NCBI GenBank assembly: GCA_015501055.1
Contig: JADNYV010000091.1
Span: forward strand, 1 to 64,000
From: Mucidula mucida
Lineage: Eukaryota > Basidiomycota > Agaricomycetes > Agaricales > Physalacriaceae
Length of the DNA stretch: 64,000 bases
Direction of reading: 5' to 3'
Shown here: positions 1-64,000 of the stretch, piece after piece
Numbering within the stretch: the stretch's first letter is position 1
How the letters are laid out: each line of letters starts with the position of its first letter
Position numbers and translations under genes: made by a program
The notes under the pieces: generated by a model
Database searches by the model: none
What the model was told of the DNA's origin: nothing
Seen by the model: only the letters and a program-made list of their open reading frames with translations

Positions 1-743
1 AAGTTGATCTCTTTTCACTTTTGTAAGTTGCAAAAGAAGCCCTCTTTCTTAATAGACTCCTTAAGGAACTAATAGTCGCTCTTAACGATAATTACCTTAC
101 AATCTTATACAATAATATTTAGATAATAAGATTAGTAAACTAAGATACTATTATACTTTAGACTAAGCTATATTATATAAATATCTATAACTATTAGCTT
201 CGGTAGGAAGTTAAGGATAGTCTAATTAAAGTTGTATATATGCCCTTGAATAAGATAATCGCCGATAGCTTGATGAAAGTACTACCTAGCAGGAAGTAGT
301 AAGGGTTTCTAAACTATCTATATATTATAGAGTTAGAGGATTATTAAAGGGGTTTACCAGCTACCTAATTAGAAGAACCTTAGTCTATTCTAAAGGACTA
401 TAGCCTTACTGTAGAAGTAATACTTAAGCGGTATATTAGAATATTAGGGTTAGGGTTTGGTGATAATATAATCTATATATATATAATATAACCCCTCTTA
501 CCACCTATTTCAGCTGGGGAACCTAGATCGGGCCTATAGATAGAGATTTCACAAGAATATAGAAGATAATATAGAGGTAGTGGGAAGACTGCTGCTTTTG
601 GAACCCCAATAATTGTTCTGATCTAACCATAATACACTGTATTCTAACAGGTAGAGTGTGTCACTCGCTTGACTTTGTCACTCGCTATACCATGACATTA
701 ATATACAATAATTAAAGCCTATCAAACACTACGAAATAGTCTT
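1..743. repeat. AT-rich, RIP-like decayed DNA
   Basis: No gene can be read here. Bases 100-500 are very rich in TA and nearly lack CA and TG, while CG dinucleotides persist. That is the signature of CpA-to-TpA mutation (RIP) seen mainly in Pezizomycotina, and it suggests an old repeat mutated beyond recognition. From about 600 the composition becomes more balanced as the kinase pseudogene is approached. Confidence 0.6.
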
Positions 744-2009
744 CTAGCTAAGTTTGCGTGCACGAGCCCGAGATTCCTCCTTCTTCTCCTCCTCCTCTCT
801 CAAAAATTCCTTCAACACATCCTTTGCTTAGGGCCTATCTCTTGGATTGGGGCTAAGACACTGGTTTACTGCCTCCTTGAACTGTGCAGGAACGTCAACC
901 CAACTCTTCGATGTTTGAGTAAGACGAGGCTTGCGGCCCGGATCGACCCACTCGACCAGTGCCCATAAGACCATGCCGAGCTGGAATATGTCCGACTTGT
1001 CCCCAATATACATGCTAAGTGATTGACCGCTGGCTATCAGATCTTCAAACTCGGGGGGCTTCCATCCCCCAGGGCAGCCACATCTGTTGATGTTGATAAT
1101 CTTGGTGTTACTGTCCTCTCCATGTCCGGTCAAGACAATGTTCAACGTGGTGAAGTCGCCTTGTACAAAGCCCGCTTCATGAATATTGGAAAGTCCTCGG
1201 ATGATCTGCCGTGCCCATTTCTCATGCGCTTCCCAAGAAGGGGGTTGCCCGTTCTCGTGGATCCAGTCATTGAGCAAACCGCCCTCAGCATACTCGACGA
1301 GGATACTCTTGGCCGATAGTCCTTCGTTATCGACCAGGATTCCCACCAGGTCAATGACACCCATGGAATTGCGGGTCTTGTGCAGGGCCTGAATCTCATA
1401 CAGAAACTTGTCCACAGCATCAGATGGAATTTCCTTCAGGACAAAATTCCTGCCCGTGTTGCGATGCTGAGCCTTGTAGACCCATCCTGAAATGTGGTTG
1501 CCGATGGCAATGCTGCTGTCACGAAATTGGGGTACGCTTCCCACGTGCCAGAGCTTCTCTACCGGGGGAGTTGGATAGCCCGGGCCTTCTGTAACGTGTA
1601 TATGGAGCCGCCTGTCGGTGAGTTTAAGCTTAATAGTGGTCGCCGATGGATTTGGATAGAAGTTGATTTTGGGAATGCTGTCTTTGATTTGGTCGTAGAT
1701 GAAGTTTGCCTTGTCGCTTTGGCAATTTAGAGTTAGTCCGTCGTAGTCGGTGACAAGCTTATTCAGCGTCTCTAGGGAATATGTGACCATGACTTTCAGC
1801 CTCTCTCCCAACTCTGGGGTGTAGGTGATGTCCTGCGTCTCTTTGTGGGGATATTGGCCTGATGTGTTCAGGATCCATGGAGACCTTAGGCCATAGTAGA
1901 TGTCACTGTTACTAAGAGTCTCTCCCGGGCCTTGCGGTTATAAAGGTAACTCCGGTTGTTGCTCGGCTTTCCCGGCCGGGTCGCTAGGGTTGCCATAGTT
2001 TTCGGCCAT
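744..2009 (-). pseudogene. Protein-kinase-like pseudogene with two in-frame TAA codons
   Basis: One frame runs from an ATG at 2009 to TAG at 744 (about 421 codons), broken by TAA at 1938-1940 and TAA at 828-830. Codons match a kinase fold: a VLKEI lysine motif, the catalytic-loop equivalent VQGDFTTLNI (HRD changed to QGD, Asp kept), a GWKPPE activation/P+1 segment and SDIFQLGMVLW. The DFG position reads ININ where the fungal family I recall has IDIN, so the metal-binding Asp is Asn. After the second stop the frame continues as a coiled, Glu-rich tail (AKDVLKEFLREEEEK). Both stops would be Gln if C-to-T changes in CAA were reversed. The family (with the INRRGCPxGWxPPE signature) is, to my knowledge, mainly ascomycete. 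Function and substrate are unknown. Confidence 0.7.
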
Positions 2010-3520
2010 GAGTGGTATTGTGTGTACGGGTCGTAAGAGGAGTAACAACGGAAAAACGAGTAACAAGTTAAAAATTGTTTTGCGAGAGGCTGCAGAGGCC
2101 AATGTGTGATAAGATTTTAGCCATCTTTTGTCAGAAGGTAAGAGAACCAAGAGTACTTATACCTCACCCATGGCCAAATAGCAAGCCCGACCATGGTCTG
2201 GATAAATCAACGTATTTCTTGAGTCAGCCCAACAAGCGTGACCATGGCAAGGAAGGCAGTGCGGCTACACTTCATGCATTGGTTCCGCATGAAGTGTCCT
2301 CACGCTCTAAGCCCTCCTGCTTGGTTCCCAAACTGTCCTCATGTCCGTCCATCCACGGGATTCTAGGCTGTTAGCTCAGTCCTCCTTGGCCAACACTATA
2401 CTGATTAAGAGGATCTCTGTCTTACGTGCCGGCAACTCCGAGATATGACAGGCGGGCAATCCTTTCTTGCCATGCAGCCGCTTGTCATGCGCTGGGTGCG
2501 GTGACGCCTATTGGTAGCTATGGCAGTATGCTAGGCATCCACGAGAGGCCAAGCCAGGTTGCCTTTGTCTGATAGAGCCTCCTAGCGCCTGGCTTAGACC
2601 ATGGATGCCTCCCGTAAAATATATTGCCTGACCGACGGGTCTCTGTTGACTCATAGACGTGCAAGGCCTTTGTGTCTTGACCAGGCCACCACTAGGCAGT
2701 GCTATGTTACTAAAGATGGTCACCGAGAGGAATAGGCGGTGCTGTCAGCGCTTTGACAAATTCCCTCAATGACGGAGACGTTAATGCCGTAGTCCTACTA
2801 ATAGGCAATCAAGCTACAACAATACTACCCTCCTCTCTAGGCAGTCTAGGCACTCGGCATGGCCGCCAACCAATCCTCTTAGGAGCAAGAATAGTTATTC
2901 CCTATCTAAGGAGGGGGCAATAATACCGGGGATGTAGAAACCTAAGGCTGTGCTAATAAAGCATGATGTGGCTTGTCTCAAACGTAACCTAATGCAGGTA
3001 TATCGCCGGTTCTTAGCCACGTGTCCAAGGTATTCTCGGCCCTCCGTCAGCCTAAAGCATTTCTATGGCACTAAGGAAAGGCGACAGCACTCAGCACTTG
3101 TCCTAAGTACAGCCTCTAACCCCTGGTTGGTGGGAGGCCTTAGAAGTTTGGGCCTTCGGAGGTGGAGGTCGGGAAGCAAGGCATTTCTTATCTTAAAATC
3201 AGCTTACAGTGATGTATACCGAAAGGGATTAAGGCGGTGTCACAATGCATCCAGGGGGCAAACTAAAGCGCCGGAGCCTAAGTTATACCAGCAATACAGA
3301 GCTGGGTGTATAAGGGGGGTCGTGATCCACATTACTTCTTTTTAAACCAGCATTCACTTCTTCACTATACTCACTTAGATACTTTTCTCTTATTTAATTT
3401 TAATTTTTTCCCAGAGCTCTTTGTCTATAAAGTTTTGATTATCTACACACCCTACCCAACAACATATATATTGTTTTCTCTCTCATTATTGTGGCCAATA
3501 TATGCCTAATAGTGTATTTG
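2010..3520. other. No recognisable gene
   Basis: Only short open frames occur on both strands, with no motif I recognise. CpA is not as depleted here as in the flanking RIP-like blocks, so this stretch may have a different origin or age. A pyrimidine-rich, TATA-containing stretch around 3340-3510 precedes the pogo relic. Confidence 0.4.
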
Positions 3521-5170
3521 AGGCCCTACAGCTACTACTTCGTCCTAAATTAGCGCTGCCTTTGCCGCCGCCGGCTTACGCCTACTACCTACCTGTAGGG
3601 ACTTATTCTTCGCATCTAGGATCTCCGCCAACGTTGTAAACCGGTTATTAGCCTCTTGACATACGGCGGCCCTCTTGCGCGGCTGTTAGCCCTCCACGTC
3701 CTTACGCTTTAATTAATCGTGTAATTGGGTATTCTGAGCGTATAGCAAGTTCACGGTCTTCCTCTACTTCTTGAAGGCAGTCCTTATGCCCTGCTTAACT
3801 ATAGAGGAGTCCTTAACTACCGCTAATACTACCTTTTCCATTGGCTCTATATCCTTAGTATGCCGCAGAGTAGCCTAGACGCCCGCTTCAGCGGCTGCGG
3901 GCGCCGGTAGCGGAGTCCTAGGCTGAGTCTCCGGCTCGATGACTGCCTCCGGGTCATTAAGAATCCTAGCTTGATTCACCGGCTAGATACCGGTCTAGCG
4001 GAAGCTAGAAATCAGGTTCCTAGGCCAGACTCCGCGTCTAGAGGTATTTCTGTACAAGCAAAGGAACCATTGCTTGTTAATAGGTGCGGAGGCGGTGAAG
4101 TGTGCTAGGTCCTTCGCCCCGTCGCAAAAATAGGACTTGACGGCTGAAAATATGCTTCTATTGAGAGGCTAGGTCTTATAGGAGGTATAGGAAGGGAGGA
4201 AGATAAGCTAGACCTTAGCGTTATACGCTGTACGGAGGAACTCGGTAGTAGTATAGGTGTTGAGAATAAGGAGTCTCTATTCTGCTAGATATTTAGGCGT
4301 AGTCTCGGGCAGGTAGATTTCCTTAAGCTATTTGAGCGCAATAGAAGTGTCGCTCTAGCTCGTAGGCTTGCACTTGTACTTCCAGCCGGGCAACTCCTTC
4401 TCCAATTCAAACTCGGGGCTATATGTAACGAATGTCCTAGGGAGTCCTAAGGCGTAACGAGGGTTTTGTTACTTAGGGTAAGTAAACCCTGGAGGTGGTA
4501 CAGTTAACTGTGAGCGACACAAAGAGGGTTCGTCAAGACTGTTGATGTCTTATTCAAAAGAGATGCTTAATTGAATACTTAGATTGATCACTGGGGTGAT
4601 CAAGAGAACTACCTTCCAGAGGTCCGGAAGGGACCTCTGCTATATACTAGTAGAGACTGTAGTGCTAGATGTGATAGACTGACTATCACATCTATTGTGA
4701 TAGACCTGATAGATGTAAGAGCACTTCTATCAGTCATATGACTTCTGACCCCTCCACCATGTAGTCCGATAAGCCTCGCCTGCATGTTCTTTATCCATTG
4801 GTTGAGTGTTCTCCGTACACGTGGGTCCGTAACACTATACCACTAGCCTTGAAGTTCCCTCCAGTGAAGATAATATAGGGCGTTAAGTGTAAGCCCTCAG
4901 TGGTACCGTACTCAATGATAGTGACCCAATTTATGGTGTTACTGGCGGTAACGTACATACACTTAGTTGCCTCTATTCCTAGGACTTTGGCGGTGCGAGA
5001 TTCTCCTTCTTGGAGCCCGTGTTTGTCTATATTGGCGAGGTTGTGTGAAAGTATATTCCTTTCCTTAACCTTGGTTTCAAGTAGGTCAAAGAACTCCTCA
5101 AAAGCCTCCCTCGTGGACATCTGCGCTCGGGCACGCTTAAGAAGATCCGAGGGCTTGATTTTAACCCGAT
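3521..5170 (-). pseudogene. Pogo/Fot1-type (DDE_1) transposase relic
   Basis: Two blocks on the minus strand fit one transposase. Block one (about 5165 down to 4791) reads a NIDKHG motif, corresponding to the first catalytic Asp, followed by NWVTIIE and LTPYIIF, typical of the pogo/CENP-B DDE fold. Block two (about 4420 down to 3540) reads SDTSIALK, LPETTPKYLAE, LILNTY, LPSYTSYKT, PLNRSIFSAVKSYF, a TGI-PVN motif and a Lys/Arg-rich coiled C-terminus. LPSYTS corresponds to the LPxHTSH motif of the family. The second catalytic Asp (LLDxH in relatives) appears as Asn. Several TAG codons stand where Trp or Gln is expected, consistent with G-to-A and C-to-T decay. A 350-bp insertion appears to separate the blocks. 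No terminal repeats were identified. Confidence 0.7.
4424..4768 (-). repeat. Putative solo-LTR-like insertion inside the pogo relic
   Basis: This segment interrupts the transposase frame. Read on the minus strand it starts TGGTGGAGGGG and ends CATTCGTTACA, the TG...CA form of an LTR, but I see no target duplication. It contains a perfect 11-bp hairpin (AGATGTGATAG, 5-nt loop, positions 4667-4693). It is less CpA-depleted than its surroundings, so it could be younger than the host relic. Confidence 0.3.
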
Positions 5171-6180
5171 AGTAGAGCTATTAAAGTTAGAGTTTTAGTT
5201 TGTATTCTCTCTATCTGCCGGATTTGCGCCCTACTTCTGTTGTGATCGTATCTACTTCGGTCTATCAGACACCCCCTTACCAGATAGGAGTTAGGAAAGA
5301 CTTCTTCTCTCACTCCCCATAGAGGCGAGGAGTATTAATGTCTGAAGAAGGAGATGAACTCGCGGTCACAACTTGCATAAACTAAATTACCTGAGAAAAA
5401 GAGGTAGAACATGTGTAAGGTCGAGCAAGGTAAGGTACTTCAGCGAGTATGCTAATGCCGAATAGAATTCTAAAGTGGAACATAAAACGGGTTTAATATA
5501 GAATACAACTATCTTTCTATCATACGAGGAGAGTTTATAAGAGCCTAAATAAACGCTTATTAGTAAAATACCTTAACCTAAGAGGATTAAACTACATCAG
5601 AACTCTAGTACCTACGACTCTCTAGTATATATAGTATTATAATAGAGAGCTTAGTTGGATATTTATTTAATATCTAATAAGCTCCGCTAATAGTTAATAA
5701 TAAATTGAAAAGGTTAGTACTTTAAGGTCTTAGAGATAATTAGGTTAATATATTTATTATTAGCTATTACGACGCTAACTAGTAAGAAGACTCCTACTCT
5801 TAATCTAGCTTGAGGAGTATATTATACAGAGTATAGCTATCTTAAACTACTTCTGTAACACTGTAGAGCTACTATGGTAAGGTGTTAATAATATAATAGA
5901 GATATTATATAAACTAAGAAGGGGTATAATTAACTACGCTAATACCTTAGCCGTCTATCTTAGACCTATCTTTAAAGATATAATAGCTAGCGGGATATCT
6001 AAAGTGTTTGATAATATGTTTAGACGTAGGAGTTAGGGGATAAATTACCTAGCGAGGTATAAATATACTTACCTAGTTAAGAAGTTTATTAAATAGATAT
6101 TCTAATAATCTAGTAACTATACTTATTTAGGTATATAGAACGTTAATACACCCGAGGTAGGACTAGTTAACTAGATACGG
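5171..6180. repeat. AT-rich, RIP-like decayed DNA
   Basis: From about 5480 to 6180 the sequence is dominated by TA with stop codons in every frame and very few CA or TG dinucleotides. The 5' half (5171-5480) is more mixed. The first codons upstream of the pogo block extend to about 5170 and are then lost. No coding capacity can be supported. The composition changes abruptly near 6180-6210. Confidence 0.55.
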
Positions 6181-7236
6181 ACTGTTGAAATGGAGAAACT
6201 GCAAGCTAGTATACTTTAGGACTTCCTAGTCCAACTGATATAATCTGAACGACTACACCCTTATCATACACATAACACCGGCCCCCACCGGATTGTAACC
6301 CAAATGGCGGTATTTGAAACATGAACATCTCTAGTTTAAAGCACCAATAGCACAAGAAGCGACACAAAAATAAGCATGATAGCCATTGCCCAATCTGGAG
6401 GTGTCGCTGCGCACAATGATATGTTTCGAATCTGTTTGGCAATCGACACCTAAATTTAGCACTTGGCGCTCAACTGATTGGTCGACTTGTCTCTTAAGAT
6501 ATGGCGTCCGAGTTTTAGTCCCTCGTCAGAGTTTGGCTTCCAAAGTCATAACTAGATTATGAAACACTTGACTGGGTAACCTAGGACAAAAAAAGCTTAA
6601 TAAGACTTCACAGTAAGAGGTTGAGGCCCCAGGAGTGGTGAGAAAGTGTGCAGTCAATTTCAATCTGTCTGATCAACACTAGGCCAATAGGTCTAATTTA
6701 CCAGATGACATTCCTACACCAGAGCTTCCCACCCTTTTTTTGGGGGGGGGTTTTTTTTTGACCACAAGCACGAACCAAACAAGCAAAACTAACCAAACTA
6801 ATCATCTCACCAAAAACAAGGCCGTGTCCACCAGAACAAGCATCAAAACCAAATAGAACAAGTCAACAAATCAAGAACTGTAAGCCAAAGAACTGTAAGC
6901 CAAAGAACCGTAAGCCAAAGAACTGTAAGCCAAAGAACTGTAAGCCAAAAGACCAGAAAGGAAAGATTGTTGTCGCCGTCATATTTGTCAGACTCCAAGG
7001 TAAGTGAGTGTTGATGGCATGGAGCTGGTGGTGAGTCTCCCGTCTCTAATGGTACTCGAGCCCCCACTATTTGATCATAGTCAGTATACGCCTTCAGAGC
7101 AAGAATTGCCAACGCGGAGAGACCGAGACAAGCCCAGTAAACTGCGCACTGACGGAGAAGGCAGAGTGAATGGGGGAGTCCGAGACGATGCCGCAAATTG
7201 GTCACCAACTCCGAAACTCGCTGCATTCCTGGCAGT
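6181..7236. other. Spacer with homopolymer block; no gene supported
   Basis: After the composition shift the DNA has normal CA/TG content. It holds a striking run of T7-G9-T9 at 6735-6759, which may be hard to sequence correctly, and a 15-bp minisatellite. A minus-strand open frame passes through this area but runs into the adjacent LTR and through the minisatellite, so I do not regard it as a gene. Confidence 0.4.
6873..6947. repeat. 15-bp minisatellite, five units
   Basis: Five consecutive copies of AAGAACTGTAAGCCA with one substitution (CTG to CCG) in the third unit. On the minus strand the unit would encode a repeated LTVLW, but there is no other sign of coding. Confidence 0.9.
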
Positions 7237-7241
7237 GTTCT

Positions 7242-7770
7242 TGTTATGAATCGCCATATTTTCACATTTTCAATCTTATCATATCTTATTGGGGGGCTTG
7301 TCTTATCAACCAACGGACTGTTTCATTATCTGTTTCGTCACCAATCATACTCCTTTTTATTACCGAAGCTGTACTCATGTCGGACACACACCCAACACAT
7401 GGATGACATCATACATGCCAATACCTCATGGACTCCCTATTGTATACACACCACCAACACTCGTAGCACACATGGTCGTTTCAGTATTATTACTTACATG
7501 CAGTTACCACTCGTATGTAATGGTTTCACGGACTAGTAGCATACAACACTGGGTCAAGGGCGTGGAGTTATCCCTAGCAGAAACACGTATGGACAAGGAG
7601 TCCCAAACACAGACTTACTAGTATATAAGCAGTAGTGTAGTATCATTGTACTTTAGTTCCGATCTTGTTTATACACCTGGCCTAGCCTAGTCTTACGAAC
7701 GCGAACACTTTTCCCTTAGTTCTTGCTGTGGTACCTGGTTTAGTCATGTGGCTATAGTCAGTTGCTAACA
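7242..7770 (+). repeat. Solo LTR of the gypsy element
   Basis: A 529-bp copy of the LTR that also bounds the gypsy element at 24340 and 35497. It begins TGTTATGAATCG and ends GCTAACA. Identical 5-bp target duplications GTTCT lie at 7237-7241 and 7771-7775, so a complete element once inserted here and was reduced to a single LTR by LTR-LTR recombination. The TATA box and the AGTTCCGATCT start-site motif of the family are preserved. Confidence 0.95.
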
Positions 7771-8506
7771 GTTCTCAGCTGGGGGTAAAATCTTATGCAG
7801 ATATAATTTCCCCTGCTTGGATCTTTGGCATGGCAAAGCGCGCACACTGGCCAGTCCCCACTAGAAGTGAGTCCAGTAGCAGTTGAACCACTGCTCGTGG
7901 GGGCCGATGAAGTGCAGTACTGTCAAACAGTTAGTCGAGAGTAACAAGAATAGGCCAAGCATTGAGAGAGGTAAAAGCTAGTGAGGTGCAGGCTAGCAAT
8001 AAGGGAAACTTATGCAGTTGAAGATGTAGCCATCCCTCGCGCACTTCTCGCACTTCGGCTTCGTCGTGCTGGAGGCCGATGAAGCGCAGTACTGTTAAGC
8101 AGTTAGTCAAGAGTAACAAGAATAGGTGTGGAACGGACCCCAAGGCTGTGCCCTGATGTGGGGCAAGCCAACAATAGCTAGCTCATAGTTGGTTTTTCAG
8201 GCAGGCTTTTCCTGCTGTATACAACAACATAGATTTGCAGTTTCTCCCAGGATCTGTGAAGCCCAATAGGTCATGAGCCCTTGCGCCTCCACGCGCCCTC
8301 TATCGGTCCTTTAATGAAGCTGTAATCATCAAAAGGAAGTTAGTTGAACACAAGGAATTGAGTTCAATTTAAAAAATAAAAAAAAAGAAGAATTGCGGCA
8401 CGTTTCGCCAAGGTTAACCCGGGTTCCAGATCCCAGTTCGGATCTAGGCACCTACCCGATTGAGTCAAGGGATCCCAGTTAGGATCCAGACGTTGATACC
8501 TTTAAG
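7771..8506. other. Region between solo LTR and Copia-1 gag
   Basis: Contains a 53-bp direct repeat (listed separately) and, at 8400-8506, a probable leader of Copia-1 with two similar CCCAGTTCGGATCTAG / CCCAGTTAGGATCCAG boxes. No 5' LTR of Copia-1 could be defined, because its 3' LTR is missing and there is no partner to compare. Confidence 0.4.
7902..8126. repeat. 53-bp direct repeat, 172 bp apart
   Basis: Copies at 7902-7954 and 8074-8126 begin GGCCGATGAAG and end AACAAGAATAGG. They differ at only four positions. The spacing suggests a 172-bp duplication of which only this core is still recognisable, or the U5/leader repeat of an LTR element. Confidence 0.85.
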
Positions 8507-9153
8507 ATGGTTGAGTCACACCATCTCCCAAAGCTTCCAGAGCTGAAGAACGAACAGGGTCTTCAGCAATGGACTAGTATGCTGCAACTTACGCTGAGGA
8601 CACAGAAACTAGAGAAATACATCAAAGGAAGCGTTCCCGACAATCAGGCGAATGCTATTGAAGAAAAGGCCGTTGTTATGCTGACGATTGAAGCTGTGAT
8701 CAGCACCGAGATCCACGATCGAGTCATCAACGGCGGTTATGATACCAACAACAAAGATCCCTTCATCTACTACGAAGCCATCCAGCGTAGAGATCACCAC
8801 GAGTCGGGTGAATCTGCAAGTAACTTGTGATTCAGCTCGCCTCGGGCATCTTGGTGATCGGATTCAACCCGACTCGCGAGCCTAAGAAACTCGAGTCTGC
8901 CAAGAGTCTCGCACACAGGTTTCAGAACATCCCAACTTGCGGCAAGTACTCGCCCAGACTCACCCCGTTCTTAAGCTGGGAGCGGGAATGGATTGACAAT
9001 GTCCTTGACCATGTTTGCAAGGAGTACGCCCGCTATCAGCCAGCAGAGACGGCACCAGCAGGTCCCAGTGTTGCTACGCTCGCAGTATGTGTTCCTTATT
9101 TTTTTTCCCAGCGGCTCTCTGATGCTTCGCTTAGGTGTCTAATCCTTTTGCTA

Positions 9154-12100
9154 AGGTAGGCGACACTCAGAGGTAACGTACCCTGAGGACCCTGAGTGTG
9201 ACAGCCTAATCGGGCCTCATCAGCCTGGGATCAGTAGGAAATCGTCGCTTTTACCTTTATCAAGGCACCTCTGGCCTCTAAATTTTCCAAGAGATTTTGT
9301 GTAAATAGTTGACAATGATGACCCGCTATTTTGATTGGTAGTAAAATTAGTCCCGAATGAGCAGTTCTTGGTTTTAACGACGCGACAACCGTGTCAGCGC
9401 GGTTGTTGCGCATTGCACTCGATTCCACCATGCCTCCTTCCAAGGGATGGAAGAAAAACAAGCTGCTCAACTTCCAAGGAGCCTCTAAAGCTGTTGGGAC
9501 CGGATTAAAGCGCGTGATTCAGACGTTTTCCCCGCGTAAGAAGCGCAGGGTTGACACACCAAAGGATGCAGAAGCAGACAAGGAAAACCAGGTGTGTATC
9601 ATCATGATTGGCCTGACACTTGACTGATTTCAGTGATAGATGCCAGAGACACCCCATTTGGACACGACGTTACCCAATGACAGTCAGTTTTTTGCGACTC
9701 CATCTGATGTCCGGGGGTTCCACTTGATTCCTTCATTCGCGTGTTCTCTCTTTGGAACGTTTTGTGCAGCTCCCTCCTAGGCACCCACTATTCATTCAGA
9801 ATCAATCTCCCTTTGCTTTCCCGTGCAAGAACTGGTTGCACCCGGCATCACTGCTTCAAACCCACTTCCTCCTATTCTTTCTGACACTCCACCTCGTTTC
9901 CCTATCACTCGGCTTAAGGAAGTTGATGACACAGGCTCGGTCCATTGATTTGGCTCTCTCAATGACAGTACTGCCTTCCTGGTGGAGACGGCTAGTGTTT
10001 TCGACGCGTCTGACACATCATCTATTGCGTCTGGTGCATCTGACCCGGAGGATGATCATCAGGACAATTTGCGCTTCCCACCACCTCCACCGGCATCACC
10101 GCAGGATACATCAGAACCTGGAACAAGCCCTGTGAATGACCGCACATCTCCATCTCCAGTCCCCCCTTCATTTAACGCATCTGAATTTCTGCCTAATGGC
10201 TCCGGGAGGCTTTGCGAGGCACCGTCTATTGAGACAGCACTCAGCGCATTGAAGGACCTGCGCAAGAAGCTGTGTCCGCATTGCCAGAAGGGCCCTGGTC
10301 ATGTCAACGTCTACTTTGATCCCTTCACTCATTATCAAATGCTCGGTATGCAAGCCATGCTCTCTGATTACACGAGTTCCCTCAGTGCAACATATGGACA
10401 TTGGGCTGCATCATCACTTCAGGCGACTGTTTTCCTTGGCCGAGGTGTCTACTGTGCCCGAGTACTTTGTCGTCTTGTCCGTGCTTTCATCGCAGATCGG
10501 ACATTACTGCCCATCAATCCATACGGGTCATTTAAAGAGTCTATGCTCGCCAATCAGGATCTTTTGCAGGACATCAATTTGCATCTGCAGGAGTTGGAAA
10601 AGGATATCACGGCCCTAAAGGTAGTCGAGTATTTGGCCCAACCGGAGGTGAAGGACAAGTATGGCATCACGAAGACCATATCCCTTCGTACGGCTCAGCA
10701 ATACCTTAACGCTCTGGGATACCGGTGGAAGGAAGCGGCTAAGGGGCAGTATGTTGATGGCCACGAGCGCGCAGATGTGGTCTTTCAGCGGGACCATGTC
10801 TATGTTCCTAAAATGAAGAGCTTCAAGGGGCGTATCCAGGTGTATGGTTGAGACGGACAGCCTTTCAAGGTGGTTGATGGTGTTGAGGTATCTACCGGAA
10901 AGCCTGTCATTATTTGGTTCCATGACAAGTCAATTTTCTATGCTCACAATTGCCGACGGAAATCGTGGTATCACAAAGATGGACCAGCCAAACCGTACAG
11001 GAAGGGAGAAGGTGCATCACTCATGATTGCAGATTTCGTCTCCGCGGAGTTTGGCTGGTTACGCTCTCCTGACGGCACTCGATCCGCGCGCGAGATTCTC
11101 AAGCCGGGCAAGAATTGTGAGGGGTACTTCACCAACGAGGATATTCTCAGACAGGCAAAAAATGCAATGGACATTCTGGACGAGTTTTATCCGGAGTACG
11201 AGCATGTGTTTGTCTACAACAATGCAACGACACATCGGAAGCGAGCCGACAATGCACTTTCAGCCCGGAAAATGCCTTGAAACACTTCCAAGCCAGATTC
11301 CAACTGGTTGGTAGAGGTCAACAAGCTCGACAACAACGGTAATCAGGTTCATACGACAACTGGGAAATTTGCAAAGAAGCGCATCCGCATGAGTGACACC
11401 ACTCTCTACTTCCCCGACGATCACCCGGATCATCCAAGCATGTTTAAAGGCATGGTACAGATTCTTATTGAGCGTGGCTTTGATTGCAAGCTGCTTACGA
11501 CTCCCATCAAGCAAGGTGGATTACGGGCAGAGTGCAAGAATTTCAAGTGCTTGGGTGGCGAGGCTGCAAAGGATTGTTGTGTACGTCGGATCCTCTTCAA
11601 TCAGCCAGATTTTGCAGGTGTGCAGTCGCTTCTTGAAACGGCATGTGCGGCTCGTGGTGTTACAGTGATTTTTCTCCCGAAGTTTCATTGTGAACTCAAC
11701 CCGATTGAGCAATGCTGGGGGTACGTGAAACGGTTATACCGACTCAACAACGAGTCATCAAAGGAAGAGGACCTGCAACGGAACACTTTGAAGGCACTGG
11801 AGGAGATACCTCTGGTTACAATCCGCCGGTTTGTTTCCATCTTCGAGTGAAACTCTAGTAATTAACTTCTAAACAGGTTCTTCAACCGCGTGTTTCGCTT
11901 TGTGGATGTGTATGAGCGTGGCCTTAATGGTCGTCAAGCTGCCTGGGCTTCTAGAAAGTATAGAGGACATTGGATCCTTCCCGAGAACATCTTAGATGAG
12001 CTTGAGCAGGCTGGAATGGTTTAATGACATATAGATTAGAAGTATTTTAAGGACTACTCGCTCAGTTCTCAAAAGCACACTTATCCCTCTCGTATCCAAG

Positions 12101-12253
12101 ACTTAGACTACTATTAGAACAATCTCTTGGAGTTAGATAGTCACCAAAATGCGAGCAACACATATCGTTCATGTCGATTGGCCCAATTTGGTGCGACCAT
12201 CACACTGTGACTCAGGGTCCTCAGGGTACGTTACCTCTGAGTGTCGCCTACCT
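9154..12253 (+). mobile_element. Tc1/mariner-superfamily element with 44-bp perfect inverted repeats
   Basis: Bases 9154-9197 and 12210-12253 are perfect inverted repeats of 44 bp starting AGGTAGGCGACACTCAGAGG. The element is flanked by TA at 9152-9153 and TA at 12254-12255, the target duplication of the IS630/Tc1/mariner superfamily. It lies within hAT coding sequence and is 3.1 kb long. It carries one decayed DDE transposase gene. The perfect ends contrast with the broken gene, suggesting recent movement by a transposase supplied from another copy. Confidence 0.92.
9430..12024 (+). pseudogene. DDE transposase of the 3.1-kb element, inactivated
   Basis: Starts MPPSKGWKKNK at 9430; exon 1 is basic and ends at a GTGTGT donor near 9592. 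The core reads CPHCQKG, a helix-turn-helix-like LRTAQQYLNALGY, WFHDKSIFYA (first catalytic Asp), VFVYNNATTH and FLPKFHCELNPIEQCWG (catalytic Glu). The second catalytic Asp (FDNATTH in the mushroom relatives I remember) is Asn. In-frame TGA codons occur near 9946, at 10849-10851 and at 11278-11280. A 44-nt intron near 11829-11872 joins to FFNRVFRF and the conserved GLNGRQAAWASRKYRGH tail, ending at TAA 12022-12024. Widespread family in Agaricomycetes; this copy cannot encode an active enzyme. Confidence 0.8.
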
Positions 12254-12771
12254 TAATGTCGGCGCAATGGCCAATTTGGGAACCAAAGGCGACGCACTGG
12301 AGGACTATTTGACCACACCCGTTATGACCACGTGCACCAACCCACTGTCGTATTGGGCGTCGCAGCTTGATGTTCTGGATAGCAAGGGCAAGATTACCAT
12401 CACTGCAGGTGGGGCTCTGGTGCAGATGGCTCTTGATTATCTTAGCGTGCCCCGTAAGTTGAGATTTTTGTTTGCTGTGCACTCCTACTCATTTGGGGTT
12501 ATTGCAGCCACCTCGATCGACATCGAACATCTGTTCTCGCATGCGGGACTTGTTGTCACAAAGCATTGTTTCAACCTTTCCGATGTGTCGACACAGGCAC
12601 AAGTACTTCTACAGAGTTGGTGGAGGGAAGACGGGCTGGTCGACGAGGCATTTCTGGCAAAGCACTTCAACGCAAAGCATTGCCGTGGTAAGAATGCCAA
12701 CAACAATGATTAGAGTACTTCTTCGTCTACTTATGTTCTTCTATGCAATCCGCTGACATGTCTACCTACAA

Positions 12772-15153
12772 TTGGAGGAACTGATGACTATCAAGCGCAA
12801 GGATTTTGTGAGTCTCCAGAAATTCATTGATCGCGCGCAGTACCTGAAGAGGCGCGTTCAAGCCCTTGTCAACGACCTCGGCAATACCGCCGTTATTTAT
12901 ATGGTGCTCAACGGCGTCAAGGAGTATCAGTTCCATACTTTTCTTACCCGTATGATGAAGGACAAGAAGCTGAAGTGGGAAGATCTCATCAGCGAACTAT
13001 CAGATGAAGCCGCGAAGGAAGCTCACGATATGAACCTCCTTAACGTCAAGAATCCGAACAACAATAAGATGATAACGACAACCTCTGACAACCCTAAGTC
13101 AGGGCCTCGTCGCCATCCATATTACGCTCCCTGCAAATGTTGGCACAGTGGTGGCGATAATGCTTGCTGGAAGCTCCATCCAGAGCTTGTTGCTGCCAAG
13201 AAGAAGAAGGAAGAAGAGACCACGACAAGCATTGCAATGACACCGACTGCATCTATTGCCTCTGTAAAGTTTCAGAGCGGCCTTTCCGGAATGATGGTTC
13301 ACAACAAATTGTTTGCAGCTATCAGAGAGCTTCCATCATACCAGTTGAGCAACGACAGTATGATCATGGACTCCGGAGCTTCTGACCATACGTTCAACAA
13401 CAAGAAGTGGTTTACCCACCTGGTTCCATTGCCCAAACCGCTTATATTTGCATCTTCCAACGGGGGTGACATTGCCACTACTCATTCAGGAATGGCGATC
13501 TTTAACGTGAAGCTTAGCAATGGAGAACTTGTCGAGTTCGAGTGCCACGGAGTGTACTCACCAGATTCGCCTTGTAACCTCCTCTCTACAGGCAATTTCA
13601 AGAACGATGGAGCCATTGTTGACAACTTTAACAATCGTCTCGTTACCAAGGATAGAAAGATAGTTCTGGCGGAACTCTGCTGGGCAAACAATGTTCAAGC
13701 TGTTCGTAATGTGCTCCCGCCACCAATCAAGAACGTCAACCTCGCAACAATTTCCTACAATACGATGCACAAGCGACTCCTTCACACAAATAAGGAGACC
13801 GTTCTTAAGATTTGCGAGCAAGCAGGAATCCAGATTAGTCGCGCAGAGGCTAGACAATACCATTGCGAGGCTTGCAAGCTTGGAAAAGCGACTAACTTCA
13901 TTCTGAAGTCCTCCGAATCGATGTATCATCATCCTCTTCAAATGGTACACGTTGATCTCATCGAACATATGGTTGGCCACGCAGGATTGAAATATACTCT
14001 TCATTTCATCGACTGCTGGAGTGGTCACCACTGGATTAAGTTCATGAAGACTAAGGAGGACGTTTATACTAAGCTCCTTGAGTGGGTTAATCAGATTGAG
14101 GTTCAAACCGGCCTTAAAGTCCAAGAGATCGGACTTGATGGCGGTCCCGAGTTTGGCCAGGGAACGAAGCTATTCACGTGCTTAAAATTACGCGAGTGGT
14201 GCAAGTCTGGGGGAAAGATCCTATCGCCAACTACACCTCATACCCCATGGTATAATGCAAAGAGCAAATGCGCTGGAGGAAGTGTAACCTCCTACGCCAG
14301 AACCGCCTTAATCGCAGCGAGCTTGTCACCATCACTCTGGCCGTTCGCCGAAGAGACCGCTGCTACAGTTCTTAACCTCCTTCCTAGCAAGTCAACGCCA
14401 GAGAGACTATTGCCACAACAGACCTGGCTAAAGGGCTTGAAACTTCCCGAGGGCAATAAACCACCCTATATCAAGCACCTCTGTACATTTGGATGTACCG
14501 CCTACGTCTACGTCAAGCTAGCTTACCAACCCAAGAAGGATAAGATGGTACCTAAGGCTAAGAAAGGCAAGTTACTTGGCTACAACAATCTTCACGGGCG
14601 TATCTACTGGGTTTATCTCCCTGCGGAAGGTAAGGTGGTTCGTGCTGGCGCTGTGAAGTTTCACGAAGAAAATAAGGAGATTCAGCCGATTGAGATCGAC
14701 GAATTGATCAACCACGAAGCTATCCTTGAGGACCGTCATCCCGAAGACGAAGACTACAAGATGGGGTTTAGCTATCCACTTGATGAAGGCAAGGAACAGG
14801 AACCCATTGAGAAACAAGATGTCATCGTGAAGGAGCTTATTCAGAAGGTCCCAATCGGAAAGGCTCAATCTGGGATTGTTACGCCGGAGCCAAGCCCTTC
14901 ACCACCTTCTGCTGGAGTAGTCGATTCCCCCTTTGATGATATCATAACACCTATACAAGGTGAAGTTCAATCTGACTACAATACTCCTAACAATTCTGAG
15001 CATCTGGATGATGATTCCGATGCTCCAGACGATGAATCCGAAGACGCTGACGATGATTCGAAGATCAAAGAACATCGGCCTGATGATTCCGATTCCGATG
15101 ACGATGCTGCTGTAACGACGCAGGACCTGATCGGCCTTTGGTTCCTTACTTAG
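12772..15153 (+). pseudogene. Copia-1 gag C-terminus, protease and integrase
   Basis: Continues the Copia-1 frame from LEELMTIKRK. A degenerate zinc knuckle region (CKCWHSGGDNACWKLHP) precedes the aspartic protease motif MDSGASDHTF at about codon 200. The integrase has its HHCC zinc site (MHKRLLHTN ... HCEACKLGK), then VHVDLIEH (first Asp) and GLDGGPEF (second Asp). Where relatives have the catalytic Glu (NAKAERAGG) this copy reads NAKSKCAGG, so the Glu is Lys and the integrase should be dead. An acidic Ser/Asp-rich linker leads to the TAG at 15151-15153. Confidence 0.85.
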
Positions 15154-15441
15154 TCATCTTTCCCGCTTTATCTCTATACGGTATACCGCTGTCATGCACG
15201 GTCTTCCTCTTCGTCTTCTTACAATCCTACGGGATTCCTACTCTCTCCAATATGTCCTCTTTATTCCTTCAACTCTTCCGTAGGCTTCCGCATCGATACA
15301 GCGGAGATCCGTACCATAACTATATATACAGATACATAAGACTAGCTACAGTAGGTTACTTGGAATCAACAACATACCCCAGTCATTCGAGTCCCCTCGC
15401 GTCTAAACAACGCACCTATCTTATCCCCGTGTGACGGATTC
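15154..15441 (+). other. Unexplained 288-bp segment between Copia-1 ORFs
   Basis: The copia frame before and after is the same (288 bp is divisible by three), but the segment itself has several stops, is Ser/Thr/Tyr-rich in translation and shows no copia similarity I can see. It may be a small insertion or a decayed linker. No inverted repeats or target duplication were found. Confidence 0.35.
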
Positions 15442-17139
15442 GTGATCCCTCGTCACGATATCCTCACAGCTGCCGCCGTTGACGCTCAACTTCTTGAGCA
15501 ATTGGAAGAGGACGAAGCCCCTATACCTCCTATCGAAGCCTCGGAACTCCGCGAGATTCCTAGAACCGCAGCAAGCGACCGTCAACGCCGCACCAACTCT
15601 GTGAAGAAGCCTGGAGACTACTATAAGGCCCATACAGGCAAGAAGAACCTCCCGAAAGGCTACAATTTGGTCAATGTTCTTGACGCCGTTACGGTCCTCC
15701 CGGAGAAGTCATATACCCAGTATTGCCTCTCATCCCTTAAGGCTACAACTATCGCTACGGCCATGCCCGCCGTTCCCAAGACATACAACCAATCCAAGAA
15801 GCACGTAGACTTCTGTGCGAAGTGGCTACCCGCAATGCAACGCCAACTTGATGCCCTTATCGCCAACAAGACTTGGAAGCTTGTTAACCCTCCTAAGGAC
15901 GCCGATGTGCTTCCTGGCAAGTGGGTCTACGATGAGAAGTATCCTATTGACGCAGAGCCTTCGCCACGAGCTCGTTGGGTTGTCTGTGGCAATTACGAGA
16001 AAGATAACTGGGCGAATCAGGACGTTTACGCCGCAGTTGCTAACTTGACAACGATCAAGGTCTTTCTCTGTATCTCAGCTACGCAGAACCATATTATCTG
16101 GCAATACGACTTCTGTACGGCCTTTCTCAACTCGAAGATACTCAGAGGAACCTTTGTCTACGTTCGTCAACCCCACGGCTTAAGACAGGTCTCTGGCAAG
16201 GTCTGTTTGCTTTTGAAAGCCCTCTACGGTCTACGAAAAGCCGGTATCTACTGGCTTCAGACCCTTGTCCCTGTGATGAAGGAGATTGGCTTCGAGGTCT
16301 TCCGTCCCGACTTTTGCCTCTTTATCAACAAGAAAACCGGTGCCCTAGTCGTTTTGTACGTCGACGATATGCTTGTTTCAGCTTCTACGATGGAAGCTAT
16401 CACGGAAACCCGCGTTGAACTGGAGAAGCGATTCAAACTGAAGGATTTGGGGGAAGCCAAGTCTTTCCTCGGCTTCGATATCAAGCGCGATCGCGAGAAC
16501 TACCGCATCTACCTCTCCCAGGAGCGCTACGTTCGCAATATCCTTGATCAGTACGGCTATACTGATTGCAATGGAGTTGCCAGTCCCTGGCCTACTAGCT
16601 TGGAGCTGCCTAAGGTATGGGATCCAGACAAGGTTACTCAACCAGAGTATATCAAGAAGACTGGAAAGCTCAACTACCTCGCCGTTGGTACTCGCTGCGA
16701 TATCACATATACCGTGAGTCGCCTTTGCGAAGCCAATAACGGTCCCTCTGCAGCCCATTTACAGCTGCTTGCGCACCTATTCCGCTATCTCAAGAAGACT
16801 GTTCGCTTGAGCCTCGCCTTTGGAGGCAAGCTACCCATAGATCGCCTTGGCCTTTGCTGTGACATCAAGGTTACTCTCAGTCAAAGACACGAAGTAGAAG
16901 ATGGAGAACGAACCAGGGCAGCGATTCACCAGTCAAGATACCCACCTGCTCTGTCGATAGCCAGGCGACGAATAAATATCGGAGAGAATGAAGAGAGAAA
17001 GGGAGCCGAGACGACGTCGAAGGAACAGACCAAGCGTGCAATCTGCCAGAGAGCTAAACGACAAAGATTGTCAGCTACTAGCACAAAGGATGGAACGAAA
17101 AGGGTACGAATGTTTGGCAAAATCAAGACGCGCGTCTGA
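15442..17139 (+). pseudogene. Copia-1 reverse transcriptase, truncated before RNase H
   Basis: Reads the copia RT: WLPAMQRQLDALIANKTW, GKWVYDEKY, QYDFCTAFLNS (first Asp), LLLKALYGLRKAG and LYVDDMLVSAS (the YVDD active site, about codon 305), then FLGFDIKRDR and the linker to RNase H. After GGKLPIDRLGL at about 16860 the translation becomes basic low-complexity sequence with no RNase H match, although the frame stays open to 17139. The last 90 codons are therefore not copia but flanking DNA. Confidence 0.85.
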
Positions 17140-17242
17140 ACCAACGAGAAAGGAAAAAAAAAAGGGAAAATTTGAGACGATGAGTAAGGACAGTGGGGGG
17201 AAGGGGGGGAACGACGAGGACGGAGCTTGGATTTGCTTGCGC

Positions 17243-18700
17243 TCAGTCGAGGGAGTAGGTGATGCCGTAGAAATCGGCAGAGGGGTACTTGACAAGGATC
17301 TGCTTGATAACCCACCAGAGCGGCGTAGCGTAGGTGACGTGGTTATGCATGCCTCGAGGCATGCCTGAGTGCAGGATCGCGAGCCCTTTGCCGTCGCCCG
17401 TGAAAATGAGGGAGCCTGAGTCACCGTGGTCCGAGAAGTCGTCGGATTTCTTGCTGTAGTTATAAACGACGACCTCCCTGGACTCGAGTCCGAGGTCGGT
17501 GCAAATGTAGGCGTCCATGCCCGAATAACGACCTAGGGTAAGCTTAGTCGTATTACCGTACTTGCCGACGATATAAAGCGGCTCGCCGTTTTTGTCCAGA
17601 GCGCTACTGATGGGGAGCTGGAGGTTCGCTGGGATTGTCTTGCCATCGCGAACAGAAGCGATGGGCCAAAAGCGGTCCTCGAGCTGACTGGCATCAAAGT
17701 CGCTTCCTGAAGAGTGGGGTGTTAGTAAGCGAGATTGGAATGAAGGGCGGGGAGGGGAAATGGAACGGAACGCACCGAGATCGACGATGTTGCTCTCGAA
17801 GTTCTCGAGCTTCTCCTTATCCACCGAAATTGTTGCAATATCGCGAGTATAATGACGGTCGTCGACTCTGACGGAGATCGCAGGAGCCCAGTCGACAAGA
17901 CCGAACTTGCGGCCCTCTACATCCTTCCAGTTGGCTTGGACTTCGTCGAAGAGCGTCTGCAGAATAGTGATGTTCTCGTTCTTCTCCTTCAATGCGGTCG
18001 TCTTACGCTGTACGGCCAAGGAGACCTGATCGCCCAAGTCCGCCAACTCACTGTTGAGCTTCACGGCATCGCGTAAATCTTTGTTGATGGCGTCTTCGAT
18101 CTCCCCGACGGCACGAGCAAGACGGCGTTCGCCACACACGATGATATGCTGAGGGTCAGCCTCATTAAACTCGTAATCGGTGGTCGTGTCGACGGAGACG
18201 ACATGCTTGTTGGTCAGCGCCAGGATCCTGTCGCTGGGTTGGCCGTTGCTGTCCTTCACCTCTCGGAAAAGGAGCGTGAGGGTGCCCTGAGCGTCTTCGG
18301 ACAGCCTGGCGATGGGGATGCCTAGACCAGTATTGAAGGGGTGGTTGAGGCCGAAGCTGGGATTGGTGTTGTCTTCGACCTTCATCAGAGGCGGGCCGAC
18401 CAGCCTTTGGACAGAGGCTTCGTACCACTCGACAACGACACCATGGACCGCGGCGTCTGCGAGGATGCGGAGGATGTCTGGGGTGGCGTCGCGAACATCC
18501 CCGGCGTTGGTGGTATTGGGCCGCACGGCGATCCACACAACAACGGGGCTAACCGTTTCGTCCTCCTCGCCGTCCTCGAGCGTCAAAAAGCGAGCCGTCT
18601 TGAGCGCGGAGTATTTGATACGGTGGTCCTTCATGGACGCGATGATTTTGGGAGCGACGTTATCCCAGACCTCGTTCAGCGGGCAGCAACCCCTGTGCAT
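17243..18700 (-). CDS. Trypsin-like serine-protease-fold protein (Agaricomycete family)
   Basis: A GDSGSLIFTG motif carries the nucleophile Ser; LALTNKHVV fits the catalytic His and RDIATI a possible Asp, so all three positions look present. The N-terminal half (PLNEVWDNVAPKI ... GLGIPIARL) matches a large Agaricomycete family I remember, whose members have this domain before the protease-like half. One in-frame 69-nt intron (17707-17775, GTGCGT donor, CTTACTAAC branch site, CAG acceptor) is removed to give NIVDLGSDFDASQL. The first in-frame ATG is at 18700 and a TAA lies upstream at about 18768, so the N-terminus may be shortened or start in an unseen exon. The stop is TGA at 17243. No signal peptide is visible; substrate unknown. 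It is one of few unbroken genes in the repeat-rich part. Confidence 0.7.
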   Translation of the reverse strand: MHRGCCPLNEVWDNVAPKIIASMKDHRIKYSALKTARFLTLEDGEEDETVSPVVVWIAVRPNTTNAGDVRDATPDILRILADAAVHGVVVEWYEASVQRLVGPPLMKVEDNTNPSFGLNHPFNTGLGIPIARLSEDAQGTLTLLFREVKDSNGQPSDRILALTNKHVVSVDTTTDYEFNEADPQHIIVCGERRLARAVGEIEDAINKDLRDAVKLNSELADLGDQVSLAVQRKTTALKEKNENITILQTLFDEVQANWKDVEGRKFGLVDWAPAISVRVDDRHYTRDIATISVDKEKLENFESNIVDLGAFRSISPPRPSFQSRLLTPHSSGSDFDASQLEDRFWPIASVRDGKTIPANLQLPISSALDKNGEPLYIVGKYGNTTKLTLGRYSGMDAYICTDLGLESREVVVYNYSKKSDDFSDHGDSGSLIFTGDGKGLAILHSGMPRGMHNHVTYATPLWWVIKQILVKYPSADFYGITYSLD

Positions 18701-18912
18701 CCCCTCCCCCCGCCAACCACACGTGATGGGAAACCGGCAAATAACCAAGTCCGAGAGCCGAGATTCTTAGGGAGAACTTGTGTCGCGGCGTCTAGTACGA
18801 GGAAATACATCCGGATAGTGTAGTTAAAGATACAAAATGGAAAATACAAGATCTATAGTAGTAGTATACGTGGATGTAAGGTACAAACAGGCTATGTCGG
18901 AGATCACAGGTC

Positions 18913-21811
18913 TCACTCGGGTCTCACTCGGAAAAACATGGCATTTGATGTTGATGCTTCCCACGTCGTTGGCGACGCCTCCGTTCGTGAGCGAAAACGA
19001 CGTTCACGGCTCTGACAGCTCTCCACCAAGCCAAACAGTCGACTCCCTTCCCGTTCCACACTGTCTAACATTCTCTGGTCACCAAACTGTTTTTGATATT
19101 CCAACATATCTGCGAATTCCCGAAGCTGAGCGACGCGCAATGTTATCTGCTCCCGGAACGTCGTTTGGCTAGCCACGAACACCCTTACATCGTCTTCTTC
19201 TTCATCGGAGTGCTCGCCGTGGGTACCGCGCGTTCGGGTTGATATGTTTGGAATATCGATGGAGGGCGTCAATGATTGATCAAGAGGGGCAAGAGATGGA
19301 TGCGACCAAAATGGCGGGACTCGATTGCGTCGAACCTCGAGGAAGAAGACTGGAGGTACTGGGTGAACACCTTGAACAAGGTGCTTGCACAGTAGAAACC
19401 GGCTACCATGCAGTAAGGGGCATGTGCATACCCATTTCTTCGTATCGGGCTGATATTTTTCATTCAGAGGAAGTGTCCACGGCGCCGTCTCGCAATGTCT
19501 CCATTCCTTCTTGAATGCCTTTCGCCAGGATGCCAACTCTCGGTACCGTCCAATTGGGTTCATAAGCACGTCAAGTCTTCGATAATAATTCGGCGCCAGC
19601 TTGGTGACAAGGACCCAAATGAGGAGGTCGACTCGTGGGAGGGCGAAGTGGTGTAAAAAGTCCTCCTTGATGCGTCGCCAACTATGCAGAACAAGTGAGT
19701 TTTACATTTTTCAAATTCTCCAGAGAAACTGACTGGCTCTCCAAGATCATCGTCGTCTTCAATATTGCTATCATTTCAGGACACGTCGACCGCGCCCATA
19801 GCTCCCAGCGACCCGGTCGGTACCAATTCTCCCACAAGTACGCCCAGACCTCTCGAAGATCTCTTTTCACGCAATACTCGTACATCATCCGCACTGCCCA
19901 TTCATATATGGCAGCGGTCGAAGGGTGTGCCTCGCCGGGAATAAAAGGGTGAGCGCAGTAGTGGTGTTCCATCATGCCTGTAATTTCTGAGCGGTATTCT
20001 TTAAGACAGAAAGGTCGACTTTGCTTCTCGATCTTCGGCGGCCGGGTCTTCGAGTTCGCATTTGTCGGAAACGGCGTGTCCTGAACAGGTAGATTTTCCT
20101 TGTCCCTTGTTCCAGAGCCAGACGGGATGAGTGGCAGCTTAATCTTCAGTGCCCATGGGCGGGACAGGTCCATGTCTGACTCGCGTGGCATCGCGTCCGG
20201 GTCTGGTCCGCCTTCTCGTTCAGAAGCATCGGGGTCTCCGGGAGGTATGAAAGCAGGATCAATGAATGAAAAGCACTCATGTGCGGCGCGGGCTCGGTAA
20301 GGTGTCGTCGATAGTTTGTCATTCGAGAGTCGTTGGCTGACGGCGCGGTTTAGGTGCCACCAACAAATGAGAATCTTTGCGAGCGTCCAGACTCGCTTGG
20401 CCATGCCTATCTCCACCATATCTTTATCGAGATGTACGAACTTCGGAATAATGCCATATCGCTCCCGAAGTATGGTAGCCCAAGCTTTGAGTGCTGATGT
20501 TCGCTTGCCTTGTTCGACGGTGGTTGCAGTCGTAAGCAAACAATACGCGAGGGGAAAGCCAGCATTGTCGTATTCACCCATAATGCTGTACAGCTCCAGG
20601 TGACCCTTATTCGTGTTAACTAGATTTCCATTCAAGACTAACCCTATATTTGAAGAATATCGGGAACTCACATGTTGCATCCATCCCAATTTCAACCACC
20701 TTTCCTCTTAGTGCATGGAGAATCCGCTTCATCCCAAAACACAGTTGCTTGACTCCCTCCGGAGGCTGTATCTCGTGGAAATAATCGACGTCGTCTCCGA
20801 GCTCCTGCAACAGAATCCGACCTGATTCCATCTGATCTCCCGCTCTCTTCCACATGGTTTCGCTCATAGCTGACCACGCCCGATGTACTTGTGCTGCCGA
20901 GACGTGAGAAAACTTTTTGCGAATGCCTGCAGCCAGGACACTGGGTGTCGAGAAGTCCATATGGGTGCGTATCATGTCGAGCGCACCTTCCGGCATAGAA
21001 ACGTCGTAATATGGGACGTGGCGGACCTCATGGACCAGCCGCAGGGAGATAAGCATACTGCCGTCACCATCCAACCGGCAAGTGATGTTCAATCTGCTGT
21101 GGCAGGGAAATCTTTGCATTCCTACATTCTGCCGTCGCTTCGCATCCTCTCGCGTGCTTAGATGGGGCTTTTGCTTCCGAGACGCGTCCTGGCAGCACCA
21201 GAAGCGCGTCTTGTGGTGGTGATCTGACGACTTGTGATCCCGTACACTACATTAACCGTAAGCAGCTTTCGAGTTGGATCAAGCTTAGACTTACAAGAAG
21301 CGGTAGCTGGTGACTTTCCAGATTTCATTTGCAAGCATCCTGACGCGTTCTTTCATGAATACCATTGGATCCTCGGCCATAGTGTAAGTGCCATAGAAAT
21401 GAATCTTTGTTTTACTCTTGAATAGGTCTCGTATTTCACAGATCATATCCTCTGCATCGCCGTATGTCTCAGCTGCCACCTGGAAAAGCTTAGCACGGCC
21501 AACCGTATTGTATTTGCACTTCAACTCACATTGTAAGTATCCTCACCATCATCCGAGTCACTTCCCTCTCCGCCGGCAAGGTTTGTTGGTCTAGTAATGT
21601 GTACAGTGGTCCCCGGTTGTGGCTCTGCATGCGCGCTAGGTCCTGGTCGTGGTCCCTCATTGTCGTTTATGTCGCGTTTGCGCTTTTTGCACCGTCGGTT
21701 GTTTTCCTGGCAGACGGCACACTGCCTCCAGCCCCAGTTGACAGGAAGTATTTTGTTGCATTTTTTTCGAGAGCACCTTTGAATAGATATGTGCTGTGGC
21801 TGATTCTCCAT
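18913..21811 (-). CDS. Mutator-like (MULE) transposase with SWIM zinc finger, apparently intact
   Basis: Starts at ATG 21811 with a Cys-rich head (CSRKKCNK ... CAVCQENNRRCKKRKRD). Four short introns restore one frame: 50 nt (GTGAGTTG donor) ending near 21480, 64 nt near 21235-21300, 52 nt near 20622-20673, joining DAT to FNTNKGHLELY, and 54 nt near 19684-19737, joining ILES to HWRRIKEDFLHHF. The MULE domain reads IGMDATFN (first Asp), GEYDNAGFPLAYCLL and HLDKDMVEIGMA (second Asp), then WWHLNRAV. A SWIM finger CxC...CxH reads WVCTCPLLHGSRFLLCKHL. The stop is at 18913. I found no nonsense codon or frameshift, so it may still encode an active transposase, or a domesticated one. Terminal inverted repeats were not identified. 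Confidence 0.8.
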
Positions 21812-22748
21812 CGCGAAGGTCGTAAATTTGTGAGAGGAAGTGGTAAATACGGACAAAAGTAGTAAACGAACGCCGACGAGCGCGGTAGTAACTACTTTGG
21901 GACGTTTTTCACATCACGTGTTGATGGCAGGGGAGGGGATGCAGTAAGAATTTTATGGCCGAGTACGGAGCTCAACTTTTGCATCATGTGCATCTCATGT
22001 GACCGGCTTACCTTAGCATCAAAAATTAAATTGCGTCGCCGCCTTTCTTTCCAATGCCCTCAGACGCGTCAACGACGATATTTGCCTTTGATTCTCTTGA
22101 GGGACGCAAATTGTGTCGGGATTTGTCCCATCATGACCTCAAATATGACCCCCACGACTACTCGCTGGATGTCGCTGTCAAAATCATCGACTCGGATGAG
22201 AGGGAGGTATATTGGTCGGGCTCAGGAGAGATGACTGAGGAAGGTTGGTCGGAGGTATGTTCTCGATGTCATAACGCTGATATGGGCGTCTCCGAGTTGT
22301 GTTACGAAGCGGGTGTGATGCCGGAGTAGGAGTATTATTGCAGGAGATATTTGTAGAGGTGATGGTCGCTGGAGTGGATGGAAAGAGTGGTGCATTTAAG
22401 GATAGTAGTGGTGTAGAAAAAGAGGCCGGATTAGTGTGAGAGAAGTCGGGGAATGTAGTAGGTCTGATAGGTGAGAGATTAAAGATCGGAGGTATAGGAT
22501 TGATTGGCAAAGAGTTCGGGGGCTGTCCCGAGCTCATAAATTAACGACAAAGTGGAAGCAGACTAAAAAGTAAACGGCGCGAAAGCGCACTTAGGGCGTC
22601 ACATGAGTTTAGATATATGGAGATATGCAATTGCGTCATTGCAAGCACAGCCAGAGTCTTTTGCCGAGCTCCTATATGGACGCGGCGTATGAAAGCAGAC
22701 TCTAGATTAAAGTGTCAGCTTTGATTGAGTCTGCCTAAGGGAGACTAG
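21812..22748. other. Intergenic; weak overlapping small ORFs
   Basis: Two opposing open frames overlap: plus 22054-22329 (acidic, 91 codons) and minus 22184-22537 (Pro/Ser/Thr-rich, 117 codons, IENIPPTNLPQSS). Either could be a small host gene or part of the MULE, but neither has a recognisable domain. A possible promoter of the MULE gene would lie at 21815-22050. Confidence 0.3.
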
Positions 22749-24339
22749 CAGTGTTGGCCAAGTCACTGTCGAGCAGTGTCAGCCAGATGTCGGACAGATT
22801 TATAAGCGTCGGACACCTGTCCGGAGTGTCGATCGCTGTAAATGGCAAGTGATGATCACTCGCGCATCGGCGACGCCTTTTCAATTCTCTGTTGCATGTA
22901 GATATTGAAATTTATATTTAAGCAAATACAATGTCCTCTAGCATGCCATCAACATCTATGTCTACCTCCGGATCACTGTCAGCAGCCCCGTCAAAATTCA
23001 TCAGCTCGTACATTGTGCACTCCTCATCAAATGAAATCTGTGCTATCTTCTTGAACCGTTTGAACCAGTACTTGTTAGTGAAATCAAACATCTCCTCCAG
23101 CGTGAGCTTGTTCCCAATGATGTCTGTTGCAAAGCCAGGAACTTCATCAACATTGTCGTCAGCATCCGCGTCGATAGCCTGCAACTGGTTCTTGATGAAT
23201 GTCCTAAATGAGTTCCGGGGCCTTTGCTCTGTGGATGCTGCATCTATCAGGTGCTGTTAGTTGGAAAAAAGCATGAGACTTGGGTTGAAGCCTACCGGTC
23301 ATTGATATGTCCTCATCATTGTCACTCTGATTTGAGGTAGTAGCCTGGGTCACTGTTCCCTGGCGTTCAGCCTCCTGTGCCCTTCGAGCCCGCTCCATAT
23401 TCTCCTTGTCTACGCCAAATTGTCTCTTCAGCCGTTCTCGTGCTTCCTTTGCACGAAGGTGCTGATCCCAATTGTGCAACTTGAGTTCTGAGAGCTGAGT
23501 GAGGTTGTCGAGGCCTAATCGTGTACGAAGTTTTGTTAATGTGTTACCGAACACACTAAAGAGCCGTTTGCACAATGCCGAGTTAGTGGAGATGGCAAGA
23601 ACATGAATGGCGAACTTGATAAACGAAGGTAAGGGCCTGCCCGCATAAGCAAACTGCATGTAATAGTCAGCGCTGCTTGGCTCAAGTCCCTATGAAAATG
23701 TGATAAGCATGGGAGGTCAAATAACAGACGGTGGCTCTTACTGCTGCTATTGATGTAGCAATGAACTCTTGAGCATCCTCATCAATCCCTTTAAACAACC
23801 CAGTACCGTGCAGATAAGAAGTAAGTGTTGAATGAAAATCAGGAGGTGGATTAACCTTGTATAGTCACTTGTACAGTGCAAGAAGCAGACAAGTAACAGA
23901 GGCGTTGTTGAAGCAAGAGAGTGTGTTCAATGGTGCCGTACAATAGAAGGGATTCAATATAAGAGCAGCAATAAAGATTTCCTGATCAGCATTCTTCCAC
24001 CGAGACTCCAAGGAAGCTAGGATGGCGTTAACACCGTCCGCATTGGCACCAGAAGCTGGATCGTCCAGCATTGCGCGGTACCACATTGCGAGGAAACCAA
24101 ACGTGAGCAAAACACGATCAAGACCAACCTGAACACCTTGAACCGTGTTGGTAGCGATTGCGAGAGGCTCAAGATGGCTCACGATTCTGTATTCTCATAA
24201 GAAAAGCGAGGAAATATGAATGAATAAAACATACTTTGCGATAGCATACCAAAAGACGCCGTCCATGACTATCTTCTGCATCTCTCGGGCCTTTTGCTTC
24301 GCCTTCTTCTTACCTATAAAGACAATCTTCTCCGCCTCC

Positions 24340-24868
24340 TGTTATGAATCACCATATTTTCACATTTTCAATCTTATCATATCTTATCGGGGGGGCTTGT
24401 CTTATCAACCAACGGACTGTTTCATCATCTGTTTCGTCACCGATCATACTCCTTTTCATTACCAAAGCCGTACTCATGTCGGACACACACCCAACACATG
24501 GATGACATCATACATGCCGATACCTCATGGACTCCCTATTGTATACACACCGCCAACACTCGTAGCACACATGGTTGTTTCAGTATTATTACTTACATGC
24601 AGTTACCACTTGTATTTAATGGTTTCACGGACTGGTAGCATACAACACTGGGTCAAGGGCGTGGAGCATCCCTAGTGGAAACGTGTATGGACAAGGAGTC
24701 CCAAACACAGACTTACTAGTATATAAGCAGTAGTGTAGTATCATTGTACTTTAGTTCCGATCTCGTTTATATACCTGGCCTAGCCTAGTCTTACGAACAC
24801 GAACACTTTCTTCCTTAGTTCTTGCTGTGGTACCTGGTTGAGTCTTGTGGCTTAGTCAGTCGCTAACA
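24340..24868 (+). repeat. 5' LTR of the gypsy element
   Basis: 529 bp, TG...CA ends with a TGTTA/TAACA inverted pair. It contains a TATATAAG box at 24720-24727 and the motif AGTTCCGATCT at 24753-24763, which probably marks the transcript start and the primer used for self-priming. Confidence 0.95.
24720..24763 (+). promoter_or_regulatory. Gypsy LTR promoter and inferred start of R
   Basis: TATATAAG at 24720-24727 is followed 33 nt later by AGTTCCGATCT (24753-24763). The spacing fits a TATA-directed transcription start. If transcription starts at 24753, the RNA 5' end is exactly complementary to the primer-binding site at 24871-24881. The 3' LTR copy has one change in this motif (AGTTCCAATCT). 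Confidence 0.7.
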
Positions 24869-24870
24869 GA

Positions 24871-24881
24871 AGATCGGAACT
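24871..24881 (+). other. Self-priming primer-binding site of the gypsy element
   Basis: AGATCGGAACT lies two bases after the 5' LTR and is the exact reverse complement of AGTTCCGATCT in the LTR. No tRNA 3'-end complement (TGG...) is present. An 11-nt fold-back of the RNA 5' end onto the site after the LTR is how Tf1/sushi-type chromoviruses prime reverse transcription. Confidence 0.75.
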
Positions 24882-25320
24882 TCTTTCTACCACCTACCAC
24901 ACATCCCTGATCGTCAATCAGCACTTCGCTGTTTGATCATTGCACATTTCCCTATTCCCTTTCCCTGTTTACAGATCAACGGAATCCTAATTCCAGCACA
25001 CATCTGCATACATGTGTATTGGTCCCAGTAGCGCCGGCTAACAGTTAGAGATAACTGCCTCGGGTGCTGGAAGTAGCCGCTCTCACGAGAACAAACTTTT
25101 GGCAGTTGCACTTCAGTGGGCGCTGTTTACGGGTCAACCCCCGTTCCCAGGAAAACTTCGGCTTATCTCACACCAGAGGGATGTTGGCTGGGCAATTGCA
25201 AACTTGTGACGAGCTCTTGGGCTCCGTAGATACGTAGTCAGTAGTCGGTAAAATAGCGTAGACAGTTACGATACCTATCTACTTTACTTACCTTACAATA
25301 CACATCATCATTCCCTACCC

Positions 25321-25585
25321 TGTCGTGGTGAAGAGCAACACGGAGATTTCGGAGGAACGGAGATAGCGGAGATATCGACGCGACGAGATGAAAGGAACAT
25401 GCGCGTGTTGGGCTTTCCTCAGTACAGCTACGACGTACTGAGGTAAGCCACTCGCTGCGAATCACATTGGACCTAGGCTGACTATACATTGTAGAATACA
25501 TTGATACTTACACCCTGCCTAGGTATAGTACAGCTACGACGTACTGAGAATACATTGATACTTACACCCTGCCTAGTTCCTAACA
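25321..25585 (+). repeat. 5' LTR of Copia-2 with duplicated, intron-like module
   Basis: Begins TGTCGTGG, ends CCTAACA. It contains module A (25421-25442), an intron-like 52-nt segment (25443-25494), module B (25495-25522), a GTAT joint (25523-25526), a second A (25527-25548) and a second B (25549-25576). The two A+B copies are identical over 50 nt except that the intron-like segment is missing from the second. Module A of the first copy sits in a hairpin (CCTCAGTAC ... GTACTGAGG). Confidence 0.95.
25443..25494 (+). other. Intron-like 52-nt segment in the Copia-2 LTR
   Basis: Begins GTAAGC after an AG (a CTGAG|GTAAG donor), contains GGCTGAC 12-18 nt before its end as a branch-site candidate, and ends TTGTAG. 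Its length is normal for a basidiomycete spliceosomal intron. Its exact removal gives the sequence of the second module copy 32 nt downstream. The same arrangement is present in the 3' LTR at 30352-30403. Splicing itself is inferred, not shown. Confidence 0.65.
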
Positions 25586-25598
25586 GGTTATGGGCTTA
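25586..25598 (+). other. Copia-type half-tRNA primer-binding site
   Basis: GGTTATGGGCTTA directly follows the 5' LTR. It matches the complement of the anticodon region of initiator methionine tRNA (GGTTATGGGCCCA) at 11 of 13 positions. The Drosophila copia element uses this internal half-tRNA site rather than the tRNA 3' end. Copia-3 has GGTTATGGGCT at the same place. Confidence 0.75.
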
Positions 25599-25722
25599 TA
25601 CTGCTGAAGGATCGACTCTACGAAGCGACTCTACAGTTAGGAACTAGCCGTCCCAGTGCACGCAGAGCGCGCCGGACACCAGAAACCTTATTTCTTCTTT
25701 CACATCCCTCTCTATCACCACC

Positions 25723-28700
25723 ATGCCACTCGAGGCTATCAAAGCTAAAACGATAACGGGTCTAGAAGCCCTCGACCTCAACAAGAAGAACTACGTCCGA
25801 TGGAACGAAAGCGCCCTCGACGCGTTCCTCATCGCCGGCAGCAAAGAGTATGTCACCGGCGACGTATCGAAGCCCGACGCGTCCGATGCAGCCAATCTCG
25901 CGATCTGGACCAAGAATGACAGTATTGCGCAAGCGATGATTCGCATGAACATTGCTGCCTCGGAGAGAGACTACCTGCGCGACAACTGCAAGTGCACAAC
26001 CGCGAACGAGATCTGGAAGGAGCTCGAAAAACGCCACAGACAGAAATCGTCAACTCAGCCCTCCCTCTTAGACGACGCCCTATCCGCCAACATCTACCGC
26101 GACGAAGACATGGTCACCACCGCGAATAGAGTCCGTGACATCTGCAAGCAGATCTTCGAGATCGGCACTCTTGATGCGGAAACGCTGGCGCGCGTCGTCC
26201 TACTTCGCGCCCTGTGTTCGGATCTCAAACACGTCCGCGAGAAGCACGAAGACAACGACAAGTCCACTGCCGCCGATATCGTCGCGTCACTCGAGAAGGA
26301 GACCCTGCGTCTGAAGGACGAGCTAAAGAAGGAGGCGGAAGAGGAGAAAGCGAATGCGGCGCTGACACAGAAGTCGCACAGCAAAGGCAAGGGCCACACT
26401 CATGGGCAGAACGGTCTATGTGAGACATGTGGAGGTCGTCACAGAACGGATGAATGCTGGGGAAGAGGCGGGGCCATGGAAGGCAAACGTGATGAGGTGT
26501 TGAAGAAGAGGGCTGCGCGACGCGAGAAGAACTCCCCCTCCCCCTCTCCTTCCTCCTCTGCCAACACAACTACGTCAACTCCCAAACCGCCAGATCCAAA
26601 CAAGCCACGGTTCGCGTTCAAAGACTCCGCCGGTAAAACCGTCTACTTTACCATGGTCGAGGAGGAGCAAACAGCCGCCACCGCGTTTGTGACACCAAAC
26701 TCCGAGCTCGAGGAGATATACGCCGCCCAACACGCACGTCGTGGCTCTGAGTCGTCCGAGTTTTCTATGCTCGCCGACGTCGCCAGAGTGTCCATTGATT
26801 GGAAGCACCATCTGAAACCGGGCTACACCGTCGACGATGCTAGTACACCCGTCGCCCTTCAGACGAATCAGTACACCGTACTCAATATTGCAGACTGTGG
26901 ACCTTTTGCCGGGGACTCAGGAGCGACGGTACACGTCTCGCCAGTACGCGAAGATTTTCACACTCTACATGCCATCCCACCACAGAAAATCTGGGGCGTC
27001 GGAGGAAACTACATCGAGGCAAGGGGCATCGGAGACATCCACATCCGCCAGGCGAAAGGCGCCACTCTCATCCTCCGCGATGTCTTATACGTTCCTCAGG
27101 CGACAATCCGACTCATGTCCATTGGCAAGATCTGCGACAACGGCTATACCGCCGACTTCGACGATGCTGGATTCTGTATTAGGAGCAAGACCAGCAAAGC
27201 AGTCGTCGCGACGGGAACTCGCCACAGCAAGAAGCTGTACACTCTAAACGGCGCAATACTTCCCCGTGTCAAGCACACTGTCACCAAGACAGCACCCACT
27301 TCCAATCCCATTGCCGCCGCAGCCAATGCCAACACAAACACGGCTAACCTTCGCACCTGGCATGGACGCCTCGGCCATATCGGCATCTCCACAATCAAGA
27401 AGATGGCCCAACGCGCTATGGCAAAAGGTATGCCAGTCGACTTCTCCGAAAACCCACCCTCATGCGAATCTTGCATTCTTGGAAAGCAGACACGCACGCC
27501 CGTGGCCAAAACAAGGGAGAATGAGCGGTCAAAGCGAAAGCTGGGAGTCGTATGTGTTGATCTTACGGGGCCGGAGGCGGTAGAATCCAAGCGACACAAT
27601 CGTTATTCAATGGAACTAGTCGATGAATATACAGACATGACGTGGTGCATACCGTTGCGAACGAAAGACCAGGCGTTCTCTGAACTTCAAAGATGGGAGA
27701 AGGAGAGGAAGCTCGAGTGCAATGAAGAGGTCGGCATATACAGAACCGACGGAGGCGAACTAAAAAGCGACCAAATGCGCGACTGGTTAGCAAAAACCGG
27801 CACAAAACTGCAAGTCACCGCACCATACACTTCCGCGCACAACGGTATTGCTGAACGCCGTCACCGCACAGTATTCGAACTGGGAAGAGCAATGATGGCA
27901 GAGTGCAAAGCACCGGCATATCTATGGGACTATTTTGTGGAGACCGCGGGTTATGTGGCGCAGAGACGTCCGACGACGTACCAGAACAAAATGACTCCAT
28001 ATGAAGCATGGTACGGCGTCAAACCAAACCTGGCGCATCTCCGCGAGATAGGGTGCAAGGCATTCGTTCTGATCCAGAACAAGCACAACCCCAAGATCTA
28101 TGACCGTTCACTCGAGTGTCAGCTAATTGGGTATTCGTCCAACTCAAAAGCTTACATCTGCTACCATCGACAGACACATCGTGTAGTCACGTCATACCAC
28201 GTCGAGTTTATCGAGTCGCACCAGAAACACGCAACGCCACTACAGCCCGGACGCATAGTCAATGCCGATGATGATGATGATGACGAGGACAAGATGCCCG
28301 TACTGATTGAAGAGAGTGATGATGAAGACGAAGATGATGACAGCAGCGATGGCGAGGAAGACGAAGACAATCTAGGAGAAGACGGCGGCAATGTTTCCGA
28401 TCCCGATCCAGATGTCCGAATACCCCGCAGGAGTCAAAGAGAGAAGCAAGCAGGACTCGAAGAACGTATCAGGAAGGCAGTCAGGGAGTCTACTGACGCG
28501 GGGAACAGGCTCCGCGCTGATCGAGAAGCAAGAAAACGCGCACGTCAAGAACACATCCCAAACGAAGACGATGTTCACGCACTGATTGACGGGATCGTCC
28601 TCGCCACGTTAACTGAAGATGAAAATATCAATCTCGAATTCCCAGAAGAGCCCAAGTCAACGAAAGAAGCGCTGGAGAGCGACCAATCTGCAGAGTGGCA

Positions 28701-30222
28701 TGCCGCGATTCAGGAGGAGCTCAAATCCATCCAAGACATGGGTGTCTATGATCTTGTTCCACGATCCACTGTCCCAAAAGGCCGCAAAGTGATGCGGGGC
28801 AAGTTTGTCTTCAGAACAAAACGCGACGCACTTGGCAATGTGTCAAGGTACAAGGCGAGGTATGTTCTGCGTGGGTTCGAAATGATATATGGGAAGGACT
28901 ACACAAAGACAACCTCACCAACAGCTCGTGCAGAGTCCCTACGCGTCCTTTTCCACCTAGCCGGTGCTCTCGATTACGAACTCACACAACTCGATGTGAA
29001 GACGGCGTACCTATACGGCGACCTCGACGAAACCACCTGGATGGAACAACCAAAGGGTTTCGAGGAAGCTGGAAAGGAGGACTGGGTATGGCAACTGAAG
29101 AAGGGATTGTATGGCATGAAGCAAGGCGGGCGAATTTGGAACAAGACAATGGACGCAACAATGAAGGAACTAGGATTCACTCAGCTTAGCGTCGAGCACT
29201 GCATCTACTATCGGAAACGCGAGTCCGGTACCATATTTGCAGCTGTCCATGTCGACGACTTCACCGTAGCCGCAAGCAGTGCGGAGGAGGAAGTCCGATT
29301 TGAAGAGGAGCTACAGTCAAAATGGCAGATATCCAGAGCCGACGCGAACTTCGTTATTGGGTGGGCCGTCCGTCGCGACAGAGAGAAGAAGAAGGTCTAT
29401 CTCTCACAGAAGGCGCTTATCGATCGCATCATCAGAGAGTTCAACTGCGCCGACGCGAACCCAACCAAAACACCTCTTCCACCTAATACACGACTCACCA
29501 AACGAGACCTCCCACAATCTGAGGAGGAGGGACGTCAAGCCGCAAAGCAGCCATACCGCCAGCTTGTGGGTGTCCTCATGTACCTCGCAATATCCACTCG
29601 TCCCGATATCATGCATGCTGTAAGCACGCTCAGTCGTTTCAACAGCGGACACGGAGAAACGCACTGGAAAGCGGCGCTGCACGTTGTCAAGTACCTAAAA
29701 GGTACACGAGACTTCGAGCTGGAACTGGGTGGAGAAAACGTAGCGCGACTCACCGGATTTACCGACTCCGATTACGCTAACTGCCCGGATACGCGACGAT
29801 CAGTCTCCGGCTACTGCTTCTCCCTGGGATCGGGCCTTGTTTCATGGATGTCGAAAAAGCAAGCTACAACGGCGACGTCGTCCACAGAAGCAGAATATAT
29901 GGCAGCGGCGCCGGCAACAAAAGAGGCAGTCTGGATCCGAAACCTTCTACAAGGCCTGAACCAGGAACAGAAGAATCCAACTGTCATCTTCATCGATAAC
30001 CGCGGCGCCAGAATCCTCACCGAAGACCCGTCGTTCCACCAAAGAGTCAAGCACATCGAAGTCCAACATCACTACAGCCGAGAGTGCAGCGAACGAGGCA
30101 TTGTCCACTTCGTTGATGTACCCACCAAGGACAATGTTGCGGATGCTTTCACAAAGGCGCTGCCAACCACGGTGTTCGAAAAGATGAGAGGTTGGATGGG
30201 AATTGTACCCTCTCCGCGTTGA
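25723..30222 (+). CDS. Copia-2 Gag-Pol polyprotein, intact
   Basis: 1499 codons without interruption, start ATG at 25723 (ACCATG context). Gag (UBN2-like, NYVRWNESALDAFLIAG) is followed by a CCHC-like knuckle CETCGGRHRTDEC at about 233, an aspartic protease AGDSGATVHVSP at about 395, integrase zinc site (TWHGRLGHIG ... CESCILGKQT, about 545-590), integrase core with VCVDLTGP, YRTDGGEL and AHNGIAERR (D, D, E), an acidic linker (about 850-910), RT with TQLDVKTAYLYGDL and AAVHVDDFTVAAS (HVDD in place of the usual YVDD), and RNase H (FTDSDYANCPDTRRSVSGY ... TSSTEAEYMAA). It makes virus-like particle proteins, protease, integrase and RT for copy-and-paste movement. Probably transcribed from the 5' LTR. 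No defects seen. Confidence 0.97.
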   Translation: MPLEAIKAKTITGLEALDLNKKNYVRWNESALDAFLIAGSKEYVTGDVSKPDASDAANLAIWTKNDSIAQAMIRMNIAASERDYLRDNCKCTTANEIWKELEKRHRQKSSTQPSLLDDALSANIYRDEDMVTTANRVRDICKQIFEIGTLDAETLARVVLLRALCSDLKHVREKHEDNDKSTAADIVASLEKETLRLKDELKKEAEEEKANAALTQKSHSKGKGHTHGQNGLCETCGGRHRTDECWGRGGAMEGKRDEVLKKRAARREKNSPSPSPSSSANTTTSTPKPPDPNKPRFAFKDSAGKTVYFTMVEEEQTAATAFVTPNSELEEIYAAQHARRGSESSEFSMLADVARVSIDWKHHLKPGYTVDDASTPVALQTNQYTVLNIADCGPFAGDSGATVHVSPVREDFHTLHAIPPQKIWGVGGNYIEARGIGDIHIRQAKGATLILRDVLYVPQATIRLMSIGKICDNGYTADFDDAGFCIRSKTSKAVVATGTRHSKKLYTLNGAILPRVKHTVTKTAPTSNPIAAAANANTNTANLRTWHGRLGHIGISTIKKMAQRAMAKGMPVDFSENPPSCESCILGKQTRTPVAKTRENERSKRKLGVVCVDLTGPEAVESKRHNRYSMELVDEYTDMTWCIPLRTKDQAFSELQRWEKERKLECNEEVGIYRTDGGELKSDQMRDWLAKTGTKLQVTAPYTSAHNGIAERRHRTVFELGRAMMAECKAPAYLWDYFVETAGYVAQRRPTTYQNKMTPYEAWYGVKPNLAHLREIGCKAFVLIQNKHNPKIYDRSLECQLIGYSSNSKAYICYHRQTHRVVTSYHVEFIESHQKHATPLQPGRIVNADDDDDDEDKMPVLIEESDDEDEDDDSSDGEEDEDNLGEDGGNVSDPDPDVRIPRRSQREKQAGLEERIRKAVRESTDAGNRLRADREARKRARQEHIPNEDDVHALIDGIVLATLTEDENINLEFPEEPKSTKEALESDQSAEWHAAIQEELKSIQDMGVYDLVPRSTVPKGRKVMRGKFVFRTKRDALGNVSRYKARYVLRGFEMIYGKDYTKTTSPTARAESLRVLFHLAGALDYELTQLDVKTAYLYGDLDETTWMEQPKGFEEAGKEDWVWQLKKGLYGMKQGGRIWNKTMDATMKELGFTQLSVEHCIYYRKRESGTIFAAVHVDDFTVAASSAEEEVRFEEELQSKWQISRADANFVIGWAVRRDREKKKVYLSQKALIDRIIREFNCADANPTKTPLPPNTRLTKRDLPQSEEEGRQAAKQPYRQLVGVLMYLAISTRPDIMHAVSTLSRFNSGHGETHWKAALHVVKYLKGTRDFELELGGENVARLTGFTDSDYANCPDTRRSVSGYCFSLGSGLVSWMSKKQATTATSSTEAEYMAAAPATKEAVWIRNLLQGLNQEQKNPTVIFIDNRGARILTEDPSFHQRVKHIEVQHHYSRECSERGIVHFVDVPTKDNVADAFTKALPTTVFEKMRGWMGIVPSPR

Positions 30223-30229
30223 GGAGGAG
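30221..30229 (+). other. Polypurine tract of Copia-2
   Basis: GAGGAGGAG immediately precedes the 3' LTR and overlaps the stop region of the polyprotein. It would prime plus-strand DNA synthesis. Copia-3 has the equivalent GAGGAGGAG before 44612. Confidence 0.8.
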
Positions 30230-30494
30230 TGTCGTGGTGAAGAGCAACACGGAGATTTCGGAGGAACGGAGATAGCGGAGATATCGACGCGACGAGATGA
30301 AAGGAACATGCACGTGTTGGGCTTTCCTCAGTACAGCTACGACGTACTGAGGTAAGCCACTCGCTGCGAATCACATTGGACCTAGGCTGACTATACATTG
30401 TAGAATACATTGATACTTACACCCTGCCTAGGTATAGTACAGCTACGACGTACTGAGAATACATTGATACTTACACCCTGCCTAGTTCCTAACA
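30230..30494 (+). repeat. 3' LTR of Copia-2
   Basis: 265 bp, one difference from the 5' LTR (a G-to-A in a CpG). It repeats the A, 52-nt intron-like, B, GTAT, A, B structure at 30330-30485. Confidence 0.97.
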
Positions 30495-30646
30495 TACCCT
30501 ACCAAGTCCTGGATTCTATTTCAGATCTAGGCAACTCCTCCTTATTCATCCAAACCTCTATTCCCTCACCCGTTTCATCCAAATCCGCATCACCCATATC
30601 CCCACTATTACCCTTTCACTCTCCAATCTCATCACCCCGATTCACC

Positions 30647-31576
30647 ATGTCCAACGAAGCACCCAAAACTGCTCACCACGCACCTGCTCATCACGCTGAT
30701 GCCAAAACCAAAGGCCGATCTCTTGTCAACAAGCCTTATGACTATGACGGGGACAAGGCCAAGTACAAGAGCTGGTGGCGATCTATGTTTACATACATCC
30801 GTGACAAGAAGAACAACCTCACATCTGACTCTGAAAGGATCAATGTTGTTCTTTCCTACATCCGAGGAGATCACGTAGATGCATGGGTCCAGAACTACTT
30901 GGATCAGAATTTTGACGAGGAGGAAGAGGAATGGACAGTCTCCTGGATGGAGTTCAAGGAGCATTTGAAGGAGCAATTTGTGGATTCCAACCTCGCGCAA
31001 GACGCGCAAGACCAGATTGAGCGGTTGCGCCAGGGGCAAGACACCGCTCAAGATTTCTTCCAGAAGTTCGAGGTCCTGCTCACCCAGGCGGAATACTCGA
31101 AGGATGATGCATATGTCGTACGACTTCTCGAGACCAATGTCAACGAGAAGATCATTGACCAGATCTATGGCAGCCGAGACGGGTTGCCAGTGAAGTACAA
31201 GGATTGGAAGGCACAGATTATTCAGATTGATCAGTTGTGGAGGAGGCGGATGGCAAGCAAGAGGCCCGGCATGCAGTCCCGGCCCCAAGCTCCACAGGTG
31301 GCTACATTGAGAGCCAATCCTACAAATCCACCCCCGACGCCGATCACACGACGAGATGCCACCGGTGTTACCTATGGAGGAGCCGGCAGGCCGATGGACA
31401 TTGACAATGCACGTTGAAGGGGACTCTGCTTTAGCTGTGGCAAACACGGCCACGTCAGCAGGTTCTGTCCGAAGAAGGGTCAACCCCAGACGATTCGGGG
31501 TCTATGGACCGAAATGAATAATGAGGAGAAGAAGAAGTTGGCCGAAGAGTTGGGTTTTGCGAAGCTCCCGCAGTAG
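30647..31576 (+). pseudogene. Gypsy gag with a premature TGA before its zinc knuckle
   Basis: Starts MSNEAPKTAHHAP at 30647 and shows the retrotransposon gag helix region (YKSWWRSMFTYI, SWMEFKEHLKEQF, QDFFQKFEVLLTQ). A TGA at 31415-31417 (probably CGA originally) precedes the CCHC knuckle CFSCGKHGHVSRFCP, which is still readable in the same frame up to TAG 31574-31576. Confidence 0.9.
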
Positions 31577-31689
31577 ACACAGTCCTGCCGGAGCAGTCAT
31601 CAAGGGAAAAGTCGTCAGATGCAGAATCTATTTATAGTACTGGTACTGATACGCCTAAAATATCATCGACGACTTCACCAACAAAACCT

Positions 31690-34600
31690 GTGAAAGAAAG
31701 ATTTGAGCCAAATACGCCCGAGTGGATCGCACAACAGCTAAGAGAGGATGAAGTGTTGAGAGCAGTGGGAATTTTGAGAGCATGGATGCCGGAGCGGAGA
31801 GAGAGAGAAGCAACAGAAGAGAAGGTGATGGCGATCAGAGCGTTGACAAAGGAAGCTGCGGTAGAAGTTGTGACAGAGTTGAAAAAGTCGAGGAAGTACA
31901 TCCGGGGAACAAAGGGGCAGGACATGAAACTCTGAGTAACCATAGAGAGCGTACACACAGGCTCTGAATGGGAAATGAGTGCCCTTCTTGACAGCGGAGC
32001 AACGGGTTCTTGTGTCAATAAAGAATTCGTCGAGAAGAACGGACTCCCGATCAAGGAGTTACCGGTCAAGCTTCCTGTCTACAATGCGGATGGAACCCTA
32101 AACGAGGGAGGGGCAATCGAAGGTTTTGTGGAGGTCGGATGAAGATCGGTGATTACACTGAAAAGATCGAGTTGGCCGTTACCAATCTTGGCAAAACAAG
32201 TATCTTTTTGGGGCTAGATTGGTTACAATATCATAACCCCACGATCAACTGGACGGAGTCCACGTTGACTTTTGATCAATGCCCAGACCGTTGCGGCTAC
32301 CTACCCGAGTATGACTTGCCAGAAGATGAAGGAGAAGACGTAGAAGAGAAGTTGAAAGAGGGAGAGCGTTTGTTCTGGATGGACTGGGACAACTATCGCA
32401 AAAGCGGTGAAAAGCTGAGATCACAACAGCCTTCATCTGCTGCTGCACCTTACATTGAGGAATTTTCCGATGTATTTAGCAAGGCGGACTTTGACAAGTT
32501 ACCGGAGCGGAGACCCTGGGATCACGTGATAGAACTTACGCCTGGCTCCAAACCGGTTGACTGCAAGGTTTATTACCTTAGCCCATCCGAGCAAAAGGCG
32601 TTAGATGAGTTCCTGGAAGAAAACATACGGACGGGACGTATACGGCCATCAATTTCACCTATGGCGTCACCATTCTTCTTTGTCAAGAAGAAGGACGGAA
32701 GTCTTCGGCCCGTGCAGGATTATCGGAAATTAAATGACATGACGATTAAAAACTGATACCCCTTACCGTTGATCCAAGAACTTATCGACAAGCTGAAGGG
32801 AGCGAAGTGTTTCACAAAGATGGATGTCCGATGGGGTTACAATAACATCCGGATCAAAGAAGGTGATGAGTGGAAAGCGGTGTTTAGAACAAACCGAGGC
32901 CTGTTCAAGCCCTCAGTCATGTTCTTCGGACTTACAAACTCGCCGGCGACTTTTTAATCGTTCATGAATCACATTCTGAAGGAGTTGATCGATGAAGGAC
33001 ATGTTATAGTATACTTAGACGATATACTTATCTTTACGAACACATTGGAAGAGCACAGACACATTGTACGAAAGGTATTGGAGATATTATGAGTAAATAA
33101 GTTGTATTTAAAACCCAAGAAATGTAGTTTTGAGGCACATACGGTAGATTACTTGGGAGTGATTGTTGGCGGAGGAGAAGTGAAGATGGATCCGGCAAAA
33201 GTGGCCGTAGTGAAGGAATGGAAGGAGCCGACGAAGAAAAAGGAAGTACAGTCATTTCTGGGCTTCTGCAACTTCTACCGACGTTTCATCCGGGGATTTG
33301 CGGGAGTAGCAAAGCCATTGACATCACTAACCAGGAAGGGCGAGTGGATTTGGGGCATGGAGCAGCACGAGGCGTTTGAGGAGTTGAAGCGGAGGATGAC
33401 GGAAGAACCCGTGCTGATCGTACCACGTGACGACGGCAAGTTTCGAGTCGAGGCAGCCTCCTCAAACTATGCGAACGGGGCGGTTCTTTCCTAGTTGGTT
33501 GACGGAAAATGGAGACCAGTAGCCTTTTGGTCTCACGCGCTGAATGAAGTAGAGCGCAATTATGAGATCTACGACAAAGAGATGATGGCTATCATGGACT
33601 CAATCAACAACTGGCGGCAATACCTCCTAGGCGCTAAGGAGACAGTGGAGGTTTTTACCAATCATCAAAACCTTCAGTACTTCAGGAAGCCGCAGAAGTT
33701 GAACCGGAGGCAGGCACGATGGGTTACGGAGTTGGCGGAATATGACATACAGATGATTCATAAGCCAGGCAGGACGATGGGAAAAGCTGATGCCTTGTCA
33801 AGGATGACAGGCCTTGAGAAGGGGGAAAAAGATAACGAAAACATTGTTTTGCTAAAACCGGAGTTTTTGATATCACAAATTCAATTTTCTTTACATACAG
33901 TAGCTACACCGGAAGACAAATTACTTAACAAAATCAAACAAAGAAAAGGAAACAAAGACAGATACGTACAAAAAGCATTAGAAAACAAAGAAAAAGGATG
34001 GGAAGAGAAGGAAAATGGACTTATTATGTGGAAAGATCGTATTTATATACCAAAGGACAAGGAATTGCGGGGAAAAGTTATTGGAATGCATCATGATGCA
34101 TAGCTTGCAGGGCATCTGGGATGGTACAAGACCCTCGAGCTGATCACATGCACCTATTGGTGGCCAGGAATCAGCCGAGACGTCTGCGAATATGTAGAAG
34201 GGTGTCAAAAGTGCCAAGTTACAAAGTCACATCGCATAAAGCCGGCTGCACCCCTTCATCCTATAGACGTACCAAGCGAACCATGGGAGGTAGTAGGGAC
34301 GGACATGATTGGAGAACTGCCGGAATCAGGAGGATACAACGTGATCAGCACATTTGTGGACCACTTCACAAAGCGATTACTCATTATACCGACACATACC
34401 ACTCTGACGTCGGAAGGCATGGCCCGCATTTACCGAGATTGCATTTTCCCCATACATGGGATGCCACAACAGATGATACATGATCGCGGTCCACAATACC
34501 ACTCGCATTTCATGAAGGAGTTGTACCGGTTGTTGGGCATACAAGGAAACTTTACAATGGCGTATCATCCACAGGCAAATGGGCAGACGGAACGGCTGAA

Positions 34601-35504
34601 CCAAGAGATAGAACATTTCTTACGGTTATTTGTCAACTACCATCAGAACAACTGGCACGAATGGCTACCCTCTGCTGAATTCGTTTACAACAATCGAGTT
34701 CACTCGGCGACCAAAGTCACTCTATTCTTCGCAGACATGGGCAGACACCCCTACAAAGGCACCGCCCCGAAAACGGCATTGAGAAATGAGACTGCGCAGG
34801 AGTTTGCCGACGGCATGAGGAAGATATGGGATGAAGTGGGGTCAGCATTGAAGATGGCAAAAGAGGACATGAAACGGTTTTATGACAGGAAGCGAATAGA
34901 GGCAGTAGAGTACAAGGAAGGCGACAAAGTATGGCTGGAAGGGACAAATCTCAGCATGGACTGACCAATGAAGAAGCTCGATGACAAACAATTTGGGCCG
35001 TTCAAAGTGATCAAGAAAGTCGGGACAATCTCTTACAAGCTCCAGATTCCTCACATGTGGAAAAGCATCCATCCCGTGTTCAATGAGGCCCTGTTGACGC
35101 CTTACCACAAACCGCAATTTCCGACGCAACCCCGAGACATGCGTCCACCACCTGTGCTGGAAGGAGCCAAACCGGAATGGGAGGTTGAGAAAGTGGTGAA
35201 CTCCCGGAAGTACCGCAGGGGTTTTCAATACAAGGTTCACTGGAAGGGTTATGTCATACACAAGCAGACATGGGAACCGGCATGCAATCTCAAAAATGCC
35301 GACAAAGCTATCAGTGATTTCCACCAACAATATCCGAACAAGCCGAAGCCACCCACGCTTGCTTGCATTGAAGTTCTTATGTCACAATTCCCATCACACT
35401 GCCTGACACCAAACCCCTTGACGTCACACTACCCTCTGCGGCCCTCATGGAGCGACTCTGGTGCAGAATGGAACTTGCACCTTAAGGAGGGGGTGATGTT
35501 ATGA
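31690..35504 (+). pseudogene. Gypsy pol: protease, RT, RNase H, integrase, chromodomain
   Basis: The protease motif LLDSGATGSCV is at about 31984. A frameshift near 32140 and a TGA at 31933 separate it from the main pol frame. The RT shows [34 protein letters not shown] and VYLDDILIF (YLDD). The main frame is stopped at 32754 (TGA), 32955 (TAA), 33090 (TGA), 33492 (TAG), 34101 (TAG) and 34962 (TGA). RNase H (NYEIYDKEMMAI, GKADALSR), an integrase zinc site (GHLGWYKTLELI ... CQKCQ) and a core with GTDMIGELP, HDRGPQY and GQTERLNQE (the DDE triad) are all readable. The C-terminus carries a chromodomain (WEVEKVVNSRKYRRGFQYKV, WEPACNL), known in this group to steer integration to marked chromatin. 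Confidence 0.93.
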
Positions 35505-36026
35505 ATCGCTATATTTTCACATTTTCAATCTTATCATATCTCATTGGGGGGGCTTGTCTTATCAACCAACGGACTGTTTCATCATCTGTTTTGTCACCAA
35601 TCATACTCCTTTTCATTACCAAAGCCGTACTCATGTCGGACACACACCCAACACATGGATGACATCATACATGCCGATACCTCATGGACTCCCTATTGTA
35701 TACACACCACCGACACTCGTAGCACACATGATTGTTTCAGTATTATTACTTACATGCAGTTACCACTCGTATTTAATGGTTTCACAGACTAGTAGCATAC
35801 AACACTGGGTCAAGGGCGTGGAGTTATCCCTAGCGGAAACACGTATGGACAAGGAGTCCCAAACACAGACTTACTAGTATATAAGCAGTAGTGTAGTATC
35901 ATTGTACTTTAGTTCCAATCTCGTTTATACACCTGGCCTAGCCTAGTCTTACGAACACGAACACTTTCTTCCTTAGTTCTTGCTGTGGTACCTGGTTGAG
36001 TCTCGTGGCTTAGTCAGTTGCTAATA
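35497..36026 (+). repeat. 3' LTR of the gypsy element
   Basis: 530 bp, ending CTAATA instead of CTAACA. It overlaps the last codons of pol and lies just after a purine tract (AAGGAGGGGG, about 35484-35493) that would serve as the polypurine tract. It is followed by the right target duplication CCTCC. Confidence 0.95.
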
Positions 36027-38005
36027 CCTCCAATTTTGTCTCATCAACGAGAAAGACACTCATGATATTTGGACGCAACTTGAGGAGTCGACGAAAGGCA
36101 GTGTAGTGGGCCGTCCATTGAGCGAGAACTGCACGGAGAACCGCAAACGGCAGATGAGCAAGAATGGTTGTCTTGCTGCGCAGCCATCCAATCAGTTCTA
36201 CAGCATCATCAACATACAGGACCAGATTGGAATCAGACTTAAAGAAGTCTCCAACAACTAAATTTATCTGAGAACATCTATCAGTACAACTAATCATACA
36301 AGCACAGTGAAATGTACCTGATGGGCATAACAATCAAGAACAATTACATGGGGGTACTTTGCCTTGAAGAGCTTGCGGGCCTTTCGAGACTCGCCCGATG
36401 CGTCAGTCACAATGGCAATAACAGAACATTTCCATTCCTTCTCAAGCATAGCAACCTGCTTCTCGAGAAGAGCAAGCAGATGTTTTGCATCTCGCCGTTC
36501 CTTTGAGGCCTCTTCAACCTTAATTGTATACACCTAGTACGGACCATGATGTAAGTACGTGTTTTGCGACACACTGACGGGAACATACCCTGCCCTCAAC
36601 CACAACCATGAACGCAATGAGGTGACTGTGATTCAAACCAGTCCACCCGTCACACTGAAGAACAGCATCCTTTCCTGCAACCTCGCTCTGAACAATATTC
36701 CTCAGGTTATCGGTGAGCTTGCGGAGGATATTATTCGTAAGCTTATGGCAAGATACCGGTGGTGCCTGTGGAATGAAGGTGGAAAAGAATTGGCAAACCT
36801 CTGGGTTCTCTATCCAGGAGAGTGCAAAGCCACACGATGCTGTTATCCGAATGAGAGATGTATAAAATTGACTAACTTTCCACGGCGGCCATGGCTCGAG
36901 TATCGCCTCAGAGAGTGGGGCTCCGTCAGATGCAAACGGCGATGATGGAGGTGGCTAAGATGCCTCCTGTGAAGAAGAAAGAGGGAAGTTTATAAGGGGG
37001 GACATTGATGCAGATGAGAGCGAGGATGCCCGACTGTGAATCGGCGAGGGAGCATGAGATGAAGCCCAGAGACCACCACCCGAATAACCACCTGAAGGGG
37101 AGTTGAGCCAGACCTGGTGTGGTGAAGAAGGTAGCTGAGAAGAGGGGTAGGCAGAAGGCAAGGGGTAGAATAACGGCCGAGAAGAAGGTCAGGCAGATGG
37201 TGGGGGAAGCTCGTTCAGATTGTACTTTGTACTTGGCTTCTTCGGAGATGTTGAGCGCTTGTCCTGTCTCGCTCGGGTTTTGACCTCTGGCGCAACGTAC
37301 TCGCAGTGCTTCAGGTGATTAAGAGCAGTCTCCGCAAAATTGTGTGTATGATGTGCGGTGTTGGCCCAAACTGATGTCAGAATTAGTTCATATCAGTTTA
37401 ACGAGATTAAAGGACATACACGTCTGGGTGATATTGTCATCGCTTGGCACAGAAAAGCGCGCCCCAGTTGTCACCTCTGATTCATACTGCTTAATGAGAT
37501 CTGCCTTGTGATGTGCAAAGCATCCTCTACATTGCAGTCATTGCTTGGCACTGGTACCCGTCCCGAAGTAGGCATCGGGGTGCTTCTTGGGTCGGCGGGG
37601 ATGGATGTGATAGTAGTCTCTGTACCACCCAGAGGCGTCGGCTTTGGGCATTTGCGGTGGTTTGAGGGATGATGGGAAGTGACGACTCGATAGCTCAGTA
37701 TTTATCTTGCAATCAGATTGATAGCGGGAGAAAAATGGTAGTTATTCAACAAAAGTGATATGAAAACAGACTAAGTAAAGCACTGGAAGCGTTGCTTGTG
37801 CGCACATTCTCCGCGGCAGTGAGAAGATGGTGACAGAAAGGAGGAAAGAGAGGTAACAATCAAGACAATTGCATTCATCCGGCTACGGCAACACAACACC
37901 GGTTTTGCCGGTTAGACACCGACATCTGTCCGCCTCTGTCCAACAGGTGTCTTTTGCTTATTCAGCAATCTGACTGACATGTTGGGCAGATGCCCGCCCA
38001 ACACT

Positions 38006-38411
38006 GGCGAAAAGGGGGGATCCTTTTGAAGGCCATCATGTAACTTCATTTCCTCCATGCTCAGGCTGCTGCGGTGCGGCGTTTTGATCTCATACTGCCT
38101 ACTAGCTTCTATCATATGTCCGTTTTGGGGCTATTGGGTCAAGGAGTCTTTGCTCTGTTCTATTCAGTCCGCACAGTGTTGTTCAGGCTACTGGCGGACA
38201 GTAGCTGCCACCCGGTGTAGCTTTCCGGCTAATGGCAGACAGATTGAGTAGCCGGAGTAGCCACGACAATCGTTCCCGGTCCACGCACAATGGCAAGCGC
38301 GATTTGCATGTTGTTACTCGTACTGTACACCGTAAAAACACATTTAGACTGTATGTAGGATGAAATGAATGTGATTATGCTTTGTAGAAAATTGAGAGGT
38401 CCGCCACTGCA
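38006..38411. other. Junction between hAT-1 and hAT-2
   Basis: No gene. Contains subterminal-type motifs of hAT-2 (GGCTACTGGCGG, GTAGCTTTCCGGCTAATGGC) that resemble those near 47220-47310 at the other side of hAT-2, so the hAT-2 terminus should lie here, but I could not fix exact ends or a target duplication. A CAGTGTTG at 38174 is a candidate end. Confidence 0.4.
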
Positions 38412-39768
38412 CTAAGAAAATATGTACTCCTCCGTATCTGGCTCCATTTCCTCCATCTCTTCACCCTGCGCATTGAGCTCTAGCCATTCATAAACAGCCA
38501 GTTCATCATCCAAAAAGGTGCTTCCCTCCTTCATAAACCTGTCCTTCCAAAAGGCATGTTCAAAGTTGAAGAGTTTTGTAAGCGTGATTGGGAACCAGCG
38601 CGTGCACCGGGAGCAAACAGGCTCATTGTCCTTGTTGTCTTCATTGAGGAGTGATTCGTTGAGCTGAAACCACTTGCGCATACTCTCTGATGGGCCATCT
38701 GACGCATCCTGGGCTCAAACCAAGTGTTAGTCATGTTCTGTCTGCAAGAATGTATTGAACCTACTAGTAGTATCAGTTATTTCCGGAGCCGTGTGTTCTG
38801 AACTCTTGCGTGCACTCGCTGCAAAGTCGAAATTATGTTTTGCTCTCTGCGCTCAATCAACCACGGCTTCCTTGCCCTTGCCCGTCCTTGTAAGCTCATC
38901 ACGGAGATGCATCTTGATTTTGGCCAAAAGTGTAAGCAAGTCTGTACCCATACGGGTGCGAAGCTTTGTTAGGATATTGCCAAACACACTGAAAAGTCGT
39001 TCGCAAGAGGCCAAGTTGCACGTCACTTCCAAAAGTTGTGCCGCAAAGAGGTAAAATGAGGTTCGTGTATCTGCGATGGGACTTTGATGACGAATGAGCA
39101 CTTGTAGTGGGTTGAATGGTCGATTCTAAAGCATCACTTAGCCATTTTTCAAGGCAAACCATGACAGCACTTACTTCTTTTTCGGCATTCTTGAACTCAT
39201 CCTCGACACCGACTTGTATGTCCTCGTAAATGCCTTGATGAAGAATGAAGTTTTCAACCTCAGATCAAAAATCATTGGGTGGACTATCCGTCGTGAAGAG
39301 GCGATTGTACATGTGACTGAGGAAGGCGGAGATGTTGGCGACACGGAACAATTCACAAGTACTGTCAAAAAATCCAAGACCATATTGCGGATTAATAAGA
39401 AGACACACCACAAACGCTTCTTGATCGGCCTTCTTCCACCGCTTCTCAATGCTTGAGATAATTGCCCTAATACCGGTGCTGTCTGCAACTCCGACTGTAG
39501 GTGCTGTGAGCATCTGCGAATACTGGAAGTGAAGATGAGCGAATGTAAGAAGCACCATATCAAGCCGAATGAATGTGCCCTGCACTGTGTTGGCGGCAAT
39601 GGCGAGTGGCTGCAGAATTTGAGTAAGGTGGATAAGGCCACACCATAGACCATTATCCTTCACAATCACCTCCATCTGCTGCGCCTTCTCAAGCTGATCC
39701 GCATCACCAATGAAGACGACCTGCGGATGAACTTGATCAGCAGCAAAAATGGCAACAAGTTCCAGCCT

Positions 39769-40029
39769 TGTTGGAATCGACGCAATACGGAGATTACAGA
39801 TAGATCAGGATTGGCAGGGTCGAGCGCGTGGCGCGCCGTAGGCGCGCAATCTCTTTCATCTGGCTTTCCTCAGTACCGCTACGATACAGTGTACTGAGGT
39901 AAGCCACTCATTAGTATGACGGGACGATTAACTTATATATCACCTAGACGTACTTATACACGGTCTAGGTATAGTACCACTACGATACAGTGTACTGAGA
40001 CGTACTTATACACGGTCTAGTTTCCAACA
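39769..40029 (+). repeat. 5' LTR of Copia-3 with duplicated, intron-like module
   Basis: Begins TGTTGGAATC and ends TTTCCAACA. Module A at 39872-39898, intron-like 49 nt at 39899-39947 (GTAAGCCACTC ... TTAAC ... CCTAG), B at 39948-39968, GTAT at 39969-39972, A again at 39973-39999 (one difference), B again at 40000-40020 (identical). CCTCAGTAC ... GTACTGAGG forms a 9-bp stem around the donor site. It is followed by the half-tRNA site GGTTATGGGCT at 40030. Confidence 0.95.
39899..39947 (+). other. Intron-like 49-nt segment in the Copia-3 LTR
   Basis: GTAAGC donor after AG, GATTAAC branch-site candidate 15-20 nt before the end, and CCTAG acceptor. Absent from the second module copy 26 nt downstream. 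Only the first 11 nt (GTAAGCCACTC) are conserved with the Copia-2 segment, as expected for introns that keep splice signals while the interior diverges. The 3' LTR copy is at 44742-44790. Confidence 0.6.
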
Positions 40030-40158
40030 GGTTATGGGCTATTTTCTTTGACGGAACTCGACCGCTAGCGCATGACGAGCAACCTCGACATTGAAAACCT
40101 CGCATCTTCTTTCACGAGACTACACATAAACACATCCACCCCCCACACATCCCACATC

Positions 40159-43100
40159 ATGCCACTCGAGAAGCTCAAAGCCAAACAGGTCACGGTCGGC
40201 TCCTCGCTCGACCTAGACGCCAGAAACTGGGTACGCTGGAGCTCCAGCGCGCTAGACGCGTTTCTCATTGCCGGCACAAAAGGCTATGTCCTCGGCACCA
40301 CCAAATCCCCCTCTGACGCCGCCGACCTCAACACGTGGAACAACAACGATCAGTTCGCACAGGCTAATATACGCATGAACATTTCGGAAGCAGAGAAAGA
40401 CTACCTCCGCGACCATGACCCCACCCTCACCACTGCCCACGCAATCTGGACGGCCCTCGAGAAGCGACATCGCAAAACTTCCGAGTCTCAAACCTCACTC
40501 CTCAGCGACGCGCTCACCACCGTTATATGACACGACGACGACATGGTCAAGAACGCACAAGTCATTCGAGACAAATGCAAGCAGATCTTTGAGGTCGGCC
40601 AGCTCACAGCCAACAGCCTCGCGGCCGTTGTCATCCTTCAAGCACTTCATGTCGATCTCAAGGACATCCGTCGCAAACACAAGGATACCACCTCCCCCGT
40701 AGACATCATCAAATCGCTCGAGAAGGAGGCGGTCCAGGTGAAGGAAGAGAAGAAGAAAGAGCTTGCCGAGGCGGAGAGGGCGAACGTCGCAAAGCCCCCA
40801 CCGAAGAAGAACGGCTCGAAGAAGAAGTACGAGCCCTGCCGCAATTGTGGGGGACGCCATTGGACTAAAGATTGCTACGAGGAAGGGGGGGATATGGAAG
40901 GACGCAGAGACGAGGTGATAGCGGCGAAGGAGGAGAGGAAGAAGGCGTACGAGGCGAGGAGGAACCCCGCTTCCGCGTCGACAACACCCTCCAATCCCAA
41001 CACCTCGAAGTCGGCGCCTCCCACCCAAGGCAAAGCGGTGCCCGTGAAGAATGTCGCGGGACAGACGATCTACTACCAGGTCGTCGAGGAGGAGATCGTC
41101 AACACTGCGATGACACTTACGAGCAACACAGAGCTCGAGGAGATGTACAAGACATACGGAGGACAACACCGCGCATCATCCCCATCATCATCCGAATACT
41201 CCATGCTTGCGAACACACCCGCCAAAGTGTCTATTGACTGGAGGGAGTTCACCAACCCCAACTACGTCAATGATCCATCCATCCCCATCGTAGCCCTCCA
41301 AACAAACAAGACAACCACCATGTCAGTGTCTCCATTCTATGGCGACAGCGGGGCAACCACCCATATCACCAACGCTCGAGAGGACTTCATGAGCCTCCGG
41401 CCCATTGTGCCCAAGCCAATCTGGGGCTTCGCAGGTTGTTACGTCGAGGCCAAGTACGAGGGAGACATCCACATACAAATGGGCAAAGGTATTACACTGG
41501 TACTCAAGAACGCCCTCTATGTTCCTAAGGCCAATGTTTGCCTACTCTCCATCGGAAAGCTTTGCGATGATGGGTACAAGGTATCCTTCAACCACAAGGG
41601 GTTCCAGGTCCTGAACTCGAGCAAGACCATCGTCGCGACAGGTACACGCCACAATCGCAAGCTTTACGCTCTCAATGGGATGATTACCGCCCAGCTCAAG
41701 CATAGCGCTCAACACGACGCTATTGCAAACGCCACCTCGCTCGAAACATGGCACCGTCGAATGGGACACATTGGTGTCTCGACCATCAAGAAGATGGCTA
41801 CGCGCGGGATGGCGACAGGTATGCCTGTCGACTTCTCCGAGACACCACCCTCATGCTCCTCTTGCATTCTCGGAAAGCAGACACGAACCTCTGTGCCAAA
41901 GACGAGTACAAACGGGCAAAGTAGAAGGAAGCTGGGGGTCATCTGCGCAGACTTGACTGGAGCACAAGCTGTAGAATCCTCACGCCACAATTGTTATTCC
42001 CTTACACTCGTTGACGAATATACGGATTACACATGGTCTATCCCTGTGAAAACAAAGAGTCAGGCAGCGTTAGAGGTCAAGAGATGGGAACGTGAGCGCG
42101 AGCTAGAGAATCCCGGAGTCAAAGTTGGGATATATCGAATCGACGGAGGCGAGCTAGACAGCGACACATTCAAGAAGCACCTTGCTGAGCACGGTACGAA
42201 ACTCCAAATCACAGCACCATACACATCCGCGCAGAACGGCATAGTGGAACGTCGCCATCTCACACTTTTTCAACTCGCTCGAAGCATGCGCAATGCATGT
42301 GGCGCCCCAGCGAATCTGTGGGACTACTTTGTGGAGACCGCCACATACATCGCGACCTTACGACCAACAACGTATCAGAACCGCAAAACGCCTTACGAAG
42401 CATACAACGAATCAAAACCGGATCTGTCGCACCTACGGGAGATAGGATGTCGCGCTTTCGTTCTAATACAGAACAAACACAATCCAAAGGTTTACGACTG
42501 TTCAATCAAATGCAAGCTCATAGGCTACGCAACCAACTCAAAGGCGTACATCTGCTGGCACCCCTCATCGCACAAGGTCATCACCTCATACCACGTCGAA
42601 TTCATTGAAACCCACCAATCGCAACCACGACCCCTTCAACCAGGCAGAATAGTAAATGAAGAAACAGAAGAAAAGGAAAGTAGTGTATCTAACATAGACA
42701 TAGACTCAGACACCGAAGATGAGGAGGACCAAGTAGACGACCAACAAGGGGAAGACGGCGAGGCAGACCTCGATCCCGACCCAGAGGTCAATAGACCAAG
42801 ACGAAGCAGTAGAGTACCAGGAAAAGGGAACGAGGAGAAGATTAGAGAAGAGGTAACAAAGTTGGCGGCAATCACAGAGCGGAGAATAGCAGAACGAAGG
42901 GCGCGGAAGCTGATGAAACAGGCCGAGCAACGAGGAATACCGAACGAGGACAACGCTCACTCACTAGTGGACAACATAATACTCGCCAGCTTGCACAACG
43001 ACAATCAAATCAATCTTGAATGTCCAAGCGACCCAAAGTCCACAGACGAAGCTTTGGCAAGCAACCAGAGCGGCGAATGGAGATCCGCAATCAAGGAGGA

Positions 43101-44604
43101 GCTTTCTTCAATCAAATTAATGGAGGTATACAAGCTCGTACCGAGATCAAAGGTGTCCAGCGGTAGGAAGGTCATGCAAGGGAAGTTTGTTTTCAGAACG
43201 AAGCGGGGACCGAGCGGCGAGATCACCAGATACAAGGCGCGATACGTACTTTGAGGATTTGAGATGATTTTCGGGAAGGACTACACCAAAACCACATCGC
43301 CCACCGCTTGCATGGAATCCTTCCGCGTACTACTCCACCTCGCAGCTGCTCTAGACTATGAGTTAACACAACTCGACGTCAAAACTGTGTACCTGTACGG
43401 AGAAATCAACAAGACCACCTGAATGGAACAACCTAAAGGTTTCGAGGAGAGAGGAAAGGAAGATTGGGTATGGGAGCTGAAGAAAGGGCTCTACGGTATG
43501 AAGCAGGGCGGGCGCCTGTGGAACAGGACAATGGACGGGTTCATGAAGGAACTGGGATTCACTCAACTTAGCGTGGAACACTGCATCTATTAGCCCAATT
43601 CTAACTCTAGGTCTCGAGTTCCTTTGAGGTACGCAACAACGTGCTGTGCCGCTTTCCAGTGTGTTTCCCCGTGTCCGTTATTGAAACGACTGAGCGTGCT
43701 GATGGCGTGCATAATGTCGGGGCGCGTAGATACGGCGAGGTACATCAGGACTCCCACAAGCTGCCGGTATGGCTGCTTGGCGGCCTTTCGTCCCTCCTCC
43801 TCTGATTGTGGGAGGTCCTGTTTAGTGAGTCTGGCTCCTACTGGAAGTGGTGTTTGTGTTGGATTAGCGCCGTCGAGGTGGAATTCGGTGAGAATCTTAT
43901 TGATGAGAGCCTTCTGCAAAATGTATACGGCCTTCTGCTCGCAATCGCGTCTGATGCCTATCCCGACTACGAAACTGGCTGGCTCTCGCAATATCTGCCA
44001 TTGCTGTTGCAGTTCCAACTCGAATCTCGACTCCTCCTTAATGCTACTGGCGGCTACCGTGAAATCGTCGATGTGTACGGCTGCGAAGATTGTTCCCAGG
44101 TCGCGTCTGCGGGGACAGAGGATCGCGAAACTCACCGGCTACACAGACTCCGACTACGCAAACTGCCCCGATACTTGACAATCGGTATCCGGATATTGCT
44201 TCTCTCTTGGATCAGGACTAGTATCCTGGATGTCAAAGAAGCAAGCCACTACGGCAACGTCGTCCACAGAAGCGGAATACATGGCAGCGTGTCCGGCCAC
44301 GAAGGAAGCAGTATGGATGCGAAATCTTCTATCGGGGCTAGAGCACGAGCAACCAAAAGCCACACTCGTCTTCATTGACAATTGGGGAGCGAGAATCCTC
44401 ACCGAAGATCCATCTTTTCACCAACGCGCCAAACATATCAAGACGCAGCACCACTATAGTCGCAAATGCGCAGAACGTGGACTTGTCAAATTTGTTGATG
44501 TACCGAGCAAAGACAATCTGGCGGATGCTTTCACCAAAGCGCTCCCGACATCACAGTTCCGCATTCTATGAGGATGGATGGGATTAAAGGAATCTCCGAA
44601 TTGA
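40159..44604 (+). pseudogene. Copia-3 Gag-Pol with nonsense codons and an inverted RT segment
   Basis: Aligns by eye with Copia-2 from MPLEKLKAKQVT at 40159 (an upstream in-frame ATG lies at 40072). TGA codons interrupt gag (40528), RT (43252 and 43420) and RNase H (44176), and TGA 44569 precedes the tail GWMGLKESPN; all could be former CGA or TGG. Intact stretches include the knuckle CRNCGGRHWTKDC, protease YGDSGATTHITN, integrase CSSCILGKQTRTS, YRIDGGELDS and NGIVERRHL, and RT QLDVKTVYLYGE. The HIDDFTVAAS active site is encoded on the opposite strand, within the inverted block 43593-44112. RNase H resumes on the plus strand at 44120 (YTDSDYANCPD). Confidence 0.92.
43593..44112 (-). other. 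520-bp inversion inside Copia-3
   Basis: The plus-strand RT reads to VEHCIY and then breaks. The minus strand of 43593-44112 encodes exactly the missing part: RRRDLGTIFAAVHIDDFTV at its start to GTRDLELELG at its end. Plus-strand coding resumes with RIAKLTGYTDSDY. No foreign DNA is involved; the block has simply been flipped in place. Breakpoints are good to within a few bases. Confidence 0.95.
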
Positions 44605-44611
44605 GGAGGAG

Positions 44612-44872
44612 TGTTGGAATCAACGCAATACGGAGATTACGGATAGATCAGGATTGGCAGGGTCGAGCGCGTGGCGCGCCGTAGGCGCGCAATCTCTTTC
44701 ATCTGGCTTTCCTCAGTACCGCTACGATACAGTGTACTGAGGTAAGCCACTCATTAGTATGACGGGACGATTAACTTATATATCACCTAGACGTACTTAT
44801 ACACGGTCTAGGTATAGTACCACTACGATACAGTGTACTGAGACGTACTTATACACGGTCTAGTTTCCAACA
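44612..44872 (+). repeat. 3' LTR of Copia-3
   Basis: 261 bp, two differences from the 5' LTR (GAATCA for GAATCG, TTACGG for TTACAG). Module copies lie at 44715-44863. Confidence 0.97.
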
Positions 44873-45873
44873 AGCCTTAATTGAAGAAGACGAGAGTATG
44901 CCTGATAATGGCATGTCCACCAAGTCAGGATAGCACAAATGACTGCACGAGTGAGCTTTGCAAGAATACCCTTCTTGACTCGAAGCCACCCAATGAGTGC
45001 TACTGCGCAGTCAGCGATGTCGAGAAGCTCCGATTTTGACTTAAAGAAGTTGGCAACAATTAGATTGATCTGTATCTCAGTCAGTGTATGAAAGCACTAA
45101 GCACAATATAAATACTTGATGAGCATAGCAATCGAGGACAATAATATGAGGAAACTCAGCAGCAAAGAGCCGGCGAGCTTTCCGACCGTCGGGACCCGCG
45201 TCGGTGACCACCGCAATAATGGTGACTTTGTAAGTTGTCTCAACATCCTTCTTCACATCCTTCAACCTCTCAAACAGATGGTCGCCACTCTTCCGTTTGA
45301 TGGAATGGTCTTCTGTTCGCACAGTAAAGCCACAACCATTTGAGGCGGTCATGAATCCCATAAGATAGTGGTTGTTCATGCCAGTCCATCCATTCTCCTG
45401 AAGCGTTGTGTTGTGGTCTTTAACCAATAAACAAACCTAAAGGATTATTCAACAATTGGTAAGACAATTCAAAAAGAGATCAACATACATTTTCCCAAAG
45501 TTCCTCTCGCACACTGGGAAGAATACAGTTGCGAAGCAAATGTCAACCGATCCGAGGTGCGAGTGGAATGAACTCATCTAACAACAGTTGCCAATTTGGA
45601 TCCTCAACCCATCGCACTGGAAAGCCTGCAGATGCAGTCAATCAGCCAATGAGTGTCTCAAAACGTTGTCGGCGCTGCTTGGTCCACATCTTCAGGAGAG
45701 AAATGTCCAGCGTCATTGCCTGGTTCAGGCTGGCCTGCCGTGACAATTGCGTGCAACTGGGGGTCCACAATGGAGGGCGACTACCACTGCTGACATTGGA
45801 AATAGAGTCATCTGGGCCGAGCTCAGAGGGTACTCTACGTAGTGATGGAGATAGAAAGGTGGATGGTCCCGCC

Positions 45874-46546
45874 TAGAGACCTCAACAAGTTTCCGGGTCA
45901 TGCAGAAACTCAAGTACTTGATCCGGCCGGGGATCTCGGCTACTCGACTTGTTTGATCCGCAGATCAATAGCAAGTAGGGCATCTAAGCGGTGAGTACTT
46001 GTTACGAGTACTCGCACTTACTCGCAGCGCTGATGGCGCTGGACTTTCTGAGCATGCCAGATATGCTTTGCTTCTTTATTCCATCTTCTTCTACTGATGA
46101 TCAGTCTAGCTACATCGACAAATGTTGAACGGATGTTTTTGGTGGCCGGCTTAACAGTCACCAAACATCGTTTCAGATGAGTCTGTTTGTGCCTGTGTCG
46201 TGTTGAAGGATTGGTTCAAGTCAGGCCTTGTGCCTATTGAGCAAGTAATTCAGATTTTCAACGAAAAAGCCGCACGGAAAGGTAAATCTGATAAGTAGTT
46301 ATTACAAAGTGGTTGTTTATGTACAGTTTTATTACAATATTATGTAGCTTGATCCGCGAGTATTTGCGACTCGTTACTATCCGGATCGTCTTTGAGTACT
46401 CGCTAAACTCGCGAGTACTCGACTCGTTTGACCCGCGAGTCAGCGCGGATCAAGTAAGTTCCGGATCACGAGTATGCCCTTTCAGCCTCGAGTACTCGGC
46501 TCTCGGATCGCGGGTCTGATCCAAGTATTACTCGTTAAGGTCTCTA
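45874..46546. mobile_element. hAT-type MITE (673 bp) in hAT-2, with a transposase remnant
   Basis: Terminal inverted repeats TAGAGACCTCAAC / TAGAGACCTTAAC and perfect 8-bp target duplications GTCCCGCC (45866-45873 and 46547-46554). Subterminal regions are packed with the palindrome-like motif GAGTACTCG. Inside, at about 46106-46300 on the plus strand, a remnant of the hAT dimerisation domain is readable (ATSTNVERMFLVAGLTVTKH, then after a frameshift SDESVCACVVLKDWFKSGL, ending TAG). It is therefore an internal-deletion derivative of a full hAT rather than a de novo MITE. Removal restores the hAT-2 frame exactly. Confidence 0.95.
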
Positions 46547-47060
46547 GTCCCGCCCCAGGCGTTGTCACAAAGAGCGGCCCGCGGGGCACATTGACATCAA
46601 TATCAATGGAGGAAGGAGACATCTGGTGTTGTTGGCAAGGAGTATGTGTCTTCTTGTTCGCTTTAGCGGTTTCCCGGACATCCTGCAGCATAAGCGAGCA
46701 CTTTACCAGGTGGTTGATTAGCGTGATATTGTCTCCACGGACGAGGCGCTTCCTATTGCGGTTCTTGTCCCAAACTAGACTCATAACAGATGTTAGTCAA
46801 TGCCAAAAATTAAGGTCTGTAGAACACATGGAAGGTTTCGATAACGGACATGTCTGAGGTGCAGGTAGGACACTCTGAGCTACCAATGCCTCATCCTCCT
46901 CCTGCTGCTTTTGAAGATCTGAATTCCAGCAGAATATGCAGTACTTGATCATCTTGTAACTGGAAGGATTGTCCGTCCAATTGGCATGGTTCTTGAGCAC
47001 TGGGTCCGAGTGACGGTGGTTTGGATGGGTGTAAAAATACTCCTTGAACCAGTCTGAAGC

Positions 47061-47957
47061 GACTGTAGACGCAGTACGAAGAGCCCCGCTTGATGATTAG
47101 ACATTGAAATATGATTGCAGTAGTACAAGAGTCAAAAATAAGTATACTGATGGTCTGGAGATAAGGAATGGTGTGGGATAGCTGACTCGGACCGTGTTCT
47201 GTCGATCAAGCTACTCTGGCTACATTATGTGGCTGCCATTCGCATGGCAGCCAAGCTACATTTCGGCTAAATGGCGGCTACACCCGCCGTGTAGCCATTC
47301 ATGTCCGTTTGGGAATAGTGTCCCAAGTCCCAGCCAATCATTTTCAAGATCTTAATCATGATAAGATTACGCTAACCGCCGAAAGCCATGTCTCGCTTGA
47401 AGCTGAACGTTAACCACCACCTCCGCTATCCGTCATCTCATGATGCGCCGCCGCCGCCCTCGAATACATTTTGGGGCTCTCTCGGGCTCGTCTTCATGAC
47501 GGCACAGTCCAGGACGAGGCTGATGTTGCCTGGATTGTGTGTGCGGGCTTCAAGATGCCGGATTGGCCCCGCCTCACTGCTTTTGTCTCCTCCAACGAGG
47601 TTTGGTTGGATTTTCGGCCAGGATGGCGTGGTGCATGCGTCCTGGCCATAAGGGTGCGTCGTTCATCCACGACCAGCACATTTGCTACTGATCACCGCTT
47701 CTGCTATCGCACCGTCTCTCTAGTGCGCAGGATGGCGGACCATGGACAACGGTAATTGTGTGCACGGTGCTGCACAACTTTTTCGCTGCCTTGCACTTCC
47801 TGCCCGCCTTCAACATCACTCCGCTTCTGGTGCCTTGCGTCAATATTCTCGCTGGTGCATGCTGTATGTGTCCGGCACAGCCGGACAGTACTTGCAATAT
47901 GCCTCCATCAGTCTCTGATAATACATTGTGTGTATGTGTACTACATCCCATTACAAT
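47061..47957. other. No clear gene; right flank of hAT-2
   Basis: 47210-47320 holds repeated GGCTAC/GTAGCC and GGCTAAATGGC boxes, the presumed subterminal region of hAT-2. Plus-strand open frames at 47388-47755 (for example DEADVAWIVCAGFKMPDWPRL) overlap each other in two frames and match nothing I recognise. They might be a frameshifted remnant. Confidence 0.35.
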
Positions 47958-47982
47958 TTACATATTTCTGTTACTATCTGCC

Positions 47983-48718
47983 TAGACCTGGGCACAAGTG
48001 TGCACTCGGATGCACTTGCACTCTTAAAGCGGGTCATTCACAGCTCCGAGCCGGACACCCGCACTCGAGTGACACCCGGGTGCAGCACTTGAGTGCGGCA
48101 CCAACTCGCGAGTGTTTGCGCACCCGAGTGTCTTGCCACTGGGTAGGGTGGCGGGTGCACCCGTGTACACCCGCCTGGCAATATCAGTCCGTCAGTCCAG
48201 AATTAACTATGTAAAATTATAGTATGAATGCTACGCTACAGCAGTTAGAAATGATTGAATATGTAGATATCTAAACTATAAGTCAGAAACAGTTAAGAAC
48301 AGAAGGAAAAACTACAGCGAGAACTACTCCTCATCCGAAGAATCATCATCATTGATAACAATGGGTTCACCATCTCCCCCCTCCTCCTCGTCCTCCTCCT
48401 CCTCCGCCCTCCATCCATCAAGACCTCCTCCTCAGAAAGATCATCACCCTCATCACATCCATGGCATCCTCATCTGAGGAGGAACTCCACTCAGAATCAG
48501 ATGTAGGGTTCACGTACTTGCGCCTGAATACCCGGGTGTTTGCGAGTGTCCACTCAGGTAGAGTGTGGGTCGGCACTGTGGCCCAAAGCCAGACACCCGC
48601 ACTCGAGTGGGTACCCGTGCGAACACCCTACTCACCACTGCCAAACACTCACACCCGGGTGTGAGTGCCGGGTCACCCGGGTGTACACTTAAACACCCAA
48701 CACTCGCGCCCTGGTCTA
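47983..48718. mobile_element. hAT-type MITE (736 bp) in the DUF6729 gene, C-terminal insertion
   Basis: Ends TAGACCTGGGCACAAGTG and, on the other strand, TAGACCAGGGCGCGAGTG. Perfect 8-bp duplications TATCTGCC at 47975-47982 and 48719-48726. Subterminal regions carry many ACCCGGGTG / ACTCGAGTG motifs. The interior (about 48320-48510) encodes on the minus strand a Ser/Asp/Glu-rich tail resembling hAT C-termini, so it too may be an internal-deletion derivative. Confidence 0.95.
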
Positions 48719-49508
48719 TATCTGCCCAATCCCGCAAGAGTCTCTCAATCTCAGCTTCCAAAATCCAAACCTTCTCGCCTGGTTTCAACGGTGGATGCCC
48801 AACGCATGCACACTTCGCTTGATTGCCCTTTCCAGGGCATATGTGACGCCGCTCGCACAACGCCTTCACACATACGGCACAGCGGTCACCTTTCTGAGCC
48901 TTGCAGAGGCAACAACATTTCGAGCAATGCCAATGCTTTCATGGCTAACATCCAGAGTTGGCTAATGCTGGGGTTGACTTGGATGGGTGACTGTGGGAGT
49001 AGACAACGCAGCGGGGACGGAGCTGAATGATGAGAGAGAATTGGGCTGAGCAAGTCCAACATCGACATTTATAGCATATGGATTGTATGGGTCATCAACC
49101 TCAGTCATCTCAATGTTGTGTTGGTGCGCGTTGCTGGCAGTATCGGACTGCAACACATCACGATGAGGTTCTATTGGATTGTATGATCACAGAGAGGCGC
49201 GCAAATTGTCGACTGCAGTGATAAATGAGATTGGGATAATGGTGAGTAAACTAACATACCAGTTTTTGATGTGTCATCGGGTTCTTCATCGAGAGAGATT
49301 GCAGGTACAGTTGTGACTGAATTGTCAGTAGAGGCAATGAGATCAGTAAACGCCTTCAAAGCGACGGTGTTCTGGCCAAGGAACAATGTCGAGCATTTGG
49401 ATTTCCACAAGATTGTCTTCTTGTGATGGAGCTCTAATTGCGCGGGTAGCTTGTAATACAAGCGTTGATTCGAGTCTGTGATAGTTCGGTCCTGAGTGTT
49501 GACCTCGG

Positions 49509-50067
49509 TAGAGTCGGACGCGAGTATAGAATAAAAAAAGTACTCACGAATAAACTCATACTCATCATGCAAGCCAAGAGTATACTCGCACGTGAGTAGA
49601 GTAGAGTCTAGAGTCTATGGTGAGTCTAGAGTTTCAGTTTGGGGCCACGAATACTCGATAGACTCATACTCATAAATATTCGTGAATACTCATGAGTATT
49701 CTTATATTCGTGAGTATTCGTGAGTATTCAGCTCGGTTCGACGGCGCAAGCCTGCTTCTTCACCTCAGGATACTACTGATATGGATGCTACTGATATGGA
49801 TATAACTTGATACACTTACGACCTACTTACTTTAATCTTCACTGTCTTTATGTTTGAATTTGCTTGCTGATACGTGAGTATACTCGAGTATACTCGGATC
49901 GTACTCGAGTACTCGAATACTCGAGACTCATGAAGTACTCTCGAGTAGAGTAGATATTCGAGTAGAGTCTCGAGTGAAGACTCGAGTCTTGAGTATTGGG
50001 TTTGAGGTAAGAGTTACTCATACGATGAGTCCGAATATACTCGAGTATGGACTCGTGTCCATCTCTA
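49509..50067. mobile_element. hAT-type MITE (559 bp) in the DUF6729 gene
   Basis: Ends TAGAGTCGGACGCGAGTATA and, on the other strand, TAGAGATGGACACGAGTCCA. Perfect 8-bp duplications GACCTCGG at 49501-49508 and 50068-50075. The body is dense in ACTCGAGTA and GTGAGTATT repeats and has no coding remnant that I can read. Its ends match the left end of the hAT fragment in Copia-1 (8788), so one transposase family could mobilise both. Removal rejoins FWNAEV with NTQDRTIT in frame. Confidence 0.95.
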
Positions 50068-53000
50068 GACCTCGGCATTCCAGAACTTGGCAAGCACATT
50101 GAAGTCCACACCCTTGTATGCCTCATGTGCGGGATAATTTCTGTATCCCTTCTGGAAGGCCGTGTTGTTGATTAACAACTTGAACTTGGAGTATTCTGCA
50201 TGTGTATGCACAGGTAGCACAGGATAGAGAGTGCGCTGACGGAGCTGTAGGTAACAATACTGACTCATTGAATGAGTTGAAAGGCGAAACAGGGTGTGCA
50301 CTGGAAGGTCACGGTGATGTGGAACACCCACAACCTTGACTGGAGGAAGGGTTGTAATGCCAAGGTCATCAGCCAGTGCAGTATTCATGGGAAGAATTCC
50401 AAATGTTTTGGAGGTAGCGATGTGAGTGGCAAGAAGGCGGGGAGGGCGAAACGAAGGCTGAATGTCAAGTAATGTTGCCAACTCAACGATCTCATCCGTG
50501 AGCCACAGATCAAAGTGGCCTCAGAACTTCTTTCCCATTTGATTGTGATAGCCTACCTGTTGAATGTAGAATATCAGGAAACCTCCTGCAAAAAGATTAT
50601 GTCATGTACCGACTGATTGCGACGGAATGTCCAATTAACTAAGATAGACTCGGACAGTTGGGCCAATGCTTTAAGGGACCCAAAGACATGTCAGACAGCC
50701 ATGTGCACTCCTCCTTCAACAGAGTTCGTACCACGCACTGTTCTATATAGAGTAAGACCATCACGGTCTTTACCCATGATGTAGTATAGTGGAACACCGA
50801 TAGAATCAGAGAGGAAACCTTTGGTTGCAGTATTGTGTAAGCGCTCTGCCATCTCCTTCGCCTCATCGGTAAAGAAGCGTATACGACCTGAGTGTTGGGT
50901 ACGAGTTAAGCACAGTATATCTTGATACCCTGTGAAGAGAATATTAAGCCGCTTCGCCAATGTACGACAATCTGGGATGTAGCGCCGTATCCGTTGATGC
51001 AGTCCGGGAGCCTTTGAACGCTTCGCATACTCCCAGTTGATTCCACGTTTCTCCAGGACGGCCTTCACTGCCGCCTCGTCATCCTTGTCGCGAATAAAAA
51101 TAGCTTCACTGAAGTTATGGGAAAAGGCTTTGAACGCGGAATGCTTTTTTGATAGGAGACGGAGTAGACGGTCCATGAAGTGAAATGCATCATCAAGAAC
51201 TTGAGTCGGAAGTGTCATATCTTGAATAACGGCTTGTGCTCGCCTGAACGCTTCTGTAATAATCTCAATTGAAATATCAACATCAGCATCCATTAGATCC
51301 TGTGTTTCGTAAGTTTGAGTGAAGGTAATGAAGAAGTATGAAAGAAAGTATGTACCGCCATGTCTTCAAACTCTGAGAAGTCACTCTCCTCATCCATGTA
51401 AAGATCCGCCTCCGACAGTTCCCAGATATTGAACTGTGCTTCAGCAGCTTCCGTTGGCGCATGATACGAGAGTGTGAAATTTGAATGGTCCTCAGAAAGT
51501 GTTGAGCTGGAAGGTGCAGGTACAGAGAAGCCATATGTTAAGCTAGCTGCAGCAACCGCCGGTGTGGCAGCTCGAGACCGAAGCTGACTAGTAGCAGCAA
51601 CAGCTTTACGGCCATGTGAGAAAATCCACTCGATAGTTTGTCGATGAAGGTTATGGAAGGCATGAGGAACACGTACCTCGGTGATTTCGATGAGAGTGCG
51701 AGTAGGGGAAATATTGATACGGCGAATCTCTCCACCAGTCTCTGTGGGTACATCAAGATGGCCTGGATGGTCGGTAATAATAAGTCCACGGGCAACAGGC
51801 TTACAACTCTGAACAAGTGTAATAGGCTGACCAGCTTTGAGCTGCTCGGGCACCAATTTAAGTCCGACGGACTCGCGACTAGACAACACCAACCAGAGCT
51901 GCCAGAAACAGTCTGCCTCTATATATAGAGCGGATATCGCATCTGTAGAAAGTGTACTCGCCCACTCAAGCGACGGAGGTGTGAACGACTTCTTTAAAAT
52001 GACACCAACCAACATATGAAGGGATGTGTTCGGATCTTCGAGGGCACCAGTGAGTTTAGCATGGTGCCCAAGATCAATGAATGGAGAGTTAGAGCCTGAT
52101 CGTGTTGCTTGAATAAGATGAGGAAGTGTATAGGCCTCTCCGATAGCTAGCAAAGCCTGACGAATCTGAAATCCAATCTTGATGATAGAGTCATTGGTGA
52201 GAATCGTCTTGAGCGATGGAATAAGGTGGCTTCGAGCGTTCAGCGCAGTAACCTGTAGAAAATTTTACAATACGTCAAGACAGTGACACAAGACAATACC
52301 TTGAATACAACAACCCGATTATGAGTTCGTACTTGAATAACATCAATTTGCGCTCGTTCATCACGTACGCCAGCAGGGCGAAACTTGACAGCCAATCCCA
52401 TCACATAGACATTCCCCGCACCAATGATACCCGTCGCCTCCTCTAAAATCTCAGCCGCCAAATCTTCCATCATCATTGAATCATTGACAAACTCGACGGA
52501 CACGTCAGATAGTTCGAATGGCAAAAGATCTGTCCATGTCGTAACATGTTGAACACCTTTCAAAAGCAACTCTGTCACCGCTTCATGGAAACCTTGTTCA
52601 ACTGAGGAAGATTAGAATGATTAAGATAGAATGAAGAAGCAATCAACATACGTTGCGGAGAGTCTGTATACAAGAATGCAGTTGGCGGATGACCGACAGC
52701 CTTTAGGCTGTCTTGAATATCTTTAAGCATTCCGGAGACAAAGAACAGTGATTTGGTCAATGTCAAGCTCTCAGCGCGAACTTCATCCCACTGATTTACC
52801 ACATTGTAAGCCGCCTTCCAAATCTTTTCGCCCTTTACGCCACCCATATACTTGAGAAACTGTGATCGGAGTCAGCACAAACGAACACAGTTGATATTGA
52901 GGACTTACATCAAATGTGTGATCGGCCTTTGCGATATCCAATGGAAGCGCAGCTTGAGCGCGGTCCATATAGATACGGTGCGCACCAATGTAGTCGGTAT

Positions 53001-54315
53001 ACATTCCTTTCAGATATGAAGTCGAGGGCGGACAGCCTGCAAAACCGGCTGAATCGTTGAAGGCGGAGAATGACGGGACTTGCTCCTTGCCATGTAAGCC
53101 AAAGTGCAACACAGCGGAGTAGTACATTAGCTCTTTCCGTGCGTGGCATTTGTACTGAAGCTCCGAGACCATCTCCGAGAATGGTGCAGGTCCGAGACGC
53201 TTTACGATTCCGGACGTTTGCGGCCACATGATCAGGTCCTTGTCAACAGCACCGCGCGTAGATATGTAGGCTACGAACAATCGTAAACATGACAGCAGCA
53301 GAAAAGAGTAGTTTGATACATACCGGGGAATCTTTCTTGCACAAATCGTGGTGTTTGCCCAATAATGTGGGGATCTGTCCCAAGGAAGCTCTGGCCACAT
53401 CCGGGATCCGAGTGCGAGACGAGTCGCACCAGAAGCGATTGGTGAACAGAAAACAATAATCGGGTATACAGTGAACGCAACGGGCAATTGGTTTGTCTGG
53501 ATAGCCTGATAAACAGTCAGTACTTGCATACTCGTCAAACTCGAACGAAAATGTACCGTGATTTGAGAGTCGTTTGCCGCAGTGACATTTGAACTTGTCG
53601 CGGTGTCCTGTGAGCAGATCCGGGAGCCACACAAACAGTCACGATGATACAGCGTGTTGGGGCCAAAGTTGGTTGTGGAAGCTTCCATGAGAGCAAATAC
53701 AGGATCAACGGGACGATCCACTAACTGGCCGTGCGTATAGCAGTCGGGTTTTCCATGCTTCTTAATCTCCTTCAGAAGACGTCGCTTGACTGTCTGAAGG
53801 TATTGACGATTGATGGGATGATGACTGGGATGATGCAGCAGCAGCGTTACGAGTTGTAGTGGGAGTGGGATGCGTTGACGAGGCCAACTGCTGGGATATC
53901 GACTCGATTGAGGCCGCCGAGGTCTTGGGTGGTCGTCCGGCACCGTCACGCCTGCCGCCATAGGCCGCGCTCACAAGCCGACCATCCTTCAATCTTTTCT
54001 TGCCCTCGGGGACGTCTTCACGATCCATTGAGCGATGAAACTGGTGGACGACGATGAGATTGATCGTGGTCGGTGAACTAAACACAAGCCGTACTACGTA
54101 ATCTAGTCGGTCCGTGGAGACGAGTAAGTGCCTGCCTGACCCATGTCCAAGTATGGACATGGGTCTGAACAGACATGGATCATGGGCCGTGCGTTGCCAT
54201 CAGGAACCCAAGTTTCAGCCCAGATTACAGATCAAGTACGCAAAAAATACAAACACCTCAGTGCTTACTGGTTCTGGACTGTCCAACTTTATGATCCTCC
54301 GAAAAACTCCATCCC

Positions 54316-56319
54316 CTACACGGTCTTGATCTCCTTATCCTTCTCGTCTAAGCTTGCCTTTGCAAACTTGTCTGTAAGGGTGTCGCCGGATGATCCATCC
54401 ACGGAAATATCATCGGTCTTCTTCAGCGTATCACGAACCTCGCTGGAGGAACTATCCTTGTGGTGGTGCATGATCGAGGCGTTTTCCATAACCTCTTTGG
54501 CACTCTCCTCCTTGTACAACCTGACATTGTCCGACAGCTCTTGGGCTTTGGCGTCAAGATGATTTCCCGCGAGTGCCGACATGCGGTTGAGCGCGGTGAT
54601 GCTAAACGCGGCCTTGCGCCACAGTTGTTTAGCACTGAGCGCCCTCTTGACGAATGGCAACAGATCTGTCGGACCACCGCTCGGGCTGGTAGGATCGGGG
54701 ACGAAGTGGGGCGTCGTGTCAGCCAGCCACTAGAAAACACATGAGACACTTGCATGATCGTCGTATGGATGGTACATACCTTGTGTTTCAAAGCCTGTGC
54801 AGCAGTAGGTCGACTGGCGGGATCAATTGTCAAGCACTCCCGCACAAAATCTCGAGCGGTATCGCTGACGTGCGCCCAATACTCCTCGGGCTCAAACTTG
54901 TAGTCTCCAGCGATAATGGCTTCCATCTCTTGCTGCTGAGAGTCGCGATCAAACGGCGTATAACCAGCAAGCAGGAAGTAAGTGATAACACCCATTGCCC
55001 AAACATCAACAGGCTTTCCGTGTCCAGCTGGGAAGATCAATTATGAATTGCGCAGTCGCAAAAGAAACGTGTCCGACGCACTCTTTTTAAAGATTTCCGG
55101 CGCCATATATCCCGGCGTTCCACAGATCTCCGTCAACATATTGAGCTTCTCCTCCTCCATGACCCTGCTCAGACCAAAATCTGCTATCATGATGTCTGCA
55201 TCCTCCGCTTTGGTACGGAACAGCAAGTTTTCAGGTTTCAGATCTGAGAATGAATGTTAACGGTAAAAGCACGACGGTGACAACTGATGTGTACCTCTGT
55301 GAACAATTCCGGCGGCATGAATGTACTTGACTGCTTCGAAGATGGTGCGAATGAGAGCGGCAGCATCACTGGAAGACGTCAGCGAGGTATAATAGAGCGG
55401 AAACGTGCTCACGCTTCGTAATAGTTTCCCTTTGCACATATGCGATCAAACAATTCACCTCCGGTACAGAGATCGAAACAGAGATAGAGGTTGTGGGACG
55501 TCTTGATGGGTGTGTTCAGCACATACAAGGCCTTATCCGAAGCGGTCTTACTTCAAAGTAGTCGCGCAATGTGACAATGTTTTTATGTCCGCTGGATATT
55601 CGCTTGAGGACAGCGATCTCATTCCTGACCTGCAATCGATGAGTATCACAAAGAACGGCGACAACGAGACGTACCATATGCTCCCTGCCCTCCATGAGCT
55701 TCTTGTTGATAACCTTGCAAGCAAAGTATTCTCCCGTCTTGATGTGAATAGCCTCCTTAACAATTGCATACGTTCCGCTGCCGAGCGTCTTGCCCGTGCG
55801 ATACTGCCGACACGCGTGAGTTGATAGCGGTGGATAGAAAGGCGGAAACATACCTGGCATGGCACTGTTGTCGAAGGCGGCATCGTAGGCAGAGGTGGTT
55901 GGACACAGGTCTTGGATGTAGCGGACACGCCGGAGAGTAGATACTGTGGTAAAGCAAGACCAGAATGTGAGCGCTCTGTGCAGTAATAAACGGCCGCTAT
56001 CCAAGTTTTTTTTCCGATGTGGTCAAGGAGAAAGGAGAGGCCTATCAGTTAGGACAGAAGCAAGTTGGGATGAGGGGCCGAGTGTGGCTGTGTCGAATCT
56101 GAATCTATTCTAGGCACTCACACTGGCAGTACTATCAGCGCCCTGCTCCTCCTGCTCCTCGTGGTGCTTGGGTGTCAGTGCAGCAGCCAAATGAGCTTTG
56201 AGACTTGAGCCCGTTGAAGAATTGGTGGGTCTGCCTGACGGAGTAGCAGGTCGCGAATGAGACGATTCGCGGCTCTCTCGATGACCGTGTCGAAAGTGGC
56301 GGCTTTGTTCTGCCCCCAT
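54316..56319 (-). CDS. Ca2+/calmodulin-dependent-type Ser/Thr protein kinase
   Basis: Start ATG 56319 gives MGAEQS, a predicted N-myristoylation signal. Exon 1 (56319-56124) is a His/Ser-rich head; exon 2 is 55943-55854. The kinase domain spans further short exons: GKTLGSGTYAIVKEA (P-loop), FACKVINKK (ATP lysine), ELFDRICAKGNYYE, HRDLKPENLL with an intron inside HR|D, IADFGLSRV (DFG), GTPGYMAPE and DVWAMGVITYFLLAG. After subdomain XI a basic amphipathic stretch (LLPFVKRALSAKQLWRKAAF) fits an autoinhibitory/calmodulin-binding segment. The stop is TAG at 54316. All catalytic residues are present and no stop interrupts the spliced frame. By family it would phosphorylate Ser/Thr targets in response to calcium. 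The neighbouring genes are unrelated in function. Exact exon ends beyond exon 2 were chosen by splice consensus. Confidence 0.88.
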
Positions 56320-57077
56320 ATTAAATGACTCTTGAAGACGTGTAATGAGTGAGAGAAGATGGCTGTCCGGGTCGCAGCGGTTCTTTTTATTCAACCGTGC
56401 GTCATCCACACTGCCTCATTGCCGGACGGATGGCCAGCGCATGTAAGTGATCTCAGCTCACAACGTCCTACTTGGCCGTGCTTACTCAAAACGGCAGCGA
56501 ATCGAATGAATTATTCCCTTGATGCCCCAGGTTCATGACTTATTCTGACTGTTTGTGAGTCATGCGCAGTTGTCGCAAAAAGTGGCGTCCTTTCGAAGAG
56601 GTGATACGGCTCAGGCTTGCTTCTATCTCCGCTCTTAGAGAGAGATCAAAACACTCTGTAGGTGTACTGACCCTTATTCTTCTGACTGCAAGCGTAATCA
56701 AGACGTCCTTCTACGTCGCGCACAATTATCGTGTACTTCATTGTCTGCAGAATCATAGAGACTTGCTTGTTTGGCCGTAGCATTTAGAGTATGAGAGGGA
56801 CCCAGTAGTTAGTCTCTCGAAAGAACTTGAACGTCGATCGCAAGTCAGAGCTTGTGAAGCAGGTGTACTCAAGCAAGAGGCCGTAGAATGTGGGCAGCGG
56901 CAGTCGCATGTTCGCCAGCATGGAGCTGCACTCGAGCGCCTACTACTGAAAAGTTTGAATTGATCTGGATATCATCGTACAATACACATAATTTAAGTAC
57001 AGAATGCTATGAATCGTTGAAAGTTTATTGAAGTCCCACTGAAAATGTCTATCTTGTCGAAACCCGTATCAAAAGTC
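56320..57077. other. Intergenic region
   Basis: Lies upstream of the kinase gene and downstream of the next minus-strand gene. No coding motif is visible; a plus-strand open frame at 56562-56780 is featureless. The kinase promoter is expected in 56320-56700. Confidence 0.5.
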
Positions 57078-60000
57078 CTAAGCCTCAGATTGTACGGCAG
57101 CTAGAAACGAAACCATGAGATATTTTGATGTTGACTTCTCTGACGCACTCACGTTCACGTTTGCTTGCACTTTTGGAAGGCATAATACGGCTCTTGATGC
57201 CTTCCTTCATCCACTTCCCGGTACGGTAAGGCCGGAAACCGTTGATCCCTCTCTGGCGATTAGCAAGTTGACGCTTGTGGGCCTTTTCCAAAGCTTTCTT
57301 CTCTTGTGGATCAACAACACCGTCATCGTACGCATGAGCATTCTTCTCGGCAATCAGAGCCTCTCCTTCAACATGATCGCTGTGTCGTAGCTTAGACTGT
57401 TTCTCGATGACGTTAGAAAAAACATACTAAGTTTCAAAGGCGTGGCGACGAGCTTGAGTTTTCGCATGAGACTCGTGATCCTGCACCAGGTTCAGCAACG
57501 CCCAATCATCGTAACTTGAGATACTCACTTCATCTAGTCCACGATCGAGGCGAATACGTGTGCGGATATGGCCGACAATTTGGAAATCGTGCGATTTCGA
57601 AGCATATGGGTGAAGCTTGACTCGAGGAGACAAATCGCCTTCTAGCTCATAGATAACGTTTTGACGAAGCTGCCTCAAGTCTTTGCCGACAACGACTGGT
57701 ATTTCGATGTCCTGCTCTTCGTTATCCACAAGATCCTTCAACCAAAGGGCAGCCATGGCTTGAGGATTTTTTTTGCCCATGAGCCCGGATCCTCCGCCGA
57801 TCTCGAAAGTCAAAGACGTCGCGTAACGGCTGTACACAGGAAGACGCAGCTGATCTTGAGAGAAATCCCACACCACGTCGGCATTAGCGTCGTTTGCAGA
57901 TGGAGTAGCGGGAAGCGTTTCGGAGCTGTCAGTTGTGGATATGACGAGCTTAGCGGTAAGTTTTCGAGCCTCCACCTGAGAAGGAGTATCTTCTGGCGTC
58001 GGTGTCAGTGTTAACTGAATGGGTGCAAGAATCTCGACTGTGCCCGTATCCCAACCAAGGGCAGCGCGTGGTAGACTGCAATGAACACCACGGAAAAGAA
58101 GAGAAACATTCATGCGACTGAACGAAAGTCAATATGTGTATGGCCATGAAGCGTAGAACGCACCCGAAGCCGATGCCTTCAGTGATAGAAAACAATCTAG
58201 TAACCTCAGAGCCCTCTGAAAACAATTCCTTCAACTTCAAGTTGACAACACCTAGAATGGGGTCCTTCTCCCGCAGTCGCGAATCACGAACAACCAAACG
58301 GACGACAGTTGATTCCCAGTCACGAATGAACTTTTCGGTTCCGGCCTAGCGAAATGTCAAAACTTATTTCTACTGTGTATCACAGATCTTACCTCGAAAA
58401 ATGGCATGGTCGTATACTGTTTGACACGTCTACAGAACTCAATGACCGCTTCGTGATGCATCGCGGGAGATACTCACGTTTTGTAAATCATATCGTCGTT
58501 GATGATAATCTCGCAATATGCGCTTGGAAGATTACTGCCTTGTTCAGAAGGCTCGTCCGTATCTTGTCCAGCCTGCCCTTCTCGTTCCTTACCAGATGTT
58601 CCAGTAAGATTCTGACGTTCGAGGTTGTTGATTTGATGAATAACGACACTGAGGATGCCGGAGGGGAATGCAGGGTCTGGTGGGGTCCTTTGCACGTCGG
58701 GAGGTGGAGGAGGCAGACCGCGTGCCGCAGGATGAGGTGCTTGATCGTCGGGTCGCATTTCCATTTCTATAAAATAATAGTAAGACAATCAATCTAACGG
58801 AACACCGAGAGAGTGTACCAGGGGCAGTCTTGGAAGGGGGAGGTGGAGGATTCTCCGGAGCGCGTTCAAGCTCCTTCTTCAAAGGTACCTTGTCGAAATA
58901 ACCAACCGACCAACTAGGAATGGCTGAGTTCCCTGTAAACGCAGCGATGGAGATAAAACTCACTCCAGCACACCATCCATGTGGTCGGCATCTTCGAAGC
59001 CAGTAAGTTTATCACTTCGACGCGTCATCTTATTCAAAGACTTCATCAGTTGCTTGACGGGAACCTGAACACGCCCAATCAAATCACTGCAAACCATGTT
59101 AGTGTAGACGAGGTGAAACATGACAAGACTTACTCTGCAGAGCGCTGGTCTGAATCCCATAGCATGAGGGAAAGGTCCTCCTCAGCCTTTATTTCATCTT
59201 GGCTCAACAACAGAGCAGTGGTCTCTTCGTAAACGGGATTCAAGTCGCCCAAAATGATACGCGTGGAGTAAAGTGGCTTTCCAAACTAAAGGAGTGATTC
59301 CAGGAGTGAATTCAGGATTCCACGATAAACTTACCTTGGCGTATGCAGCGACAATGTACGGATCGGAACGACCATTGCTGTCCTGAGCCGATAATCCGTC
59401 GGCGTGATGGATGACGATGAGGAAAACCCCAACAGAAAGAGTATCTAACAGATTGTTGAGATAAGAAGCGATCTGCATTTTCGGACATACCTCCAATGGC
59501 CGCACCACTAAGAATTTCCTGGATATTGAGAGTCATGCTCTTGGGTGCGACGAATTCAGCAGTCCCAGCCGCGATGGCCATTTTAACGAAGCGCGAAATC
59601 AATGGCAAGTCGAAGACGTTGGGCAGAGCTTTAGCCATAGGAATAGCAGAGACTTCGACAGCCGGAACTCCCATGAATGTGAAGGTAACGTTCCTCACAA
59701 AGGGTGCTTCGGGAATGAATTGAATGCGAAGTCGGATGGTTCCTACGATGCCTTCTACTTGAATCCAGATACTAGAGCGCGGTCGTCAGAATGGCTCAGA
59801 GACATAATCAAAAGAACACGAACGGGACTGGAATATGCAGCCAGTCGTATACACCGAGAAAGAACTCGAGCAATAGATGGATATTTTTCGAGCGCAGTTT
59901 ATCACCTTGCCCAGGCAGAGCTTGATACGCAAAAGCTACTTCAAAATTCACGTAATCGCCGGCCTGATCTGCATCGAGGCCTTTTGCTCTGTCTGCCTCC

Positions 60001-61137
60001 GCTTTGGCTAAAATGTCGTTGGTACCTTGGTCAATCCATTCCTCGCGGGGATACTCCTTGTCTGTGGGTCTATCGGGCAATGCACGCATAGAAACGATAC
60101 GGAATGGATTGTCGCCCTGCCCAAGATCGCTAATCCTAACAGCATCAACAAAGCCGGGCAGAGACTGCTGCATAATATCTTCGACCATGTCCGCGACGGA
60201 AGTAAACATCTCCGGGTTTACGAGGCCCCAGATCGTCCTCACAAATGAGTTGAGCCACTCAGCAGACTCGGGCGTAGGGGGCGCGAATTTCTCGCCGCGT
60301 TCGCGATGCATATCAGCGCGGACACGTTCCATTTCCTTCTCGAGCTTGCGCTGAACAAGACTGACCGCAGTTACACTTGCAAAGCCGAGGCCACCAATGA
60401 GAGTTCCGCGGAAAAGTAAAGCGAAGAACGGCCACGAGAAAGGGATGAACCAACGACCTTTGGGGAAACCAAAGAATAAGAAGAGAATCGCGTGAGAGAT
60501 GACCAAACCGAGTTGAAGATAGTCAAATGTCTGGAGAAGCGGGGCGAGAGTGGGTGCAGGCGCGGGCAGAAATGGTTGGAGCGACACGTTTCCCGGTCGA
60601 GCTGCGTTTGGGGCAGTGTGTTTGGTCGACACTGCTCCTTGACCTGCAGGTTGCTCGGCTGGGCCGGTTCCTTCAAAATCTAAAGTCGCTTATGAGTGAA
60701 GTATTCAGACTGGCGTGGGCGAATACATACCTTTGAAGGAGGCGTCTTTAATGATAACATCCATGTCCGTGGTGGGATCCTTAACCGTACGCTCTCCTTG
60801 TCGGTTCTTCACTTTCTCGGTAGGCTTTTCCTTCGGCCCTGCCATCCTATTCATGATTGCGGTCTTCTCATTGCTGGGTTGAGACGAAGCCGAAGTATTC
60901 GTGTCTTGCGACTGACTCTGGCTCTCCGCCGATTTCCTGGGTGCCTTGGCGTCGTCGGGACTCAGCGGCGGGGTAGTGAGCTGCTTGTCGCGTTCCTTCT
61001 CATACGTCTGGATGGTGGGCACAGGGTGCCGTTCGCTGGGTGCAACATTCAGTACGCAGATGTCTACAGAACGCAATAACAGACCTGTAATGTTGGGCCT
61101 CCATCGTGGTGAGATTGAGGGCTGCTACGCATCATGA
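57078..61137 (-). CDS. SMP-domain, C2-domain membrane-contact protein (Mug190/tricalbin-like)
   Basis: N-terminal low-complexity region (about 61030-60740), then a hydrophobic hairpin (GLVISHAILFLFFGF, FFALLFRGTLIGGLGFASV) that would anchor it in the ER. An SMP lipid-binding domain follows (ESAEWLNSFVRTIWGLVNP ... SLPGFVDAVRI ... VEGIVGTIRLRI). Two C2 domains come next: the first (FLIVIHHADGLSAQDSNGRS, SDPYIVAAYAKFGK, YEETTALLL) keeps Asp residues for Ca2+; the second begins GILSVVIHQINNLERQ. The tail contains MNVSLLFRGV and a basic end. Multiple introns of about 50 nt. A last intron ending near 57100 gives a stop at 57078; without it the frame stops at 57085. The start is uncertain: ATG at 61135-61137 or 61076 with an intron between. 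By family it moves lipids at ER-plasma membrane contacts. Confidence 0.82.
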
Positions 61138-61321
61138 CTGCATATGTATTGTGGCTAAGTCTTAGGAGTCTGACGTCGCTTGACGTAGGCGCGCCGAATT
61201 AATCAGTGCGTCATCTTGTCAGCTGTCATTGTCAGAACGGACGAACAGGTGATCGAAGGAGACAGAGATATATCGGACATTGCCGGACACAGCACTAATT
61301 TTCTAAAGCGCTACTTATTCG

Positions 61322-63454
61322 TTACAGTGTGTTAGTCTCGTCTACATTTAGAATTAACGTTGCAAAGAATCGAATAATCTCCAAGAAAGAATCCGCCGCA
61401 ATTGCTAAGTCCAAGTGAGGAAAATGCCAACCGTACTGTATATGAAAGAAACTCACATTCGTTCACTGTGTGCGCACCGGAAAGAGGATTGGTACCTTTG
61501 CCAGACCCATGATGGTTGTACCGGAAGATATGGGAGGTTAACGTCCAGTAGAACCGCGTGTCCGTATTTCCCGTAGGCATTCCGGGAGCAACATAAATAT
61601 TATCTCCCCTCAAGGCGCGATGAGCATTGTACGTTGACTTGATCGTACCCGAAAGTAGCTTGTACCCAGCAGCTTCATCGCCTACAGTCGGTGTGACAGG
61701 TGCTGGATCCAAGAAACGAGGCGCAGTAAGCGCTAGCCTTCCTTTCGCTGGCACGTTTGCATCCGTAAGGTCTTCGCCAAAAGCGTTATACGTCAGATTG
61801 TACTTTTTCGCCAATGGCAGCAAAAGGTCTGTGTCATGTTGTTTCGTGACACGAGCATTACTAGAGACCTAGTAAGTTTATAATCAAAGCAACGCAGCAC
61901 AACAAACCTTCTCGTCGAAATCCGATGATTCACAACCGCAAAAGCCTGTTGTGGAAGCGCGTTTGATTTGACGCCTCCGTGTATTACATCAATTGCTGTT
62001 GTAGTACCAGCAAGGCTTTTGTAAACAGGGTCCTGGAAGAGAACGTCCTCTGCGGCTCGTAGAGCCTCATCGGATGTAGCAGACTTCTTGATATCGTCCC
62101 GGAGCTGGTCAGGAAGATTCTTCGCATGCTCGGCGAAGCACTGGAAGAGCTCGTATGCAGGTGTCGCTCTCTCCTACAGCACTAGGTGAGTTCAAGACTA
62201 GGACATGATGCAGGGAACGCGCACTAAATGAATATCAAACGGTTTCTCTTCAAGTTCGACGAGTAACCGTGAGAGAATGCCAATTCCTGTGTGAGCAGGG
62301 GGCACACTGCTATGACCACCAGGAGTATCAACTTGAACAAACGTGTTCATTGAGCCCTTTTCCGCTATGCCAGGAGTGGCGAATGTCGAGCCATACTGTT
62401 CCATGAAACCTCCTCCCTCGTCGACAATCATGGCGATGGAATCCAACCCGTATCTTTCTACAATTTTAGGATATAGAGCGCCCGCACCCTGAAAACTACG
62501 ATGAGACGACGAAAGGATGCATGTTGGACAATTTCGGACCTTGACACCTCCACCCTCTTCATCGTACCCGAATGCCAATATGATCGTTCGCGTTGGAGCA
62601 AATTTATTCTCCAACAAGAGCTCTAGGGCAGATAGGATGCCGATCAAACCACTTTTGTCATCGGAAGAGCCTCGGCCGAAGATGCGCTCCCCATCGAAGT
62701 AGCCAGAGAAAGGAGGATGCGCCCACTCGCTCACTGTATCTGGGTTGACGGGTACGACATCTACGAGCAAGTTAAAGCAGACGAGAGTAACGGCAGGTAC
62801 AAATCCGACGCACCCATGTGAGCCAAAAGAAGGAGAGGCTTCAAGGACTCGTCGCTACCCTTCAGGACGTACAACAAAGCGTACGTGTTGACTTTCTCAT
62901 ATTCGAATCTCTTATGCCTAAAGGCGTTGAGAGTGAATATTGTAAGCGTATAGAATCAAGCTCACACAAGTGGGAACGCCTCCAAAAGGTAGTCATGGAA
63001 CTTGGCATGTATCTCATATCTCGGGTCTTCGCCTACTTCACCCATACCATCGAAAGTCTCCGTCCTTGAACATAATCAGCAATAACGACGTCAAGTAATC
63101 GTACAGTACACACGGAATTTTGACAGCATCAGACAGCCAAGAAACCGCTCTGGACTTGAAGCTCTCAGAGGAGATAGCGGCGCCAGTTACGTTCCACAGC
63201 TCAGAATTTTGCACGGGAACAAGAGGCTCGACTTGGACGCAAGCGGCGTCTTGTGCGCCGGTAGCAGCATCACCAGCAGAAATGTCAGGGCCCAGTCCTA
63301 AAAGGCCTCGTCCACGGCATTGGAACAACGCCAATGCAGTCAAAGCAGCAAGGGCAAGAACAACGTGCTTGACAAGCACTGTGGTCTTGGTGGACTCAGG
63401 CTTGACAGTTTGATTGGAGGGCAGTGAGAAGTCATTCAACATTTCTTTGCCCAT
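61322..63454 (-). CDS. Gly-Xaa carboxypeptidase / CPS1-like vacuolar M20 metallopeptidase
   Basis: Starts MGKEMLNDFSLPSN at 63454, with a signal-anchor helix (LVKHVVLALAALTALALF) typical of CPS1, which is sorted to the vacuole as a type II membrane protein. The M20 zinc site is complete: AHMDVVPVNP, restored across a 53-nt intron near 62760-62812 (His-x-Asp), GRGSSDDKSG (bridging Asp), FGYDEEGGG (catalytic Glu plus ligand) and the C-terminal GAHTVNE His. A dimerisation-domain stretch (KGSMNTFVQVDTPGGHSSVP) lies between. A last intron near 61369-61454 leads to FLEIIRFFATLIL and the stop at 61322. It releases C-terminal residues from peptides for nitrogen recycling. No defects were found. Internal exon edges are approximate. 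Confidence 0.88.
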
Positions 63455-64000
63455 GGCAGGCGCGTGGAGGTACCGGTGGGAGGGAAAGGTTCAAAAGTAG
63501 AAAAGGCGCCATGGGTGACTGAGATTAAGACTGAACGATAAGTCGCCGGGCCGATAATGACCGTGCCTGTAGGCAACTCGACGTTGCTCAGATGACGAAG
63601 TCCTTGCGTGAAATGCGCGTCGAAGAGGTGCTTTTCGAACAAAGTGAGTTTTGTACTGCGGTCAAGACGCAGCGAAGGGGTCCTCCACTGCAAGTCGCTG
63701 ATGTTCTTAGCCTAGGTAAATTATATATTCTACGAAACGACCGACAGTTCAACTTTTTTTACGACTCCTTCAACGGGGATATATGCAGATCCTGTGCATC
63801 TACCAGGGAGGAGGTGCCGCATACAATTGTATGTGTTTTGGTCTCCTCCTGGCTCACAGAGGTCTATCCCATTTGAGTCCACACCTTATCACCGAACACC
63901 ATGCCTGCGTTGAAGAATAACATCCGAGATCGATTGTTGGTCTCCCGTCGAAGTCTGCGTGATATACGGTGATGAGTACGCATTAAGCGGTGTCTTCCTG
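63455..64000. other. Upstream region of the carboxypeptidase gene
   Basis: Likely 5' untranslated and promoter sequence. Open frames at 63436-63693 (minus) and 63592-63876 (plus) overlap and show no motif. A neighbouring gene may begin beyond the window edge. Confidence 0.4.

Follow-up and report, generated by a model that had tools for sequence, protein, structure and literature searches.

How can a retrotransposon retain, within one LTR, both an intron-like segment and a copy of the flanking sequence from which exactly that segment is missing? The question is raised by an element in a 64,000-nucleotide stretch of Mucidula mucida DNA (contig JADNYV010000091.1, positions 1 to 64,000; hereafter the window). 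The element is a young Copia retrotransposon, as seen from its near-identical LTRs (both 265 nt, with one difference between them), the 5-bp target-site duplication (TSD) TACCC bordering it on both sides and its open frame, and we refer to its family as F1. The encoded domains follow the order Retrotran_gag_2, Pol_BBD, gag_pre-integrs, SH3_retrovirus and RVT_2, all above their cut-offs, the rve core match lies below its cut-off, and a purine-rich tract precedes the 3' LTR. The LTR has the order U3 - A1 - i1 - B1 - L - A2 - B2 - tail. The positions and letters given for the A and B modules in the initial annotation are correct: the two 50-nt copies are identical, and a 52-nt GTAAG...TAG gap is present in the first copy only. 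The features of the element are as follows.

25316-25320 (left) and 30495-30499 (right), no strand: TSD TACCC, from flank comparison
25321-25585, + strand: 5' LTR of Copia family F1, from the LTR pair; GGTTATGGGC starts at 25586
25321-25420, + strand: U3, 100 nt, its 3' limit being the putative cap site
25411-25449, + strand: predicted donor hairpin, GGCTTTCCTCAGTAC / GTACTGAGGTAAGCC, loop 25426-25434; U3 supplies most of the 5' arm, and the i1 donor lies within the 3' arm
25421-25442, + strand: A1, 22 nt, putative first leader exon with the putative cap at 25421
25443-25494, + strand: i1, 52 nt, intron-like, putatively spliced; donor GAG/GTAAGC, branch-like GGCTGAC at 25476-25482, acceptor TTGTAG
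25495-25522, + strand: B1, 28 nt, putative second exon, from repeat comparison
25523-25526, + strand: linker L, GTAT, its last base being the hypervariable position
25527-25548, + strand: A2, 5' part of the intron-free copy, from repeat comparison
25549-25576, + strand: B2, 3' part of the intron-free copy, from repeat comparison
25523-25576, + strand: i2 (L + A2 + B2), candidate second intron; TAG/GTATAG, branch-like TACTTAC, acceptor GCCTAG
25577-25585, + strand: tail TTCCTAACA, putative U5, from the LTR layout
25586-25595, + strand: putative primer-binding site GGTTATGGGC, adjoining the 5' LTR
25723-30222, + strand: gag-pol ORF, 1499 aa (gag, integrase, RVT_2), from profile matches
30230-30494, + strand: 3' LTR of F1, with A1 30330-30351, i1 30352-30403, B1 30404-30431, L 30432-30435, A2 30436-30457 and B2 30458-30485

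Directly 3' of the F1 5' LTR lies GGTTATGGG, and the putative primer-binding site may be linked to an initiator tRNA-Met half primer. Genome-wide, ACAGGTTATGGG was counted 127 times versus 4 times for the reversed pattern; the ACAGGTTATGGG site is common to several Copia clades, some without the duplicated-module layout. The window also holds a second, older Copia element of family F3 (39769-44872; TSD AGCCT), which has the same LTR layout and stop codons in its RT.

39769-40029, + strand: F3 5' LTR, with i1 at 39899-39947
44612-44872, + strand: F3 3' LTR, with i1 at 44742-44790

Elsewhere in the window, a third Copia-like frame pair at 12772-17136 encodes integrase-type domains and RVT_2; no LTR pair emerged around these frames when 10000-20000 was searched for direct repeats of at least 60 nt. 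An ORF on the - strand (17243-18748) is related to agaric proteins and has a weak Peptidase_S64 match below cut-off. Rfam, at gathering thresholds, gave no match within the window.

A genome search with 200 LTR bases returned matches in tiers of approximately 100, 88 and 70% identity, and a 300-aa RT piece used as query gave 131 genomic matches, from which 20 regions were taken for study. The layout was found in nine Copia families (F1, F1b, F3, F4, F5, F6, F7, F8 and F9), the RTs of which are 53-100% identical to that of F1. In every one of the nine reference LTRs, a GT...AG gap of 49-53 nt separates A from B in the first copy, and a linker of 4-16 nt leads to the second, in which A and B are joined; the letters of A+B differ by 12-54% between families, those of F5-F9 being 46-58% identical to those of F1, F1b, F3 and F4. 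A coincidental GT...AG fit should vary in position among related LTRs; such variation was absent, the A/B junction being constant in 59 complete LTRs of the nine families. The layout was present in none of three LTR stretches from the distant clades C238, C163 and C24 (RT 40, 38 and 33% identical to F1); as C238 and C163 seem to represent a single family, this distant sample is too small to place the origin of the layout.

The survey covers 68 LTRs. It omits L045, which coincides in position with L018, a partial LTR where L035 is cut, L032 (C660), whose LTRs fall beyond the slice, the C91 element's 5' LTR, and weak non-LTR blast matches of F8. The initial annotation had asked whether the segment is always present in copy 1 and absent from copy 2. 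This holds for the 60 complete LTRs; the other eight are deviant or disrupted: three read A-B-tail (both LTRs of C711 and the 3' LTR of L026), two A-i1-B-tail (C360 3' and L031 5'), one A-i1-B-L-A-i1-B-L-A-B with i1 in the first two of three copies (C139 3'), one is without 11 nt of B1 (L044) and one is disrupted (L041, in C919). Five of the 30 two-LTR elements carry a layout deviation in one or both LTRs. A copy 2 at the LTR end never contains i1, and the C139 triple likewise ends in an intron-free copy, and none of the 68 LTRs has kept the duplication while losing i1 alone. Intact 5-bp TSDs were seen in all 27 elements with both ends found. Among individual insertions, L013 (C711, family F1) has a single A-B in both LTRs, with no i1 and no duplication, between intact AAGAA duplications; L049/L050 (C139, family F5) combines the three-copy 3' LTR with a normal 5' LTR; L026, L031 and L010 are single insertions with 5-bp TSDs whose own two LTRs are unequal in layout; and L020 (C275) is an F1 copy with about 0.6 kb of internal loss and LTRs identical to the family. 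One foreign sequence, ending ...GATTCATAACA, truncates both the 5' LTR of L040 and the L041 LTR; it recurs on the other side of L041 and is possibly a further mobile element.

In all nine reference LTRs, i1 runs from a GTRAG donor to a terminal YAG, with a branch-like YTNAY at 10-16 nt from the acceptor, and the letters outside GT..AG and the branch-like motif turn over between families. Based on these signals, i1 is very probably spliced. The proposal of the initial annotation that the segment is an intron-like part of the R/U5 region, with copy 2 equal to what splicing of copy 1 would yield, is supported at the sequence level. The same reference LTRs have B1 ending in AG, a linker starting GTAY and B2 ending in AG, so that L-A2-B2 (52-71 nt) could form a further intron, i2, with a branch motif within B. 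A branch-like motif stands 12-19 nt from the i2 acceptor in seven of the nine families (missing in F5 and F9) and the i2 donor looks weak; judging from these signals, the balance tips modestly towards i2 being spliced. Removal of both i1 and i2 would leave a leader of A-B-tail. Were i1 the only segment removed, every round would bring one more copy as the cap end landed on copy 2; arrays of intron-free copies were found in none of the 68 LTRs.

The two copies are remarkably alike within each LTR. Of 2821 sites compared in 58 LTRs, 32 (1.1%) distinguish copy 1 from copy 2. The corresponding counts for the 5' and 3' LTRs of an element are 18 of 2420 sites in A+B and 24 of 3487 outside it; the last figure becomes 101 of 3583 with L040, in which other sequence truncates the 5' U3 and 77 of 96 sites outside A+B differ. 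F9, with one LTR only, is absent from the copy-identity, shared-difference and hotspot counts. In seven of the nine family references copy 2 equals spliced copy 1 exactly, and one difference is found in each of F6 and F8. The six exon differences between F1 and F1b are all present in both copies, and 24 of the 25 elements with two complete LTRs show no copy 1/copy 2 difference common to both LTRs. Since divergence between the copies is about that between paired LTRs, copy 2 must be about as young as the LTR pair, and since nine families have different A/B letters with the copies alike in each, copy 2 must have been renewed repeatedly. We consider it likely, from these comparisons, that the renewal draws on spliced copy 1. 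Three F3 insertions (the window element in both its LTRs, C209 and C64) share one A1/A2 difference at a CpG site. This would be simpler under inheritance from copy 2 to copy 2, recurrent CpG mutation being possible; under renewal, a parent with two unequal LTRs is needed.

A second line of evidence comes from the base directly before A2. A variant found in both LTRs of an insertion was most likely already there when the insertion was made, and there are nine such variants: five fall on the base directly before A2 (5 sites) and four on the other 1190 sites, a distribution (5 of 9 on 5 of 1195 sites) with a probability of about 1.6e-10 under a uniform rate. L035, partial at its cut end, is absent from these counts. 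Three of the five sites before A2 are variable, compared with none of the five before A1, where all 21 F7 copies have T. Genome pattern searches raised the total to 35 insertions in five families (two C660 LTRs counted apart), with the base before A2 being T8 G1 in F1, C2 T1 in F1b, T3 C2 G1 in F5, G3 T1 A1 in F6 and T9 A2 G1 in F7; these searches require an exact match elsewhere and are blind to variation at other sites. In F3 the base is T5 C2. Wherever both LTRs were seen, they have the same base. The ten bases before A1 include 8-10 pyrimidines and end in a base that is constant within families, whereas those before A2 include 3-8 and end in the variable one. With one mismatch allowed, the stretch over which copy 2 matches copy 1 starts at AGT in the references of F1, F1b (C360), F3, F6 and F7 and one to five bases before AGT in those of F4, F5, F8 and F9. 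The simplest reading is that strong-stop DNA would end at the A(+1) of AGT and land on copy 2. MMLV-type reverse transcriptases add non-templated bases at the template end, and the cap matters for template switching (PMC6885630). The hotspot is as expected of a non-templated base added at a capped RNA end, which suggests such an end at A1. We regard copy 2 as highly likely to be the landing site.

Pairing is possible between the U3 bases just upstream of A1 and a segment formed by the end of A1 and the i1 donor; in F1 the arms are GGCTTTCCTCAGTAC and GTACTGAGGTAAGCC. Folding prediction gave a hairpin of A with its own flanks in all nine families: the stem has 19 positions with one mismatch in F6 and F7 and 18 pairs without mismatch in F8 (intact 3' LTR as reference), and the hairpins of F4, F5 and F9 carry bulges or mismatches that break columns of a MAFFT alignment. 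Duplexes between U3 and the donor of the same family had a mean of -17.7 kcal/mol versus -12.0 for swapped pairs, and none of 20,000 permutations was as good, a count that overstates independence because the families are related. The own donor was the best of nine in only four families (F1b, F5, F6 and F7), which slightly weakens this part. When U3 was added, the predicted unpaired share of the donor fell clearly in six of nine families (F1 0.49 to 0.15, F1b 0.41 to 0.12, F3 0.48 to 0.15, F6 0.44 to 0.00, F7 0.53 to 0.15 and F8 0.44 to 0.00), slightly in F4 (0.12 to 0.07) and F5 (0.25 to 0.22), and was reversed in F9 (0.13 to 0.22). Upon 200 shuffles of the 25 upstream bases, the numbers at or below the observed value were 11 for F1, 15 for F1b, 11 for F3, 3 for F4, 71 for F5, 0 for F6, 8 for F7, 0 for F8 and 103 for F9. 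The pairing arm lies in U3 and an RNA started at A1 lacks U3, so the donor could be masked only in U3-containing RNA, that is, at the 3' end. Judged by the predicted folds, such masking at the 3' end is more likely than not.

From the layout, the intron signals, the near-identical copies, the U3-donor pairing and the hotspot, which are facts of the sequence, we infer the RNA steps of a mechanism in which splicing would generate R at the 5' end and the intron-free copy would serve as its landing site at the 3' end; we give this reading a probability of about 0.7. The LTR would thereby encode R as a small spliced gene together with a processed copy of that gene. Transcription would start in the 5' LTR, with the first A of A1 as +1, giving a 5' leader without U3 in which the i1 donor is free, and removal of i1 and then of L-A2-B2 would yield A-B-tail. 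At the 3' end U3 is present and would fold onto the i1 donor, i1 would be retained and the RNA would end in or after copy 2. Minus strong-stop DNA would copy tail-B-A up to the cap, often with one non-templated base added, land on A2-B2, the 3'-end copy that lacks the intron, and be extended through L, B1, i1, A1 and U3. The new LTR would then take copy 1 from the old 3' LTR and copy 2 from the spliced 5' leader. Landing on A2-B2 followed by copying through i1 would let i1 survive reverse transcription of spliced RNA, and a strong-stop made from the spliced leader would replace copy 2 by spliced copy 1 in each round. The function suggested in the initial annotation, sorting of genomic from messenger RNA, found no support, the evidence pointing to strong-stop landing and intron retention at the 3' end. 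C711, with A-B-tail twice, has the form that landing on A1 would produce, but repeat slippage would produce the same form. For the deviants confined to one LTR (C360, L026, L031 and C139), slippage between direct repeats is the better explanation; the TSDs of C360, L026 and L031 are intact. Slippage can also keep repeats alike.

This last property enters an alternative in which transcription starts at A2, A2-B2 is an ordinary R, copy 1 and i1 are part of U3, and reverse-transcription slippage keeps the copies alike. Such a start would account for the hotspot before A2 without splicing, and both the A1/A2 difference common to three F3 insertions and the slippage-type products described above (A-B-tail in both LTRs of C711 and L026 3', A-i1-B-tail in C360 3' and L031 5', the triple in C139 3') speak for it. 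However, it supplies no reason for the conserved i1 donor, branch motif and acceptor or for the U3-donor pairing, whose letters are family-specific; the pyrimidine-rich tract with its constant last base precedes A1, not A2, and all six F1/F1b exon changes are in both copies. We regard a start at A2 as unlikely.

Less probable still is an old duplication in which one copy received an inert intron-like insert, the copies being homogenised by slippage or gene conversion and the hairpin being a DNA or RNA control element unrelated to splicing. The frequency of slippage-type variants (5 of 30 two-LTR elements) and the folding of A with its flanks in nine families would agree with it, but the insert has conserved GT..AG and a branch-like motif amid otherwise changing letters, a copy 2 at the LTR end never has i1 and i1 was lost alone in 0 of 68 LTRs, and the hotspot before A2, with none before A1, is left without explanation. 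Plain duplication followed by a single intron insertion, offered as the alternative in the initial annotation, likewise fails to explain copies kept alike in nine families. The fixation it preferred, by one template switch between spliced and unspliced RNA whose two products have been inherited ever since, matches the exact identity of copy 2 to spliced copy 1 in seven of nine references (one difference in F6 and in F8). An event that old would have let the copies diverge, yet families stand 12-54% apart and copies within an LTR 1.1%; fixation in a single element was not borne out by nine families with different letters and copies alike in each, and we judge it very improbable.

As a control, we searched the whole window on both strands for A and B separated by a GT...AG gap of 38-74 nt and followed by the same A-B without a gap. 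This pattern matched exactly four places, the four LTRs of the two elements, and was absent from the reversed window and from three shuffled windows; among the 20 fetched genomic regions it matched LTRs only. An assembly artefact or chance repeat is refuted, its probability being negligible, by recurrence in nine families on many contigs and in both LTRs, by intact TSDs and by the empty controls.

Several known systems share parts of this organization. The elements resemble Ty1/copia (Pseudoviridae) in the LTR pair, the 5-bp TSD, gag, integrase-type domains before RVT_2 and the purine-rich tract before the 3' LTR. The R of standard Ty1/copia elements is one continuous stretch at both RNA ends; in contrast, R here would need splicing at the 5' end, and its processed copy stands in the LTR. 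Foamy viruses have a single R and an acceptor outside the LTR, whereas the i1 donor and acceptor both lie in the LTR here and the product would be stored as a second copy. The major splice donor of foamy viruses is in the LTR, and U3 bases -13 to -1 extend a stem in the 3'-end RNA and alter donor access and poly(A) choice (PMC3694450). The donor logic of the M. mucida LTR resembles this foamy virus donor masked at the 3' LTR. Membership among foamy viruses was rejected, the RT being RVT_2, of copia type and not retrovirus type. Penelope-like elements copy intron-containing sequence with the introns kept, for which an antisense template has been considered and an unspliced sense template also left possible (PMC3846280); their RT is of a different class, and remaking of an intron-free repeat copy does not feature in the passages considered. 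The lariat proposal for Ty1 ties splicing-type RNA chemistry to the minus-strand template switch; its abstract describes a 2'-5' bond in genomic RNA, with no intron in R and no duplicated module (PMC1266399). The LTR1 lentiviral vectors have an altered first strand transfer, and one of them has a leader intron, but they are man-made with first strand transfer removed (PMC5542766). Searching viral contigs gave four pattern matches, none of them a relative, and among the top-ranked titles in searches of the open-access literature we found no described element with an intron-split R and a stored spliced copy.

Taken as a whole, the sequences incline us towards a fungal Copia clade in which splicing would be required for reverse transcription, R would exist only as a 5' splice product, an RNA switch set by the cap site would keep the intron at the 3' end and the spliced sequence would overwrite the intron-free copy in each round. 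Introns should be lost when spliced RNA is reverse-transcribed, and this layout would show a leader intron that is used yet kept. It would constitute a natural DNA record marking cap site, splice junction and the position of first strand transfer, readable without RNA work, and the general question of how two identical LTRs come to behave differently at opposite ends of one transcript would become testable from genomes.
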